From the NCBI RefSeq assembly GCF_040219335.1, contig NZ_JAVJSQ010000023.1, forward strand, positions 1 through 64,000: 64,000 nt of DNA. The letters run 5' to 3'. Below, piece by piece: positions 1 to 64,000 of this stretch (position 1 is its first letter; each line of letters opens with the position of its first letter). The stretch is from Gimesia sp. (GTDB lineage: Bacteria > Planctomycetota > Planctomycetia > Planctomycetales > Planctomycetaceae). The translations under genes were made by a program, and so were the position numbers. The notes beneath the pieces are model-generated. The model was not told where the DNA came from, searched no databases, and was given only the letters and a program-made list of their open reading frames with translations.

Positions 1-48
1 ACGAATCGGTCTTTAAGACCAGGGGCAGACACGATCTGACACTCGCCA

Positions 49-84
49 CCAATGCTTCCCGCCTTTAAAGGCGGGAAGCATTGG
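49..84. repeat. Perfect 36-bp palindrome (terminator-like hairpin)
   Basis: The two 18-base arms are exact reverse complements with no spacer, centred on TTTAAA at 64-69. Transcribed in either direction it would form a very stable hairpin. A short T-containing stretch follows on the + strand, so it could end a transcript entering from the left edge. It could also be a bidirectional terminator or a mobile-element end. Confidence 0.8.
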
Positions 85-126
85 CTTTATCTGCCTATCA
101 AATCAAAGAACTGCAGACAGTCAAGA

Positions 127-166
127 GTAGATACAAGGGGCTGGCCTGTGTGCCTGCCCGCCTGGC
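127..166 (+). repeat. Hairpin repeat family B, copy 1
   Basis: An 8-base stem with one mismatch (138-145 with 152-159) encloses the loop CTGTGT and is followed by a CCGCCTGG-type tail. The same layout of variable stem, conserved TGT-containing loop and conserved tail recurs near 4908 and 26515. Stem sequences differ between copies but pairing is kept. Confidence 0.55.
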
Positions 167-481
167 GGTGATCTAAGCGTGTCAACTTCCGAGGAATCAC
201 ATTGTGGCCGAGGGACTGCTGTTCCTTTTGTTCTCAGCACTCCAACAACAGAAAAGCCAACTTAGCCGCAGTGCGTTAACCCCGGTTGAAACAACTTTGG
301 TCTGGAGCATTCGAATTAAGAAACACTGCTTGGAACCGTACCGCTCAGAAAATAACAGACAGACCACTCACACCGTCCGTCACCAGCGAATTATAAGCAA
401 CGGCACTCAGAACCACGCAGATGAAAAGAATGCAGTAGTGAAGATAAGCAGTGTGCAAAGACAACCGATTACTGAATCAAT

Positions 482-523
482 GGGTAAGCCCGAATGTAAT
501 TCGGGCCGAGCGCAGCGAGCAGG
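482..523 (+). repeat. Hairpin repeat family A, copy 1
   Basis: The stem GCCCGAAT (488-495), loop GTA and ATTCGGGC (499-506) are followed by the constant tail CCGAGCGCAGCGAGCAGG. Other copies start near 4812, 26424, 27814, 28024 and 28235, all on the + strand. Their stem bases change in a compensating way. The rest of 1-635 holds only these repeats and the palindrome; no gene is supported there. Confidence 0.75.
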
Positions 524-635
524 AAACAGTCAGTTCAAACCTTCGATTCAGCAACCGCGATCCCACCACAAATCAGCATCGAACCAGATCACCTGTTTCG
601 TGTGTTTCGTGTCTTTCGCGGTAGCAAATCCGCAA

Positions 636-3600
636 TCAATCCCGCACCAGCGACCACTGCTGATCCAGAATCTTCGGCGACACCTTCAGCGCCGTCCCCA
701 GTTTCTGGGCGAACAGCGACACGCGGAATTCTTCCAGCAGCCAGCGGAACTTGATCAGTTGCGGATCAATAATCTCCCGCTCATGATGCTGTCGAGCCCG
801 CTGGGCGTACATTTCAATGTACCGCGAAATGCTGCGAATATTCGCGATGTCCCGCTGCAGTCCGCTCCCCCCGAGTTTACTCAGCCGCATTTCAATACCC
901 TGCAGATAACGGGGAATCTGTTGCAGCCAAGGGTAGGGCGTATTCACCAGGAAGCGGGCGTTGATCAGGGCATTCAACTGCGCCCGCATGTCGGCCAGCG
1001 GTTCATTCCAGGCGGGAACCTTGGTCTTATCCAGCGTGATCTTGATTTTGTGATACTGCTCAAACAGTGTCGGCAACAGTGCCGCCAGATCCTGTGCGGC
1101 AACCGGAATCTGGTTCCGCCATTCCTTGATCAACTGACGATACTCGGCCTCGGACCGCGGCTGTCGTTCTTTCTGTCCGCACAGCACCCGCTCCGCCAGC
1201 AGCTCGACCAGTTGCTCCCGCAGATTGATCCCGCCGATCCCCGCGGCATACAGTGAGATCCGTTCCAGGCCCGGGATGTTTTCCACCTGTGATTTCAATC
1301 GTCGATGTTCGGCCAGCACAAACAGCCGCCGCAATCCGAACCGCGTCTCATAGGCGGCCCGCTCCGGCGCATCCCGCAGGCAGAGCATCACCGACTTCCC
1401 TTCATCCACCAGACTTGGAAATCCGGTGAGCGACAGATTATCGTGATCGATCTGCACCTCGGCTGGAAAATCGCCGAACGACCAGTCGGTCAACCCGCTC
1501 TGGCTCCAGTGGTCATCTGAGAGTGCCGAGAAACTGCTGGCCGCTTTCGAACCGTATTCCTGTCGCAACTGCGTCAGGTTCCGGTTGACGGCGATCGCAT
1601 CGCCCCCCTGGTCCAGCACGCGGATATTCATCTGCAGATGTTGGGGCAGCCGTTCGGTTTCAAACATCTCTTTCGTGATCCGCTCTCCCGAAATCTGGGA
1701 CAGCAGCGTCGCGACTTTCTCTTCAAACGAACCCTTGCCGAACTCCAGCTGCTTCACGACCTGCTTCGCCGTCTCCGGTGCCGGCACCAGCATCCGCCGG
1801 ACCGACTTGGGCAGCGCCTTGATCATCGCCGCCACCTTTTCTTCCAGCAGCCCCGGAACCAGCCAGCCCAGTCGCTGCGGGGAAAGCTGATTGAGACTCT
1901 CCTGCGGAATCGAAATGGTCACACCGTCTTCCGCGGCTCCCGGCTCCAGGTGATACTCCAGCGGAAACTGCATCTTCCCCATCTTGAGTGCGTTCGGGAA
2001 TTCGGTCTCGTCGACCTCCTCCGCCTGTGCGTCGAAGAAGTCCTCCAGCCGCATGTTGAGCAGTGTCGGCGTCTTGCGTTTGGCGACCTTCCACCACTTC
2101 TTCAGGCTTACGCCGTCATAGACGTCTTCCGGAATCCGAGCATCGTAAAACGCGAACAGCTGCTCCTGCGAAGGGATCAGGTCGTATCGCCGCGACTTTG
2201 CCTGCTGCTGTTCCAGGTCGCTCATAAACTTCTGATTGTGCGCCAGGAAGTCGACGTTGAGCGTAATATCTCCCTCGACCAGACCATACTGCAGCATCAG
2301 GGTTCGTGACTGTTCGGGATCGATCTTGCCGTAATGCACCGCACGTCCCGGCACGATGGTCAGACCAAACAGCGTCACTTTTTCCGTGGCCATCGCGGAC
2401 GCCGCATCCCCGTTCCAGCGGGGATCGCTCCAGGTCTTTTTCACCAGGTGCGGTGCCGCGGGCTCAATCCAGTTTGGCGAAATCTTCGCAACCGTGCGGG
2501 CATACCGCTTACTCGTTTCGATCAGCTCCGCCGAGATGACCCACTTCGGCTTCTTCTCAAAAATCCCCGACCCGGGCCAGAGGAAATACTTCTGCCCGCC
2601 GGAGCCCGTGTACTCGTGCGTGTCCGACCGCATGGCAATGTTCGACAACAGGCCCGGCAGCAGGGCCCGGTGAATCGCCGCCGAGTCGTCTTTCCGCGGA
2701 TGCGGTTTGAGCCCCGTCTCTTCGACCAGTTGACGCAGCTGCCGAAAGATGTCCGCCCATTCCCGCAGCCGATTGTACGACAGGAAATTCTGCACACAGG
2801 CTCGCCGCAACCGGCTCTGCGACAGATCCTCTTTGAGCTTGTGATAAAAGTCCCACAGCTTGAGGAAGCTCAGAAAGTCCGAATCGGGATCGCGAAACTG
2901 TTCCTGGGCTTCGTCGGCCGCCTGTTGTTTATCGATCGGCCGCTCGCGTGGATCCTGCAGTTCCAGGGCCGACGCAATCACCAGAATCTCATGCAGACAG
3001 TTTTCATCATGAGCCGCCAGAATCATTCGCGCAATTCGCGGGTCGACCGGCAGTCGACTGATCTGCCGTCCGATGTCGGTCAGCCGGTTCTGTTCGTCTA
3101 TCGCCCCCAGTTCAAACAGCGTGTTGTAACCGTCGCGAATCGCCGCCGGCTTCGGAGGATCGATAAACGGAAAGTCTTCAATCGCTCCCAGCTTCATATT
3201 CAGTGTCTGCAGAATGACGGAAGCCAGGTTGGTCCGTTGAATTTCCGGAGACGTGAATTCATCGCGGCTGTTGAAGTCCGCTTCGCTGTAAAGCCGGATA
3301 CAGATCCCCGGCGCGACACGACCACAACGACCGGCCCGCTGATTGGCAGACGCCTGCGACACCGCTTCGATTGGCAGCCTTTGCACCTGCGACCGACTCG
3401 AATACCGGCTGATGCGGGCCAGCCCCGTATCAACCACGTAGCGAATGCCCGGCACTGTGATCGACGATTCGGCCACGTTCGTCGCAATCACAATCCGGCG
3501 ATACGTTGACGGGCGAAAGACCTTGTTCTGTTCCGCCGTCGAGAGTCGCCCGTAGAGGGGCACAATCTCCGTCTGTCTTCCGCCGTCATCACCGATGATC

Positions 3601-4625
3601 GAGCGACCTCGCAACAGCTTCGCCGTCTCGCGGATATCCCACTCGGTCGCCACAAAGATCAGGATGTCGCCGTCATCAATCGCCGCCAGTTCATTCACCG
3701 CGTCCGCCAGCTGCGACTGTTCGTCGCGGTTACTGTTTTTCCCTTTGCCCTGTCCCTTATCGTCCGACTCCGCATCAAAGGGCCGATAGCGAATCTCCAC
3801 CGGATACGTTCGCCCCGAGACATTCAGAATCGGCGCTGGCCCTGTGCTTGATGCAAAGTGCTCGCTGAAACGTTCGGCGTCGATGGTGGCCGATGTGATG
3901 ATCACCCGCAGATCAGGCCGCTGCGCGAGCAGGCGTTTGAGGTAGCCCAGAAGAAAGTCGATATTCAGCGAGCGTTCGTGTGCTTCGTCGACGATGATCG
4001 TGTCGTACTGATTCAGAAAACGGTCGTTCTGCGTTTCGGCCAGCAGAATCCCGTCGGTCATCAGCTTAATGTAAGTGTTCGGGTTCGTCGTGTCGGTGAA
4101 GCGGATTTTAAAACCGCAGGCGGTTCCCTGTTCCCGTCCCAGCTCTTCAGAGATGCGGGCCGCCACCGAACGGGCGGCAATTCGTCGTGGCTGGGTGTGA
4201 CCGATAATGCCATTGATTCCCCGTCCCATCGACAGCAGCAGCTTGGGTAACTGCGTCGATTTCCCCGAGCCGGTCTCCCCGCAGATAATCACCACCTGGT
4301 TGTCGGCGATCGTCTGTTTGATGTGATCCAGTTCGTCATGGATCGGCAGACTGCCGTCAAACTTGATCTCGGGTCGCAGCTTGAGCCGCTCCTCCCTTCG
4401 GGCCAGCGACTTCTTGAGTTCTTCCTGCAGCCGCTGCAGATTCCTGTCGAACGGCTTTTTGTTCTTCTTCGCCTGCCGGATCGACCGCAGCCGTTGTGAA
4501 AACCGAAACTGATCTACAACCATCGCCTGCGAGATCAGCCCGGGCAGCTCTTTCAGCGCAGCATTCAGATCTTCACTGGCAGCACCAGCGTCAGCAGCAG
4601 TTGAATTTGAATCACCACGGGACAT
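636..4625 (-). CDS. hrpA: ATP-dependent RNA helicase HrpA (DEAH box)
   Basis: This is a cytoplasmic DEAH-box helicase; HrpA proteins are linked to mRNA processing and, in E. coli, to ribosome collision rescue. Numbering from a GTG one codon upstream, a charged N-terminal stretch is followed by Walker [10 protein letters not shown] near residues 117-125, DEAH near 214-217, SAT near 246-248, and the motif VI sequence QRAGRCGRV. The long C-terminal half fits the HrpA-specific region (OB fold and DUF3418). At about 1,329 residues the length matches E. coli HrpA. I chose the ATG at 4625 over that GTG. No strong ribosome binding site is visible. Both flanks carry hairpin repeats. The large open frames on the opposite strand are shadows of this gene. 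Confidence 0.95.
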
Positions 4626-4811
4626 CACACATCAACAGACAAAACAGGGAAACGCACAATAGTAAGCAGAAGGACCCGCATTATGCAGCGAAAGTTCGGC
4701 AGCGCGAAGGGTTTCCACCGGGAATTGTAGGAATCCGTGGGGAACGGTGATGTTTTAGAACCACGAAATGCACAAAAAACACGAAAAGCCAGTGACAGGA
4801 AACAGCTCAGA

Positions 4812-4861
4812 GGGTGGTCTCGGATACAATCTGAGATTGTCGCAGGCAACGGGAGGTCGCA
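4812..4861 (+). repeat. Hairpin repeat family A, diverged copy
   Basis: TCTCGGAT (4818-4825), loop ACA and ATCTGAGA (4829-4836) form a stem with one G-T pair. The tail is diverged but still ends in GGAGGTC-like sequence followed by AGAGAA. The adjoining bases up to the family B copy at 4908 resemble those after the 26424 copy, including CCTCACCAG. Together they form a composite element of about 130 bp. Confidence 0.55.
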
Positions 4862-4907
4862 GAGAAATTAAACGAAATCGATTCATCAATCCTCACCAGC
4901 ACCAGCT

Positions 4908-4940
4908 GTAGGGGCCACCCTGTGTGGTGGCCCGCCGGGA
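4908..4940 (+). repeat. Hairpin repeat family B, copy 2
   Basis: GGGCCACC (4912-4919), loop CTGTGT and GGTGGCCC (4926-4933) form a perfect 8-bp stem followed by GCCGGG. It lies about 100 bp after a family A copy, as at 26.4-26.5 kb. With the family A copy it fills most of the gap between hrpA and the SUKH gene. Confidence 0.7.
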
Positions 4941-5034
4941 GAGAAGCAAAGCTGCTTCCTCTCTGAATGGAGCCAGATTACAATATTCAAATGTTCTCGA
5001 TTCGTATCGACTCACAAGCGCAAAGGTCAGCTAC

Positions 5035-5571
5035 ATGGCACTCAGCGAACTGTTAAAAATTGTCACACCCCCGGACAAGCCAAAAGAAGTGCCTGCGAAA
5101 CCGAACTGGGCCGCCGTCGAAAAGAAGCTCGGCCTGCAACTGCCCGATGATTACAAACGCTACGTCGCGAAGTTCGGCAGTGGTGTCCTGGGTGATTTCG
5201 TACACGTTTATAATCCCTTTTCCCGAGACGAATATACGTGTTTGCAGAAACGGGTTGAGAAAGTATGTGGGATGCAAAGACACTTTCGGGAGACTGAGGA
5301 TCATCCTGTTCCCTATGACATCTACCCTGAGTCACCAGGTTTGTTACCTTGGGGACAGGATGACAATGGAAATTACCTCTTCTGGTTAACCCGCGGCGCC
5401 CGCAACAAGTGGCCGGTTGTGGTCTGTGCCGGTCGCGACAATCGTTGTCAACTCTTCGAAATGGGCATGACCGCCTTCCTGGGCCGCACCTTTACCGGCG
5501 AAGTCAAATGCAAAATCTGGCCGAAACCATTCGCGGTAAAGTCACGCCGCGGCAAGTTTGAAGCATATTGA
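5035..5571 (+). CDS. SMI1/KNR4 (SUKH) family protein
   Basis: This small soluble protein of 178 residues has the pattern of a SMI1/KNR4 (SUKH) fold. An N-terminal segment (NWAAVEKKLGLQLPDDYKRY) is followed by KFGSG, a central PWGQDDNGNYLFWLT block and a C-terminal half ending in basic residues. SUKH proteins are often immunity proteins against contact-dependent or polymorphic toxins, and some act as scaffolds. No toxin gene is next to it here. The frame is open from 4924, but that stretch lies in repeat sequence and reads like non-coding DNA. The ATG at 5035 starts the recognisable domain. Its precise role is unknown. Confidence 0.8.
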   Translation: MALSELLKIVTPPDKPKEVPAKPNWAAVEKKLGLQLPDDYKRYVAKFGSGVLGDFVHVYNPFSRDEYTCLQKRVEKVCGMQRHFRETEDHPVPYDIYPESPGLLPWGQDDNGNYLFWLTRGARNKWPVVVCAGRDNRCQLFEMGMTAFLGRTFTGEVKCKIWPKPFAVKSRRGKFEAY

Positions 5572-5808
5572 AGTGTCTCTTCAGCCCCATACATTCCATC
5601 AATTTCAAAGCAATCCTAACATATCCAGCACGTGCCCTTCTGAATACCTGCCTGTAACTTCTTCCTTGCAATAGACCGATTTCACATATACCATATCACT
5701 GATGCAAGGTTGCTGAGAGTCCCACCTGATTTTCCTGCCTTCTAAGCTTCAATGTTGCTGTCGTAATGTTTCTCGCCCGTATTACTCCATTTAAAGTGGA
5801 ACAGCGCT

Positions 5809-6726
5809 ATGAGTCTATCTGCACCCACCGTCCGCAAACGCGGCTTCACCCTGATCGAACTGCTGGTGGTGATTGCCATCATCGCGATTCTGATTGCCCT
5901 CTTACTGCCCGCCGTCCAGCAGGCACGCGAAGCGGCCCGTCGCAGTCAGTGTAAAAACAATCTCAAGCAGATTGGCCTCGCGCTGCACAACTACAACGAA
6001 ACACACCGCGTCTTCCCACCCGGATTCATTAACGATCACGGCTGGTTGTGCAACCTGTTTATCCTCCCTTTCATGGATCAGGCTCCGCTCTACAATAAAA
6101 TCAGCCCCAACAGGCCCATGGATCTGACCAACACCACCGTACTCGCCGATGTGCGTACGGTTCTGCCCGCCTACCTCTGCCCGTCCAGTGCCGATCCCAA
6201 CCCGGCTCAGAACGCAGACAACAGAGTGAGTGGCGTGGCCATCGGTCTGTCCAACTACCTCGGCTTCAATGGCAACGGTGACTATCGTTGTAACTCCTCC
6301 GCGAAGCCGAACGGTATGTTCTATCACAACAGTCAAACCCGGATCCGCGACATTACCGACGGTCTCTCCAACACGTTTGCCTTCACAGAAAGAACCACCG
6401 TGAACGACGCTGCCGGCACGAACCACATCGGTTCGATCTGGGCAGGAGTCACTCCCTGTGCTTCGACACCGAATAATTTCGAAAACATTCGTTACGGTCT
6501 GGTTCAGGCACGTGTCGGCTGGTCCATGATCAACGGCACCGGTTATCAGTTTGGTCCCAGCAGTCTGCATGAAGGCGGCGTGCATGTGCTCATGGCAGAT
6601 GGCGCTGTTCGCTTCGCCAGCGAAAACATGGATGCTTCCAATAACCCAGGCACCATTTCTTCCGCAACCAGCACCTACTTCCGACTGGCCGTCATCAACG
6701 ATGGTCAGGTCATCGGTGAATGGTAA
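5809..6726 (+). CDS. DUF1559 pilin-like secreted protein
   Basis: This 305-residue planctomycete-type DUF1559 protein begins with a short basic leader followed by a prepilin methylation motif ([11 protein letters not shown]) and a hydrophobic helix to about residue 33. Prepilin peptidase would cut after that glycine. The helix runs into the conserved [18 protein letters not shown] block. Near the C-terminus is the family signature GGVHVLMADGAVRF, and the protein ends in a DGQVIGEW-like tail. The family is assumed to be an envelope or pseudopilus component; the actual role is unknown. It is followed by a strong hairpin at 6761-6794 and lies tail-to-tail with the lipoprotein gene at 6846. A paralogue lies at 8938. 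Confidence 0.93.
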   Translation: MSLSAPTVRKRGFTLIELLVVIAIIAILIALLLPAVQQAREAARRSQCKNNLKQIGLALHNYNETHRVFPPGFINDHGWLCNLFILPFMDQAPLYNKISPNRPMDLTNTTVLADVRTVLPAYLCPSSADPNPAQNADNRVSGVAIGLSNYLGFNGNGDYRCNSSAKPNGMFYHNSQTRIRDITDGLSNTFAFTERTTVNDAAGTNHIGSIWAGVTPCASTPNNFENIRYGLVQARVGWSMINGTGYQFGPSSLHEGGVHVLMADGAVRFASENMDASNNPGTISSATSTYFRLAVINDGQVIGEW

Positions 6727-6760
6727 GCCGAAGTAACTTTTGCTTCTGTGTGACATAAAC

Positions 6761-6800
6761 AGAGCTCCCTGGTATTCAGACGCCAGGGAGCTCTTATCGT
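6761..6800. terminator. Bidirectional hairpin between convergent genes
   Basis: AGAGCTCCCTGG (6761-6772) pairs perfectly with CCAGGGAGCTCT (6783-6794) across a 10-nt loop. It lies between the 3' ends of the DUF1559 gene and the minus-strand lipoprotein gene. The T-tract is poor on the + strand, so it is probably a shared terminator of moderate strength. Confidence 0.75.
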
Positions 6801-6845
6801 TTAACTTGTTTTGGAAACTGTTACAGGACAGTCTCAGTCCTCAAC

Positions 6846-7274
6846 TCATTCCTTGTCCAGCTTAAAGGGGAAATCGTTTTCCCCGGGTTTGACTTCCACC
6901 GTCAGACTCGAGCTCTCATTGTACTTGGCAGGAATGACCTCTTTCACTTCGGTCGTGGTTCCATCCGGATTTTCGACGTAGCGTGCTGTCGAGATGCGAA
7001 CCGTATGCTTGCCGATCTTGGCTCCCTTGGTCGTCGGGTTATAAGACAGTTCGAAGATCCCCTGGCTGTTTGTGATACCCGTCGAAGGACGCCCCGCTTC
7101 GGGAGCAAACGTCACGACCGCTCCCTCGATCGGTTCCCCTTCCATGACAACCAGTCCCTTTACCGATGCGGTATCAGGCTGATCCTCAGGTGTACCGGAA
7201 CAACCTGCGAGTAGAGTACATACCGTAAAAACCAGTCCCGTGCAGCGTAACGATCGCGGAGATAAAAAGTACAT
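6846..7274 (-). CDS. Carboxypeptidase-regulatory-like lipoprotein
   Basis: A 142-residue lipoprotein. The signal sequence ends in the lipobox LLAGC, so it should be lipidated and held at a membrane. The mature part begins with a DTASVKGLVVMEGEPIEGAVVTF-type segment, typical of transthyretin-like or carboxypeptidase regulatory beta-sandwich domains, with a GxxxFELSYNPTTKGAKIGKH strand pattern. Planctomycetes often place such genes beside DUF1559 genes, as at 9938, though here the pair is convergent. The frame is open to 7325, but the ATG at 7274 starts the signal peptide and follows an AGGAACAC-type ribosome site. Function is not known. Confidence 0.82.
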   Translation of the reverse strand: MYFLSPRSLRCTGLVFTVCTLLAGCSGTPEDQPDTASVKGLVVMEGEPIEGAVVTFAPEAGRPSTGITNSQGIFELSYNPTTKGAKIGKHTVRISTARYVENPDGTTTEVKEVIPAKYNESSSLTVEVKPGENDFPFKLDKE

Positions 7275-7433
7275 TGTGTTCCTGTATCCAAAAGGGGCGC
7301 GCTTAAGAAACTTCAGCCGCGGCACAGACTCAAAACAATCTGTCCGCAGACTGCTGAAACAGGTTTCATTCTCAGGAATCGTCGCGCAAGTGTAAAGCCA
7401 GACGGAAATCTGTTTTCCCGGACGCAGGAAAGA

Positions 7434-8390
7434 TCAGTTACCCGCTTTCTGCCGGGGAGCCTGCTTCACATGCTGATCGAGGAACTTCACGATGCGGTCG
7501 TTGGTCTCAGGAGTATTGAATTCCCGACCGCCGTGCCCGGCCCCCTCGACGACAATCAACTGCACGGGGACCTTCGCTTTTTTGAGCGCCGAGTCGAGTA
7601 ACTGACTCTGATGCACGGGCACCAGCGGGTCTTTCGAGCCGTGAATGATCAGGAACGGCGGATCCTGTTTATCGATGTAAGTGATCGGGTTGGCCTGTGC
7701 GACTTTGTCTTTGTTCTCCAGCACCGGTCCGCCCAGCAGCAACGATTCCGGCGATCGGGGATCGTTGTGTTTGAAGCGGGCGTCGGGCAGAGCGTGGGCA
7801 TCCATCTGCAGAAAATCAGTCGGTCCCCACATGTCGAGCACCGCCTGAACCTGGCTCGATTGATCCGCATGTTTGCCGACCGTCCCTTCCAACTGTTTGT
7901 CGCCCCCGCTGGTTCCCAACAGGGCAACCAGGTGACCACCGGCAGAAGAACCGCCTACGCCGATGCGGGTTGCGTCGTATCCGTACTCTTTCGCATGGGT
8001 TCTCAGCCAGCGGATGGCGGCTTTGCAGTCATGGATCTGCGCAGGGAATGTTGCCTCGCCGCTCAGGCGATAATTGATGCTCGCACAGGCATAACCGTTC
8101 TGCAGACCGAGGGGAACCAGAATCCCGCCCCGGCCTTTATCGCCACTTCGCCAGCCACCGCCGTGAATCCAGACGAGCAGGGGAGGCTGTTTGACGTCTT
8201 TCGGCAGATACAAATCAAGCAACAAAGGCTTCCCATCCACTTCCGCGTATTCCAGGTTCCGATGCACGTCCGCATGTTCGCGGACCCAGCGGGGTGCACC
8301 GCGGCGGGGTTGCTGGGCCAGAGCGGATTCGCTCAGGACGACGGTCAATGTAAGTAGAATCGCGATGAATGTCAGGCGGTCTCGGTGCAT
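7434..8390 (-). CDS. Secreted alpha/beta hydrolase (BD-FAE/esterase type)
   Basis: A 318-residue protein with a signal peptide (hydrophobic stretch about residues 8-25 ending ALAQQ), so it should be exported. The alpha/beta hydrolase fold is clear: oxyanion motif HGGGW, nucleophile elbow GGSSAGG with serine in G-x-S-x-G, acid residue in GSKDPLVP and histidine in GAGHGG. The closest general family is BD-FAE/carboxylesterase, acting on acetyl or feruloyl esters of polysaccharides or on small esters; the substrate cannot be told. The ATG follows a GGAGAA site. Compare the related protein at 32402, which has lost the serine. Confidence 0.9.
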   Translation of the reverse strand: MHRDRLTFIAILLTLTVVLSESALAQQPRRGAPRWVREHADVHRNLEYAEVDGKPLLLDLYLPKDVKQPPLLVWIHGGGWRSGDKGRGGILVPLGLQNGYACASINYRLSGEATFPAQIHDCKAAIRWLRTHAKEYGYDATRIGVGGSSAGGHLVALLGTSGGDKQLEGTVGKHADQSSQVQAVLDMWGPTDFLQMDAHALPDARFKHNDPRSPESLLLGGPVLENKDKVAQANPITYIDKQDPPFLIIHGSKDPLVPVHQSQLLDSALKKAKVPVQLIVVEGAGHGGREFNTPETNDRIVKFLDQHVKQAPRQKAGN

Positions 8391-8937
8391 CTGGTTCTCC
8401 AGTGATTCATGGGACGTGAGTCCTGTCGCAGGCTCAAGTCAGTTCAGGTAGCGCAGTTCCCCATGAAACACGCTAGAGCTGCAACAGTTTCGCGTCAGCT
8501 GACGATTTAGAGTAGTCGTCCCGGCAATCTGAGATGCAGGTGTATTCGTAGTGTTTTTCTGTTTCTACTTAACAGTGGGGGCTATGCGTTATATGGGGTG
8601 TGTGTGGGGTAAGTGATCGCAAGCCGCGGTTTGCATACCTCACAAGCGGAGATGCATTAAGACAGTCAGAACGCAAATATCAATAAATAAACATGTTGCG
8701 ATATGTGTGTTCGGTAAAAAACACCGTCAGAATGTCGGATTTTGAATAAATAAAGATTGAATTGTTAAAAAACGTTATTAATATCAGAGTAGATATCTTA
8801 ATAATTCTTAATAAAGACAGCTGGAGTTCTTCCGGCTGATACGAATCACTTCCCCCGCTCAAGGGAATGTTGTCTCGTCGGCGATTTTAAAATCGTACTT
8901 ATCTATTTTATTCTTCTACCCAACGCGAGAGAATTTC
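8391..8937. other. AT-rich intergenic region upstream of DUF1559 gene
   Basis: About 550 bases separate the divergent esterase and DUF1559 genes. The part from about 8690 to 8820 is markedly AT-rich with repeated AATAAATAAA-type runs. It probably holds the promoter of the downstream gene. I found no convincing gene; the short minus-strand open frame at 8680-8862 looks like chance. Confidence 0.5.
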
Positions 8938-9873
8938 ATGCAAGTATCCACAACCCGCAGGCGTGCTTTCACGCTCATTGAACTCCTGGTCGTCATCGCC
9001 ATTATTGCGATTTTGATCGCCCTGTTACTGCCCGCCGTTCAGCAGGCCCGTGAGGCCGCCCGGCGATCCCAGTGTAAAAACAATATGAAACAGCTCGGAC
9101 TGGCGTTTCATAACTATCACGACAACTTCACCATGTTCCCCACGGGGTACTTCCATAGCTCAGGTTATCTGACCGGCTGGGCTGCCCGTATTCTGCCTTA
9201 TATCGATCAGGCGCCCCGCTACAACCAGATGACCTCGCTGGGAGAACTGACCCGCATCCAGCCCTATCGCTTCACAACGTCTCCTCACAACGGAGATACA
9301 AACCTGTTTACCGATCCGATTGCGGTCTTCTGCTGTCCCTCTTCGGAAATTGGTGAACGGGCTACCGACTACTCGACTGGCTGGGGTGGCAATCCTGGGA
9401 ATGACGGCTCGCTGCACTACCGCGGCAATGGCGGTTCCGTTGATGTTGGCTTCGTTAACGGTTCCAATTCGAGTCGGCACTACGGAACTTCAGGGGTCCT
9501 CTATCCCGGTTGTAAAACCCGGATGCGCGACATCACCGACGGTACCACCAACACCTTCCTGCTCGGCGAACTGTCCAGCTACATTGGTTGGAGCGGTTCC
9601 AAGGGGGGCTGGGATGACATCGCACCCTGGACCTGGGCGACCTACTACTACGGCTCCGACGGTTACCTGATGATCGACACCAAGCTGATGCAGTATCCCA
9701 TCGGTTCGGGAAGTCACAGTCAGTATGGTGTCGGCTGGCGCAGTCAGCACGTCGGCGGCGCGCATATGCTGCTCTGTGATGGCAGCGTCCGGTTCCTGTC
9801 TGAAAGCACCAGTCTGGATCTGTTGAAAGGCCTTTCCACCCGTGCCACCGGCGAAGTGATCGGCGAGTTTTAA
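8938..9873 (+). CDS. DUF1559 pilin-like secreted protein (paralogue)
   Basis: A 311-residue paralogue of the protein at 5809. It has a prepilin motif ([11 protein letters not shown]) after a nine-residue leader, the same hydrophobic helix and the [18 protein letters not shown] block. The C-terminal signature [17 protein letters not shown] and the ending TGEVIGEF are also present. The residue before the methylated phenylalanine is alanine rather than the usual glycine, which could change prepilin peptidase processing. It is followed 64 bases later by a lipoprotein gene on the same strand, so the two probably form an operon. No terminator was seen between them. Confidence 0.93.
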
Positions 9874-9937
9874 TCGCGCCGCTTTGCTGTTATCAGATTC
9901 AGAAACATTTATCAGACTCTACAGGAACAGGATATAA

Positions 9938-10381
9938 ATGAACGCAACTTTTTCTTTAAAGCAATTTTCACTAGCCACACTCTGCCTGCTGCTGCTTGCG
10001 CAGGCAGGCTGCTCCGGCGGTTCAGATCAGCTGGAGACGGCAGAAGTGCACGGCAAAGTGACTTACAAAGGTGAGCCTCTCGAAATGGGAACCGTCACCT
10101 TTATTCCGGTTGGACCAGGCAAGTCCGCCACCGGCGAGATTCAGGAAGACGGCACCTACACCCTGACGACTTACAGTAAAGGGGATGGCGCCACCATCGG
10201 CAAGCACGGAGTCATGGTCATCTCGGAACGGGATACCTCCAATCTTCCGGCTGAATCGGCAGAGGCGAATGTGGATCTTTCACTGATCCCGGAAAAGTAC
10301 AGCATGAGCCCCAAGACTTCCGGTCTCACCGCCGAAGTCAAAGAGGGCGGCAATGAAATCAATTTTGATCTGGAAGAGTAA
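9938..10381 (+). CDS. Carboxypeptidase-regulatory-like lipoprotein
   Basis: A 147-residue lipoprotein with a signal peptide ending in the lipobox AQAGC. The mature domain begins AEVHGKVTYKGEPLEMGTVTF, a transthyretin-like beta-sandwich pattern, and ends in the acidic NEINFDLEE. An AGGA site lies upstream of the ATG. It probably shares a transcript with the DUF1559 gene before it, a common planctomycete arrangement, and resembles the protein at 6846. It may bind or support the pilin-like protein at the cell surface; that is inference from gene order only. Confidence 0.88.
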   Translation: MNATFSLKQFSLATLCLLLLAQAGCSGGSDQLETAEVHGKVTYKGEPLEMGTVTFIPVGPGKSATGEIQEDGTYTLTTYSKGDGATIGKHGVMVISERDTSNLPAESAEANVDLSLIPEKYSMSPKTSGLTAEVKEGGNEINFDLEE

Positions 10382-10501
10382 TCTATCAGACCGCAGTGAC
10401 AGGCAATCGTTGTCCGGGCGCATGCGTCCCGATTCAGGCAATGGGTCGCTGCAGGTTCGACAGGATAGAAGTTGACAGTTCCAGAACAGATTGAAGGCGA
10501 G

Positions 10502-10540
10502 AGGCGATCTCTTTCTGCAGAGGGAGATCGCCTTTTTTAT
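10502..10540 (+). terminator. Intrinsic terminator after the lipoprotein gene
   Basis: AGGCGATCTC pairs with GAGATCGCCT around a loop of about 12 nt and is followed by a run of T at 10534-10538. It is placed 120 bases after the lipoprotein stop and just before the convergent DUF456 gene, so it ends the 8938-10381 transcript. Confidence 0.85.
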
Positions 10541-10560
10541 TTCCCTCGTGCGACAGCCAT

Positions 10561-11136
10561 TCAGATCAGCGAGTCAATCGTCAGCATCACCAGGATCACG
10601 ACACCGATCGCCAGCTTTCCCACTACGCCCAGCAGACGTCCCACAAACGCAGCCCGGCTGATCTCCATGCGGTCCACATCCAGGTTTCCTTTCCAGGCTT
10701 CACCCAGGTAAGCGCCCAGGTAAGCACCTGCAGCGCCCCCCAGAATCGCACCCACGACCGTTCCAACCGGTGGAAACACGGGAGTCGCCACCGTCGCGCC
10801 GATCACACTTAACAGAAACGTCCCCAGTAACGCCAGGATCATCGCCCGCCGACTGGCCCCTTTTTTCGCAGCCCCCGCTGAACTGCCCAGCGCTTCAACC
10901 AGTTCTCCCAGTCCCGCAAGTAGAATCGCGATCACCAGCACCGTCAGAGAAATTCCCTTCCCACTATCCTCAGGCATGAACAGGTAAAACAACGCTGAAA
11001 GAAAGACCATGATCCAGTTGCCCGGAATCAGAAACAGAATCGAGGCCCAGGCAGCGAAGTTCGCCAGGAACAGCAGCAGCGCCATCAGGTAATAAAACGT
11101 GAAGGGCAGCCACTCGGTGAACCAATCAAAGGACAT
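10561..11136 (-). CDS. DUF456 family membrane protein
   Basis: A 191-residue integral membrane protein with about five hydrophobic segments. It carries the DUF456 pattern: IPGNWIM near residue 38, a GLGELVEALGSSAGAAKKGASRRA block, a glycine-rich GTVVGAILGGAAGAYLGAYLGE stretch, and a final membrane segment. The function of DUF456 proteins is unknown. It is convergent with the lipoprotein operon and divergent from the vWA genes. No clear ribosome site is visible at the ATG. Confidence 0.85.
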   Translation of the reverse strand: MSFDWFTEWLPFTFYYLMALLLFLANFAAWASILFLIPGNWIMVFLSALFYLFMPEDSGKGISLTVLVIAILLAGLGELVEALGSSAGAAKKGASRRAMILALLGTFLLSVIGATVATPVFPPVGTVVGAILGGAAGAYLGAYLGEAWKGNLDVDRMEISRAAFVGRLLGVVGKLAIGVVILVMLTIDSLI

Positions 11137-11563
11137 AGGTGATACCAGATCTGAGTCAGAATAGTGTGTTTAACAGCCCCGGATTCATAAAACGGGAGTC
11201 ACAGGGGGCACTCTTACAGTTCGTCAATCGGCTTAAATTATTGCAGAATGCAAAAATAAAGACGAATGCAAAGCCTGGTTTTGAGGTTAATCTGGTAGCA
11301 CGTGATGGGTACGACGTGCAGGAGAGTGTACTTATGGATACATTTCTGTGCGGTCTGGAAGGGCAATGATTGTATTTGTCTCTCTTCAGGGGTAAAATCT
11401 GACATTTGACGCACCATTGATGGACGGATTTTCTTATAATCATCAATGTTAACTGATGTCAGTTGCGGGCTGCGGTATCCGTGCAGCCTGTAGGTGACAG
11501 TGTTTTCCGTGCAGACGTACAAAGCGCGTGCTTGAATTACAGTCTCATCCCAAGGAGCAGACC
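11137..11563. other. Intergenic region upstream of the vWA pair
   Basis: About 430 bases between divergent genes. Short open frames on both strands read like chance. The region probably carries promoters for the DUF456 and vWA genes. I saw no clear promoter, operator or repeat. Confidence 0.4.
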
Positions 11564-13480
11564 GTGAGTATTGCCAATTCCACGAGAGACGTTCATGTCG
11601 AAGAAATTGTCGACGTCGAACAACGCAGCTGGCTCAATATGAAAGAAGTTCCCGCCTGGTTTATCAGTCTCGGGGTCCACCTGCTGATTCTGTTTGTCCT
11701 GGCAAGCATCACCCGCATCACGTTGCTCGATTCGGAAAATGCGATTATTTCGTCCATCGAAGAACTGGACGACAACGTTTTCAAACTCGATCCCACCATT
11801 CAGGACGTCGTCGGTTCAGCCGGCGATACCGAGATTCTGGCCCCCTCCATGGCGGCTGCTCCTGTCTCAGCCAAAGAGCAACAGGAAGCACTCAAGGATC
11901 AGTTGGAAAACGATATCGAAACTCCCGAACCGGTCTTTGATGACAACCTGACTCAGCCCGCCCAGGAAGAACTGACGGCTGCCGTGGAAGTCACCGGTGA
12001 AACCGACCGTCCGGGCGGAGTGGCAGGTGCCATCGATCGTCTGACCCTCGAAATCGCTGCCGCGGTCAAAGAGAAAAAACTGCTGGTCGTCTGGCTGTTC
12101 GACGTTTCACCTTCAGTCAGTCAGCGTCGCAATGAAATCGCCGATCGTTTTGAAAACGTCTATAAACAGCTGGGCATTCTTGAAGCCGCCGAGAATGAAG
12201 CGTCACTCAAAACCGCTGTCGCCGCCTTTGGTGCGACGACCCAGTTCGTGACCAAAGATCCGGTCAGTGATGTCAAAGAAGTCGTTTCCCAGATCCGTTC
12301 GATCAAAGAAGATACCTCCGGTGATGAAAACGTCTTCGCCGCTGTGAACCAGGTCTCCAAACGCTGGTTGTCCTACAAACGCTCCAGCCGCCGCAACATG
12401 ATGATCATCGTGGTGACCGATGAAGCGGGCACTGACGCCGTTCAGAACCTGGAAGAAACCATTCTACTCACCAAACGTAACGGCATTAAATGCTACGTCG
12501 TCGGGAACGCCTCTCCCTTTGGTCAACAGGAAGTGGTCATCCAGTTCCCTATCGAACCTGGTATTGAAGTTCCTGCCGTTCAGCAATCCGGACCGGAAAC
12601 TGTATTGCCCGAGCGTATCAAACTGCCGTTCTGGGGTCAGTCCGATTACGACATTCGTCAGATCAGCTCAGGCTACGGTCCCTACGCACTGACACGTCTC
12701 TGTGCGGAAACCAACGGGATCTACTTCATCACCGAAGACACGACTCCCAACTTTGATGCAGCCGATATGCGGGACTACCATCCCGATTACATCTCCATTC
12801 GCGATTACGAGCGAATGCTCACACAAAACATGGCTAAGCAGGCGCTCGTCCGAACAGCCGCGGCAACTCGACTTTCTGACCGTCGACTGCCGCAGCCCAC
12901 GCTGGAATTTCCTGCCAATACCGATAACGTTCTCAGGCAGGCGATTACTGAAGCCCAGAAGCCGGTCTCTCAGCTCAGCTACGGCTTGAATGAACTGCAG
13001 GTCATGCTGGAACAGGGGCTCAAAGATCGTAAGAAAATCACAGAACCCCGCTGGCGTGCCAACTACGATCTGGCCTTGGGCCGCGTCCTGGCCAACCAGG
13101 CACGTGCTCACGGATACAACACGATCCTCGCCGAAATGAAAAGCAATCCCAAGGTCTTCGAGAAAAAAGACAACAACGCCTGGAGACTGGTGGCCGCCAA
13201 AGACGCTCGTTCCAGCCCGACCGTACGCAAACTGGAAAAACAGGCCATGGAACTCCTGAACGGCGTGATTGACGAACATCCGGGAACTCCCTGGTCCTAT
13301 CTGGCCGCCAAAGAACTGGAAAAACCGCTGGGCTGGAAGTGGCAGGAAATGAAGATGAACCTCGACAGCAGCGGTAACCGGGTCCGAACACCGAACCCAC
13401 GTTTTGAAGAAGAACAGCGTAAGAAGAGAGAGGCGCTGAAGAAACGCGGTATTTCCGGAAACAAACCGCTGAAAATCTGA
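11564..13480 (+). CDS. Membrane-anchored von Willebrand A domain protein (first of pair)
   Basis: About 638 residues with one N-terminal membrane helix (about residues 40-58), so most of the protein faces the periplasm. A low-complexity acidic linker leads into a vWA domain beginning KLLVVWLFDVSPS. The metal-binding MIDAS motif DxSxS is intact at about residues 180-184, and MIIVVTDEAG carries the third MIDAS loop. The C-terminal third is helical. The frame is open from 11528, but the GTG at 11564 is preceded by AAGGAG six bases upstream and is the better start. The next gene is a paralogue with the same architecture. Such proteins usually mediate metal-dependent protein contacts; the partner is unknown. 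Confidence 0.9.
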   Translation: MSIANSTRDVHVEEIVDVEQRSWLNMKEVPAWFISLGVHLLILFVLASITRITLLDSENAIISSIEELDDNVFKLDPTIQDVVGSAGDTEILAPSMAAAPVSAKEQQEALKDQLENDIETPEPVFDDNLTQPAQEELTAAVEVTGETDRPGGVAGAIDRLTLEIAAAVKEKKLLVVWLFDVSPSVSQRRNEIADRFENVYKQLGILEAAENEASLKTAVAAFGATTQFVTKDPVSDVKEVVSQIRSIKEDTSGDENVFAAVNQVSKRWLSYKRSSRRNMMIIVVTDEAGTDAVQNLEETILLTKRNGIKCYVVGNASPFGQQEVVIQFPIEPGIEVPAVQQSGPETVLPERIKLPFWGQSDYDIRQISSGYGPYALTRLCAETNGIYFITEDTTPNFDAADMRDYHPDYISIRDYERMLTQNMAKQALVRTAAATRLSDRRLPQPTLEFPANTDNVLRQAITEAQKPVSQLSYGLNELQVMLEQGLKDRKKITEPRWRANYDLALGRVLANQARAHGYNTILAEMKSNPKVFEKKDNNAWRLVAAKDARSSPTVRKLEKQAMELLNGVIDEHPGTPWSYLAAKELEKPLGWKWQEMKMNLDSSGNRVRTPNPRFEEEQRKKREALKKRGISGNKPLKI

Positions 13481-13520
13481 TTTACCTAACTGACTATACC
13501 GACATTACTTGAGTTTTATA

Positions 13521-13555
13521 CTGAGGCTCCTGAGATTGCAGGAGCCTCAGGTTTC
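13521..13555 (+). terminator. Intrinsic terminator between the vWA genes
   Basis: CTGAGGCTCCTG (13521-13532) pairs perfectly with CAGGAGCCTCAG (13539-13550) across a 6-nt loop, followed by GTTTCT. It would give the second vWA gene its own promoter or leave it with only readthrough transcription. Confidence 0.8.
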
Positions 13556-13674
13556 TGACATATCATATCAACTGATTTTTCAAGACTCGTTTCTGCAACA
13601 TCCAACGCCGAAACAAAGCAGGCACAACACTTTGAAAGCAGTTCGCTGAGAAAGTGCCGGGGGGATTATTACTG

Positions 13675-15549
13675 ATGGCTCAAGCGCGAGACTATTCAGC
13701 CTTTTTTACGTCTTTGATCGTTCACGCTGTGATTCTGGTCGGCATGGGACTGATCCATCATCAGCTCACCGACAACCAGCCCGAGGTCGCCATCGAAACC
13801 ATCTTCGATGATGAACGCGATCAGGCGGAGTTCGAACAGGTTCTGGAAACCAATCTCGAAGTCTCTGAAAACCTGAGTGTGACCTCCGGTGGCATGGTCT
13901 CGACGAACGTCGGCGCCTCAACGTCAACCGCGGTATCCTCTCAAAAAATTGAAACCTCTGAGAGTCTCAAAGAACCGGAAATTAAAATCAATGCCGGCGA
14001 AATCACAGCGCCCGGCGATGACATCCTGGGCGAAGACCTCGGCGTCGGTGAAGTCACCGGTGAAGTCGGTGCGGTCGTCGAAGGTTATGGCACCGCCATG
14101 AGCCGCATCTCCAAAGAACTGATCCGCATCATGCGGGAAGAGAAAATTCTGGTGGTCTGGCTCTTCGATGAATCGGGAAGTATGAAAGACGACCAGAAAG
14201 AAATTTCTGAGAACTTCAATAAGATCTACAGCGAACTCGGTATCGCCGCCAAACAGGAAAAGAAAACCCGCGAACGGGACCAGACCCTGCTGACGACCAT
14301 TCTCAGCTACGGGGCCACCGTGCATGTGCATACCCCAAAACCGACCGTGGACGTCAAAGAAGTTCAGGATGCCATCGGCAAAATTCCCATTGATGAAACC
14401 GGTCTGGAAAACATGTGTCAGACGGTCGCGGCCACGATCGACAAATACAGTACCATGGCTCGTAAAACGGACCGCCGTCTCTGTATCGTCTGTGTGACCG
14501 ACGAGTCCGGCGATGACGGGGCCGCCGTCGAAGAAGTCATTACCCGGGCCAAGCGGGCCAAGTCTCCCATTTACATTCTGGGACGCGAGTCAGTCTTCGG
14601 TTATCCCTACGCCCGTCAGCGCTGGCGCGATCCGGTTTACAATCTGGATCACTGGATTCAGATTAACCGGGGACCGGAAACCGCATTCCCCGAGTCTCTG
14701 CAATACGATGGTCTGCACGGTCGCTGGGATTCCTTCTCGGCCGGATTCGGACCTTACGAGCAGGTTCGCATCGCCCGTGAAACCGGCGGCATCTTCTTCG
14801 TACTGCCCGGCAAAGAACAGCGTCTGGCCGGTGCCGGCAGTAACCAGGAGCGGCAGTTCCGCTTCCAGGATATGAAAGAGTATCAGCCGCTGTTACTCTC
14901 ACGTCGTGAATACGATGCTACCCGTTCAGCCAGCAAGTTCCGGTCTTCTATCTGGAAGGTGATCGTCACGCTCAATCCGCACCTGGATAAGCAGTTGAAT
15001 ATCAAGGAACTTTACTATCCACTGAAGAAGAAAGAATTTTACGAAACTGGCAGCAAGGAAGTTCCCAAGGCCATCCGCGCTATGGGCCTTCTGCAGAAAG
15101 CAGTCGACATTCTGGAAGACATCGAACCGCTGCGGGCTCAGGAAAAATCCTCCCGCTGGCGTGCTGCCTACGACCTGACACTGGCACAGTGTCTGGCCTA
15201 CCGCGTTCGTCTGTTCCAGTACTGCCTGGCCATGGACTCGCATGCCAAAAACATGCCTGCTCCCAAGGATCAGAAGAGTAACACCTGGAATGTGCGACGT
15301 GGTAAAAAAATGCTGCCCCCCGATCCGGTACAGGTCAAACTCACCAAGGTCAGCCCGGAAGAACTGGATAAGCAGCTGAAAAAAGCGGAAGACCAGTATA
15401 AGCTGGTGATCAAAGAACATCCCGGTACCCCCTGGGCACAACGGGCACAATACGAGCTCAATCAGGGTTTCGGCATGTATTTCGAAGAACACTTCCGTGA
15501 CCCGCGCTATGACAAAGTCGGCAAGGAAATCAAACTTCCCAAGCTGTAA
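13675..15549 (+). CDS. Membrane-anchored von Willebrand A domain protein (second of pair)
   Basis: About 624 residues, with a membrane helix near residues 10-33 and an acidic serine-rich linker. The vWA domain starts KILVVWLFDESGS, with the DxSxS MIDAS motif at about residues 165-169 and VCVTDESGDDG as a later metal loop. The C-terminal part resembles its neighbour, including a RWRAAYDLTLAQCLAYR block and an EHPGTPW segment shared with ...DEHPGTPW of the first protein. I prefer the ATG at 13675, preceded by a GGGGGGA site, over the GTG at 13654. The two genes clearly arose by tandem duplication and then diverged. Confidence 0.9.
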   Translation: MAQARDYSAFFTSLIVHAVILVGMGLIHHQLTDNQPEVAIETIFDDERDQAEFEQVLETNLEVSENLSVTSGGMVSTNVGASTSTAVSSQKIETSESLKEPEIKINAGEITAPGDDILGEDLGVGEVTGEVGAVVEGYGTAMSRISKELIRIMREEKILVVWLFDESGSMKDDQKEISENFNKIYSELGIAAKQEKKTRERDQTLLTTILSYGATVHVHTPKPTVDVKEVQDAIGKIPIDETGLENMCQTVAATIDKYSTMARKTDRRLCIVCVTDESGDDGAAVEEVITRAKRAKSPIYILGRESVFGYPYARQRWRDPVYNLDHWIQINRGPETAFPESLQYDGLHGRWDSFSAGFGPYEQVRIARETGGIFFVLPGKEQRLAGAGSNQERQFRFQDMKEYQPLLLSRREYDATRSASKFRSSIWKVIVTLNPHLDKQLNIKELYYPLKKKEFYETGSKEVPKAIRAMGLLQKAVDILEDIEPLRAQEKSSRWRAAYDLTLAQCLAYRVRLFQYCLAMDSHAKNMPAPKDQKSNTWNVRRGKKMLPPDPVQVKLTKVSPEELDKQLKKAEDQYKLVIKEHPGTPWAQRAQYELNQGFGMYFEEHFRDPRYDKVGKEIKLPKL

Positions 15550-15583
15550 GCAGGCTTGAATTACTAAAGATACTTTACACAGG

Positions 15584-15630
15584 CAGAGCACTTTTCGGAA
15601 AAATAGCCGGGAAGTGCTCTGTTTCCTTTT
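15584..15630 (+). terminator. Intrinsic terminator after the second vWA gene
   Basis: CAGAGCACTT (15584-15593) pairs with AAGTGCTCTG (15612-15621), extended inward by TTCGG/CCGGG, and is followed by TTTCCTTTT. Confidence 0.8.
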
Positions 15631-15716
15631 AACGGGTGCAACGCCTGCGTAGCATATAGAAACTGAGCAAAGAACTGTCTCCTATTTCTGATCCGCTTCC
15701 TGGAGTGATACCCACA

Positions 15717-16376
15717 ATGAACAAATACCGCTCGCAGTCTTACTTCAATGTCTTCACCGGTCTGATGGCAGCCCTGGTGATCTCCTCCGTTCTGGGCAGC
15801 ACGACTGCCTGCTCCGGTGATAACAACGCAGCTTCCTCTGATGGCTGGGTTGACCTCTTCAACGGCAAAGATCTCACCGGCTGGAAGATTGCAGAAGGGG
15901 GCCCTTTTGAAGTCAAAGATGGCGTGATCGTCGTCACCGGGAAGCGTTCGCATCTCTTCACCGAAGAAGAGTTCAAGAACTTTGAATTCAAAGCAGACGT
16001 CAAAACCACCCCGGGCAGCAACTCTGGTATCTTCTTCCACACCAAATTCCAGGAAGAAGGCTGGCCGACTCAGGGATACGAATCGCAGGTCAATGTGAGT
16101 CACAAAGACCCGGTCAAAACCGGCAGCCTCTACAACCGCGTCAAACTCTTCAAGACACCCGCCAAAGATAACGAATGGTGGACGCAGCACATTATCGTCA
16201 AAGGTCGTCACGTGATTGTCAAAATCAACGACGAAACCGTGATCGATTACACCGAACCCGAAGGGGCCACCGGATCACCCTCACTGGGAGACAAGGGAAG
16301 CTTTGCTCTCCAGGCACACGATCCCAAGAGCGTGGTTTACTACAAGAACATCAAGGTGAAGCCACTGGCTGACTGA
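15717..16376 (+). CDS. DUF1080 (3-keto-disaccharide hydrolase family) lipoprotein
   Basis: A 219-residue exported protein. The N-terminus is a signal peptide ending near STTAC, a plausible but imperfect lipobox. The rest is one DUF1080 jelly-roll domain: GWVDLFNGKDLTGWKI at the start, then NFEFKADVKTTPGSNSGIFF, and VIDYTEP near the end. DUF1080 proteins are abundant in planctomycetes and are annotated as 3-keto-disaccharide hydrolases or glucanase-like lectin folds. The ATG at 15717 follows GGAG at 15702-15705; the upstream GTG is less likely. It is flanked by two terminators, so it is probably a single-gene transcript. Confidence 0.9.
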   Translation: MNKYRSQSYFNVFTGLMAALVISSVLGSTTACSGDNNAASSDGWVDLFNGKDLTGWKIAEGGPFEVKDGVIVVTGKRSHLFTEEEFKNFEFKADVKTTPGSNSGIFFHTKFQEEGWPTQGYESQVNVSHKDPVKTGSLYNRVKLFKTPAKDNEWWTQHIIVKGRHVIVKINDETVIDYTEPEGATGSPSLGDKGSFALQAHDPKSVVYYKNIKVKPLAD

Positions 16377-16407
16377 ACCTGATCGCGTTATATTGAAAGT
16401 CTGTTAC

Positions 16408-16436
16408 CGGCCCTCGTTACATAACGAGGGCCGTTT
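16408..16436 (+). terminator. Intrinsic terminator after DUF1080 gene
   Basis: CGGCCCTCGTTA pairs with TAACGAGGGCCG around a 2-nt centre, followed by TTT. It lies 31 bases after the stop codon and 35 bases before the next start. Confidence 0.8.
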
Positions 16437-16471
16437 GCATTCGACTGACATCCGCTGCGGAGAACTGAGAC

Positions 16472-17308
16472 GTGAAACCGGGATTTAACACCAACGGTCT
16501 GGCCTTCCATCGCTGGGACGATGCCCTCCGCCTGATTGCCGAGACCGGTTATACCTCCGCCGCGATCACCGTCGATCATTACACGCTCAATCCGTTTGCT
16601 CCCGACCTCCCCCGGCAGATCGCAGCGACGCAGCAGCTGCTGCAGGAATGTCAGCTCTCCACGGTCATCGAAACCGGGGCCCGCTTCCTGCTGGATCCCC
16701 GCGTCAAACACGAGCCGACGCTCGTCAGTCCATCCCCGGAAGAGCGGGGCCGCCGCATCGACTTTCTCAAACGCTGTGTTGATCTGGCCGCAGCTCTGCA
16801 GTCCGACGCCGTCTCATTCTGGGCCGGTCAGTTGAAAGAAGACCTGCCCCGCGCTGAAGCACTCAACAGGTTAGCTGCCGGCTGTCAGGAGGTCATCGAC
16901 TACGCTGCTGACAAAGAAGTGCGTCTGGCATTCGAACCGGAGCCGGGCATGCTCATCGAGACACTCGCTGATTTCGAGGAATTGCTCACCCTGGTCGATC
17001 ATCCCTGTTTCGGACTGACCGTCGACATCGGTCATCTGCAATGCATGGGGGAGCTGCCCATCAGCGAATATCTCAAACCCTGGCGTGAGCGCATCTTTAA
17101 CATCCACATCGAAGATATGCGACAGGGCGAGCACGATCACCTCCGCTTCGGAGAAGGGGAGATCGACTTCGACGACGTATTCGCCGGCCTCAGACAGATT
17201 GACTATCAGGGAGGACTGCACGTCGAACTCAGCCGACACAGTCACATGGCCCCCGATGTCCTGCGCGAGTCTTTTGCCTTCCTCCAGCAGCATCTGCAGA
17301 CGGGTTGA
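16472..17308 (+). CDS. Sugar phosphate isomerase/epimerase-like TIM barrel
   Basis: A 278-residue cytoplasmic protein of the xylose isomerase-like (AP endonuclease 2) TIM-barrel family. Likely metal ligands appear in order: glutamate in AFEPEPG, aspartate and histidine in TVDIGH, histidine in NIHIED and glutamate in HVELSRHSH. The family isomerises or epimerises sugars and related compounds; the substrate cannot be deduced. It starts with GTG, preceded by GCGGAG. The N-terminal sequence KPGFNTNGLAFHRW is typical of the family. Confidence 0.85.
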   Translation: MKPGFNTNGLAFHRWDDALRLIAETGYTSAAITVDHYTLNPFAPDLPRQIAATQQLLQECQLSTVIETGARFLLDPRVKHEPTLVSPSPEERGRRIDFLKRCVDLAAALQSDAVSFWAGQLKEDLPRAEALNRLAAGCQEVIDYAADKEVRLAFEPEPGMLIETLADFEELLTLVDHPCFGLTVDIGHLQCMGELPISEYLKPWRERIFNIHIEDMRQGEHDHLRFGEGEIDFDDVFAGLRQIDYQGGLHVELSRHSHMAPDVLRESFAFLQQHLQTG

Positions 17309-17313
17309 CAGAT

Positions 17314-17348
17314 CGACACCCTTTTCTGTGTCGCTGCCTTTTTTTTGA
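17314..17348 (+). terminator. Possible intrinsic terminator after the TIM-barrel gene
   Basis: CGACAC (17314-17319) pairs with GTGTCG (17328-17333) and is followed a few bases later by a run of eight T. The stem is only six pairs, so this is a moderate candidate. Confidence 0.45.
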
Positions 17349-17563
17349 GGCCTTCCTGCCGCAAGTGTAACGGTTATGCCGCATAGCAGGGTTAAAACAC
17401 TCTGGTTACAGCGGACCGCCTCTGATTCTCGATATTAAAAGATAGCGGGCAGGAAATGCGCAGTTGCTGCGCCGGTGTCGGGCAGGGGACAAACCCCTGG
17501 CTCTTATTCCCGGGTTTGCGCTGCGTTGGCAGATCCAGGCACTTAATTTGATCTCAAGTCAGC

Positions 17564-19201
17564 ATGGCCTCCTCAATTACCAAAACCTTTGACTTGTTGG
17601 CGCAGAGCAGAAATTCGCATGCGATCAACGCCTTGATCCTGGCACTCGACGTCGAAGACGAGTTGATCCAGGAACAGGCTGTCTTTGCGCTGCTCCAGCA
17701 GCAGAGTGCCCGCGGTCTGGTCGAAGTCATCCGGCGGTATGCCACCCACTCGCCCTCTGTCCGCAAGCTTTTGGAAACACATACCAAAGCCCTTGATGCC
17801 GCCATCCGTCAATGTCTGCTGCACGGCAACCGGGAACTGCAGTACTGTGGCCTGGAGTTCGTCCGCGTCAACCACGATTTCAGGCAGATCCCCGCGCTGA
17901 TCGATCTGTTTGAAAACAAGCGGCTGGTCAATCATCAACCCGACCTGGCTACACAGACACTCCGCCACCTGATCGGTCTGTTGTACGAGCATTTTCTCGA
18001 TCGCTCGGTCGACTCGGCTTACTCCCGCTCCTTCCTGAAGAATGCCAAAGAGATCCGCCGCGAGATCCTCGGTTCGCTGATGAAAGCCTCTGAACATCTC
18101 TCCGAGTTCGATCGGCCGGCAGAGATTATGGAAAGCCTGCTGATCCTCGGCAATGTCGATGACGCCGCCATTCGTAAGATTCTCTGGCACTCCGATCCGG
18201 AGACGCGACGGCTGGCAGAAGAAGTCCTCCACGAGAGTAAGCATGTCGGCGTGATGCAGCTTATCTGTGATTTCACTGGCGTAAGCTATCCCAACACGAA
18301 GGCTCTGGAAGCACTTGCGAGTCGCGAAGATCCCGAGTTCATCGCGCACCTGCTCCGCTGGCTGCCCGAACATCCCTCCGAACTGCAGCAGACCAACTTC
18401 CGGCAGATTGGCAAGATTGTCTGGCTCGAAGCCGATCACCAGGACTTCACTAAAATTCCCCCGGTATTACAGACCAGCGTCATTCGGTTGATCAGTCTGC
18501 TCGACCTGGATCTGCCGAGCAAGAAACAGGCACAGCGCTGGATGCTGCAGTATGGAACCCCCGCTGCCAAGGAAGCCGCGATTTCGATCCTCCGCAATCC
18601 CGACCGCGCTGAGGTTGCCGAAATGGTTCTGGAAAATCTCGATTCCGAAGATCCGGTGCAACAGGCCTGGGCGACCTGCCAGCTTCGCGCGCAGCACGTC
18701 CCGGATGCCATGAATCTGCTGGTCGAAAAAATCGACAGCCCCATCGAAGAAGTTCGGGAAGCCGCTCGCCGCGAGCTCGCAAGTTTCGACGTCGATTTCG
18801 TACTGGAGCACTTTGAAGAATTCAGTCCCCAGGTCTGTCCCTCTGTTGGTAAACTGTTGCTCAAACTCGATCCCCGTTGTCTGATCGATTTGAGTCGGGC
18901 CATGGCACATCCGTTGAAGAAACGCCGGATTCAGGCCGCCCGCTGTGCGCAGGTCTTAAAGTTACATGGAGAAGTGGTTCCCGCATTGCAAGCACTCACT
19001 GAAGATTCGGATGAACTGGTCCGCCGCACCAGCGCCGAGATCCTGGGCACGCTCTCCACCCCCGAAGCCCGACAGGCACTGCTCCACCTGGTCGGTGATG
19101 AGAACACACGCGTCCGCGAGGTCGCCATTAAAGCGCTGCGGGTTCCGGAAAAGTCTCAAGAAGTACCCGCTGACCAATCAGCAACCGAGAAGGGAGAGTA
19201 A
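17564..19201 (+). CDS. HEAT-repeat protein
   Basis: A 545-residue, almost wholly helical protein built of HEAT-like repeats. Examples include the N-terminal helix pairs after ALILALDVEDELIQEQAVFA and the clearer C-terminal units around VEEVREAARRELASF, ELVRRTSAEILGTL and NTRVREVAIKAL. No signal peptide or enzyme motif is visible, so it is probably a cytoplasmic scaffold. The next gene starts three bases after its stop, so the two are very likely co-transcribed and translationally coupled. That neighbour is a small membrane protein, suggesting the scaffold may be recruited to the membrane (inference). Confidence 0.85.
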   Translation: MASSITKTFDLLAQSRNSHAINALILALDVEDELIQEQAVFALLQQQSARGLVEVIRRYATHSPSVRKLLETHTKALDAAIRQCLLHGNRELQYCGLEFVRVNHDFRQIPALIDLFENKRLVNHQPDLATQTLRHLIGLLYEHFLDRSVDSAYSRSFLKNAKEIRREILGSLMKASEHLSEFDRPAEIMESLLILGNVDDAAIRKILWHSDPETRRLAEEVLHESKHVGVMQLICDFTGVSYPNTKALEALASREDPEFIAHLLRWLPEHPSELQQTNFRQIGKIVWLEADHQDFTKIPPVLQTSVIRLISLLDLDLPSKKQAQRWMLQYGTPAAKEAAISILRNPDRAEVAEMVLENLDSEDPVQQAWATCQLRAQHVPDAMNLLVEKIDSPIEEVREAARRELASFDVDFVLEHFEEFSPQVCPSVGKLLLKLDPRCLIDLSRAMAHPLKKRRIQAARCAQVLKLHGEVVPALQALTEDSDELVRRTSAEILGTLSTPEARQALLHLVGDENTRVREVAIKALRVPEKSQEVPADQSATEKGE

Positions 19202-19204
19202 TCT

Positions 19205-19597
19205 ATGTCCTCTGATTTCTTTCTGACCCTCGCCGGTCACACCGATGATGTTTCGCGTGCCTTTCGCAATCGCGGAGTCCTCCAGGAAAACTGGTTACTG
19301 ATCACCGCGACGATTATCATCAGTTCCATCTGGCTCGGACTCTATCTCTGGGAAAACCTGCAGATCCAGCGGAGGGCCAGCGCCGATACTCCCCAGGGAC
19401 TGTTCTACGATTTGTGTAAAACACACCGTTTGAGTCGCACGGATATTAACTACCTGCTTAAAGCCACGGATGAACACGCACACGAACAGCCCGCGCTGGT
19501 GTTTATCGATCCCGGCATCCTGCACCTGCATGCCTCGGATGGCGGGACCGATGCCCGCTATTACGAAGAGCTTTCTAAAAAGCTGTTTCAGCGCTAA
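19205..19597 (+). CDS. Small membrane-anchored protein, unknown function
   Basis: A 130-residue protein not recognised as a named family. It has a short N-terminal part, one hydrophobic segment at about residues 35-54 (TATIIISSIWLGLYLW) and a soluble C-terminal domain of about 75 residues with FYDLCKTHRLSRTDINYL, which resembles a helical bundle. It starts three bases after the HEAT-repeat gene stop and probably works with it. Its 3' end overlaps the 3' end of the minus-strand methyltransferase gene by 23 bases. Confidence 0.8.
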   Translation: MSSDFFLTLAGHTDDVSRAFRNRGVLQENWLLITATIIISSIWLGLYLWENLQIQRRASADTPQGLFYDLCKTHRLSRTDINYLLKATDEHAHEQPALVFIDPGILHLHASDGGTDARYYEELSKKLFQR

Positions 19598-20681
19598 GCT
19601 CCGTTTCCGCAGCCACATCTGGTCGCGCGATATAATACTCGTGCAGTACATCCTCGGGCAGCAGGCGGTATTCCAGCTTCCCCAGCCCTGCTGCTTCCAG
19701 ACTCTCGCGCAACGCGTCTCTACCGCGTTCGTTAACCGCTGATGGACGTTCTGCTCCGGTCAGATTCCGCAGACTGCAGATGGATAACAGCAAAGCCGAC
19801 AGCGGGTGCTGCAGATTTTCTTTCCGGCTGTGCGAACAGGCCAGTTCTCTCAACAGCAACGTACCATCAGGCCTGAGTGCCGTCTGGACGGCTTGCAGCA
19901 TCTCTTCCCGTTCCTGCGGCGCCACGGTGACATCAAACACAGTGATCAGGTCGAAGGCATTGATCGCATGAATGGCTGTCAGCTCGCGTTCGATGAACGC
20001 GACATTTTCCAGACCCTGTGCTGCGGCACTTTCCCGTGCCTGTGCAATTAATTTGGCCGACGGATCATAGCCCACAAACCGACTCTCCGGAAACGCGGTT
20101 GCCAGTTCCTGTAACAGTCTCCCGTCGCCACAACCCAGATCCAGTACGTCCAGGCCCTCGCAGAGTTGCATGATCAACCCGGGAATCAAAGGCAGGATCT
20201 GCTGAAACAATTGATTCGTAAACGACGTCGTGCGCTCCGCGCTCTGTGCCTGCAGGATCCGTTCACGAGTTTCGTCTGTTAGTGGTGCTCCCGCGCGAAG
20301 ACTCTCTGCCAGTTCGTTCTCCAGTTTCCCCAGTAGTGTCAACCAGCGCAGGCTCTCCTCGTATTGAGCGGAGCCGGTCAATACTTCCGCATGCTCTCGC
20401 GGCAGTCGGTATGTCTGAAAGATCGGATCGTATTCCACCAGCCCACCTCCCTGCATGGCCGTCAGCCAGTCGGCGACATAAGCTTCCTTGAGACCAGCTT
20501 CCGTTGCAATCTCACTGCTTGTGGCATGCTCCAGCAGACTCATGACTTTCCACAGTCCCGTTCGATACCCCAGCGCGACCAGCAGAGCCAGGCTCCCCTG
20601 GTTAATCTTGTTCTGGAGCTGGTTTTCAAAAGCGGCGGTCCGATCTTCAGAAATGATCAGTGTGGTATAGCTGGTTGTCAT
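19575..20681 (-). CDS. SAM-dependent methyltransferase with winged-helix N-terminus (Rv2258c-like)
   Basis: A 368-residue cytoplasmic class I methyltransferase. Residues about 25-95 form a helical or winged-helix segment (LWKVMSLLEHATSSEIATEAG). The Rossmann core starts with motif I VLDLGCGDGRLLQ, then an acidic strand end in FVGYDPSAK, and motif IV-like FDLITVFDV. The arrangement matches the Rv2258c-type group. The substrate is unknown. The ATG is preceded by GAGGGGAG seven bases upstream. It is convergent and overlapping with the small membrane protein gene. Confidence 0.88.
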   Translation of the reverse strand: MTTSYTTLIISEDRTAAFENQLQNKINQGSLALLVALGYRTGLWKVMSLLEHATSSEIATEAGLKEAYVADWLTAMQGGGLVEYDPIFQTYRLPREHAEVLTGSAQYEESLRWLTLLGKLENELAESLRAGAPLTDETRERILQAQSAERTTSFTNQLFQQILPLIPGLIMQLCEGLDVLDLGCGDGRLLQELATAFPESRFVGYDPSAKLIAQARESAAAQGLENVAFIERELTAIHAINAFDLITVFDVTVAPQEREEMLQAVQTALRPDGTLLLRELACSHSRKENLQHPLSALLLSICSLRNLTGAERPSAVNERGRDALRESLEAAGLGKLEYRLLPEDVLHEYYIARPDVAAETELSAETAF

Positions 20682-21062
20682 TCAAAGTCTCCCCTCAAAG
20701 AAAATGAATTTGTGTCCTCTACTGACTACCAGGCGCAAAACCGCAGCAGCTGTTACAGGATTTTTCAAAAAAAAGCTGAGACGGAAAAGGAGGGGAATAC
20801 CTTATGGTCTGGCTTGCAGCTGTATCATTTGTAAATCCTTGAAGGAGAACAGGATATGATGTCTCCCGTTTTCTTTGGACATCTGTGTGAAAAAATCTTC
20901 AAACTCTGGGCGGACAACAACTGTTTTGCTGTGTACAATCAGTTAGTGAAATGAAGTGATTTGAGGGGACATTTTATTTGGGGCTCCTGTAAAGGAGCAG
21001 TTCAAAACGATGCTGGAACTTTCTGAGTCAGGATTCAGAAGCAGGCAGAGGGAGAGCGGGCT
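20682..21062. other. Intergenic region upstream of LRR gene
   Basis: About 380 bases between divergent genes. It must hold promoters for both. Apart from a GGGAG ribosome site before the LRR gene I saw no distinct motif or repeat, and no gene. Confidence 0.4.
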
Positions 21063-22634
21063 ATGTTTCGACAATTGACTTTAGTATCAACGATCTTGGT
21101 GATTGCGCTGGCAGGGATCGGCTGTTTTCTGTTGAGTGCTGACTCAACACAAAACGCCGTCGCCGACAAACAGCAGGACTCTCCTGCGCCCCCTCTCAAA
21201 CTGCAGTCCGATCCTCGTGTGCTGGAACGGACCAGGAAACTCGAAGAGATCAATCGGATCCTCGCCAGCCGGGTCCCGCATATCACGGAAACCGCCGGTG
21301 CCTCGCATTCCCACGAAACAGAAACCTGGCAGGACCCTGCGCTGGAACGGATCTATCAGCAGATCCGCAACCAGAAACTGACAATCTGGTTTCCGCGTAA
21401 TGATGAGCCATTTTCGATCTGGGTCGGCAATCCGCAGAAAACGGTAGACGGCAAGAAAGTCTTTAACCACACCGAAGCACTCACCAACGCGATTCCTCAT
21501 ATTAATCAACTCCCGTTCCCGGTTCGTATCTGGTTCTATGGAACCCGGGATCAATCCAATCCGGAACTGGGAGCCTGTGTCGAAACGCTGACAAAGATTG
21601 AAAAACTGCACGGCGTCAAATTTTCCTACTGTCGCATCAGCCAACGCGGGTACGAGGCACTTCACGATCTCCCCCAACTGACCGATCTGGAAATCCTGCA
21701 TTCGCATCTCGATGATACAGCACTGAAGCACATTGCAGAACTCGCGCAGCTCCGTCGCCTGCACCTCAGTTTCGGCGATCAGAAGATGTCCACCATCGCT
21801 GCAGAGCAACTGCTCAATCTCTCCGAACTGGAAGACTTCAAACTGCAGATCCATCTGGAGCCCAAAGAAGTCGGACGCTTCTGGAAAAAACTGGCCGGCT
21901 GTGAATCGCTGGTCAAACTGGAAGTCGACTGCGGAAAAGTCAGCCAGGACATGATGTATCACTTCCTCACAAAAGGGGATCATCAGCGTCTGAAAAGCTG
22001 GACCATCCGGGAACGCATTCCCCGCCAGAAACTCGCCGACGCACTGGCCCTGGCCCCCAATCTGGAAGTGCTTAAAGTTCCCTCTGGCTCCCCGGAAGAG
22101 ATGGAATATCTGCTTGAGCGTCTCGCAGTGCAGAATACGCAGCTCCGCTCGCTGACCATCGGGTGGGACACGGGAGAGCATCTCAAAGGCAAACAGGCCC
22201 GCAAAGCACTGCAACTGCTCTCTGCCTTTCCGAATCTGCAGCAGGTACACATTCCTGTCAGACTACCCGATATTGATGCACTCGAACCACTCACGCGACT
22301 CCACCAACTCGAATCTTTTTACTGTCGTAACCTGAACCTGCATCAGCGAACTCTGATTTACCTGGCCCGCATGCCCGCACTCAAGCAACTCTCTGTGCGA
22401 ACTCTGTCATTCTCTGATGAATCAGCGCACCTGCTTCCCTGGCTCTCCCATGTAGAGACCCTCGAAATCGAATACCCGCAGTCACTGACCAATAAACGAC
22501 TCACACTCCTGGCCACCATGCCCGAGTTACGCGAACTCAAATGGTGTGATATTGGTTCAGAACAATCCGCTGTACTCAGCGACGAGGTCAAAGCCCGGTA
22601 TCCGTTTATCAAATACAGTGTCTGCGGTAAGTAG
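21063..22634 (+). CDS. Exported leucine-rich-repeat-like protein
   Basis: A 523-residue protein with an N-terminal hydrophobic signal or anchor (LTLVSTILVIALAGIGCFLL, residues 5-24). The cysteine in AGIGC may be a lipidation site, as this is lipobox-like. From about residue 190 to the end it shows irregular leucine-rich repeats of 24-30 residues, such as LPQLTDLEILHSHLDDTALK and AQLRRLHLSFGDQKMS. It ends with LATMPELRELKW. Such domains usually bind proteins. The ATG follows a GGGAG site. The partner is unknown. Confidence 0.85.
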   Translation: MFRQLTLVSTILVIALAGIGCFLLSADSTQNAVADKQQDSPAPPLKLQSDPRVLERTRKLEEINRILASRVPHITETAGASHSHETETWQDPALERIYQQIRNQKLTIWFPRNDEPFSIWVGNPQKTVDGKKVFNHTEALTNAIPHINQLPFPVRIWFYGTRDQSNPELGACVETLTKIEKLHGVKFSYCRISQRGYEALHDLPQLTDLEILHSHLDDTALKHIAELAQLRRLHLSFGDQKMSTIAAEQLLNLSELEDFKLQIHLEPKEVGRFWKKLAGCESLVKLEVDCGKVSQDMMYHFLTKGDHQRLKSWTIRERIPRQKLADALALAPNLEVLKVPSGSPEEMEYLLERLAVQNTQLRSLTIGWDTGEHLKGKQARKALQLLSAFPNLQQVHIPVRLPDIDALEPLTRLHQLESFYCRNLNLHQRTLIYLARMPALKQLSVRTLSFSDESAHLLPWLSHVETLEIEYPQSLTNKRLTLLATMPELRELKWCDIGSEQSAVLSDEVKARYPFIKYSVCGK

Positions 22635-22635
22635 C

Positions 22636-22896
22636 AGCAGCCGATCCTGGTACCGGCGAGTCAACCACGCATTGAAGTTTCCCGGTTGCCCCGTCTACTC
22701 AGAAAAAACGGGAACCTGCGTCTTTACGGGGCGCACTCCGGAAGGAACTGCCTTGTACGTCCTCAACCTGACCGAACTGGGGCCGCCGTGCAGGCTGGAA
22801 CCCAGACAGCAGGATCAGAAACTGCTCAGTCTGTCGATGTCACCCGACGGATGTTTCGTCCTGTTTTGTAGTGATCGACCAGTAGAGGAAGATTAA
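22636..22896 (+). pseudogene. Remnant of a WD40/PD40-type beta-propeller
   Basis: The frame ending at 22896 encodes about 80 residues including VYSEKTGTCVFTGRTPEGTA, LYVLNLTEL and SMSPDGCFVLFCSDRP. This is the SPDG...SDR pattern of TolB/PD40 propeller blades. It has no credible start codon or ribosome site and is too short for a propeller, so I read it as the 3' end of a lost gene, fused after the LRR gene by deletion. A short TTG-started gene is possible but less likely. Confidence 0.45.
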
Positions 22897-22920
22897 AATC
22901 AGTTTAAAAGCGTAACTCGC

Positions 22921-23244
22921 TCAGGCCTGAATTGACTTCACAGAAAATTCATGCAGCGATTCCGGCCAGATGGCGCGAAATGTATTATCAGTCACATTCC
23001 GATAGCCGGCACGCACGCGTTCCATCAGCGGATGTTTAATCTTTCCACGGATGCGGTTCAAGACGTTTTCCGGATCATCCACGGTCAGAAACAGATTCAT
23101 CTGCGAGCTGCCGAAATCGTGTCCGTCCACGGTCGCTTTGCCATCTTCCTGAATTTGTTCAATCAGCACCGACTCCAGGTCTACCAGTGAATCATAGTCA
23201 GGAATTACAGTTCCCGTGAATTGCAGAACGAGTTGATACTTCAT
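22921..23244 (-). CDS. Conserved small protein, unknown function
   Basis: A 107-residue soluble protein, not recognised. The sequence alternates beta and helix (MKYQLVLQFTG, VDLESVLIEQIQEDG, VDGHDFGSSQMNLFLTVDDP). This suggests a small ferredoxin-like alpha/beta fold. A G-rich ribosome site (GGGGGC) lies upstream of the ATG. It stands alone between the propeller remnant and a divergent thioredoxin-like gene. Confidence 0.7.
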   Translation of the reverse strand: MKYQLVLQFTGTVIPDYDSLVDLESVLIEQIQEDGKATVDGHDFGSSQMNLFLTVDDPENVLNRIRGKIKHPLMERVRAGYRNVTDNTFRAIWPESLHEFSVKSIQA

Positions 23245-23452
23245 AAGAGAGCCCCCTGTTCAAAAGAAAGAAACGGCGGGTCACAGAACATTGGACCGAT
23301 GTGCCTCACTGAATTGAGGCTTAAGACTGGTGTTAATATATTATAACGGTGAGACGACGAGTCTTCACACAAGGTTCGATGAATTTCCTGTGATTATCCC
23401 AAAGCGGATTTCTCTGTCAAAATAGGCAGTTCTATCCGCTTGAATCACAAGT

Positions 23453-24019
23453 ATGATGACAACAACAGGTTCAGATGAAAATGATTTAATTCGGGAAGCT
23501 TACAAAATGCCCAGTCGGAACTCATTTTTTTATCATAAAAATCTGCTGGCCTGTTTTCTGGCCTGTCTGATTGCAGTTTCATCGCTCTTTTTTCTGGTTC
23601 CGCCGCCTCAACAGACAGAAATCGACTGGCAGGAATATTCCCTGCCACACATCCAGCGTGACATGGAACAGGGCAAAGTCATCCTGATCAGCGCCATGGC
23701 GAGTTGGGATCTGTCGTCTGCATATTTTGAGTACTTGTACTCACGCGATCCTGCCATGCTGCAGTTCCTGCGCACGCATCCGGTTGCCTGTTATCGCATT
23801 GATCTCGCCAGCCTCTCCGAGGAACAGTTCCAGGCCTGGCAGGGATATTATGATTCACTCTCTCCACTGGGCGTCGTGCTACTGGTACAAACGCCGGAGA
23901 ATGATGCGGTGATGGAAACGATCAAAGTAGACGGCGATCAACTCTCTCCGCAGCATCTGATTTCACGTCTGGAAAAACTGCTCGCCCGCCGGAACACCAA
24001 AACAGGAGCCGGCGTCTAA
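23453..24019 (+). CDS. Membrane-anchored thioredoxin-like protein without CxxC
   Basis: About 188 residues with one membrane helix (LACFLACLIAVSSLFFLV, residues about 32-49) and an outward-facing domain. The segment GKVILISAMASWDLSSAYFEYL matches the first beta strand and helix of thioredoxin/DsbD-gamma folds. The usual WCxxC is replaced by WDLSS, so it should not do disulfide chemistry. A later LGVVLLVQTPE resembles the cis-proline strand region. The start is uncertain: ATGs at 23453, 23456 and 23507 are all possible and none has a strong ribosome site. It is convergent with the next gene, overlapping by 4 bases. Confidence 0.65.
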   Translation: MMTTTGSDENDLIREAYKMPSRNSFFYHKNLLACFLACLIAVSSLFFLVPPPQQTEIDWQEYSLPHIQRDMEQGKVILISAMASWDLSSAYFEYLYSRDPAMLQFLRTHPVACYRIDLASLSEEQFQAWQGYYDSLSPLGVVLLVQTPENDAVMETIKVDGDQLSPQHLISRLEKLLARRNTKTGAGV

Positions 24020-24996
24020 AACGTGCGCTCCATCAGGTATTTCTTCCAGTTCTCTTTTTCCAGCCGCTTGAACTCGCCCTCGATGTCAGTCCCGGTATAA
24101 AACGTGAGAATACCGTAAACCCGTTTGATTTCTCCCGGCGGACAGTCAGGAAAAATCGGATCCGAGTGCAGGCAGGGACACTTCTGATTCCCCCACGCTT
24201 TAAAGCAGGGAGTCCACCCCATGATCACCCAGTGGTTGCCCTTGGCAGACCGGCAGGCAGCATACGGTGCGCGAAATACCTTGTTGTCATTGCTCTGTTG
24301 GGTGAAGCCGTCCATCATCTTCAGCATCGCACAGTTCTGCACTCGCAACTTGGAAAGAGGCTCATCGGTACCATTCTTCAACCACATCTCCATCAGCACC
24401 GCTTTCTGATGAGGTAAAACGATCGTTCCAAATTCAATGCCGTTGGGCAGTCGACGTCGCGCTGTCATGGATCCGTCTTGATGAACTGACCATTCCTGCG
24501 GGGGCAGTTCCTTGTTCTGCCGCGACCAGATGGTAGGCACATGCGTGTGCGCGAGGTACGTCAGACCCAGGTTCGACCAGATCGCTTCCGGGATATCCAG
24601 CACGACATAGCTGTCTGGATCCCACGGGGCAAACACGGAGATCTTCGTCTCTCGCTGGGGATTGATCGCCCCTTCCAGAAAACCGATCCGCGGATGCCGA
24701 CCGCCCGGATACGGCTTCACCGTCAAGATATCCGCAGGCTTACGCTCCGGTGCGAGTCGCTCCTGCAGTTCAAACCGTTTCAGTGCCGACTTGATCTCCG
24801 GCTTCGAAAGCCCGGTCGCCTGCTGCATTTCATCCAGCGAATAATGATGATACAGCGACATGTTTTCCAGCCAGTATTTCAGCTCCTCATCCGTCGCCGG
24901 CTTCCGTGCATTCGGAAAAGTTTCCTCTGCACCGAGAGGCATAGCCAAACAGCAGCAGATCAAACTGAAAACAGCACCGCGACAAATCCACAACAT
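24016..24996 (-). CDS. Exported planctomycete protein, unknown function
   Basis: A 326-residue secreted protein not assigned to a family. A signal peptide (WICRGAVFSLICCCLAMPLGAEE) is followed by a small helical domain resembling a winged helix (YSLDEMQQATGLSKPEIKSA). The rest is a long beta-rich domain with GGRHPRIGFLEGAINPQRET, LTYLAHTHVPTIW and KCPCLHSDP. The order (DNA-like recognition helix in an exported protein) is odd and may just be a helical hairpin. The ATG at 24996 starts the signal peptide and follows GAGGTG; the open frame to 25047 is probably not translated. Confidence 0.75.
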   Translation of the reverse strand: MLWICRGAVFSLICCCLAMPLGAEETFPNARKPATDEELKYWLENMSLYHHYSLDEMQQATGLSKPEIKSALKRFELQERLAPERKPADILTVKPYPGGRHPRIGFLEGAINPQRETKISVFAPWDPDSYVVLDIPEAIWSNLGLTYLAHTHVPTIWSRQNKELPPQEWSVHQDGSMTARRRLPNGIEFGTIVLPHQKAVLMEMWLKNGTDEPLSKLRVQNCAMLKMMDGFTQQSNDNKVFRAPYAACRSAKGNHWVIMGWTPCFKAWGNQKCPCLHSDPIFPDCPPGEIKRVYGILTFYTGTDIEGEFKRLEKENWKKYLMERTF

Positions 24997-25047
24997 CGGA
25001 GCACCTCGTGTTCTGCAGGATCGGTTCGGGGGCACATATCTTACCAA

Positions 25048-25387
25048 TTATATTATACCCCGATTCACATCTCACCCTCTCATTTGAAATCGGGCATGAC
25101 CGATTGAAATTTGCGACTGGCCAGCATCTACCATGCACGAAGTCTGGCTAAAGTGGTTTACTGACCTTCACGTTTCGGCATGCTTTATTATCCGCAAGAC
25201 GTCAGTACCAGTCCTCACGGTTCCTGATAATTCTTTTGAGGTTGTGACTATTTCAATCATCTTCATCAAACAGGAATAAATACACTGCTGAATGATGTCA
25301 AAGGTCTTTCCTTGTTGTCTTAAAATCATCACAATGTTTATTTGACACACGATGCCGATTCCGGCTGCAAGTAAGAAAGTAACTCAC
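25048..25387. other. Intergenic region, no supported gene
   Basis: About 340 bases. A 60-codon minus-strand frame (25168-25350) has no ribosome site or recognisable domain and I do not call it. Nothing else stands out before the broken double-CxxC gene. Confidence 0.4.
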
Positions 25388-26358
25388 ATGTACGAATACC
25401 ACATCTACTAGGATGACTCGGGTAGGATGACTCAGGGACTCTGAGAACAGATCTCTTTTATGAATTCATTGTTCCCCTGGACCCCGATATCGCAGAGCTG
25501 GAGTACACAAAGGCAGACGGCTGGGAGTATATCTCCAAGCGTTCGCCGACCGAGCTCGAACTGGCTGAAGAAGCTGAAGCAGCCGATGCAGAGGAGCGGG
25601 CCTGGCTGGAATCGGGAATCACCAAAGCCAAACGCGTCAAACTGGAACGTTGCCCCGCCGATCCGTCGCATGTAACGCAAAGTGGTTTTGCCAGCCTGGA
25701 AGTCGAAGTCTGGAATTCTGCAGATCAGAAAATTCTGCTCTCCGAGTTTAATCTTACTAAACCCTGGTATGAAATGCCGTGTGAAGTAGATGCGTTACTG
25801 GTGCCCCAGACGTTTGTGGAGCGAATTAAACAGAGTGGTTTAACCGGGGCTGTCTTCGTTCCGGTATCCATCAAGGATCCGGAAGGTCCCCTGGAAAAAA
25901 ACCTACCGCCTCTATTCGTCTTCCAGTTTAGAGGCAAATCATGTTTGCGCCCCTCCCAGGTTCAAGGCGCTGAAAATGCCTGCCCGTTTTGTGGTCACAA
26001 ACCATTAATCTGTCAGTCATGTGGACACGGCAATTCGACCTGCCCTACATGCGAAAAAAGCACCTGGACAATCAAGGAAAAACATGGTGGGCCCGCCGAT
26101 CGGCAACTGATTGTCTCACCACTCTCACAAAGAGAGATTCCCGTCCTGGAAGGCAGCCGCTGGGATGGATCCGACTTTGTCTATGGTAACGGAGACGACC
26201 CCATGGCGACCAACTTCATTTCCAAACGCGCCCTGGACTGGTTACTCCAGGTTCATGCAACTCCCTTTTGTGCCCGACCGGTGAAGTTCTGCATTGATGG
26301 CATGAGCGATCAACAGCTGAAGCAACTCACTGAAATCCAGAAGTCCATCCCTTCCTGA
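25388..26358 (+). pseudogene. Double-CxxC protein gene with disrupted 5' end
   Basis: The frame from 25426 to 26358 reads without stops into a protein with zinc-knuckle pairs CPFCG, CQSCG and CPTC around 25980-26055, resembling the myxococcal double-CxxC family TIGR02264. Residues before the ATG at 25774 (for example DLFYEFIVPLDPDIAELEY) look like real protein, but there is no start codon for them. Upstream is ATG TAC GAA TAC CAC ATC TAC, then TAG, then an imperfect 14-bp tandem duplication (25409-25422 and 25423-25436, one mismatch). Removing one copy puts the ATG at 25388 in frame with the rest, leaving one TAG. So the 5' end appears broken. A shorter protein from 25774 (194 residues) may still be made. 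Confidence 0.6.
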
Positions 26359-26423
26359 AGCGAAGGGAGACACTGCTGACTCACCAACAGTCATCTCAAA
26401 AAAGTATCAGAACCCCTGAAAAT

Positions 26424-26470
26424 GGGTGGGCTCGGATGTAATCCGAGTCGAGCGCAGCGAGCAGGAGGTC
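26424..26470 (+). repeat. Hairpin repeat family A, copy 3
   Basis: GGGTGGG, then CTCGGAT (26431-26437), loop GTA and ATCCGAG, then a GAGCGCAGCGAGCAGGAGGTC tail. It forms the front half of a composite with the B copy at 26515; the joining sequence resembles that between 4862 and 4907. Confidence 0.75.
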
Positions 26471-26514
26471 TCAGAGAATATAGCATTTCAGCAGCAACGC
26501 ACCTCACCAGAAAA

Positions 26515-26548
26515 TGTAGGACGCGGACCCATGTGTCCGCCCGCCTGG
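26515..26548 (+). repeat. Hairpin repeat family B, copy 3
   Basis: GCGGAC (26523-26528), loop CCATGT and GTCCGC (26535-26540) form a perfect 6-bp stem followed by CCGCCTGG. The stem bases differ from the other copies but stay complementary. Confidence 0.7.
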
Positions 26549-26816
26549 CAAGGCCCTGATCAGCTCAGACATAACAGGAGCCGCCACGAACCTCACGAAC
26601 GACACAAATGAGAAATAATCCCATCGATTACAGAAATAACCTGCTCAAAAACGTCACAAAACCAGCACGAATCACAGAAAAACTGAGCAGACGTTACCCC
26701 AAGTGAGTGATTTCCTCCCATCAAACCCCATCACTATAGACATGATTGCCCAATCCCCCTAGAATCGGCCGGTTTTTTATTGGTACTCCACACTCTGACA
26801 GCATCGGTCTTATTGA

Positions 26817-27800
26817 ATGAATTCCCAGCAGACACTCGTGCCCCCTCCGGAAACGGATCCTCTTGTTCCTGAAAACACGTCTGCTGAGATGCCTGAGTCG
26901 GGCCGTTATACCACACCCGACTGGGCGAATATCGGCTGGGTCGTCGCCATTCATCTGGGCGTCCTCGCAGCACCGTTCTGTTTCACCTGGACCGGACTCT
27001 TTACCTGTATGTTCCTGGGCTGGCTCACCGGCGGCATCGGTATCTGTCTCGGCTATCATCGTCTGCTCACGCATGGCAGCTTTCAGACCTATCCGTTCAT
27101 GAATCGACTGATAGGACTCATCGGCTTGCTGGCAGGGCAGGGGCCTCCAATCCAGTGGGTTGCCAATCATCGTAAACATCACCTGCACAGCGACCAGCCC
27201 GGCGATCCGCATTCGCCCCGCGATGGTCGCTGGTGGAGCCACATTCTCTGGCTCGTTCCTTTTCACAGTGCAGAGGAAATTCAGGCGACCCATCAGCGGT
27301 TCGCCCCCGATTTGCTGAAAGACCCGTTCATGCGTCTGCTGCAGCGAACCTTCCTGTACTGGCACCTGGGACTCGGCGCACTCCTCTACGGCATCGGCTA
27401 CTGGGCCGGCGGTACAGAACTGGGCCTCAGCCTGCTCGTCTACGGCATGTTTGTGCGTCTGTTCTACGTCCTGCATGCAACCTGGTTCGTGAACTCCGCC
27501 ACGCACATCTGGGGCTATCGCAACTATGAAACCACCGACGACAGCCGCAACCTCTGGTGGGTGGCTCTGCTGACCTACGGCGAAGGCTGGCACAACAATC
27601 ACCACAAATACCAGCGGATGGCAAAGAACGGCCACAAATGGTGGGAACTCGACATGACCTACGGCGCAATACTCGTTCTCGAAAAACTGGGTCTCGCCTG
27701 GAAGGTCGTCAAAACCATTCCCCCCAACGACAAAGCAACTGCCGTCAAACCACCCAAATTCGCAACACAGCAACAGGCAGTCCAGGCACAAGTCGACTGA
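26817..27800 (+). CDS. Acyl-CoA/fatty acid desaturase (delta-9 type)
   Basis: A 327-residue integral membrane di-iron enzyme that introduces a cis double bond into fatty acyl chains, adjusting membrane fluidity. The three histidine boxes are present: HRLLTH (residues 81-86), HRKHH (118-122) and HNNHH in EGWHNNHHKYQR near residue 258. About four membrane helices surround them. The length matches bacterial stearoyl-CoA desaturase-like proteins. It begins with ATG at 26817 after a proline-rich leader. Electron donors are not encoded nearby. It is flanked by A/B repeats on both sides. Confidence 0.93.
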   Translation: MNSQQTLVPPPETDPLVPENTSAEMPESGRYTTPDWANIGWVVAIHLGVLAAPFCFTWTGLFTCMFLGWLTGGIGICLGYHRLLTHGSFQTYPFMNRLIGLIGLLAGQGPPIQWVANHRKHHLHSDQPGDPHSPRDGRWWSHILWLVPFHSAEEIQATHQRFAPDLLKDPFMRLLQRTFLYWHLGLGALLYGIGYWAGGTELGLSLLVYGMFVRLFYVLHATWFVNSATHIWGYRNYETTDDSRNLWWVALLTYGEGWHNNHHKYQRMAKNGHKWWELDMTYGAILVLEKLGLAWKVVKTIPPNDKATAVKPPKFATQQQAVQAQVD

Positions 27801-27813
27801 AGTCACGCTTAAC

Positions 27814-28283
27814 GGGTGGGCTCGGATGTAATCCGGGCCGAGCGCAGCGAGCAGGAGGTCTTAGTGAAATCGCTCAATTCCAGGTGCAGCAGTCAACCTC
27901 TCTCATTCACAAAGTAAGGTTCACCCGCCTGCAACAAAAGCGTGTTCCGCAACCTCTTGTTGTCTCCGACAACCTCGAATTTTATTCGAGGCCACCCAAT
28001 TAAGATTGATATGAAATATCAAAGGGTGGGCTCGGATGTAATCCGAGCCGAGCGCAGCGAGCAGGAGGTCTCAGTGAAATCGCTCAATTCCGGGTGTAGC
28101 AGTCAACTTCGCTCATTCACAAGGTGAGGTTCACCCGCCTGCAACAAAAAGCGTGTTCCGCAACCTCCTGTTGTCTCCGACAACCTCGAATTTTATTCGA
28201 GGCTACCCAACTAAGATTGATGCGAAATATAAAAGGGTGGGCCCGGATGTAATCCGGGCCGAGCGCAGCGAGCAGGAAACTGT
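27814..28283 (+). repeat. Tandem 210-bp repeat led by family A hairpins
   Basis: Two complete units begin at 27814 and 28024 (210 and 211 bp), and a third, partial unit begins at 28235. Each starts with the A hairpin (stem variants CTCGGAT/ATCCGGG, CTCGGAT/ATCCGAG and CCCGGAT/ATCCGGG). The full units continue with a GGTGAGGTTCACC-like hairpin followed by CGCCTG, which looks like a B equivalent, and then CCTCGAAT/ATTCGAGG, another hairpin. The units are not identical, so they are not a sequencing artefact. No gene is supported in 27801-28377. Confidence 0.9.
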
Positions 28284-28377
28284 CAGGGAAAGCTTACAAC
28301 CCAGAACGAAGCAGCTACCTCAATTGTTCTACAGGTGAGCTTCACCCACACTCAGAAACTGGATTCCGGACGAAAGC

Positions 28378-28773
28378 TCACTCCGTCCCCAACTGCTCCA
28401 TCGCCGCGGGCATCCGCTGGATATTGCCTTCCCGGTCCACGCATGCAATCACGGAATGGGCCACCGCCACGCTTTGACCATCGCGAAACAGCTCGTACTT
28501 GTGTACCAGTTTAGCCCCGGTCACTTTTTCCAGGGTCGTTCGCAGCGTCAGCACATCATCGTAGCGGGCCGGTAGCCGGTATTTGCATTCGATCTTAGCC
28601 ACCACCAGCAGGTAGCCTTTCTCTTCCATCTCGCGGTAGTTACCACCCTGGGAACGGAAGAGCTCGGTGCGGCCCATTTCGAAGTACGTGAAGTAGTTAC
28701 CATGATGCAGAAATCCCATGGCGTCCGTTTCGTTATAACGGACCCGGATTTCGATCTCATGCGAGTTAGACAT
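28378..28773 (-). CDS. Acyl-CoA thioesterase, 4HBT/YbgC-like
   Basis: A 131-residue hot-dog fold thioesterase that would hydrolyse acyl-CoA esters in the cytoplasm. The family signature [25 protein letters not shown] carries the catalytic aspartate and the DxxGxxHHxxY pattern. A later [15 protein letters not shown] strand is also typical. The length is normal for YbgC/4-hydroxybenzoyl-CoA thioesterases. It ends 37 bases before the purF stop region and is on the same strand just downstream of purF, so it may share its transcript. Confidence 0.88.
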
Positions 28774-28810
28774 CAGTCAAAACCATCCTTTGTCGAAATC
28801 AGAATGCGTC

Positions 28811-30406
28811 TCAGGAGCGAACCGGACTACTGGAGAGGGTGACATCGTAGGTCCGGTGTGCTTCTTCGCCGTTATCGTTCAGCGAATTCTCTACCGCGAT
28901 CTGATACAGTCGACGACCCGACTCGGTCGGATAAGTCGTATCGATACAGGCCTGGCAGAGAGAACTGCCGGGCAAACCTACGGCACGCGCGATCGAAGCC
29001 TTGGGCAGATACTTCAGTGTATCAGCGCCAATCGCCTCGGCCATCGCTTCTTCCACTTCGGGGCTCATTTCGCCACCGTTGAGGAATTTGGGGGCGAACA
29101 GCTCGTTGATCGTCGACATGTCGATGCCGTAAAAACAGGGAGCTATGATCGGCGGACAGGCCACGCGGACATGTACTTCCTTGGCCCGGCCCCGTTCCTT
29201 CAGCTGGCTGATCAATGCCTTCATCGTGGTCGAACGGACGATCGTGTCTTCCACCAGCAGTACCCGCTTCCCTTCCAGAACTTCCGGCAGCGGCGTGTAT
29301 TTCGCCCGTACTTTGTCTTTACGGTTGGCCCCTTCAATAAAGGTCCGCCCGATGTAACGGTTACGGATCAAGCCTTCCAGACAGGGCACTCGCAGGGTAT
29401 ACGCCATACTGTCGGCGGCTGCTTTCGCGGTGTCCGGCACTGGTACGACGATGGTATCTTCATCGATGGGCACAGTTTCCTGCTCAGCCAGTTCTTCGCC
29501 CAGACGTTTACGGGTGATGTACACACTCTGGTCGTCCAGGGTACTGCAGACATTCGCGAAGTAAATCCATTCGAAAAAACAGTGTGCCTTCTGTGTTGGC
29601 TTCGCATATTCGCGAATTGTCAGCTCGCCGTCCTGAATCACAATCGCACAACCGGGGGGCAGGCTCTTGATCTGCTCGGCTTCAAAGCCCATGTTGGCCA
29701 ACGCCACACTTTCAGACGCGGCTGCGAATAGCGAACCATCAAAAGCATAGCACAACGGACGCAGTCCCACCGGATCGCGGGAAACGAACATATTCCCCAG
29801 GGCATCCAGGAAGACAATATTGTAAGCACCGTCCAGACGTTTGCTGAGCGTGGTCAGCATGTCGAACAGCTCGGCGGGATTCTCTTTGGAAAGTTCCTGC
29901 GAGATCAAGTGCATCAGAATTTCGGTATCGGTTTCCCGGGCCAGATGGAAGTCGGACTCGGTCAGGATTTCCTTGCAGAGTTCCTGGTAGTTGGCCAGCT
30001 GACCGTTAAAGCCGAAACTGAACCATTTTGATTTCTGGATATGATGGCGTTCGAACGGCTGTGCGTAGCTGCGGTCATCTTTCCCACAGGTCGCATACCG
30101 CACGTGGCCAATCGCCGCGGGGCCCTCATACTTCTTCATCAGGCTGTTGAAGGTCTGCTGATGATTCAGCTGGAATACCTCGGTGACGGTCCCCACATCT
30201 TTGTGAGTATCGATCAACTGATTCCGGCCCGGGTTAAACGTGGTCATTCCCGCAGCCAGTTGGCCGCGATTCTGAATATCCAGCAGTAACCGGGAGATGA
30301 GTTGCGATGTCTTTTCAGGGTCGCCCAGGGGAGTCAGAGGACTGGGATCTCGGTTGGGAAGATGGTAGACGGCTGCAATTCCACATTCGTGGTATAGTTC
30401 CGACAT
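28811..30406 (-). CDS. purF: Amidophosphoribosyltransferase PurF
   Basis: Catalyses the first committed step of purine synthesis, forming phosphoribosylamine from PRPP and glutamine. The N-terminal Ntn glutaminase domain starts at Cys8 after a seven-residue propeptide (MSELYHE then CGIAAV); autocatalytic removal would expose this cysteine. The phosphoribosyltransferase PRPP loop is [13 protein letters not shown]. Cysteines in [20 protein letters not shown] and LCQAC fit the iron-sulfur type seen in Bacillus PurF. About 531 residues. The frame is open to 30499, but the ATG at 30406 gives the correct propeptide. It is divergent from proB. Confidence 0.95.
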
Positions 30407-30680
30407 AAATTGCCTTAGTTCGTGAAATAGAGTTTCGAAATCAGTGTGAACCGGGTGAACTATGCGGTAAATTGTTCCCGAGCCCTGCTTGAGCGTCAAA
30501 CAGAATCAGCAAATTGAGAGAGAAAAACGCCGTTTTACAGGAAATCCCTTTGATTTACGACATGCTCGCACTGATGATTGTCTATGCTCCGGCCCCGGAC
30601 TTCTATATTATATAAATATTAAGAAATAGGGACCCGGTGGCGAGTACCTCTTTGAAAATTTTTTGTGATTCCCGGAAAAA

Positions 30681-31835
30681 GTGCAGACTGTGAGTCTAAC
30701 CCGTCGCGAAGTCATCGACTCAGCGGAAACGCTGGTGATTAAAATTGGAACAAACGTTCTCTCCTGCCCGGACGATACACTCGACCCCGCACGGATCGAA
30801 ACGCTGGCAGAACAGATTCACCGTGTCAAAACGACCGGACGCAAAGTCGTCGTCGTGTCCAGTGGTGCCATCGGTGCCGGCATGGGATTGCTGGGACTCA
30901 AAGAACGCCCCCGCGATCTGGGCCACCTGCAGGCCTCCGCCGCTGTCGGACAGGCACACCTCATCCGTCGCTATGACCGCTACTTACGCAAACACGGCTA
31001 TCACGCCGCCCAGCTCCTGGTGACTGCCAACGATTTCAAAAACCGGACGCGCTATCTCAATGTACGTAACACCATCCATACGCTGTTTGAGTATGGTGCT
31101 GTCCCGATTGTGAATGAAAACGACACCGTCAGCATCCAGGAAATCAAGTTTGGCGATAACGATCACCTGGCCGCCATGGTCACCAGCCTGGTCAAAAAGC
31201 CGCTGCTGGTGATCCTGTCTGTCGTCGATGGTCTTTATAATGGCGATCCGAAATCTCCTGAAAGCACCCGCATCTCTTCGGTGCAGGACTGGACACCCGA
31301 ATTACTCGCGCTGGCGACCGACGACAGCAGCTCGCGGGGAACCGGGGGCATGAAATCAAAACTGCAGGCCGTCCGCTCGGCGACTGCCGTCGGTGAGAAT
31401 GTCATCATTGCCAACGGGACTCAGGAAGGGATTCTGGATCGCATTCTGCAGGGCGAGGATGTCGGTACTCTGTTTCACGCCCAGGGAGCCTCGGTCTCTG
31501 CCTGGAAACGCTGGATCGGCTATACCATCCGCCCCAAGGGACGCTTTCATCTTGATGAAGGTGCCACCCGCGCCATTCGTGAAGGGGGCAAGTCGCTCCT
31601 GGCGATCGGCATCCGCTCGATTGATGGCACCTTTGAGAGCGGCGAAGCAGTCACCCTCGTCAGTCCCAGTGGAGAGGAATTTGCCCGGGGTCTGACCAAT
31701 TACAATTCCGGCGATCTGGCAAAAATCATTATGCACCGTTCCGATCAGATCGCTTCCATCCTGGGATCCGTTCCCTATTCGGAAGTGATTCACCGCGACA
31801 ACCTGGCCGTCCTGGAAAATCATCCTGCAGTCTAG
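30681..31835 (+). CDS. proB: Glutamate 5-kinase
   Basis: Phosphorylates glutamate to glutamyl 5-phosphate at the start of proline synthesis. A 384-residue protein. The amino-acid kinase domain begins [11 protein letters not shown] and contains [18 protein letters not shown] and [11 protein letters not shown], all characteristic. The C-terminal part (about residue 285 onward, [14 protein letters not shown]) is a PUA domain. The start is GTG at 30681, or possibly the in-frame GTG at 30690; neither has a strong ribosome site. The downstream gene's ribosome site overlaps this stop codon, so the two form an operon. The proline pathway partner proA is not adjacent. Confidence 0.95.
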
Positions 31836-31846
31836 GAGACAATTCA

Positions 31847-32389
31847 ATGTGGTTTACCGAAACAGCCATTCCCCCCATTGCCATCTGCTCCGTGATTGCA
31901 GCCATCCTGTTTATTCAGTACTACCTGAGGCGACAGTCAAAATACCTCGTGGGCATGGGTATTGCGTTGGTCATGCTGGTAGTTTCCTACATGGTTGAAA
32001 TCAGCATCGTGACGCCCCGCGAACGCGTCGAAGCCGACCTCTATGCTCTGGCCAATGCATTTCAGCACAAAGAAGTAGATGCGACAATGGGCTTTATCAG
32101 CCCCCGCGCCATTCCGCTGCAAACCCTGGTCATGCTGGCGCTGAATACAGTCACAATCGACGGAGATCTGCGGATTACCGACGTCGAAACGGAAATGCTG
32201 GCCGACGACTCGATTGCCAAAACGCATTTTCGTGCCAATGGTGCGGCCACCTTTAAGGGCATCAGCGGTCGCGCACCCACCCGCTGGGAACTGACCTGGC
32301 AGCAGATCGGAGGCGAATGGAAGGTCACCGAAGCCCGGCGGCTGAATCCGATCACCGGCGACGAACTGCAGCCGATGGCCGTTCGCTGA
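31847..32389 (+). CDS. Small membrane protein with NTF2-like domain
   Basis: A 180-residue protein with two membrane helices (about residues 8-25 and 34-53), then an NTF2/SnoaL-like domain. That domain starts ERVEADLYALANAFQHKEVDATMGFIS, a usual pattern for SnoaL-type folds, and ends TRWELTWQQIGGEWKVTEA. No catalytic residues can be assigned, so it is probably a binding or structural protein. The AGGAG site at 31834-31838 overlaps the proB stop, implying translational coupling; a functional link to proline synthesis is not obvious. Confidence 0.75.
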   Translation: MWFTETAIPPIAICSVIAAILFIQYYLRRQSKYLVGMGIALVMLVVSYMVEISIVTPRERVEADLYALANAFQHKEVDATMGFISPRAIPLQTLVMLALNTVTIDGDLRITDVETEMLADDSIAKTHFRANGAATFKGISGRAPTRWELTWQQIGGEWKVTEARRLNPITGDELQPMAVR

Positions 32390-32401
32390 GCAATCCGAAG
32401 A

Positions 32402-33382
32402 TTATCTCTGGGCCACTTTGTAACCCTTGGGATAGCCGAGGGTCCGGGCAAAAAAGTCTTCCATCATCGGGAACGTCTGGGTCTGGTCTCTTAAGAAGAC
32501 CGCGTGACCGGCTTCGTCGCTACGATAGTAAGTCACATCCCGGGCACCGGCAGATTTCAACGCAGCCACGAACTGGTCTGCCTGGCTTACATCCACGAAG
32601 GGATCCAGTACGCCATGCATCACCAGCATCGGCGGGGCATCCCCACGGACGTAAGTAATCGGCGAAATTTTCGCGACTTCCGTTTTCAATTCGTCTTCGT
32701 TCTTCCATGTCAAATGGATCATCCGCGGGAGATGCTCGATGCCATCTGCCCAGCTCAGGTAGTCTGTCGGCGTCGCGGTCACGCAGAATGCATTCAGTTC
32801 GCTGGACTGGTCGTGCCAGGGGGCACTTGAATCAACCTGCTGACTCTGTTTCATCAATCCGACCAGGCAGACCATGGAACCACCGTTCGCATTTCCAAAG
32901 GCGCCAATTCGTTCCGGGTCAATCTGGTACTTATCCGCATGTGCCCGCATCCAGCGAATGGCGCACTTCAGATCTTCCAGGCAGTCAGCAAATGAGGTTT
33001 CATCCGAAAGTCGATGATAAAGGCTGACACAGACGTAACCTTTGCGGGCGTAATGCAGGGGACCTGTTCGAGAGTGTCGAGTCGTGTTGTTTCCGCCCGA
33101 ACCACCCCCGGCATAAACGAAGACCAGAGCCGGCCGTGGTTGAGTTTCCACCTGCTGAGGCAGAACCAGGTTCATCCGCCAGCGGGTCTTTTTGCCGGGG
33201 TGATAGACAACATCATCGACGACTTTTAAGTCTTTGGGCAGGGGCACAATATTCGAACGGGGAATGGAACTCAGCTGGCGCGCCGGTTCTTTCTCCTGCT
33301 TTTTTTCCACGTCCGGGATCAGGCAGACAACGATTCCCAGAAAAACGATTCCCAAAACGACACGTGTTACGAAAACCGGCAT
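32402..33382 (-). CDS. Alpha/beta hydrolase-fold protein lacking the catalytic serine
   Basis: A 326-residue exported protein with an N-terminal hydrophobic signal or anchor (VVLGIVFLGIVVCLI). It aligns with the esterase at 7434, but the oxyanion motif HGGG is AGGG (VYAGGGSGG) and the nucleophile elbow G-S-S-A-G-G is GNANGG, so the catalytic serine is alanine. I checked this codon in the DNA. The aspartate in LDPF and histidine in EAGHAVF remain. It should not be an ordinary serine esterase. The ATG at 33382 follows GAGGGG. The open frame to 33466 is unlikely to be translated. Confidence 0.8.
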   Translation of the reverse strand: MPVFVTRVVLGIVFLGIVVCLIPDVEKKQEKEPARQLSSIPRSNIVPLPKDLKVVDDVVYHPGKKTRWRMNLVLPQQVETQPRPALVFVYAGGGSGGNNTTRHSRTGPLHYARKGYVCVSLYHRLSDETSFADCLEDLKCAIRWMRAHADKYQIDPERIGAFGNANGGSMVCLVGLMKQSQQVDSSAPWHDQSSELNAFCVTATPTDYLSWADGIEHLPRMIHLTWKNEDELKTEVAKISPITYVRGDAPPMLVMHGVLDPFVDVSQADQFVAALKSAGARDVTYYRSDEAGHAVFLRDQTQTFPMMEDFFARTLGYPKGYKVAQR

Positions 33383-33666
33383 TGCGCCCCTCAACACTTC
33401 CTGTGAAATTGAAACTGAAATACAGTACTCAAACAAACCCCGGATCCATCCAAAAGTGTTCCTCACTTTTTTGAAAATGGAAAATATTTTTTTCGCCCCG
33501 CTCCCAGTCTGCCTCAGAAATTCGATTTTTGATTTGCAGGATTATATATAATCTGACAGAATAATAGATTATCTGGGATTGCCAGGACCTCCCGCAAAGG
33601 GACCATAATGAGGGTATCCGTTTCCCGCCTGAGTCTCTGAATCAATTAACACAAAGATGATCTGCC
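33383..33666. other. Intergenic region with small palindrome
   Basis: This region lies between divergent genes. It includes a perfect 14-bp palindrome, GATTATATATAATC at 33540-33553, in an AT-rich stretch. It could be part of a promoter or an operator. I saw no other feature. Confidence 0.4.
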
Positions 33667-36600
33667 ATGTTAGCGCGTACATGTCTGCTCTGTCTGATTC
33701 CTCTGGTATCGTTATTACCTCTCGGTGCTGCGGAAGCGCCGCCTGAAGCGAAGCAGAAAATCGATTTCGAGAAACAGGTCCTTCCCCTGTTGCAGTCGAA
33801 GTGCTTCGATTGTCACAACGCCGACACCCAGGAAAGCAAGTTCCGCCTCGACCGCAAAGCAGGCCTGCTCCGGGGAGGCGATTCGGGCGAACCAGCCATC
33901 ATTCCCGGCCAGAGCGCAAAAAGTCACCTGCTCAAACTGGTGCGGGGAGAAGAGGCCGGCCTGCTGATGCCCCCCGACGAATCCGAACGGCTCACCGCAG
34001 CACAGATCCAGCTCTTGGCGGACTGGATTGATCAGGGCGCCCCGTGGCCCGGACCAGATGGCGTCGTCAAAGAGGAAAAACGGACGACCGATCACTGGTC
34101 CTTTCAGCCTCTGGCCAAAGTCACGCCCCCGGATACCAAAGACGCCTGGGTCCGTACCGGCATCGACGCTTTCATCCTGGATCGCCTCCAGCAGAAACAG
34201 TTGACCCATAATCCCCGCGCCGATCGCAGAACACTCATCCGCCGGCTCTACCTGGATCTCCTCGGTCTCCCCCCAACGCCCGCTGAAGTCGAACGCTTCG
34301 TGAATGACGAGAGCCCCGACGCCTGGGAGAAGCTGGTTGACGCCACTCTCAACAACCCGCACTATGGCGAACGCTGGGCCCGCTACTGGCTCGATCTCGT
34401 CCGCTTCGCTGAAACGCATGGCTTCGAAACCAACCGCGAACGACCACATGCCTGGCCTTACCGCGACTACGTCATTCAATCACTCAACGCAGATAAGCCC
34501 TACAACCAGTTCATCAAAGAGCAGATAGCCGGTGACAGTTTTGGCGACCCGACCGGTACCGCCTATCTCGTCGCGGGCCCCTACGATCAGGTCAAAAGCC
34601 CCGACATCAACCTGACCCTCATGCAGCGTCAGAACGAACTCGACGACATGATCAATACCACGGGTACCGCTTTCCTGGGCCTCACCCTGGGGTGTGCCCG
34701 CTGTCACAATCATAAATTCGATCCCGTGACCCAGGCCGACTACTATTCGATGCAGGCCATCTTCGCCGGCGTCAAGCACGGCGACCGCAGTCTGCCGACT
34801 CCCGCGTCACAACAGAAAGAAATCCGCCAGAAACAGACGCGTATCGCGAAACTGAAATCCGAACTGGAACCCTATCGCCGCCGACCCGAGTCCCGCCGCT
34901 TCGTCTCCATCGACGATCAACTTTCACCAGCAAAGACGTCTCCCCGTCTGGATGTCCTGCAGACGCGTGCCGGTTTCGGCGTTAATCCTGCAGGCACCGA
35001 TCCAGGGGCAAAGGACGATCCCGGCAGCCCCACCCGCTCGCCCAACCTGAGTGGCGGTAAATACAGCTGGTGGAAAAACGAGCCAGGCAAACCCCTGGTC
35101 GCCTGGAAGCCCGGGCAAACCGGTGACTATCGCCTCTGGCTCTCCTGGGGCTGTGGGTACGAGTCGCATAGCACCGATGTCCGTTATGTTCTGGACCGCG
35201 ATGGAAACCCCCAGACCACAGATGACTGGCAGGAAGTCGCCCAGGTCGATCAGCAACGCTTCGCCGATGGAACGAAACCAGCCCGCAGAGCGGCCCTCTG
35301 GAGCGGTTTCCACGATGCGGGTGTCGTCACACTTGAACCGCAGAACGCCCTGCTCCTGGTGGGCGGCAAACACGGCACCGCTGTCACTGCGGACCTCATC
35401 CTCTGGGAGTCAGTAACTCTCTCCCCCTCCGATCAGAGCCTGCCTAAACCAGTGTTCCGGAAACCGGTGCAACCCACCCACAATGTGGAACGCATCAGCC
35501 CGGTGGAAACCCGCTTCGTACGTTTTACGGTTCACGCCACCAACAGCAGTGCTCCCTGTCTGGATGAACTGGAAATCTTCTCCGGCGGGCAGAACGTCGC
35601 CCTCGCTTCCGCAGGCGCAAAAGCCACCTGTTCCAGTGCATTGCCCGGATATCCGATTCACAAGCTGGAGCACATCAACGACGGCAAATACGGCAACAGC
35701 CACAGCTGGATTTCCCACGAGAACGGCGGCGGCTGGATCCAGATCGAACTCCCGCAGACCACGGCCATCGATCGCATCGAATGGGGCCGTGATCGCGAAG
35801 GCAGATACAGCGACCGCGTCCCCGTCGATTATTTCATCGAGGTCTCAGAGACCGGCACTGACTGGCAGACGATCGCCGGCTCCAGTGACCGACTTCCCCT
35901 CACGCTGCCTGCCGATACACTCCAGGCCGCCAGCACCACCTACCATTTCGACCACCTGCCCGCCGAACAGGCCCAGGCTGGCAAGCAGCTGCTTACCGAA
36001 CTGAAGCAGCAACAGAGCGACCTCAAACGCCTGCAGAAATCAGACATCGTCTATGCAGGTAAATTCATGCCACCCGGACCGACCCACCGCCTCTATCGAG
36101 GCGAACCCCTGGCCAAACGCGAACAGGTTCCGCCGAATGCCCCCGAGATCTTTACCGATCTGAAACTGAGTACCACTGCTCCCGAAAACGAACGCCGCAA
36201 ACGGCTGGCCGAGTGGATCGCTTCTCCGGAGAATCCACTGACCGCACGCGTCATCGTGAACCGCCTCTGGCAGTTCCACTTCGGTAAGGGGCTGGTGACA
36301 ACGCCCAGCGACTTTGGAGCAGGCGGCGTACCACCCACGCACCCCGAACTGCTCGACTGGCTCGCGCAGGAACTGATCGCACATGACTGGTCCCTCAAAC
36401 ACATTCATCACCTGATTCTTACCTCCGCTACATATCAGCAGTCCGGTCAACCTAATCCCCGGGCACTCAAGGTCGATGCCGCCTCCCAGCTCTGGTGGCG
36501 GTTCCCGCCCCGCCGTCTCGAAGCTGAGCCGATCCGCGATTCGATTCTCGCTGTGACCGGCGTATTGGATCTCAAGATGGGCGGACCCGGTTTCAGTGCT

Positions 36601-37026
36601 TTCGAAGTCGAAGCGGAGAACGTGCGGCACTATCACCCCAAGAAAACCTACGGCCCCCCTGACTGGCGCCGCATGATCTATATGACCAAAGTCCGCATGG
36701 AACAGGATTCCGTCTTCGGTCTGTTCGACTGTCCCGACGCCGCCACCTCCGTCGCCAAACGCAGTCGCTCTACAACGCCGCTGCAGGCATTGAATCTGTT
36801 CAACAGCCGGTTCCTGCTGCAACAGGCCGACCTGTTCGCCCAGCGTCTGGAACGCGAGCATCCCGGCGATCAACGGGCCCAGGTCAAACGGGCCTTCGAA
36901 CTCTGTTATTCACGTCCCCCCACCGAGTCCGAGCTCAGCGATTCGGTTCAGTTCATTCAGACAGAAAAACTGCCCGCCTTCTGCCGGGCGCTGCTCAACA
37001 GCAACGAGCTTCTGTTTATTCAATAG
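33667..37026 (+). CDS. Planctomycete cytochrome c / DUF1549 / DUF1553 protein
   Basis: A 1,119-residue exported protein of a type found mainly in planctomycetes. A signal peptide (residues 1-22) is followed by a PSCyt1-type cytochrome domain with haem motif CFDCH (46-50) and a likely distal methionine in LLMPP (about 101). Then come DUF1549, containing a second CxxCH (GCARCHNHKFDP), an F5/8 type C-like carbohydrate-binding domain in the middle (FVRFTVHATNSSAPCLDELE onward), and DUF1553 at the C-terminus. It is followed 30 bases later by a DUF1501 gene, the usual planctomycete pairing. The pair may act on polysaccharides or sulfated sugars outside the cytoplasm; the reaction is unknown. Confidence 0.93.
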   Translation: MLARTCLLCLIPLVSLLPLGAAEAPPEAKQKIDFEKQVLPLLQSKCFDCHNADTQESKFRLDRKAGLLRGGDSGEPAIIPGQSAKSHLLKLVRGEEAGLLMPPDESERLTAAQIQLLADWIDQGAPWPGPDGVVKEEKRTTDHWSFQPLAKVTPPDTKDAWVRTGIDAFILDRLQQKQLTHNPRADRRTLIRRLYLDLLGLPPTPAEVERFVNDESPDAWEKLVDATLNNPHYGERWARYWLDLVRFAETHGFETNRERPHAWPYRDYVIQSLNADKPYNQFIKEQIAGDSFGDPTGTAYLVAGPYDQVKSPDINLTLMQRQNELDDMINTTGTAFLGLTLGCARCHNHKFDPVTQADYYSMQAIFAGVKHGDRSLPTPASQQKEIRQKQTRIAKLKSELEPYRRRPESRRFVSIDDQLSPAKTSPRLDVLQTRAGFGVNPAGTDPGAKDDPGSPTRSPNLSGGKYSWWKNEPGKPLVAWKPGQTGDYRLWLSWGCGYESHSTDVRYVLDRDGNPQTTDDWQEVAQVDQQRFADGTKPARRAALWSGFHDAGVVTLEPQNALLLVGGKHGTAVTADLILWESVTLSPSDQSLPKPVFRKPVQPTHNVERISPVETRFVRFTVHATNSSAPCLDELEIFSGGQNVALASAGAKATCSSALPGYPIHKLEHINDGKYGNSHSWISHENGGGWIQIELPQTTAIDRIEWGRDREGRYSDRVPVDYFIEVSETGTDWQTIAGSSDRLPLTLPADTLQAASTTYHFDHLPAEQAQAGKQLLTELKQQQSDLKRLQKSDIVYAGKFMPPGPTHRLYRGEPLAKREQVPPNAPEIFTDLKLSTTAPENERRKRLAEWIASPENPLTARVIVNRLWQFHFGKGLVTTPSDFGAGGVPPTHPELLDWLAQELIAHDWSLKHIHHLILTSATYQQSGQPNPRALKVDAASQLWWRFPPRRLEAEPIRDSILAVTGVLDLKMGGPGFSAFEVEAENVRHYHPKKTYGPPDWRRMIYMTKVRMEQDSVFGLFDCPDAATSVAKRSRSTTPLQALNLFNSRFLLQQADLFAQRLEREHPGDQRAQVKRAFELCYSRPPTESELSDSVQFIQTEKLPAFCRALLNSNELLFIQ

Positions 37027-37056
37027 GTCAACTTCACCAGGCATTGAGAGTCACAC

Positions 37057-38574
37057 ATGAGCGCTCCTCAAAACCCGTTTCCCGCGAATCGTCATCTGCT
37101 TAACCGCAGAAACTTCCTCGGTCAGTCCGTCAGCGGTTTGAGCAGTATCGCCTTCTCCGCGATGCTCGCCGAACAGCATCTGCTTGCCGCGGAGAAAGAA
37201 CCCCGGTTGACCGTGGGTGGTAAAGCCCCCATCCGGCCCGAAATTGATCCGGGCAAGCCTTTCGCCCCCCGCGATGCCCATTTCCCGGCCGCGGCGAAAA
37301 ATGTCATCGTCATTTTCTGCTCGGGAGCCTGCAGTCATCTGGATACCTTCGACTACAAGCCGTCGCTCGTCAAAATGCACGGCAAGCCGATGCCTGGCGG
37401 CGACAAACTCGTTACCTTCCAGGGCCAGCAGGGGAACCTCACGCAGAGTCCCTGGAAATTCAAACCGCGAGGCGAATCGGGCAAGATGATTTCCGACCTC
37501 GTGCCCCACCTCGGGGAACTGGCCGACGACATCTGCTTCCTGCATTCCATCAAAGGCAAGACGAACACACACGGCCCGGGCGAAAACTACATGTCGACCG
37601 GCTTCACCCTCGACGGCTTCCCCAGTATGGGTGCCTGGACCAGCTACGCTCTGGGCAGCGAAAATCAGGACCTCCCGTCCTACGTCGCGATTCCCGATCC
37701 CCGCGGCACGCCACAGGCTTCCGTCAACAACTGGGGGCCCGGCTTCCTTCCCGCGGCTTTTCAGGGAACCGATTTCAATGCCGCACAGCCCATTCGTAAC
37801 CTGGATCGTCCCGCCTCCATCGATGCGAAAACCGATCGCGCCACCCGCAGTTTTCTGCAGCGCCTCAACGAACAGCATCTGGCCCGTTTCCCCGGCGATT
37901 CCGAACTCGCGGCCCGCATCTCCAGCTACGAACTGGCTGCCCGCATGCAGCTCAGTGTTCCCGAAATCAGCGATCTCTCGCAGGAATCAGCCAGCACCAT
38001 GCATATGTACGGCATCGATGACAGCGAAAACCAGCTCAAAGCGGCTTACGCGAAGAACTGTCTCCTCGCCCGTCGCCTGATCGAGAAAGGCGTCCGCTTC
38101 GTTCAGCTCTTTAACGGAGCCTACCAGACGGGCGGGGAAGGGGTCAGCAACTGGGACGGACACAAAAAGATCAAGGATCAGTACAGCATCCACGGTCCGG
38201 TTCTCGACCAGCCCACCGCGGCCCTCATCAAAGACCTCAAACAGCGCGGCCTGCTCGAAGACACGCTGGTCGTCTGGTGTACCGAATTCGGTCGCATGCC
38301 CACCTTCCAGAAAGGGGCCAGCGGTCGCGACCACAATCCCGAAGGCTTCACCTGCTGGCTCGCCGGTGCCGGCGTTAAAGCCCCCTTTACCTACGGAGCC
38401 ACGGACGAATTCGGCTACAAGGCCGTCGACAATGTCGTCACCGTCCACGACTTCCACGCGACGATTCTCCACCTGCTCGGACTGGATCACGAACGCCTGA
38501 CCTTCTATCACAACGGCCTCGAACGTCGACTCACCGATGTGGAAGGGACCGTCGTGAAAGAGATCCTGGCTTGA
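37057..38574 (+). CDS. DUF1501 protein (sulfatase-like, Tat-type signal)
   Basis: A 505-residue protein with a twin-arginine-like signal ([18 protein letters not shown]), implying export in folded form. The DUF1501 family belongs to the alkaline phosphatase/sulfatase-like superfamily. Family patterns include [19 protein letters not shown] near the start, [12 protein letters not shown], and [14 protein letters not shown] with GRDHNPEGF, carrying likely metal ligands. It is co-transcribed with the cytochrome/DUF1549 gene. Its substrate is not known. Confidence 0.93.
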
Positions 38575-38640
38575 AAAGTGTGAGTGAGTCTAGTTGTTAC
38601 ATGACCGAAAAGTAAATTTAATTTCAAAGAGTAAAAGTGA

Positions 38641-39333
38641 ATGGCTGCAGTTGTTTCAAAAGAGTTAATGCACGGCTCCCGTCGCCAGACCCTGGTTCAG
38701 CAGGTTCTGCTCAAGTTTTTTCAGGGTGAATACCAGCCCAACCAGCGGATGACGGTCCAGTCCCTCGCTCGCGAATGGAACGTCAGTGCCACCCCCGTCC
38801 GCGAGGCGCTCGTCGAACTGGAAGGCATCGGCATCGTCGAAATCTATCCCAACCGGGGCGCCGTCCTGCGGAACTTCGGTGCCAGGGAACTTCGTGAAAT
38901 CTGTCAGGTCCGCCGCATCCTCGAGAGTGAAGCCGCCCGCTGTGCCTGCGGCCACATCACACCCCACGAACTCGCCCAGCTGGAACAGATCTTTACTGAG
39001 CTTTCCACGGCCAAGCGGACCGTGGCCTGGTCGGAAAAGACCCAGGAATGGGACGACTACCTGCACGAACTGATTTACCGCGCCTGTGACAGCGAACGGC
39101 TCGTGCTCGAAATCAGCCGCTACAAAGCCCTGCATCGCACACTCAGACAGGTCCGTCACAACAAACGGCAGAACGTCAAAGACTACGACCGTATGGAAGA
39201 AAATGCAGAGCACCTCCGCATCGTCCAGGCCCTCGCCTCCGGAGATCCGGAAGCAGCCGCCCGGGCAATGAACGATCACCTCGCCCAGACCCCCATTGGC
39301 CTGGTCCGCGATCTGTTCGAACAAGAGGCATAA
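38641..39333 (+). CDS. GntR-family regulator with FCD domain
   Basis: A 230-residue cytoplasmic DNA-binding regulator. The winged-helix domain (about residues 18-80) contains MTVQSLAREWNVSATPVREALVELEGIGIVE, the GntR recognition region. The C-terminal FCD domain has LREICQVRRILESEAARCAC, a DDYLHELIYRACD metal/effector segment and AMNDHLAQT with a conserved histidine. FCD-GntR proteins usually sense organic acids or sugar acids. It lies 66 bases after the DUF1501 gene on the same strand, so it may regulate the pair (inference). Confidence 0.9.
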   Translation: MAAVVSKELMHGSRRQTLVQQVLLKFFQGEYQPNQRMTVQSLAREWNVSATPVREALVELEGIGIVEIYPNRGAVLRNFGARELREICQVRRILESEAARCACGHITPHELAQLEQIFTELSTAKRTVAWSEKTQEWDDYLHELIYRACDSERLVLEISRYKALHRTLRQVRHNKRQNVKDYDRMEENAEHLRIVQALASGDPEAAARAMNDHLAQTPIGLVRDLFEQEA

Positions 39334-39518
39334 AGGGTGAGAAAGCCTGTTCCCACCCATTTATCAGGCGAAAACAGCGTCCATTTGGTGTTCGCGGGAA
39401 TTTCATTAAAGATCTGCCCGCTGAATGCTGATCTAGTCTTAAATATTCGTGTCATTTCCGTTGGAATCCTTCCAACCGATTCAGCTGGCCTATTTTATGA
39501 AGAGAATAGTGAGAACCA

Positions 39519-39547
39519 TTGACGGCTTCTCCGTGTCTCTCTAAACT
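39519..39547 (+). promoter_or_regulatory. Sigma-70-type promoter of tRNA-Pro
   Basis: TTGACG at 39519-39524 is a near-perfect -35 box and TAAACT at 39542-39547 a fair -10 box, spaced by 17 bases. Transcription would start about 12 bases before the tRNA. Confidence 0.6.
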
Positions 39548-39565
39548 GTGCCACTGATCCAATGA

Positions 39566-39640
39566 CGGGGCGTAGCTCAGCTTGGCTAGAGCGCTTGCTT
39601 TGGGAGCAAGAGGTCGCACGTTCGAATCGTGTCGCCCCGA
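39566..39640 (+). tRNA. tRNA-Pro (anticodon TGG)
   Basis: The acceptor stem CGGGGCG pairs with CGCCCCG at the 3' end, followed by discriminator A. The D-arm GCTC/GAGC, anticodon stem CTTGC/GCAAG with loop TTTGGGA (anticodon TGG) and T-arm with GTTCGAAT are all present. The 3' CCA is not encoded (AC then TTTT follows). Its 3' end is a plausible integration site for the accessory DNA that follows, since such genes are commonly used this way. Confidence 0.95.
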
Positions 39641-39976
39641 CTTTTAAACCCTTGTTGAAACAGGGTTTACGGAATCGAAAACTGGTCCACTATCTGCCAA
39701 ATAGTAGTGGTCCAGTACGTGGTCCGTTATTCTGTAATTTTCTGTGTAAGATTACACCCTCTGAAACGCCCAGGATCGCTTCTCTAGCCCCTCGATCAAA
39801 AACATGGGCTTTTTCCGGCATTCTGCCTTAAATCGCTCCTGAGAGCCTCTCAGGAGGCACATCTGTGCTAATTACCTCACGCGACACACACAGTGCTGCT
39901 CATGGATCGGAGTACGGATTCACTTGATCAGCAGCAAAGAGCGCAATTGCAAATGTCCGTGATTTTATAGAGAGAG
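39641..39976. other. Junction region after tRNA-Pro
   Basis: Directly after the tRNA is a small hairpin, AAACCCT (39646-39652) with AGGGTTT (39662-39668). Then come three TGGTCC elements (39683, 39708 and 39720), the last two as GTGGTCC. Such direct repeats can be recombinase arm sites, but no integrase gene is visible. The open frame running through the tRNA (39562-39831) is not a gene. Confidence 0.4.
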
Positions 39977-40843
39977 CTAGCGAAGGACGAGAATGTGGCC
40001 CTCCGCACCAACATGAGCTGGATCGATGCCTGCCTCAATCCAACCCAGTGTTTCGTTTTTCTCGTGGGCCCACGCTGTCAGTGCAGCCAGCCAAGCATCG
40101 AAAGTGTGATCGGATTCAATGACTTCTTCGGGAGGAATTACCGGAAGCAACTCGCGGGGAGTCTGGCCCATCCAGGCCGGATTGGATTGGAGCAGATCAT
40201 AGATGATACGACGGTTTCCAGCTGCCTCCAAATTATTTCCCTTGTAGCCGGCAACAACATTCAAGGTCTCATTCGTCACCACCGTCGAATCACTTCGATA
40301 TAAGCGTTCTATGGCGGAATAGAGGAACATCCGGGGGTGCGCCTCAATGATGAGACCTTCGCCACGGCGTGCAGCGCTGGCAGCGGCGAGCCGCTGATTC
40401 GGTTTCGCATCAGGAGCGATTTGTTGTAACAACCAGGCTAGACAGGCTGGTACGATTTGCAATCCGGCTGCAGATTGCACATGTGAACCGCCGTTGAAGT
40501 AGCTTGCCCTCGGATACTGTTCTCTCTCGGCGTTACTGCGTGCGCGCCAAAGCTGATTGGTTTGATACATGGTAGCATGGTTACGCAACCAGCGTTCGGT
40601 TTCCCGCGTCTTATAACCGTCGCCGCCTAGATCCGGAGGCAGGTGGCCTTGAACGAGCTGTGTGAGACCCCATGACACGCCTAATGGGCAATCTATGGCC
40701 CGCCGCTGGATGTCCTCAGGCTTGTTTGGTCCAGTCAACAGCACTTGGAGTGCCTGGCTGTCATCGGAAACATAGCAACGGCCAAGATTCGCCTGAATAT
40801 GAGCAAAGTCGATTCCTTCGTAGATCACTTGGATTCTCCGCAT
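39977..40843 (-). CDS. DUF429 family protein (RNase H-like fold)
   Basis: A 288-residue protein with the DUF429 arrangement: an acidic start motif (EGIDFAHI), AIDCPLGVS, LIIEAHPRMFLY and the C-terminal DHTFDAWLAALTAWAHEK followed by AEGHILVL. The family is predicted to have an RNase H-like nuclease fold, with these acidic residues as metal ligands; experimental function is unknown. Its start lies only 34 bases from the start of the divergent FtsK-like fragment, leaving little room for two promoters. No ribosome site is clear. Confidence 0.8.
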   Translation of the reverse strand: MRRIQVIYEGIDFAHIQANLGRCYVSDDSQALQVLLTGPNKPEDIQRRAIDCPLGVSWGLTQLVQGHLPPDLGGDGYKTRETERWLRNHATMYQTNQLWRARSNAEREQYPRASYFNGGSHVQSAAGLQIVPACLAWLLQQIAPDAKPNQRLAAASAARRGEGLIIEAHPRMFLYSAIERLYRSDSTVVTNETLNVVAGYKGNNLEAAGNRRIIYDLLQSNPAWMGQTPRELLPVIPPEEVIESDHTFDAWLAALTAWAHEKNETLGWIEAGIDPAHVGAEGHILVLR

Positions 40844-40877
40844 TTCAGTTATCTGGCTCCTGTCCCCGACTCATAAA

Positions 40878-41669
40878 ATGGAGACGGTATCTCCGGTTAT
40901 AGCCGGTGCACATGTCTGCAAACTTATTCCGTGCGGTTTAGCACTTCATATTCGTCGTGTTGGTCCTCTGGTAGGGGCAACTGGTAGTGGTAAAAGTAGC
41001 TTCCTCAGAGCCGTCATTCTTAGCCTTGCTCTGCAATACACACCAAACGAAGTAACCATCAGCATTCTAGACCCCAAAGGCCTCGACTTCGGAGCCTACA
41101 TCAAACTTCCCCATGTAGGAGCAAACCGTTCTGTCGATGAACCTGAAGCCTGCATCGAGTATCTCAATAAGATTCTCGAGCACGAAATGCCCGCACGCAA
41201 AGCAGCACTCCGTAAGAGCGGCTACCCCAGCGTTCAACAACACAACGAGGAAGCCGTCGCCGAGGATTATGACACAATCCCACACCACGTCATAATCATC
41301 GACGAATACGCTGATCTTAGCATGAGCGCCGGGAAAGCCGCCTCCGAATTAGAGCAAAACGTGTGTCGTCTCGCCCAAGTGGGGAGAGCCTTCGGGTACA
41401 GTATAATCCTTGCCACCCAACGCCCAAGCGTCGATATCGTCAGCGGTAAAATCAAAGCCAACTTCCCCTGTCGTATTAGCTTCAGACTCCCCACTAGAAA
41501 CGACAGTCAAGTCATCCTTGACGAAGCCGGCGCGGAAGACCTTCTCGGAAATGGGGATGCAATAGTCAAGTCGAGCAGCAGTGGACTTCGGGTTCAAGGT
41601 TACTACGTTCCTACCGCCGAGGAGATGGCTATAATAGCACACCTCACTTCCACACGGCCGATCATTTGA
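40878..41669 (+). CDS. Truncated FtsK/SpoIIIE-type DNA translocase motor
   Basis: A 263-residue fragment of a DNA-pumping ATPase. Walker A is GATGSGKSS at residues 33-41, Walker B HHVIIIDEYADLSM, and the FtsK motor signatures ATQRPSVDIVSGKIKANFPCRISF and ILDEAGAEDLLGNGDAIV are intact. Normally such motors exceed 400 residues and carry a DNA-recognition gamma domain. Here the N-terminal half of the motor is missing, about ten residues seem lost just before Walker A (where PHLLVAG is expected), and there is no gamma domain. It is probably a remnant, though the ATPase core could still fold. Confidence 0.7.
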   Translation: METVSPVIAGAHVCKLIPCGLALHIRRVGPLVGATGSGKSSFLRAVILSLALQYTPNEVTISILDPKGLDFGAYIKLPHVGANRSVDEPEACIEYLNKILEHEMPARKAALRKSGYPSVQQHNEEAVAEDYDTIPHHVIIIDEYADLSMSAGKAASELEQNVCRLAQVGRAFGYSIILATQRPSVDIVSGKIKANFPCRISFRLPTRNDSQVILDEAGAEDLLGNGDAIVKSSSSGLRVQGYYVPTAEEMAIIAHLTSTRPII

Positions 41670-42328
41670 AGAGTTTCTCTACCGTTGAAGTGTGAGCTAT
41701 GTACAACTTCATTTAAAACTTTAAGTAGGATTATTTTAGATCTTGATTTATCATCGAACGTAAAAGTGCTTTTGGAAATCGCCAAAGCAAAAAGTTGGAC
41801 TCTACCTAGCTGACAAATAGGTGGGACTGGTGTAAAAATGTCTGGGTAAGTAGAGGTTGCCACAACTCACCACTGTGGCATCAGAACCCCAAAATATTTG
41901 AGCAGGCAATACATCTTCAAACCAGTGTCATGAGCCTTGGAGATGCACCTGCACGACAAAGATGGTCTATAGCTTCGAGATGTGCATGCAAATGAGGCCC
42001 ACCTGGATGCGAGAATGCCGCAACGAAAGTAGACCCACCGTAGCTGATTCCGCATGGTGTAGTGATTTGAACTGCATCTCCCTCTGCGGAGATGCGGAGG
42101 GCGTCGCAAAGTCAATGTGCTGATTCTGGTTATCCAGGATCAGCAGATCGAGTTGTGCGATCTGCTTTTTCAGGCGGATTCACCGCAGCGATCAGTTGCA
42201 TGCTGACAAACCGACTATGAATCTCGATTAAATACTCAGGAAAAATCGGTTATAAGAACTCCTAAAAAGTACTTTTGAACTCCTTCAAACAGGCTACTTT
42301 CGGTTCTTCAACACGACTGGGCGTGTCC
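41670..42328. other. Intergenic region with possible coding remnant
   Basis: About 660 bases. The minus strand from about 42110 to 41930 reads LCDALRISAEGDAVQITT then PCGISYGGSTFVAAFSHPGG without stops but without a start, so it may be a gene remnant. A hairpin GCATCTCC/GGAGATGC lies at 42074-42095. Nothing else is supported. Confidence 0.35.
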
Positions 42329-45235
42329 TCAATAATACTGCCGGATATACCCATACGCCCGGTCGAATAGTTCCTGGTCTTTATGCAGCTTGTATTTCAA
42401 TAGTGTTTTTCGCAGAGCCTTTTGTACGTCACGCTCACCAGCAGACGTATTTTGCCAGCCGGGAAAGCGGACAACGCGAACAATATCGTCTATGTCTTTG
42501 ACAATCCGCTCCACAATCACTGGCGTGTCTTCGGTCTTTACTTCCGTGAACAGTTCCGTGAGTGCAGCGATGGCCTTATCCTGCTCCTCCTCTGGATCGA
42601 CTTGCTGTTCCGCCTCGACCATGTCTTTAGCCAGTTCCAACAGCTGCTTGAGAAACTGTTTACTGTCGATCAGACCTTTTTCGTGGCGATCTTTGATCTT
42701 CTCCAGCCGTTCACCCAGATCGACGAACTTGGGATCGCCAGCATGTTTTCTGAGCCGGGCGATCAACTGTATTGCCAGCTTCTTGCCTTTCTTGCCAGGG
42801 TCTGGTGCGCCGAGCACGCTTTCTAGTACCTCGGCATCCATGACAAGTGTTTCGATGTCGTCCTGAACTGTGTCGAGTTCGGTATTCTGATGAATCAGAT
42901 CGATGGTTTTGGCGCCCAGTACATGCCACAGCAACTTGCCATTCCCACTAGGCGGTTTGACGGATTCATAAATCTGCGTCAACCAGCGGTAATCTGCTTC
43001 ATAAAGTGACAGGCTCGGATCTGGTGATAATGCCTCCCAGATACGACCGAGCAGCGAGTATTCCGCAGCAAAGGCGTCTCTCTTTTCGTTATCGGGTAGG
43101 CAATCCTGAGCGGCAATCAAGCCTTCGTACCCACCCACGGTGCGATCAACGTTCGGGAAGAAAGTTAGACACTTGGCGACCTGCTTAGGCAGGTCCTTCT
43201 TTACTTCATCCAGATTTGTGATGATCTGCTGGACTGCTTTCTCATCAAAGTCCAATGCCTGGGCTACATCATCGAAGATACCAATGTAATCGACTATCAA
43301 GCCATGAGTCTTGATGGGATAGATACGGTTAGTGCGGCAGATCGCTTGCAGGAGGTTGTGATCCCGCATTGGTTTGTCGAGATACATTACCTGCAGAATT
43401 GGTGCATCGAAACCGGTCAGAAGTTTGGATGTGACGATCAGATACTTCAGTGGATCGCCTGGATCGCGGAACCGGTCGAGTAACTTCTCTTCTTCATCTC
43501 GTGATCTTTGATGGACTTTCCAATCGTCGGGATCTCCCTGAGTGACGTGCATCACGATAGCGCTGCAATCCGGGTCACCTGTGATGTCGTCCATCGCATC
43601 TTTGTAGAGCACGCAGCACTCGCGGTCGAAGGTCACCACCTGGGCCTTGAAACCGTTCGGCTCGACCTTGGACTGATAGTGATCGACGATGTGCTCCACC
43701 ACGCCCCGCACCCGTTCGGGCGATTTGACCAGCACGGCCATCTTGGCGGCGCGTTTGGCGAGGTCATCCCGGTCCTGTTCGCTCAGGTCCCCAGTGATTT
43801 GCTTGTACGCATCATCAATCGCGTCCTTATCGATCTTCAGTTTAATCTCGGGTGACTCGAAGTGCAGCGGAAGCGTAGCCTTGTCGCGGATCGACTCCTG
43901 GAATGTATACCGGCTGAGGTAACCTTTCTCATCTTCATCAGCTCCGAACGCCCAGAAGGTGTTCTTGTCGGCTCGGTTGATCGGTGTGCCAGTGAGACCG
44001 AATAGAAAAGCATTTGGCAGGGCCTCCCGCATTTTGCGGCCGAGGTCGCCTTCCTGGGTGCGGTGTGCTTCGTCCACCATCACGATGACATTCTTGCGCG
44101 AGTTAAGCACTCCCTCTGCTTCGCCGAACTTGTGAATCGTGGTGATTATGACCTTCCGCACATCCTGGGAGAGCAGAGTCTGAAGCTCCTCGCGGCTCTC
44201 CGCCTTGATCATGTTCGGCACGTCAGCGGCGTTGAATGTGGCAGTGATTTGCGTGTCGAGGTCGATCCGGTCGACCACAATCAACACGGTCGGATTGCCG
44301 AGCACTGGGTGCATCCGCAGTTTCTGCGAGGTGAAGACCATCAGCAGCGATTTACCGGACCCCTGAAAATGCCAGATCAGCCCCTTTTTGATTTGGCCCT
44401 CGACAACCCGTTTGACGATGAGGTTGGTACCTTCGTACTGCTGATAGCGGCAGATGATCTTGATTCGGCAGTGTTTCTTGTCGGTGGCGAAGATCGTGAA
44501 GTTTTGCAGGATGTCGAGTACCACCTCGGGACGCAGGATGCTGGTGACCGACTTCCGCACATCGGCCAGCGAGCCTTCCTGCTGATTATCGGAATCTCGC
44601 CACGGTCCCCAGATATCGAGCGGCATCCGCACCGAACCATAGCGTAAGGCTTTGCCCTCGGTGGCGAAGCTGAAGACGTTCGGCACGAACATCGCCGGCA
44701 CGCTTTCTTCGTAGTCGTCGTGAACCTGGCTGGCACCATCCACCCAGGTCACCGCCGGCCGCACGGGCGTCTTGGCTTCGCCGATGATGATCGGCAGTCC
44801 ATTGACCAGTAGCACCACATCGAACCGCTTTTCCAACTGGCCGACCTTGTACGTCCACTGGTTGCAGACGACCAGCTCATTGTTGGAGGGAGTCTCGAAA
44901 TCGACCAAACGGACGGTGGTGTGTTCTCCGTTCGGCCCGAAGGGCATCGTCTTGTCGCCCTTGATCCATTCGGCCAGGGCCTCGTTGGACCGGACGAGCC
45001 CGTCGTTCTGCACGGACAGCAAAATCGCCCGCAGCTTGTAAATCACCTCATCGGCGCGATCCGGCTGCTCGGCGATCTCGGGGTTGAGTTTGATCAGTGC
45101 CTGACGCATTGACGATTCAACAAAGACATCCGAAGCCTGCCGCGACAGCGATGGCCCGGCCGCATAGGTCCAGCCGTTCGACACAGCGGCATCGAGGACC
45201 ATTTGTTCGACCGTATTGGCTTCATTGAACGTCAT
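42329..45235 (-). CDS. hsdR: Type I restriction enzyme R subunit HsdR
   Basis: The motor and nuclease subunit of a type I restriction system; with M and S it cuts unmodified DNA after translocation. A 968-residue protein. The N-terminal PD-(D/E)xK nuclease has Asp139 in RFDVVL and the ExK pair in GEAK (Glu153, Lys155). The SF2 helicase core has Walker A QGSGKS at 291-296, DEAH at 388-391 and LTGTP. The C-terminal helical domain completes the usual length. Its ATG overlaps the stop of the upstream AlbA_2 gene (ATGA), so translation is coupled. The first 60 residues are duplicated at 47170-47350. Confidence 0.94.
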   Translation of the reverse strand: MTFNEANTVEQMVLDAAVSNGWTYAAGPSLSRQASDVFVESSMRQALIKLNPEIAEQPDRADEVIYKLRAILLSVQNDGLVRSNEALAEWIKGDKTMPFGPNGEHTTVRLVDFETPSNNELVVCNQWTYKVGQLEKRFDVVLLVNGLPIIIGEAKTPVRPAVTWVDGASQVHDDYEESVPAMFVPNVFSFATEGKALRYGSVRMPLDIWGPWRDSDNQQEGSLADVRKSVTSILRPEVVLDILQNFTIFATDKKHCRIKIICRYQQYEGTNLIVKRVVEGQIKKGLIWHFQGSGKSLLMVFTSQKLRMHPVLGNPTVLIVVDRIDLDTQITATFNAADVPNMIKAESREELQTLLSQDVRKVIITTIHKFGEAEGVLNSRKNVIVMVDEAHRTQEGDLGRKMREALPNAFLFGLTGTPINRADKNTFWAFGADEDEKGYLSRYTFQESIRDKATLPLHFESPEIKLKIDKDAIDDAYKQITGDLSEQDRDDLAKRAAKMAVLVKSPERVRGVVEHIVDHYQSKVEPNGFKAQVVTFDRECCVLYKDAMDDITGDPDCSAIVMHVTQGDPDDWKVHQRSRDEEEKLLDRFRDPGDPLKYLIVTSKLLTGFDAPILQVMYLDKPMRDHNLLQAICRTNRIYPIKTHGLIVDYIGIFDDVAQALDFDEKAVQQIITNLDEVKKDLPKQVAKCLTFFPNVDRTVGGYEGLIAAQDCLPDNEKRDAFAAEYSLLGRIWEALSPDPSLSLYEADYRWLTQIYESVKPPSGNGKLLWHVLGAKTIDLIHQNTELDTVQDDIETLVMDAEVLESVLGAPDPGKKGKKLAIQLIARLRKHAGDPKFVDLGERLEKIKDRHEKGLIDSKQFLKQLLELAKDMVEAEQQVDPEEEQDKAIAALTELFTEVKTEDTPVIVERIVKDIDDIVRVVRFPGWQNTSAGERDVQKALRKTLLKYKLHKDQELFDRAYGYIRQYY

Positions 45236-47160
45236 TCAAACAGCTCCTTTTGTTCTGGAACCACGCTCCGATACGCCTGCTTAGGATGATTGGGATCATC
45301 CGGGTATTTCCTCGCAAGCAACTTTTTCTCAAGCATCGGTTTCAGATAACTTTTGAGAACACGGGCCTGATTACGTTGCACGAGTTCGGCGATGTCACGA
45401 CCTGTGAGCTCTCGAACTCGGCACAGATTCAAAATGACACTCTGCATTTTCTTGGGAGCCAATCGCTTATTTTCACGTGCATCGGACGCGATCTTCAGCA
45501 ATACGGGGTCTTGATCCGGCAAGTACGTGGCAGTGGCGTCTTCAGTTGCGCCCGGAGTATTCTCGCTTGCGCCCCGACCTGCTCCTTCTGCGCCCAGAGC
45601 TAAGTCCTTTGCGCTCGGAGCCGAAGGTTCGGACAGTCTCCTAAGGCGTTCAGACCACCTGTACGTCGCTCCTCGCCCGTGTCCATCCCGCTCCAGGAGG
45701 TCGCTGCTGACCAAATTCTTCAATAGTTTGGTCAAATCCGATGGATGGCGTTCGGTCAACGATTGCAAACGAAAGTTGGACACCGAACCTTCGATGTCGG
45801 CAGTCACCAGTGCTTGGACTTCATCTGCATTCAGGCGTTGCAACTCGTCGCCGATGATGCGACGAATTTTTTCGACGGCGGAATCAGGAAGTAGACTCAC
45901 CATTGGCATCGTGACGGTCACGCGGTCGGGGCGGTGCTGTTCTGCCAAGGTCGGCACACGCCAGCGGACGCTTTTCCATCCTTCCCGAATCTTGTCGATC
46001 CCAGAACCGGCCTTTTCACCAAGCCCGATCAGAGTGAACATGGTTTGCAGTGTCTCATTACGACATTCACTCACGCTGCCACGAACAAGCTGCTCGAAGG
46101 AAACCAAGAGGTTCCCCGGATCAGAAAACTCCAGCCGATCGAAGTGATGTTCCATCACGATCCCGCCCTGACCGCGATAGTCGGCGTGTATCAGGCAGTT
46201 CACCATCGCTTCCCGGACTGCTTCGTGAACGAGAGTATCATCGCGCCGCACGATCACCGCATTGCCAAGTTCCGGGTCCGGCTCCTTTTGGTAGCCGAAC
46301 GGAATTTTCAACCCTTCTGTCAATCGGGGATAGACTCGAAAGAAAAACTGAAACAGATTGCAGTTCCAGGTCCCGTCCTGCCAGACACGGTCGACCCAAC
46401 GAACATTGGGGTCTTCGCTGCGGCGGTCGCGATAGTCGAGCTGAAACCGAATCCCGGATGCCGGGTCTTTGATTGCTTGTTCTTTCCCGAACATCAGCAG
46501 TCCTGCGACCGTCAATCCCTCCTCACCAGTATTACGGTCTTTTCGCAGGCCGCCGATCTTGCGAAGGAAGCCGGACACGTCTTCATTCAGCCAGGGGTGA
46601 GTTTCATCACGCGAGCGAAAGCGGTTGCGATAGGCCTGGAGTGACTCCATGTGAATGTCATCCATTCCAAATTGTGGCAGCACTCGCGAATCGGCCGACT
46701 GTTCTTCTGCATCCGACATCATCCGACGCACTTCGTTCTCGTCGCAACGATAATCGCCCTCGTGATACCGGCGGTAGGTCCCTGTCAGCGGATTCGGAGC
46801 GAGGAACACAGGTCGTTGATGACGATCAGCTCGCGGGACCTCAATAACCAGCACGTCATCACCTTCAATAGGCACGACGCGCACGCTCTCATTTCGCAGC
46901 AGATTATGGCTGACGTGACCCTTGTTATTGACATTGTTCCAAAAGTCTTGTCGTATCTTCTCGGCGTCGTCGAGTCCCTGGATCTCGAATCGGTTTCCGC
47001 CGCGTTGTTTCACACCAAGAACAATGATACCGCCATCGGTATTTGCAAAAGCGCTGTACGTTTCCCACAGAGACTTCGGCATACCACCGCGAGCCGACTT
47101 GAACTCGATCTCGTGGTCTTCACCCAGCGTCAATGCTTCGAGCAGGCGATCAGTATCCAC
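45232..47160 (-). CDS. AlbA_2/Schlafen-like ATP-binding protein
   Basis: A 642-residue protein. The N-terminal AlbA_2 (Schlafen-type, PF04326) domain has EIEFKSARGGMPKSLWETYSAFANTDGGIIVLGV, and a GHKL-type ATPase C-terminal-like domain follows around HEAVREAMVNCLIHADY, with later winged-helix-like segments. Related proteins lie inside type I R-M operons and are proposed regulators or accessory defence proteins. The GTG at 47160 follows GGAGGT with good spacing and is preferred over the GTG at 47166. It sits between hsdS and hsdR, flanked by two copies of the hsdR 5' end. Confidence 0.85.
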   Translation of the reverse strand: MDTDRLLEALTLGEDHEIEFKSARGGMPKSLWETYSAFANTDGGIIVLGVKQRGGNRFEIQGLDDAEKIRQDFWNNVNNKGHVSHNLLRNESVRVVPIEGDDVLVIEVPRADRHQRPVFLAPNPLTGTYRRYHEGDYRCDENEVRRMMSDAEEQSADSRVLPQFGMDDIHMESLQAYRNRFRSRDETHPWLNEDVSGFLRKIGGLRKDRNTGEEGLTVAGLLMFGKEQAIKDPASGIRFQLDYRDRRSEDPNVRWVDRVWQDGTWNCNLFQFFFRVYPRLTEGLKIPFGYQKEPDPELGNAVIVRRDDTLVHEAVREAMVNCLIHADYRGQGGIVMEHHFDRLEFSDPGNLLVSFEQLVRGSVSECRNETLQTMFTLIGLGEKAGSGIDKIREGWKSVRWRVPTLAEQHRPDRVTVTMPMVSLLPDSAVEKIRRIIGDELQRLNADEVQALVTADIEGSVSNFRLQSLTERHPSDLTKLLKNLVSSDLLERDGHGRGATYRWSERLRRLSEPSAPSAKDLALGAEGAGRGASENTPGATEDATATYLPDQDPVLLKIASDARENKRLAPKKMQSVILNLCRVRELTGRDIAELVQRNQARVLKSYLKPMLEKKLLARKYPDDPNHPKQAYRSVVPEQKELFE

Positions 47161-47350
47161 GGCCACCTCCGCAGGACATTGGCTGGTCAGCGATCTCGGG
47201 GTTGAGTTTGATCAGAGCCTGGCGCAATGGCGATTCAACAAAGATATCCGAAGCCTGACGCAAAAGCGATGGCCCTGTCACATAGGTCCGGCCGTTTGAT
47301 ACACAGACATCAACAACAATTTGTTCGACGGTGTTGGCTTCATTGAACAT
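47150..47350 (-). pseudogene. Truncated duplicate of the hsdR 5' end
   Basis: The frame starting at 47350 encodes FNEANTVEQIVVDVCVSNGR and continues to NPEIADQP, clearly matching the first 58 residues of HsdR (FNEANTVEQMVLDAAVSNGW ... NPEIAEQP) before diverging into unrelated sequence. The DNA copies (47170-47350 and 45055-45235) are similar but not identical. The start overlaps the end of hsdS by 11 bases, as expected for the original hsdR position. It may still be translated as a short peptide. Confidence 0.88.
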
Positions 47351-48605
47351 GGCCAGGGGGCTCCGATAACCACATGTGCAATAGTCTGTTGCGCATGTCG
47401 ATGATACGTGTGACGTGGCTTAGTGCTTGATTACGCGTTCTTTCAGCAGCCATGAAATAGTCCGCAATCTCTTGTTGTTCATCGAGTGAGGGAACAGGGA
47501 GCTGTGTCCCTTCAACATCAAATCTGCTTATGTGGGGAAGATCAGTTCCCTGCTGAACACGTTGCAGCTGCCACTTGAACGATACTGAGTGAATAAACGC
47601 CCAGAGGTAATCAGCGTCGAGATCGGCAGAGAGCTGAAAACGTCCTACGCGCTGCAAAAGCAGTGCAGGCAAGTCGTCGTCGCTTATCCGCGCAATCTTG
47701 AATCCACTACCGACAAATGGGCGGTCCATTGCAATGACAATGTCGCCCGACTCTAACACGTACTCTGCGACTTCTTGACGACGAGCCGTAGACCAATACC
47801 GCGTATCTTCCTCTGCCCAGTTGAAGCTGTTCACGCCTACGTTCGAGCAGCGAAGGAGTCGGTCACCACTTGTGGCGAACTCTGCGCTCTTGAACGGAAA
47901 ACCTGATTGAAGTTTGCAGCAATCACCAAGTCGACGAAGCGATTCCTTTGCGCGGAGTTCGGCCTGAGTGGGGGTTACCTTGAATCGAAGTGGGTCGATT
48001 GGGAAGAATGTATTGGATAGCACGCGGAGCATTTTCCATGTGTCATCCGCCACTGAGAGAAAGGATTCAGCCGTTTCTACGACAGCCCGAAGTATACAAG
48101 CGATTCGCTTCTGCTCATCAATAGGTGGGAGGGAAAACTTCTGTATGCGTAGTGTTTTCCAGTTGATCGTGGGCGAAAGTGAGCCGACCGAGATGTCTAC
48201 GGCTCGATCCATGAACATGTCACTCTGCATGAAGAAGGGTAAGAACTCAGGGACAATGAAATCTGCTTTGGCACGCAATACCATTGCATGGGCAGAACAG
48301 ATGCCAGCACGGTCGGCAACTGCGAGCTTACGTTGATAGGCACGACGTTTGCCGAAGATAACGTCGCCTTTCTGGAATCCTAGCTTCTGTCCGATGACAT
48401 CGTCTGGGGTTCCCCATCGACGAATCTTCAGCGACTCGGGGTCGAGATGCTCCAGTCCGACATAGACTCCCAAGTCTGTTTCCGCCGGATTAACGCGATC
48501 ATTGACGTTTCGTGCGATCTCATCAAAACGAACCATCCGCCAGCCTTCGGGCAGCTTGCCATTGTCGGAAATGGATTCGATTGTGGTATCTGATTTAGTC
48601 GCCAA
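47340..48605 (-). CDS. hsdS: Type I restriction specificity subunit HsdS
   Basis: A 421-residue protein that recognises the bipartite target sequence. It has two target-recognition regions separated by conserved helices: GKLPEGWRMVRFDEIARNV at the start, then SLPPIDEQKRIACILRAV ending the first half, and PVPSLDEQQEIADYFMAAE near the C-terminus. This is the typical S subunit repeat. It overlaps hsdM1 (48595-48605) by 11 bases, so the genes are translationally coupled. Confidence 0.93.
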   Translation of the reverse strand: MATKSDTTIESISDNGKLPEGWRMVRFDEIARNVNDRVNPAETDLGVYVGLEHLDPESLKIRRWGTPDDVIGQKLGFQKGDVIFGKRRAYQRKLAVADRAGICSAHAMVLRAKADFIVPEFLPFFMQSDMFMDRAVDISVGSLSPTINWKTLRIQKFSLPPIDEQKRIACILRAVVETAESFLSVADDTWKMLRVLSNTFFPIDPLRFKVTPTQAELRAKESLRRLGDCCKLQSGFPFKSAEFATSGDRLLRCSNVGVNSFNWAEEDTRYWSTARRQEVAEYVLESGDIVIAMDRPFVGSGFKIARISDDDLPALLLQRVGRFQLSADLDADYLWAFIHSVSFKWQLQRVQQGTDLPHISRFDVEGTQLPVPSLDEQQEIADYFMAAERTRNQALSHVTRIIDMRNRLLHMWLSEPPGHVQ

Positions 48606-50100
48606 GCCCCGCCTCCTCTAAAGTCGTGAACAACGCATCCATCGACTGCCGCAACTCACGCGAGCTGGTCTGCCAACTCTCGATCGCCTCGTCCAATGAC
48701 GGTCCCTGATCCATCTCACGGTTACCGTTCGTCGACTCGGGACGAACGTAGAGAGGGATACTCAGATTGTGCTGCTGGCTGCGAATTTCATCGAGCGTAA
48801 CCAGCCGCGAAAATCCCTCCTGGTCTTCATCGCTGTTGTACGCCGAGACGATGCGTTGAATGTGGTCATCGGTCAGGAAACTTTGAGCCCGCTCGCGAGT
48901 GACTTCGCCCACCGCATTGATGAACTGAATCTTGCCTCTCCGTCTCTTGGGTTTCTTCATCCGGCAGACGACGACGCAGGCTTCCATTGGCGAGTTGTAG
49001 AACAGGTTCGGCCCCAGCCCGAGCACGCAGTCGATCACATCGTGCTCGACCAGCTTTTTTCGCATCTCGGTTTCTTCGTTGCGGAACAGCACACCGTGCG
49101 GAAATAGGATCGCACAGCGGCCGGACTTGGATTCGAGGCTTTGAATGATGTGTTGCCAGAAGGCGTAGTCGGCTCGGCCTTGTGGCGGGGTGCCGTAGAT
49201 GTTACGTCCCCAAGGATCGGCACTGAACGCGGCCCGATCCCATTGCTTGATGGAATACGGTGGATTGGCCAGACACACATCAAACTGTTGCAGCCGATCG
49301 CCGCTGACAAACTGTGGGCTGCCCAGCGTATCGGCCCGTTGAATCTGAAAGTCCTCGATACCATGCAGGAAGCAGTTCATCCGGGCGATGGCGGAGGTCA
49401 TCAAGTTTCGCTCCTGCCCGAAAAGTTTGAGCATCCGCCATTCCTTGTTCTGCCGCCGCAGATGGGTCACGCATGACAGCAACATGCCGCCGCTGCCGCA
49501 GGTCGGATCGTAAATCGACTCGCCCGCCTGTGGTTGGAGCAACTCGGTCATCAGATGTACGACAGTGCGGTTCGTGTAAAACTCGGCTGCCGTGTGCCCC
49601 GAATCGTCGGCAAACTTCTTGATCAAGTATTCGTAACCAACGCCGAGTTCATCCTCGGGACAGTTGGCCACCGACAGCATGAGCTTGCTGAAATGCTCGA
49701 TCAGTTCCTTGAGCATGTGATCCGGCAACCGATCCTTGTTGGTCCACTGAGCATCCCCAAAAATGCCAAACAGCTTTTGCGGGTTCGCCGTCTCGATGGA
49801 CCGCATCGCATCCTGAAGCGCCTTGCCGACGTTCTTGCTGACCTGCCGAGTCTGCGACCAGTGAGCGTCCTCGGGAATTTGAAACCGGTGATTCTCCGGG
49901 AACAGAGCATACTGCTCGTCACCGCCGGATTCCTCCAGTGCCAACGCGACTTCCTCGTCATAGACATCGCACAGCCGTTTGTAGAACAGTAGCGGGAAAA
50001 TGAACTGCTTGTAATCCCCCGCGTCGATGTACCCGCGCAGCAATACCGCCGCGCCCCAGAGATAGCTTTCGAGTTGAGATTGGGTGATGTGTTTGTTCAT
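48595..50100 (-). CDS. hsdM: Type I methylase subunit HsdM (copy 1)
   Basis: A 501-residue N6-adenine methyltransferase subunit. The N-terminal helical domain begins QLESYLWGAAVLLRGYID; the SAM-binding motif is YDPTCGSGGML and the catalytic motif NPPY. A TAAEFYTNRTVVHLM segment replaces the usual GEFYTPR. It is about half identical to the second M gene at 50581. Together with the R and S genes it forms the core of the restriction system. Confidence 0.93.
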   Translation of the reverse strand: MNKHITQSQLESYLWGAAVLLRGYIDAGDYKQFIFPLLFYKRLCDVYDEEVALALEESGGDEQYALFPENHRFQIPEDAHWSQTRQVSKNVGKALQDAMRSIETANPQKLFGIFGDAQWTNKDRLPDHMLKELIEHFSKLMLSVANCPEDELGVGYEYLIKKFADDSGHTAAEFYTNRTVVHLMTELLQPQAGESIYDPTCGSGGMLLSCVTHLRRQNKEWRMLKLFGQERNLMTSAIARMNCFLHGIEDFQIQRADTLGSPQFVSGDRLQQFDVCLANPPYSIKQWDRAAFSADPWGRNIYGTPPQGRADYAFWQHIIQSLESKSGRCAILFPHGVLFRNEETEMRKKLVEHDVIDCVLGLGPNLFYNSPMEACVVVCRMKKPKRRRGKIQFINAVGEVTRERAQSFLTDDHIQRIVSAYNSDEDQEGFSRLVTLDEIRSQQHNLSIPLYVRPESTNGNREMDQGPSLDEAIESWQTSSRELRQSMDALFTTLEEAGLGD

Positions 50101-50116
50101 TCGATCTAACTATGAG

Positions 50117-50581
50117 TCACGACAAGAGCGCAACTTTGGTGTTGCGAAGTGCGACGTATTCTTGGGACGTTCGTATCGTCTGAATCCTTTTCTCGTTGTC
50201 TTGAGGAAACACTTCAACGATCATTAGTTTGTCAATGTCTTCGTTTTGCAGTACCAGCCACCATTCCGGCACTGGAGTTCCGTTCTCGAAACCGTCCTCA
50301 TCACCACCTGGAATAAAGGGAGCACGAACAACTGAGTCTGGAGAAGTGGGTGGTTCGATAACGTAGGCAGCAAGAATCGGATCACCAGTTTTGTGTCCAC
50401 CCCAGCCAGTCCAACCCCCCGGCGAGTGACTAAAAAACGTGGGTTCTGAATACTCAACAAGCTCCAAGCGTCCATTTTTACTGCTGTGAAACCAGCAGCC
50501 TTGAAATCGCGCTGGAACTTCATTGGCCGCTTGGAGCGCTAATGCTTCTTCGGCAGTTCCGTTCAATGATTGTCTGGGCAT
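50117..50581 (-). CDS. Small protein of unknown function between the two hsdM genes
   Basis: A 154-residue soluble protein, not recognised. It contains many aromatic residues (WFHSSKNGRLELVEYSEPTF, GGWTGWGGHKTGD), an acidic GGDEDGFENG loop and a C-terminal helical stretch. Its ATG overlaps the stop of the upstream M gene by one base (TGATG), so it is translated with it. A role as a regulator or accessory subunit is possible but unsupported. Confidence 0.75.
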   Translation of the reverse strand: MPRQSLNGTAEEALALQAANEVPARFQGCWFHSSKNGRLELVEYSEPTFFSHSPGGWTGWGGHKTGDPILAAYVIEPPTSPDSVVRAPFIPGGDEDGFENGTPVPEWWLVLQNEDIDKLMIVEVFPQDNEKRIQTIRTSQEYVALRNTKVALLS

Positions 50582-52077
50582 CAAACTAATCCATCCTTAC
50601 CAAGAAGTTCTTTCAATCGATCCTCGGCTTCATACGCTTGTTCCAAACTGGTCTTCAGGTTTGCCATGGCCTCCGCGACGCTGATAGCCTCCTCCTCAAC
50701 AACCGGCTCGACGTAGCGTGGAATGTTGAGGTTGAAGTTGTTCTCCTTGATTTCATCCAGCGAGACCAGCCGTGCGACGCCTTCGACGTCTTCGTGGGCT
50801 TCGTACCACTGATAGATTTGATCGACGTGCTCGGGTAGCAGTTCGTTTTGAGCACGGCCTTTCTTGAACTCGCGGGAGGCGTCAATGATGAGCACTTTTT
50901 TGCGGTACTTGGCCGGTTTGCGTTGCCGGAAGACCATGATGCACGCGGCCAGCCCGGTGCCGTAGAACAGGTTTTGCCCAAGGCCGATGACGGCATCGAG
51001 GCTGTCCATGCCGAGTAGCTTCTTGCGAATCTTCCCTTCGGCCCCCATGCGGAACAGTGCTCCGTGCGGAAGCACAACGGCCATGCGGCCCGATTTGGGA
51101 GCCATTGACATGATCATGTGCTGAACCCAGGCGTAGTCGCCGCTCTTGGCTGGGGGCATCCCGGCGAAGTTGCGGCCGTAAGGATCGCTGGTCCAAACGT
51201 CATCGCCCCACTTTTCGAGCGAGAAGGGCGGATTGGCGATCACGCAATCAAACGTGGCAAGGCTATCGCCAGTGTGGAAGGCCGGCTGTCGGAGGGTGTC
51301 GCCGCGCACAACCTGGAAGTCTTCCACGCCATGCAGGAACAGATTCATGCGGGCGATGGCCGAAGTGGTCAGATTCTTCTCCTGGCCGAACAGTTTTCCC
51401 CAGAGGGTTTTGATGTTGCCACCCGCCTCGCGAACGTGATGAATCGCCTCGATCAGCATACCTCCGGTCCCGCAGGCCGGATCATAGATCGTTTCGCTTT
51501 CACGGGGATCGAGGATACGAGCCATCAGGTTGACCACGCTTCGTGGGGTGTAAAACTCCCCCGCCTTTTTATTGGTGGCGTCAGCGAACTTCTTGATCAG
51601 GTACTCATAGGACTGTCCGAGTACATCGGCGCGGGCGGCTTTGTTGCCTAGCGGTAACTTGGAGAAGTGTTCGATCAGGTCGCAGAGCAACGCATCGGAT
51701 AGACGGTCTTTGTTGGTCCATTGAGCGTCGCCGAAAATGCCGTACAGCGTATCGGGGTTGGCTTTCTCGATTTCGCGCATCGCCCGTCCCAGGGCTTTGC
51801 CGACGTTGGTGGTCTTTTTGCGGACATCGTCCCAGTGGCAATCGTCCGGAATTTGAAAGCGGTGGTTCTCTGGGAACAGGGCGTATTGTCGATCCCCGTC
51901 TGATTCTTCCAGGGCATCAGCAAGTTCTTCATCGTAGACATCGGAGATACGCTTGAAAAAGAGTAGCGGGAAGATGAACGTTTTGAAATCAGCAGCGTCA
52001 ACTGGTCCACGAAGAATGTTTGCGGCTTCCCAGAGGTGATTCGACAGTTGATTCAGTTCCAGCCCGTCTTCGCTCAT
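50581..52077 (-). CDS. hsdM: Type I methylase subunit HsdM (copy 2)
   Basis: A second N6-adenine methylase subunit of about 498 residues. It has the SAM motif YDPACGTGGML, the canonical GEFYTPRSVV segment and the catalytic motif NPPF, so it appears active. It is first in the operon and is paralogous to the other M gene. The start could be the ATG at 52077 or a GTG at 52089; neither has a strong ribosome site. One operon with one S but two different M subunits is unusual. Confidence 0.92.
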   Translation of the reverse strand: MSEDGLELNQLSNHLWEAANILRGPVDAADFKTFIFPLLFFKRISDVYDEELADALEESDGDRQYALFPENHRFQIPDDCHWDDVRKKTTNVGKALGRAMREIEKANPDTLYGIFGDAQWTNKDRLSDALLCDLIEHFSKLPLGNKAARADVLGQSYEYLIKKFADATNKKAGEFYTPRSVVNLMARILDPRESETIYDPACGTGGMLIEAIHHVREAGGNIKTLWGKLFGQEKNLTTSAIARMNLFLHGVEDFQVVRGDTLRQPAFHTGDSLATFDCVIANPPFSLEKWGDDVWTSDPYGRNFAGMPPAKSGDYAWVQHMIMSMAPKSGRMAVVLPHGALFRMGAEGKIRKKLLGMDSLDAVIGLGQNLFYGTGLAACIMVFRQRKPAKYRKKVLIIDASREFKKGRAQNELLPEHVDQIYQWYEAHEDVEGVARLVSLDEIKENNFNLNIPRYVEPVVEEEAISVAEAMANLKTSLEQAYEAEDRLKELLGKDGLV

Positions 52078-52540
52078 AAATTGCTTCACTTAGCTTGCTT
52101 ACTGTATGATAATGTGGATGAAGATTTCTCAATCTCACCTAGAAACGTATTCAAATCTTGTCTTATGAACACTCAATATCCATTGGCAGGATTTCGGTGC
52201 ATACTGGTTTTTCTTTGTTTAGCCCTTCCAAAAAGGGGGGTTTGAGGAGTCCAAGAACCTCAGCGCCTTCCGACTTTATCACATTCTCACTGACTTTTTC
52301 ATCCGACTAGGCTCCCAATAAATGTAACCCGTTTCGGACACTATCATTTTGTTCCTTAGTCTATCAAAGTCTGCAACAAATCGAAACAGACCGATCATCG
52401 ATTTGGAGGGGAAAGAACGGCGTATGAGTACAGTGGGACAGATAATGTCTACCTACCTTGCCCATGTCCGGTAATGGATCTGATGAGACAATTATGTAGC
52501 CAATTTAGTCAAAAGTCGCCTTGTGAATAATTGCTGATCC
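52078..52540. other. Promoter region of the restriction operon
   Basis: About 460 bases between hsdM2 and the end of the helicase gene, both on the minus strand. It should hold the promoter for the R-M operon, but no convincing promoter boxes are visible. A weak hairpin, CCCTT/AAGGG, lies around 52220-52240 and might end the helicase transcript. Confidence 0.35.
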
Positions 52541-55500
52541 TTACCGTAGCGTTGCCATGACGCCGGCAAGTGGAAAGTGAATCCACGTAGATTCAATAAC
52601 TTCTCCCGCCGATGTCATCACTTCACGATATGCGGCGATTTGTTCCGCAAATTGAGCAGCCTTCGCAGCGCAATGCTGTCGTCGTATGGGCGCACTTTTG
52701 TGGTCAATTATTACTACTTTGCCGCTTGGAAGTTGTAGCACCAGATCGATCGTGCCATTCCAGTCTCCGCCGGCAGCCCGGGGGCCGCTCGCGGCTACTT
52801 CGACATGCCAAAACGCCCCGGGATATTGCTCCTTAACCCACTGACAAAACCTTTCACCGGAAGAAACGAGGACCGAAGGTGCAAGAATACCGGTTACCGA
52901 GAATGCAGAAAGACAACGTTCTGCCACGAGTATTTTCGCACTATCGGACAGCGATAGCATTGATGGAAGGGCGGCGAGATAGCTGTGCACCGCGTCGCCG
53001 ATAGCAGCATACTGATCCTCATCTGCTCCCGTTGGGAAATGTGACGGTCCTGGCAGATCCTCAGTTTCAAACGTGGTATCCCCTGATTCTATAGTAGCTT
53101 GGCTGGGAGAATGAAAGCGGGGAGCAAATTCCGGGGGATTTGTGATTCCAGACAACGCCAGCCAGCGTTCTTTGTGTTTTGTGTCGAAGCGACAGTTGTC
53201 GATCATATCGGCATCAAGTCGTCGCACGACGAGCGTCGTGTCAATTCCGTCCAGTTCGTGTTCGCCTTCGCCGAGACTGCAGTCGAGCAAGACATCTACG
53301 GAGTCGAGCTTTGCTAGCCAGGCGTATTTATTGTCTCGATGTGCAAACACGAGCTTCTGCCTCGCTCGCGTGCATCCCACATAAAGGAGCCGCAGATTCT
53401 CGTTAGTCTCACGAATAGTTTGCGCTTGCCCCTCAGGCGAGACCAAAGCGTCATCCTCAAGACCGCTCCCGTTACGTAGCCCACCGAATGGACCATCGGT
53501 TTTACTAAAGGGCCACGTCCAAGATCGCAGCGTCCGCCCTGACAGTGGTGATTCATTACCTTCACCGCCACCTGTAACAACAGGCGACCACATGTCGGGA
53601 GATCGGTCGGAGTTCAGTCCACTCAATACAACGACTGGCCATTCGAGTCCCTTGGCTGAATGGTAAGTCATCAGAGTTACGGCGTCGTGTCCCTGCGGTG
53701 GGTAGCGAAGATCGAGTTCATCTGCCTGGAGCTGTTCGAGATACAGAATAAATCCACTTAAGGTCGCCGCTTGACCACTGTCTAGTGCTACTTCCTCATA
53801 TTCGTGTACATGTCGGAGCATGGAGTCGAGGTTCGAGCATCGACGTGCGGGATCACCCCATCGTTGGACGAGTATCGGTAAATCGAGTGATTCAATGACT
53901 TGTTGAACAATTACAGTTGGCGAGAGGAGCGATCGATCAATCTTTTCAATGCGAGAAAATCTTGCGTCGTCGCTCCAGGGGATGTAGCTATCAGGCGACA
54001 ACTCATCTTCATCACCGTCCTGCGAGTTATGAACAGCCTGCAGACGCTCTCTAATCCAGTCTGGTGTGTCCTTTTCTGGGTCGCCCAACAGATGAAGTAT
54101 CGTTGCTGCAGCAAGCGAGTCAGTACGGTCGGCGACTAATCGCAGACCAGCCAGGACAATTGCCCCTTCCCGCGTGGATAATAATCCGGGGCTTTCAAGC
54201 AGATAGGGAATCCCAAGGCAATCAAAAGCGGTGGCGACGGGTGGCAGCAACCTGTTCGTTCGTTCAATAACCACAATATCCCCAAATCGAACTCCTTCTC
54301 TCTTTAACTTCGCGATTCCACAGGCAAGTGCTGTAGCGTCGTCCGTTTGATTCCGCGTGTCGTACACCCATCGCTCAACTCCACGCGATTGGGCCGGCCT
54401 CTTCGGATTCTGTTTGGCATCTGTTCCAAATATCGGCTCGAACAATACACTAACCAACTGAACCAGGCCACGTTGGCTGCGGTAGTTGTCGGGAAGTTCA
54501 GTCCGTGTGGCGTCGGATGAATTGTTCCAGATGTCGTCGACCAACTCTGGGTCTGTATCGCGAAAGCCATAAATCGCCTGCTTTGGATCACCGACCCAGC
54601 GGTTCCGCGGTGAGAATTGTCGTAATTGCTGGAAGATTGCGAGTTGCAATGGATTGGTGTCCTGGAATTCATCAACCAGGACAAGGTCGAAGTCTTCAGC
54701 TAAACGAGCGGCGAGAGTTTCATTCTCAAGAAGTCGCAGCAATAGAATTTCAAGGTCAGTAAAGTCAACCAGGCCGCGTTCCATTTTGTATTCCGTGTAT
54801 TGCGACTCAAGACGAATCGTTTCCTGGGCCAGAAGTGACGAGAATTCTCTAATATCCGACTGTAACTTAGTATTCTGCCGCACTTGGGATGCATGGTTTC
54901 TCAACCCATCAAGCATTCCATCGGCACCTGAAGTCGTGCCGGCTTTAATTCGGCTTGCAAACAGGTAGCTGCCCCAAAGCGGTATCTGTTTGGACTTGAG
55001 TTGGCGGAGCTTCTGTCGCGCACCGTTCGTGTTTTTCTGCGTGTCGTTGACCAGTGCGTCAATGTTCGTCAATGCCTGTTCGGCGAGGTCATACAATTGA
55101 TCAATCGGCGTTTCAGATCCAGAAATTCCAGAGGGCGCAAGGAGCTCGCAAACGCGGTCGGCACTGACCGCCATTTGAGAAGTAAAGTCGTCATTGCTGA
55201 TCACATTGCCTCGCTTTGCCGCAAGCAGATCCAGGATACGACGATGAAGGTCTGTAATTCCCAGTCGCTTGGCGCGGTCAGCGAAAGGTTGCCAGGCTGT
55301 GAGCGGTATGTTGCCAAGCAAATCGCTCAGTGCCCGGTCACTTGCGATTTCAGTGACGACTTCAAGTCGTGGTGACAACCCCATCTCGATTGCATACCGG
55401 GACAAGAGCCGGTGTGCCACGCTGTGCACCGTACCGATGGCTGCAAGATCCAGCCGATCGGCATTTCGGTGTGCTACCGCTTGCTCATCGGTTGCTGAAA

Positions 55501-55672
55501 GTAATTGAGCCTGAATTCTTCCTTTGAGTTCAGCAGCTGCCTTCTTCGTAAATGTTGTTGCCAGAATTCGTGCTGGGTCTAATCCCCCTGAAACTGCATT
55601 GGCAACTGTTTTACAAAGATCGGTCGTTTTACCTGACCCAGCACCTGCGCGGACGAGTTCAAGTAACTGCAT
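52541..55672 (-). CDS. AddA-like UvrD helicase-nuclease
   Basis: A 1,043-residue superfamily 1A helicase with a C-terminal nuclease. Motifs in order: Walker A AGAGSGKT (9-16), ATTFTKKAAAELKGRI, DEFQDTNPLQ (Walker B), WVGDPKQAIYGFRDTD, LPDNYRSQRGL, TYHSAKGLEWPVV and LYVGCTRARQKL. The C-terminal PD-(D/E)xK nuclease has GDAVHSYLAAL, GTIDLVL and VVIIDHKSA. This is the AddA plan, but slightly shorter than usual (about 1,200). The ATG at 55672 overlaps the upstream gene's stop (TAATG), so the two subunits are coupled. It probably resects double-stranded ends; a role in defence is inferred from position. Confidence 0.9.
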   Translation of the reverse strand: MQLLELVRAGAGSGKTTDLCKTVANAVSGGLDPARILATTFTKKAAAELKGRIQAQLLSATDEQAVAHRNADRLDLAAIGTVHSVAHRLLSRYAIEMGLSPRLEVVTEIASDRALSDLLGNIPLTAWQPFADRAKRLGITDLHRRILDLLAAKRGNVISNDDFTSQMAVSADRVCELLAPSGISGSETPIDQLYDLAEQALTNIDALVNDTQKNTNGARQKLRQLKSKQIPLWGSYLFASRIKAGTTSGADGMLDGLRNHASQVRQNTKLQSDIREFSSLLAQETIRLESQYTEYKMERGLVDFTDLEILLLRLLENETLAARLAEDFDLVLVDEFQDTNPLQLAIFQQLRQFSPRNRWVGDPKQAIYGFRDTDPELVDDIWNNSSDATRTELPDNYRSQRGLVQLVSVLFEPIFGTDAKQNPKRPAQSRGVERWVYDTRNQTDDATALACGIAKLKREGVRFGDIVVIERTNRLLPPVATAFDCLGIPYLLESPGLLSTREGAIVLAGLRLVADRTDSLAAATILHLLGDPEKDTPDWIRERLQAVHNSQDGDEDELSPDSYIPWSDDARFSRIEKIDRSLLSPTVIVQQVIESLDLPILVQRWGDPARRCSNLDSMLRHVHEYEEVALDSGQAATLSGFILYLEQLQADELDLRYPPQGHDAVTLMTYHSAKGLEWPVVVLSGLNSDRSPDMWSPVVTGGGEGNESPLSGRTLRSWTWPFSKTDGPFGGLRNGSGLEDDALVSPEGQAQTIRETNENLRLLYVGCTRARQKLVFAHRDNKYAWLAKLDSVDVLLDCSLGEGEHELDGIDTTLVVRRLDADMIDNCRFDTKHKERWLALSGITNPPEFAPRFHSPSQATIESGDTTFETEDLPGPSHFPTGADEDQYAAIGDAVHSYLAALPSMLSLSDSAKILVAERCLSAFSVTGILAPSVLVSSGERFCQWVKEQYPGAFWHVEVAASGPRAAGGDWNGTIDLVLQLPSGKVVIIDHKSAPIRRQHCAAKAAQFAEQIAAYREVMTSAGEVIESTWIHFPLAGVMATLR

Positions 55673-58359
55673 TATGTTATCTCCTGAATTCCGCAGATGC
55701 TCTTGAAATTGCAATACTTGCAAACGGATTGAGTTTGGTTGTCTTTGAGATTTGTCTCCAGCACGATTGTTGCGCCATCAGGCCATTCGGAAGACTCTTG
55801 CAGGGGACGTGCCGGAACAGGGGCATCGGTTGTCAACCAGTCGTCCGCCTTACCGATCGCATCCGAAAATTGCTGCCAAACCATTTGAATAGCTGGTGCA
55901 TTGATGACCGCACGATTACCATCGCCCAAGACTGGGCTTTCCGATGGTGTATATAGCAGTCCGTCAGAGAGCACTAGATAGGCAACACCCGGAAACCGGC
56001 CGCTTGCTGTCGATCTGCCATAAGCGTAGGTTGCAAGCTGAACCGCCTTACCGTCCTCTATCAACGAATAATACTTGGAACGGCCACCGTACTTGAAATC
56101 GATAACGGCCTCTTCGCCATCTGCTCGTTGTGCAACACAATCAATCCAGCCATTCAACGATTTACCAAACGCATCGCCTGACAATTCAACCTCAATGCCA
56201 GTAATTCGATAACCGCCACTGGCTAGTGCGCCGACGAATACACGCGTCGCGTTCTCAATCTCACTGCGGAGCTGTTGACACTCAAAGTATTTGCCTGGCT
56301 GAGCAAGCGGGGCCGCATCGAGGGGAAGTCTTTCGTCGAATATTGCGACGACGGCAGCAACGGCGTCTTCAACCGCTGGCAGATCGCCACCCGCTCCGAA
56401 TACGTGTTCAAGAACACTATGGCAGAAAGTTCCCTTGAGCTGGAAATCTGCTGGAAGTTCGGCGATGGGACTGGGCCGCAGTTTGGCCTGGTAGGTTAAT
56501 GTCCATTTCAATGGGCAGCTGAGCCGATCTTGGAGCGCAGTTGCCGAGACAGTCTCGCGGTCACGCAGCAGTTTCGCAGGGATGTTCCAGAGAGGGCGTG
56601 GCGGTTGCGGTGGTTGAATATCAACGTCCTGACATTCAAATATGAACGGAGCGAGGGCTGCTGTTTCGTCATCCGCGATCAGGTCCTCAATGACCAACGG
56701 CTGTTCGACGTCTTGCTCTGGAAGGGTCTCACGAATCGCCAACCAGATGGGATGCCAGCGTTTCTCAAGGTCCTGAGGTAGCAACACTGCGAGGAATGCT
56801 TCTTTAACAAAGCTGTAGCCATGTGCTTCGGCAGAACGCAAGGTTGACAATGCATGGCTGCCGTCGTCTAGATCGATCCCCGCATCGCGCAGTTCACGAA
56901 GTTGATTTGTTGACCAGCGCGAACCGGTTGTGTCCCCCGTGCCTAAGCCTAGCCAGATAAGTCGATCACATGGCCCAGAAATTTCTGCGAGTGAGCGTAC
57001 GCGGATTGGACCGCCTTGCGCTTCGATACAAGATGTCGTTTCAACGCCGTTGGCGAGAGCTTCTTCCATAAGGCGGGCCAGTTGCGGATCAGAGAGTAAA
57101 ATCCCCTGACTTTCGGCCAACTCCCCCAGCAATGATGCCTGACCTGCCGCAATCTGGAATGCGTTAATCAACTCGGTATTCGAATCAGCGTCTCTCGCTA
57201 GCAATGCAACTTGCCCGGAAGCCCACTGGGAAACTAGGGCACAGCGTGATCGTATTAAGCGTGACGGAGCATCGGTTCCTCTTGGAGTCCGGTCGCAAAA
57301 CAACCACGCATCAAGACGTTTGCGAAGTTTGTGTTCAGGATCATTCTCTGCTTCGCAGAGTTCCTTTACCGCTTTTTCCCACTGGCTGCTTCCAAGGCCC
57401 GGTTCCTCTGTCAGAGCGTTTGCTAATATTGAAGCGGCTTTTCGCGGAAGCGGCAGAATGGGCAGTGTCAGAAAGTCGAGCAATGCTTGTGGATCAACCG
57501 GTTCCCAGCAAAGAGCAAGACTCAATGGCAGGACTTGCAGAACCGGGTGTGCTCGTGACCATGATGTTGCTCCGGTGGTTGGCAGCCCAATTCGGTTGAG
57601 GCATGCGTCGAGACGCGATGCCAGATCGTCATCTTCACAACAAATAACCGTGGTCGGTAATTTGTCTGGAGCCAACGCCAGAACGGCAGCAACGAACTCT
57701 ACCGACGCGGATGCACTTCGAGTGTGAACATAACGAAAGGTTGAGTCTTGTTCAATTTCTGCAGCTGGGCCACCACGCACGACGGTTTGAGCCGAATACA
57801 ATGCAGATCCTTCAGCAGCATGAGGTTGTAGCTCCGGCGGCTCAACAACTGTTAGTTCAGCAAGAACCTTGCGCCACAATGACGGCCATGTATCTGGCGC
57901 ATCATGCAGTACACAACGATGAGGCGGTAGAACCTGTCCTGCCTGCAGGGCATCAAGCACTCGCTGCAAGCGTTCGGCTTCACCGGGGAATGTCATAGTA
58001 CGCCCGGTTACTGCTCTGGCAAGGTCACGAACAACATCAGGGAGCGATTCCGAATCAACTTCATCCCAACCTGACATAAGCAACTCATCTCGCCGTGCAA
58101 GAAGTTCAGAGGCTGTTGCCCAGCGATCAGCCTTCATACTGGCGGTGATTACAGACTCGGTTACCGTATCGAGTGCAGCCGCGTACTCAGTGATTCGATC
58201 TGCCTTGTGGATCGGAGGGACCGGAAGTCCTAACTGCGTTTCAAGCCATTTCAGTAAGGTTTCTGGGCCACCATGAAAATCATTAACTGATCGACGCATC
58301 CACTCAGGTGAAATTACTCTGGAGGTAAGCCGAACCGCTAATTGTGTGTGTTCTAGCAT
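55672..58359 (-). CDS. AddB-like nuclease subunit with Fe-S cysteines, no Walker motif
   Basis: An 895-residue partner of the downstream AddA-like protein. The C-terminal nuclease has a histidine motif TFCHSVLEHVF (His647), Asp740 in GWID and Asp754-x-Lys756 in VIDFK. Four cysteines, Cys615 (SCPLKW) and C880-x2-C883-x5-C889 (CKYCNFKSIC), match the iron-sulfur staple of AddB. No ATP-binding motif is visible in the N-terminal half, and the protein is about 270 residues shorter than typical AddB. The gene order B then A, with TAATG overlap, mirrors addBA. Confidence 0.82.
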   Translation of the reverse strand: MLEHTQLAVRLTSRVISPEWMRRSVNDFHGGPETLLKWLETQLGLPVPPIHKADRITEYAAALDTVTESVITASMKADRWATASELLARRDELLMSGWDEVDSESLPDVVRDLARAVTGRTMTFPGEAERLQRVLDALQAGQVLPPHRCVLHDAPDTWPSLWRKVLAELTVVEPPELQPHAAEGSALYSAQTVVRGGPAAEIEQDSTFRYVHTRSASASVEFVAAVLALAPDKLPTTVICCEDDDLASRLDACLNRIGLPTTGATSWSRAHPVLQVLPLSLALCWEPVDPQALLDFLTLPILPLPRKAASILANALTEEPGLGSSQWEKAVKELCEAENDPEHKLRKRLDAWLFCDRTPRGTDAPSRLIRSRCALVSQWASGQVALLARDADSNTELINAFQIAAGQASLLGELAESQGILLSDPQLARLMEEALANGVETTSCIEAQGGPIRVRSLAEISGPCDRLIWLGLGTGDTTGSRWSTNQLRELRDAGIDLDDGSHALSTLRSAEAHGYSFVKEAFLAVLLPQDLEKRWHPIWLAIRETLPEQDVEQPLVIEDLIADDETAALAPFIFECQDVDIQPPQPPRPLWNIPAKLLRDRETVSATALQDRLSCPLKWTLTYQAKLRPSPIAELPADFQLKGTFCHSVLEHVFGAGGDLPAVEDAVAAVVAIFDERLPLDAAPLAQPGKYFECQQLRSEIENATRVFVGALASGGYRITGIEVELSGDAFGKSLNGWIDCVAQRADGEEAVIDFKYGGRSKYYSLIEDGKAVQLATYAYGRSTASGRFPGVAYLVLSDGLLYTPSESPVLGDGNRAVINAPAIQMVWQQFSDAIGKADDWLTTDAPVPARPLQESSEWPDGATIVLETNLKDNQTQSVCKYCNFKSICGIQEIT

Positions 58360-58661
58360 GTGTTGTGGCCTTTAAGTTATATGAACTGGTTGCCAGTACG
58401 GTTCAATCGTTTAACAATCTATCAAAGTCTTCAGTTAATGGAAATCGACAAAGGGAATAACTGCTGAAACCAATGAAAATAGCTCCATTATGGATATTTT
58501 TTGACTTGATAGATCAACTGGAACCACATCCAACATGTGGTTTATTCATAAGCGAGAATGTATCTGCGTGCTTAGCAAACACTAAATTATTCCGGTTTCC
58601 GTGTCACAATACATGAAGGCAACGCCTTTAACTATCAGTGATCGGTACCGATGTTTTCAAC
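58360..58661. other. Divergent intergenic region with inverted repeat
   Basis: Between the AddB-like gene and the + strand small gene. It contains the 8-base inverted repeat AACCACAT (58522-58529) / ATGTGGTT (58535-58542) with a 5-base loop. This could be an operator or a weak terminator. TTGATAGATCAA at about 58505-58516 is another short dyad. Confidence 0.4.
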
Positions 58662-58710
58662 CGCCCTGGAACAGTCTCTCTCAAGTCTGTTTCAGGGCGT
58701 TTTTTATTTC
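58662..58710 (+). terminator. Intrinsic-terminator-like hairpin (element 1)
   Basis: CGCCCTG pairs with CAGGGCG, reinforced by AACAG/CTGTT, followed by TTTTTTATTT. A very similar sequence recurs at 61095. It lies just before a small gene, like a leader attenuator. Confidence 0.8.
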
Positions 58711-58761
58711 CAGACCGTTAACTCGAACAGTCCATGTCCCCTGTTCTTAGAAAGGAGCGGT

Positions 58762-59076
58762 ATGCTACAGAGGCAAGAAATCATGTTGATCAGAGCTGCC
58801 CTGCAGTTCTGGTATGAAGAAATGGATCTCGAAGATGCAGACATGTTCGCGATTTATTCTGGTGGCCCCAGAATCAAGCCGCCCTGGCGAAGGGAAGACA
58901 TCCAGCGGTTGCGTCAGCAGTTGATCGCGGCACGACTGCGATTTGCTGTCTGTCAAAGTGATGCGAGCAGGGTCAAGATTCCCCGCCTGTTTGACACTCC
59001 CGCAGCAGCAAATCAGGCGAAGACGAACGACACTGACCAACTGGGGGTGGTCCTGGTTGATACTCCAGCAGTCTGA
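58762..59076 (+). CDS. Small protein, unknown function
   Basis: A 104-residue basic and acidic helical protein, not recognised. MLIRAALQFWYEEMDLEDADMF near the start and EDIQRLRQQLIAARLRFAVC in the middle suggest a helix bundle. The AAAGGAG site at 58751-58757 fixes the ATG at 58762; the open frame from 58651 runs through the terminator and is not translated. It is convergent with the HTH gene. Confidence 0.7.
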   Translation: MLQRQEIMLIRAALQFWYEEMDLEDADMFAIYSGGPRIKPPWRREDIQRLRQQLIAARLRFAVCQSDASRVKIPRLFDTPAAANQAKTNDTDQLGVVLVDTPAV

Positions 59077-59082
59077 GTTCCC

Positions 59083-59304
59083 TCAAACCCCCTCCATCAG
59101 CTCGGCCAGGCTGATGCCGAGTGTCTCGGCAATCCGCTCGATATTCCGTAGAGACAGATTCCTCTCTCCCCGTTCGATCCCGCCGACGTAGGTCCGATCC
59201 AGCTCACAAGCGTAGGCAAAATTCTCCTGTGAGTAACCTTGTTCTTTGCGCAGTTCCCGGACCCGCTGTCCAAATCTCACCAGTATTTCTGCTCGTTTTG
59301 CCAT
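59083..59304 (-). CDS. XRE-family HTH protein, R-M controller (C-protein) type
   Basis: A 73-residue DNA-binding protein. The HTH is [37 protein letters not shown], matching restriction controller proteins ([13 protein letters not shown]). These bind their own promoter to delay restriction until methylation is done. The ATG at 59304 is preferred over the upstream ATG at 59319. A C-box-like operator lies just upstream (59322-59356). No type II R-M genes are adjacent in the window; the neighbours are the AddBA-like pair and a small gene. Confidence 0.88.
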
Positions 59305-59321
59305 GCAGACATTAAACACTT

Positions 59322-59356
59322 GACAATGACGATAGGACCACGGACTATAAGTATCA
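59322..59356 (-). promoter_or_regulatory. C-box-like operator of the HTH gene
   Basis: Read on the minus strand this contains ACTTATAGTC followed by CGTGGTCCTATCGTCA. ACTTATAGTC is a known C-box half-site, and the whole arrangement (two imperfect half-sites with a GT-rich centre) resembles, as I recall it, the operator of C.Esp1396I. It ends 17 bases before the start codon. Confidence 0.65.
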
Positions 59357-59557
59357 TTGTGTGTCTGTAAATATGTCCAAACGGTGTGTCTTTAAACCTC
59401 AGGTAACAGGCACTCAACAGTTCTGGGAGCTTTAATCAGGGGCCTCCGAGAAGCGGAGAGACTGCCTCTCAGCAGGGCTTGTCTCAATAGAGGTCTGAAC
59501 CACTCAGGGAAACGCAATTTCAACCCACAACCCCATTAGAGAAGATCGGTAAATTCC

Positions 59558-60301
59558 ATGCACGAAGAAAGTCACAAAACGATTGAAAGTCCCCAGAGCC
59601 AGTGGTGGCTGGCAAAGAATGGTGTGGCGGAAGGACCTCTGTCTCACCGGGAAATCAGTGATGCCTTGAAGTCAAACCGCATCAGATCGGCTGATTATGC
59701 CTACTCATCTGTTGAAAAGGAGTGGAAGCCGTTGTCTGCCTGGAGCGAGTTTGAATCGGGAACTGAAGAATCTGCTCTGCAACCTCCTCCGGTTCCCCCT
59801 GTGGACAGTTATACTGTCGAGCCCTTGCTCACCAATCCCAGGCTGCCCGCCATGGCGAACTGGATCTGTATCTACTCGCTCCAGATCTCTCCCTGGCTCT
59901 GGTGCCTCTATACCTTTTCAGAAATCATCAGCGGGACCGCGCTAAAAGAAAAGGCTCCTCTCATGGGTGTGGAGGCCTTGGCGATGATAATCAGCATGCT
60001 CGTTTCACTGGGGGTAACAATTTCACTCTTCATCGGTGGGATTCGTCTCCGAGCGTTAAGCCGGTCAGGTCCGAATATCATTATCCTGAGTATCGTAGTC
60101 GCAACTGCGGCCCATTTACTGTTGTCTCTCGGGGTGATGATGATCATTGCAATGACCGATCAAAACAGCTTCACCTCAAAAACCGTGGCAGTCGAGTTAA
60201 TCGACTATTTCATACTAATTGTCGCACTGTGCGAAGGGGCGTTTCTGCTCACCTCACTTTTCTGGCTGAGGCGTAATGCCCGTTTTCTGCCACTCGCTTA
60301 A
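59558..60301 (+). CDS. GYF_2-domain membrane protein
   Basis: A 247-residue protein. An N-terminal GYF_2 domain (WWLAKNGVAEGPLSHREIS, then WKPLSAWSEF) is followed by a proline-rich linker and about four membrane helices in the C-terminal half. GYF_2 domains are thought to mediate protein contacts next to membrane proteins. The next gene has the same layout. The function is not known. The start ATG at 59558 has only a weak ribosome site. Confidence 0.8.
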   Translation: MHEESHKTIESPQSQWWLAKNGVAEGPLSHREISDALKSNRIRSADYAYSSVEKEWKPLSAWSEFESGTEESALQPPPVPPVDSYTVEPLLTNPRLPAMANWICIYSLQISPWLWCLYTFSEIISGTALKEKAPLMGVEALAMIISMLVSLGVTISLFIGGIRLRALSRSGPNIIILSIVVATAAHLLLSLGVMMIIAMTDQNSFTSKTVAVELIDYFILIVALCEGAFLLTSLFWLRRNARFLPLA

Positions 60302-60350
60302 TGTACCAGCACATTAAGCCCCGTAATGATTGTCTTGACCTTGAAAGAGA

Positions 60351-60896
60351 ATGAGCTTCATGACCGAATATCCAGTCCCCGAAAACCGGGAAGCCACAGA
60401 GTGGCGATTTGATGACCAGGGCCTGCTTGCAGGCCCTTACTCTTATGACGAACTCAGGGACTATGTAGAGCTGGACTACATCCAGCCAGAAACTGAGATC
60501 ATTCATGAGGATGGCCGGAAATATCAGGCATTTGAGATCGGATTGTTCCCCGGATTCGTTCCTGCAAAACCAGACCCTGCCGACGAGAACGAAAACATGA
60601 TCGCACCGTTACCGGGCTGGAATGTTCTGGTGGGAGTGGTCGCACTGACTCTGGTCTCAATGAAAATTGCCCAGAGGGTGCCGGAAGACCACTGGTTCCA
60701 CGGCGTGCTACCGTTCTCGTTGACCATTGGTGGTTTCGCGATGGTTTTAATCGGCTGTTATACCGGTTTGACGGGGATTGCTCACAACTTCCGGGGGATA
60801 CCTAAATACCGTCCTGTCTTTTACAGAGTTGGTGCTGTGATCGTGATTTACCTGGGCATTTTATTCTTGGTTGCAGGAACGAAAGATCTATTTTGA
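60351..60896 (+). CDS. GYF_2-domain membrane protein (second)
   Basis: A 181-residue protein with a GYF_2 domain (WRFDDQGLLAGPYSYDELRDYV and YQAFEIGLFPG) followed by three membrane helices, starting at about residue 93 (WNVLVGVVALTLVSMKIA). It is 49 bases after the first GYF_2 gene, suggesting one operon. A second in-frame ATG lies at 60360. The pair may be partners or the result of duplication. Confidence 0.8.
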   Translation: MSFMTEYPVPENREATEWRFDDQGLLAGPYSYDELRDYVELDYIQPETEIIHEDGRKYQAFEIGLFPGFVPAKPDPADENENMIAPLPGWNVLVGVVALTLVSMKIAQRVPEDHWFHGVLPFSLTIGGFAMVLIGCYTGLTGIAHNFRGIPKYRPVFYRVGAVIVIYLGILFLVAGTKDLF

Positions 60897-61299
60897 TGCC
60901 CGTAGTTGCTGATCACACTTATCAGTGCGAACCCTCCCATGCTTGTTTTGACAACTTCGCATAATCAGTGGTGAGAGTACACCTGAGAGTGCGGCAAATC
61001 TTGCGACCGATCGCGTAGCCACCGCGAGCAGAAGCAGCCTAAAAGTCACAGGATTAGTCCTGAATTCTACATAGTCACATCAGACAGTTTCGTACGCCCT
61101 GGAATAGTCTCCCCGAAGACAGTTTCAGGGCGTTTTGTTTTCAAGCTGTTGGTAAGCGAACCGGGGAACAGCTGACTGCAGCATATCATCAGCAGGCAGA
61201 CCAGCAGCAAACCAACCAGCGGCGGTTCTGAGGTAACCCAGATTTAAAAAGTACTTTCTAGATTTATAACCAGTCATTTAACGTCAGGAGAACCAATTC
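60897..61299. other. Intergenic region with duplicated terminator element
   Basis: About 400 bases before the Ycf35-like gene. It contains the terminator element at 61095 and otherwise no supported gene. A promoter for the following operon is expected here, but I could not place it with confidence. Confidence 0.4.
61095..61140 (+). terminator. Intrinsic-terminator-like hairpin (element 2)
   Basis: CGCCCTG (61095-61101) pairs with CAGGGCG (61126-61132), then TTTTGTTTTC. Together with 58662 it forms a repeated element: GCCCTGGAA, AGTCT, GTTTCAGGGCGTTTT are common to both. Confidence 0.8.
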
Positions 61300-61668
61300 A
61301 TGAGTCATATTGTGGAAATTAAAACCGAAGTCCGGGACGAGGCAGCCATCAGTGCCGCCTGTCAGCGTCTCAAGCTGGAGGCACCAACGCAGGGGACGGT
61401 AAAGCTTTTCAGTGACTCTGCCACCGGTACGATCGTCAAACTACCTGGCTGGCGATATCCGGCTGTGTTCGACACACAATCCGGCCAGGCTCGCTTCGAC
61501 AACTTCGAAGGCCGCTGGGGCGAGCAACATCAACTGGATCGCTTCCTGCAGGGGTATGCCGTTGAGAAGACACGCATCGAAGCGCGTCGTAAGGGACACA
61601 CGGTGACCGAGCAGGCTCAGGCTGACGGCTCGATCAAGTTGACGGTCCAGGTAGGAGGTGCTGTATGA
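61300..61668 (+). CDS. DUF1257 (Ycf35-like) protein
   Basis: A 122-residue protein of the DUF1257 family, which includes the plastid and cyanobacterial Ycf35. It has the MSHIVEIKTEVRDEAAISAAC start, a VKLPGWRYPAVFDTQSGQ core and a C-terminal GSIKLTVQVGG strand. The function is unknown. Its stop overlaps the next start (ATGA), so the three small genes here are translated together. Confidence 0.85.
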   Translation: MSHIVEIKTEVRDEAAISAACQRLKLEAPTQGTVKLFSDSATGTIVKLPGWRYPAVFDTQSGQARFDNFEGRWGEQHQLDRFLQGYAVEKTRIEARRKGHTVTEQAQADGSIKLTVQVGGAV

Positions 61669-61862
61669 ATCGGACGATCGAGATCACAGTCACCCCGGAC
61701 GGACAGACTCGTGTGGAGACCAAAGGCTTTTCCGGAGCCGGCTGCCGCGAAGCCAGCCGGTTCATTGAGGAAGCCCTGGGGAAACGGGCCAGCGAACGGA
61801 CCACGGCGGAGTTCTTTCAGATCGCTGATGAACGGCAACGCCTTCAGGAAGGAGGTGGTTGA
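61665..61862 (+). CDS. DUF2997 protein
   Basis: A 65-residue protein with the DUF2997 pattern: IEITVTPDGQTRVETKGFSG, then CREASRFIEEALG and RTTAEFFQ near the end. The family is found beside DUF1257 in cyanobacteria and here in the same order. Its start is preceded by GGAGG at 61654-61658 and overlaps the DUF1257 stop; its own stop overlaps the next start. Confidence 0.85.
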   Translation: MNRTIEITVTPDGQTRVETKGFSGAGCREASRFIEEALGKRASERTTAEFFQIADERQRLQEGGG

Positions 61863-62089
61863 TGACCAAGGTCCGTCGACAGATCCAACGGCAGCAACGC
61901 GAAGATCCGGCTGTCGAAGCACGCCGCATTGCCCGCATTCGTAAGAAGTATGATGATCTGACCAAGGAGCAGGAGGCCCTCAGTCGCTGGATGACACGCC
62001 TGAAACGTGCCTTTCACAAGGTAGAGAAGCTTCAGGAGCGGATCGCCCGCATGGAACGCCAGTTGGCTGACCTGGAGGATCGTGGCTGA
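61862..62089 (+). CDS. Small basic coiled-coil protein
   Basis: A 75-residue protein rich in K, R and E. It is almost certainly a coiled coil (KKYDDLTKEQEALSRWMTRL, VEKLQERIARMERQLADLED). GGAGGT at 61851-61856 and the TGATG overlap with DUF2997 fix the start at 61862. It probably works with the two preceding proteins, perhaps as a structural or adaptor part. Confidence 0.78.
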   Translation: MTKVRRQIQRQQREDPAVEARRIARIRKKYDDLTKEQEALSRWMTRLKRAFHKVEKLQERIARMERQLADLEDRG

Positions 62090-62131
62090 CAGTCAGGCTC
62101 TGCACATTCAATAACCATTTGTTTTATCAAT

Positions 62132-62156
62132 GCCCCGGCTTCGGCTGGGGCTTTTT
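62132..62156 (+). terminator. UUCG-loop terminator between the small genes and ATPase
   Basis: GCCCC pairs with GGGGC around C(TTCG)G, followed by TTTTT. It should stop most transcription before the ATPase gene, so that gene may have its own start or depend on readthrough. Confidence 0.8.
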
Positions 62157-62183
62157 CATTTACGCACTTAATAAGGAGTCGCT

Positions 62184-63680
62184 ATGCCGACAATTACTTC
62201 ACTAACCCAGAAACTGGCTGAACATGTCGCGGCCTGTTTCCCGGGGCTGTGGATTCAGTCCCACGAGCATCAGGATGCTCTGACGGAAATTGCTCAGCTC
62301 TGCCATGATTCTCAGTGGCAGCTGGCCACCTGGGACATCGACACAGGACTCATCGTCCCCGGCCAGACAGAGCAGGGGGGAAGCAGCAATGATCCGCTGA
62401 CTGCCATCAAGGCGATCAATGCCCTGGCCACGCCTGAAGGAACAGCCATTCTTGTGCTGCAGAACTTTCACCGATTCCTGCAGTCCGCAGAAGTGGTCCA
62501 GGCGTTGTCTCAGCAGATCAACACCGGCAAGCAGAACCGGGCCATCGTGATCGTGCTGTCGCCCGTTGTGCAAATCCCCACCGAGCTGGAACGCATGTTT
62601 GTCGTGATGGAGCACGATCTCCCCCACCGGCAGGAACTGGAAGAAATCGCTCGTGGGATTGCCACGGAGGAGGGGGAGCTGCCCGCAGAAGCCGAGTTAC
62701 AGGTGATTCTCGATGCGGCAGCCGGACTCACCCGGATGGAAGCGGAGAATGCGTTCAGCCTGTCACTGGTTCGGGACGGGAGAATCACTGCAGATGCCGT
62801 CTGGGAATTAAAGACCCAAACGCTAAAAAAAAGTGGTCTGCTCTCGCTGTACCGCAGTAACGATGACTTCAGCAGCCTGGGAGGTCTGGTAGCTCTCAAG
62901 GCGTTCTGTAAACGGGCCATGCTGCATCCGCAGCGTGGGAATCCACTGAAACGCCCGCGTGGGGTCCTGCTGTTGTCCCCACCTGGTTGTGGCAAGTCAC
63001 AGTTCTGTAAGGCACTTGGCAGGGAGGTCGGTCGCCCTGTCCTCAATCTCGATATTGGCAGCCTGATGGGTTCACTCGTAGGGCAGTCGGAGGAACGCAC
63101 ACGAGAGGCCCTGAAAGTCATTGATGCAATGGCTCCCTGTATTGCCATGATCGACGAAGTCGAGAAGGCCTTTGCCGGGATGAACGGTAGTGGCGACTCT
63201 GGAGTCGCATCGCGAATGTTTGGTGTGTTTTTGTCGTGGCTCAATGATCATCAGTCCGACGTGTTCGTGGTCTGTACTGCGAATGATGTTTCCAAGTTGC
63301 CTCCGGAGTTCAGTCGGAGTGAACGCTTTGATGGGGTGTTTTTCCTGGACCTCCCCGATCGGGAAGAGAAAGACGCGATCTGGGCACTCTACCGGGATCT
63401 GTTCGAGATCGACGCGGACCAGGCCGCTCCCGATGACACGGACTGGACCGGTGCAGAGATCAAGTCCTGTTGCCGCTTGGCAGCCTTGCTTGATCTGCCT
63501 CTGCGTCAGGCCGCTCAAAACGTGGTTCCCGTCGCGGTGACTGCAGCGGAATCGGTCAGTCAGTTACGGACCTGGGCCGGTGGTCGCTGTCTTTCGGCGA
63601 ATCAGCCTGGTATTTACCGTAAGCCGCAGCAACGAGCCCGCTCGCGTCGCAGCGTGAATCGAGAAGCGTCCAAGAACTAA
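62184..63680 (+). CDS. Ycf46-like AAA ATPase
   Basis: A 498-residue protein. The N-terminal half is a Ycf46-type regulatory region (residues about 1-200, including FHRFLQSAEVVQALSQQI). The AAA core has Walker A PPGCGKS (266-272), a following GRPVLNLDIGSLMGSLVGQSE segment and Walker B IAMIDEVEKAF (around 324-325). RSERFD near 378-383 is likely the arginine-finger region. Ycf46 proteins of plastids and cyanobacteria are AAA ATPases of unclear role. The context (Ycf35-like, DUF2997) supports a joint function. The C-terminal tail is basic. Confidence 0.9.
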   Translation: MPTITSLTQKLAEHVAACFPGLWIQSHEHQDALTEIAQLCHDSQWQLATWDIDTGLIVPGQTEQGGSSNDPLTAIKAINALATPEGTAILVLQNFHRFLQSAEVVQALSQQINTGKQNRAIVIVLSPVVQIPTELERMFVVMEHDLPHRQELEEIARGIATEEGELPAEAELQVILDAAAGLTRMEAENAFSLSLVRDGRITADAVWELKTQTLKKSGLLSLYRSNDDFSSLGGLVALKAFCKRAMLHPQRGNPLKRPRGVLLLSPPGCGKSQFCKALGREVGRPVLNLDIGSLMGSLVGQSEERTREALKVIDAMAPCIAMIDEVEKAFAGMNGSGDSGVASRMFGVFLSWLNDHQSDVFVVCTANDVSKLPPEFSRSERFDGVFFLDLPDREEKDAIWALYRDLFEIDADQAAPDDTDWTGAEIKSCCRLAALLDLPLRQAAQNVVPVAVTAAESVSQLRTWAGGRCLSANQPGIYRKPQQRARSRRSVNREASKN

Positions 63681-63708
63681 AAACCACTTTTTAAATTCAA
63701 ATCCACAA

Positions 63709-63755
63709 AAGCCGGTGCGTGACGAAAAGTGTCGTCATTCACGGGCTTGTTTTGT
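63709..63755 (+). terminator. Intrinsic-terminator-like hairpin after the ATPase gene
   Basis: AAGCC...GTGACGA pairs with TCGTCA...GGGCTT, then TTTTGTTT. It is followed by another gene start with GGAG. Confidence 0.7.
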
Positions 63756-63771
63756 TTCTGGAGATACTGAT

Positions 63772-64000
63772 ATGACCACATTACTCGAAGAGGCTCCCCC
63801 TGAGACTACCATCACTCCCAGTGAGCGACTGCGATCTTCCATGGCGGCGGCCCGGCTGAGCTTTACCTGGCTGGGAGTGAGAAAGTCGCTCACGGCCCAG
63901 CAGAAGAACCAAGCCGCCGATTCCTTCGGTGCCGAAGGGAAATACCTGTCAGCCGGTAAGAAGCTGCTGGATACCCGTCATGCCGCCTTCAAAGCCGTCA
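63772..64000 (+). CDS. Partial gene at the window end, unknown function
   Basis: An ATG at 63772, preceded by GGAG, opens a frame that reaches the window end without a stop (76 codons seen). The protein begins MTTLLEEAPPETTITPSERL, then MAAARLSFTWLGVRKSLT and a lysine-rich helix. It is not recognised. It follows the Ycf46-like gene and may belong to the same module. Confidence 0.7.
   Translation, partial: MTTLLEEAPPETTITPSERLRSSMAAARLSFTWLGVRKSLTAQQKNQAADSFGAEGKYLSAGKKLLDTRHAAFKAV

Follow-up and report, generated by a model that had tools for sequence, protein, structure and literature searches.

The 64,000-nucleotide stretch of Gimesia sp. DNA analysed here (the window) ends in a group of genes that we read as the opening segment of a modular remodelling system driven by ATP, one that behaves like mobile DNA and whose target is set by an exchangeable downstream cassette; we put the probability of this reading at a little under one half. 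In the proposed system the AAA ATPase would form a hexameric unfoldase or segregase, for which DUF1257, DUF2997 and other small proteins, together with the DUF3150-like protein D315, would serve as adaptors. What the AAA core acts on would depend on the cassette encoded behind it: a clamp cassette, comprising a diverged DnaN-like clamp and elsewhere often also a PD-(D/E)XK nuclease, would bring the machine to DNA, and a ubiquitin-like (Ub) cassette, comprising a Ub-like tag, a ThiF/E1 protein, an E2-like/zinc-finger fusion and a JAB peptidase, would label the proteins on which it acts. Most likely, the purpose would be to deal with protein-DNA complexes when mobile DNA is replicated, repaired or recombined.

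An earlier note, made from the letters of the window alone, had described three overlapping small genes followed by a Ycf46-type AAA ATPase gene and a further gene. The open reading frames bear this out (Table 1), as do an ATGA overlap between the DUF1257-like and DUF2997 genes at 61665-61668 and a TGATG overlap between the DUF2997 and coiled-coil genes at 61860-61864, both read in the sequence. The further gene is the start of D315, and beyond position 64000 the module continues with E82, F70 and a DnaN-like sliding clamp gene, so that the window copy is of the clamp type. The contig ends at 67540, in a repeat matching the ends of two other contigs.

Table 1. Genes and sequence features of the module copy in the window and on the same contig beyond it.
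Feature	Position	Strand	Basis
DUF1257-like (Ycf35-like) gene, 122 aa	61300..61668	+	ORF; PF06868 21.5 bits; same position in relatives
DUF2997 gene, 65 aa	61665..61862	+	ORF; PF11211 3.2e-17, 62.6 bits
Coiled-coil gene, 75 aa from ATG	61862..62089	+	ORF
Terminator-like hairpin and T run, between coiled-coil and AAA genes	62132..62151	+	
Ycf46-type AAA ATPase gene, 498 aa	62184..63680	+	ORF; PF00004 4.9e-27
D315 (DUF3150-like gene, 314 aa), start	63772..64000	+	ORF open at 64000; ends at contig position 64716
E82, beyond window	64729-64974		
F70, beyond window	65066-65269		
DnaN-like clamp gene, beyond window	65352-66695		
Small membrane protein gene, beyond window	about 66775-66957		

The window DUF2997 protein passes the cut-off of PF11211 (62.6 versus 24.1 bits). 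Its upstream neighbour just misses that of PF06868 (21.5 versus 22.2 bits), yet the profile of its family recovers annotated DUF1257 proteins of Candidatus Manganitrophus plasmids (L107 at 8e-19 and L115 at 1.6e-13), and we therefore name it DUF1257-like. We were not able to find a relative of solved structure for DUF1257 up to E 5, nor a convincing one for D315, and Pfam gave no informative match for D315, E82, F70 or the 190-aa and 178-aa neighbours. The coiled-coil gene is an optional third gene; other copies have none in this place, or a protein that we take, from a motif in the alignment, to be TOPRIM-like and for which a Pfam search gave no match. The 94 bases separating the small genes from the AAA gene contain a terminator-like hairpin, which is present in all five same-genus copies that have the coiled-coil gene (L009, L010, L011, L060 and L062) and was not found in L068 and L071, though both have that gene. 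Its position between the small genes and the AAA gene counts against the best explanation. Terminator-like sites in the stretch number four, against 2.8 +/- 1.8 in shuffled sequences, a count not above chance.

Ycf46-type ATPases have a single AAA domain with Walker A and Walker B motifs, preceded by a half without Walker A. The AAA proteins of the module have one Walker-bearing domain, in the C-terminal half; strict patterns find Walker A in 64 of 68 and Walker B in 62 of 68, and the N-terminal half is without Walker A in all 68. In calling them Ycf46-type we compared them with cyanobacterial plasmid relatives only. The N-terminal half is perhaps a degenerate AAA domain; its comparison with the C-terminal half gave E 0.008 at a probability of only 5%. 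Among solved structures, NVL, AFG2 homolog A and Cdc48/p97 come closest (best 1.6e-35), and the window protein matches phrog_8638 at 4.2e-95.

DUF1257, DUF2997, AAA, D315 and E82 form a recurrent core. All five genes are found in 34 of 44 D315 loci (counting genome contigs that extend at least 5 kb upstream and at least 1 kb downstream), in the phage isolate Tunturi_3, in 18 of 23 putatively viral contigs and, in a different gene order, on Candidatus Manganitrophus plasmids. One of the viral contig set, L197, carries a Ub cassette together with recombinase genes, by sequence reading, and may be an integrative element. Unrelated neighbours in other planctomycetes, which the earlier note had named as grounds for refutation, were not what we found, and the grouping is no chance arrangement: of 51 DUF2997 loci taken from the genomes of other planctomycetes, DUF1257 is nearby in 49, AAA in 45 and both in 43. 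The set of relatives consists of the best 80 of 211, two of which are not titled planctomycetes (L180, 'Emcibacter sp.', and L139, 'bacterium'). Neighbours from DNA metabolism speak for the reading that we favour: a Rhizobium phage has DnaB and DNA polymerase I genes near an AAA-DUF1257-DUF2997 triad, and an ATP-dependent DNA ligase gene occurs in 7 of 111 loci, in four of them between AAA and D315. The association of the core genes across bacteria outside phototrophs is what a single ATP-driven machine, as the note had proposed, predicts, and to that extent the proposal is partly supported; it was made with only the first half of the module in sight. That the small proteins would be substrate or adaptor of the ATPase, as the note also had it, is a conjecture. 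No publication joining these families was found among the literature matches listed, a search whose scope did not take in the pairing of Ycf46 with a sliding clamp; 'DUF3150' was likewise not found in the literature searched, most subscription papers being outside that scope.

The source genome holds six copies of the module. Six sampled genomes of the same genus have 6, 7, 2, 1, 0 and 0 copies of D315, and one of the zeros, in G227, may reflect a broken contig, a module start being found at the edge of a contig in that genome (L066). In planctomycetes the core usually precedes one of the two cassettes; three loci have both, and 10 of the 51 D315 loci whose downstream sequence reaches at least 4.5 kb have neither. 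At L153, L155 and L159 a clamp gene lies no more than about 1 kb behind the Ub cassette, in the same orientation; in L155, where the Ub-like gene was not detected, it starts some 40 bases behind ThiF. When cassette labels are laid on a D315 tree of 87 rows (omitting L117-L196 loci with neither cassette and less than 4.5 kb downstream, and L117-L196 proteins outside 300-340 aa), 12 changes are needed, at least 6 of them forced. Patchy copy number and repeated cassette switching suggest mobile DNA. Among well flanked loci, a recombinase is nearby in 8 of 14 of the Ub type, 2 of 14 of the clamp type, 4 of 9 with neither cassette and one of the two with both; the case for mobility is therefore weaker for the clamp type. 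A search of the window and of the two contig ends possibly continuing it revealed no recombinase of the families covered. That the window copy, too, lies on a mobile element is our inference.

What such islands carry bears on the possibility that the module is an anti-phage defence system, in which the AAA core would detect phage complexes or pull them out, with the clamp/nuclease or Ub cassette as its effector. Swappable effectors are typical of defence systems, and the exchangeable cassettes fit this; the window copy also adjoins genes which, by their sequence, look like type I restriction and a helicase/nuclease pair. The flanks of 15 modules include type I methyltransferases and the DrmA/DrmD, BrxH and Mad2 families, and 61 flank proteins matched 255 PADLOC families versus 73 for 61 control proteins, a rough contrast, as the tallies count families rather than proteins and both sets were hand-picked (of 109 flank ORFs, the 61 that reach about 300 aa or more, and 61 of 261 control ORFs). 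Control proteins match defence models as well (GajB, PD-T4-6), and islands collect cargo of many kinds. When DUF1257, DUF2997, AAA and D315 were themselves scanned with PADLOC, only a weak IetA match (AAA, 2.4e-12) and a very weak WGR_XIII match (D315, 2.4e-4) appeared, and the same core occurs in a phage isolate and in viral contigs. The defence role raised by the earlier note is thus suggested by location and not by the core genes, and we regard it as unlikely, though a serious contender. A known defence system was rejected, the four scanned core proteins having given no PADLOC system; among the cassette proteins, E1 and JAB hit PADLOC models of a generic kind.

The clamp is solidly assigned, by profile and by predicted fold. 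The 24 best PDB matches of a profile built from 24 relatives are all beta clamps (best 2.1e-8), and an AF2 model of the relative L118, not of the window copy, has the three-domain clamp fold as a monomer (pLDDT 86; Foldseek to DnaN E 6.1e-22, TMt 0.77). The module clamp differs from DnaN in being only 14-19% identical in the fold matches listed, in its long C-terminal helix and in being encoded in the module. A PD-(D/E)XK nuclease is found at 13 of 26 clamp-only loci versus 3 of 22 Ub-only loci and 3 of 29 with neither cassette. In the clamp copies of the window's own genus no nuclease gene was found next to the clamp; these copies, and the D315 loci with neither cassette, count against the best explanation.

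Within the Ub cassette the E1 and JAB assignments are well supported by homology: the ThiF protein matches PF00899 at 7e-26, above cut-off, and the JAMM motif HxHx7SxxD is present in all 37 JABs of at least 180 aa, their Prok-JAB match (4.4e-4) being under its cut-off. The E2 and Ub assignments are of moderate strength at best. The E2-like domain is fused to a C-terminal run of CxxC pairs, usually ten; Burroughs 2011 reportedly described RING-type E3s in bacterial operons. No Ub-type match was found for the Ub-like protein among solved structures in the PDB, and a profile comparison with ThiS gave E 0.002 at a probability of 13.6%. For the 360-aa protein there was no significant Foldseek match, and a VIA second look was dominated by the helical hairpin of the protein. 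With ThiS as the best family of the Ub-like protein (E 0.016, under cut-off) and a ThiF that resembles thiamine and molybdopterin adenylyltransferases, the cassette might instead be a sulfur-carrier or cofactor pathway of the ThiS/MoaD type merely travelling with the AAA core. We think this improbable: 23 of 25 Ub loci have the complete set of four genes, among them one for an E2-like/zinc-finger protein unexpected in cofactor synthesis, and the Ub-like C-terminus, IEG(A/G) followed by 0-35 further residues, is unlike the terminal GG of the ThiS-family proteins of the source genome (L240, L242 and L244).

The same grouping of Ub-like, E1-like, E2-like and JAB genes is known from BilABCD, the type 6 operons of Iyer 2006 and CBASS. 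The present set differs in the CxxC run of its E2-like protein and in sitting behind an AAA/DUF1257/DUF3150-like core, where it is exchangeable with a clamp cassette. The PRTRC plasmid system (ParB, ThiF, A, B, C, E and F, with AAA, a D315 homologue and VWA as neighbours) shares with the module homologues of D315 (hhalign 99.4%, 7e-22) and of ThiF (98%, 2e-13), and core and PRTRC genes lie together on one Candidatus Manganitrophus plasmid, CP114559; a ParB gene is present on the Manganitrophus plasmids. Profiles built from two or three sequences detected no match between the Ub-like, E2-like and JAB proteins and PRTRC C, B and A. In the stretches of Paraburkholderia and Cupriavidus plasmids that were read, the AAA is a different and shorter one, accompanied by a VWA protein, and neither DUF1257 nor DUF2997 was found. 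Since only ThiF matches and D315 is just a neighbour, we do not class the module as PRTRC.

We know of no clear function for Ycf35 or Ycf46. DUF1257, DUF2997 and the Ycf46-type AAA recur in cyanobacteria and plastids, and on a Geminocystis plasmid; the planctomycete module differs in being multi-copy and in having D315, E82 and cassettes. Ycf35 and Ycf46 are retained in the plastid genomes of red algae and diatoms, and a ferredoxin gene stands beside the DUF2997 and Ycf35 genes of Synechocystis. That cluster, and the triads without D315 or cassettes in many planctomycetes of many families, would suit a housekeeping assembly or redox chaperone of the kind presumed for Ycf35/Ycf46 in phototrophs and only incidentally present here, a reading to which the multi-copy, patchy module of the window's own genus, with its plasmid and phage relatives, leaves a slim chance. 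Given the same triads and the ferredoxin neighbour, the oldest role of the triad may have been unrelated to mobile DNA.

The remodelling system that we favour for the module can be taken a step further, to an idea with a small chance of being right: the module might be the counterpart, on bacterial mobile DNA, of the PCNA-ubiquitin-Cdc48 axis of eukaryotes, in which a Cdc48-like segregase, aimed by clamp or Ub-like tags, would clear or reset DNA complexes. In loci of the L153/L155/L159 type the clamp itself would be where the Ub-like tag acts, and plastid and cyanobacterial Ycf35 and DUF2997 would be adaptors from the same ancestral machine. The partners D315, E82 and the clamp or Ub cassette give concrete, testable hypotheses for Ycf35 and Ycf46, and the module is small enough for reconstitution. 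If it is true that one AAA core serves both a clamp and a Ub-like system, the module would provide a bacterial setting for the type of link between clamp, ubiquitin and segregase that eukaryotes use in DNA replication.

The window is the beginning of a contig of 67540 bases (C23), and past its end the module (Table) continues with D315, a DUF3150-like protein of 314 aa, the small proteins E82 (81 aa) and F70 (67 aa), a 447-aa protein and a small membrane protein, after which the contig ends. D315 shares ~34% identity with annotated DUF3150 proteins of Candidatus Manganitrophus plasmids. The final 139 bases of C23 (67402-67540) exactly match the ends of contigs C43 and C4 of the same genome, and contig C18 stops at the corresponding place: the assembly broke here at a repeat. 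In the window, the coiled-coil and AAA genes are separated by a terminator-like hairpin, so that the DUF1257, DUF2997 and coiled-coil genes may not always share a transcript with the AAA gene. By count, such sites are no more frequent than chance in the window stretch; each of the five copies with the coiled-coil gene in this genus retains the hairpin.

Table. Features of the module and of its upstream neighbourhood in the window
Feature	Position	Strand	Basis
Block of large genes, including type I restriction: HsdR, two HsdM, HsdS	42329-58359	-	sequence reading
AlbA/Schlafen-type protein	within 42329-58359	-	sequence reading
AddAB-like helicase/nuclease pair	within 42329-58359	-	sequence reading; only nuclease matched by profile
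Small gene and opposite-strand XRE regulator	58651-59319		
Two neighbouring genes with N-terminal GYF_2-type domains	59558-60896		second below Pfam cut-off
DUF1257-like gene	61300-61668	+	ORF; just below Pfam cut-off
DUF2997 gene	61665-61862	+	ORF; clear family match
Coiled-coil gene	61862-62089	+	ORF
AAA gene	62184-63680	+	ORF; clear family match
Fifth gene, start only	63772 onward	+	ORF

We found six copies of the module in this genome, on contigs C23, C18, C4, C20, C3 and C13. The 447-aa protein is present in the copies of C23, C18 and C4; in its place the other three encode a ubiquitin (Ub)-like protein (74 aa, longer in C20 owing to a tail) and ~360-aa (E2-like/zinc-finger), JAB and ThiF proteins. 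Bacterial RING E3s are reportedly found within Ub-type operons (Burroughs 2011). A profile built from 24 relatives of the 447-aa protein matched DnaN beta clamps (best 2.1e-8), and its top 24 matches were all beta clamps. The AlphaFold2 model of one relative (L118; pLDDT 86, pTM 0.74) resembled DnaN structures with a Foldseek E of 6.1e-22 and a TM of 0.77 by target length. As judged from profile and predicted fold, the 447-aa protein is thus a diverged sliding clamp. A 178-aa protein accompanies 18/26 clamp-only loci versus 2/22 Ub-only loci, and a PD-(D/E)XK nuclease 13/26 versus 3/22.

Where at least 4.5 kb of downstream sequence was available (51 loci), the Ub set is present at 19 loci and the clamp at another 19; 3 loci have both and 10 have neither. 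On a D315 tree made by a quick method, the Ub and clamp labels require 12 changes, at least 6 of them forced by well supported branches, as against 24 when the labels are shuffled; the cassettes are therefore clustered, yet have switched several times. At locus L155 the clamp gene begins ~40 bases past the ThiF gene and no Ub-like gene was detected, and at L159 and L153 the Ub set is followed by the clamp on the same strand. Serine or tyrosine recombinases occur in 33 of 111 loci; among well flanked loci they accompany 8/14 with the Ub set, 2/14 with the clamp, 4/9 with neither and 1/2 with both. In the window's own genome the C20 and C3 copies have recombinases nearby, and none was found in the stretches read around the C23, C18, C4 and C13 copies.

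Several other genes were seen beside the module. An ATP-dependent DNA ligase-type gene is present in 7/111 loci (L149, L162, L163, L171, L174, L183 and L190), placed between AAA and D315 in the first four. A ~190-aa protein upstream of DUF1257 (L014, 407-976, and relatives), found in 11/22 Ub-only versus 1/26 clamp-only loci, has a coiled-coil look and a start that we take to resemble a lipobox motif. The small gene and XRE regulator accompany the module 2 kb upstream in the window, and between AAA and D315 in C20 and others; relatives of the GYF_2-type genes also recur beside other copies.

The core of the module (DUF1257, DUF2997, the Ycf46-type AAA, D315 and E82) is old and widely distributed. 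Of 51 DUF2997 loci in other planctomycete genomes, 49 have DUF1257 nearby, 45 the AAA and 43 both. Families outside the window's class mostly show the order AAA-DUF1257-DUF2997 without D315, at times joined by E82 (L082, L094, L098). Of the 246 planctomycete genomes sampled, 12 contain D315 (11/16 within the window's class), and the six genomes of the genus have 6, 7, 2, 1, 0 and 0 copies; one of the two zeros may be a contig break (L066). In a D315 search of genome contigs, using the best 80 of 211 relatives, all five core genes were present in 34/44 loci with enough flank, and E82 was seen in 70/71 D315 loci having at least 1 kb downstream.

The core was also seen in other settings: all five genes are found in 18/23 viral contigs (viral by the collection's label), in the phage isolate Tunturi_3, and in two Manganitrophus plasmid stretches, here in the order AAA, DUF1257, DUF2997, D315, E82. 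Rhizobium phage L338C and Aeromonas phage HJ05 carry the AAA-DUF1257-DUF2997 triad, which in L338C lies near DnaB and DNA polymerase I genes. On the Thermovibrio plasmid pTHEAM01 (L110) the AAA gene is on the strand opposite to DUF1257 and DUF2997, so the three genes do not necessarily form an operon. On one Manganitrophus plasmid (CP114559) the five core genes are followed downstream by ParB and PRTRC C, B, A and ThiF. On Paraburkholderia and Cupriavidus PRTRC plasmids a D315 homologue sits between a VWA protein and an AAA unlike the module's.

The earlier note had raised a possible defence role. The block with the restriction-type genes and the AddAB-like pair lies directly upstream of the stretch common to C23 and C18. 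Proteins flanking 15 modules in other genomes matched 255 PADLOC families, led by type I methyltransferases, DrmA/DrmD, BrxH and Mad2, versus 73 for a control set of equal size. Such surroundings support a location in defence islands but not a role in defence. The C4 copy is preceded (L011, reverse-complement 2448-5998) by an OLD-type ATPase/nuclease and a UvrD-like helicase, a pair that reads as Gabija-like.

Excerpts of published work describe a DUF2997-Ycf35-fed7 cluster in Synechocystis (PMC4284462), ecotype predictors including DUF1257 and DUF2997 in Prochlorococcus (PMC13131479), operon types (Iyer 2006, PMC1779556), BilABCD in review (PMC11354881), and an SGI1 antitoxin belonging to the SpoVK/Ycf46/Vps4 group (PMC10954446). 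Among the matches listed, none joined Ycf35/Ycf46-type genes to DUF3150, the clamp or the Ub cassette; the pairing of Ycf46 with a clamp lay outside this search.

The AAA has a single domain with Walker motifs, its nearest solved relatives being NVL, AFG2 homolog A and Cdc48/p97; its N-terminal half has no Walker A and aligns only weakly to the AAA half (E 0.008, probability 5%). In the simplest reading, the AAA would be a hexameric remodeller, with DUF1257, DUF2997, D315 and E82 as its adaptors. The clamp would direct this remodeller to DNA, and the Ub-like system would direct it to tagged proteins. As to purpose, we infer from the plasmids, phage and viral contigs, together with the clamp, nuclease and ligase neighbours, which favour this view, that the module works on mobile DNA.
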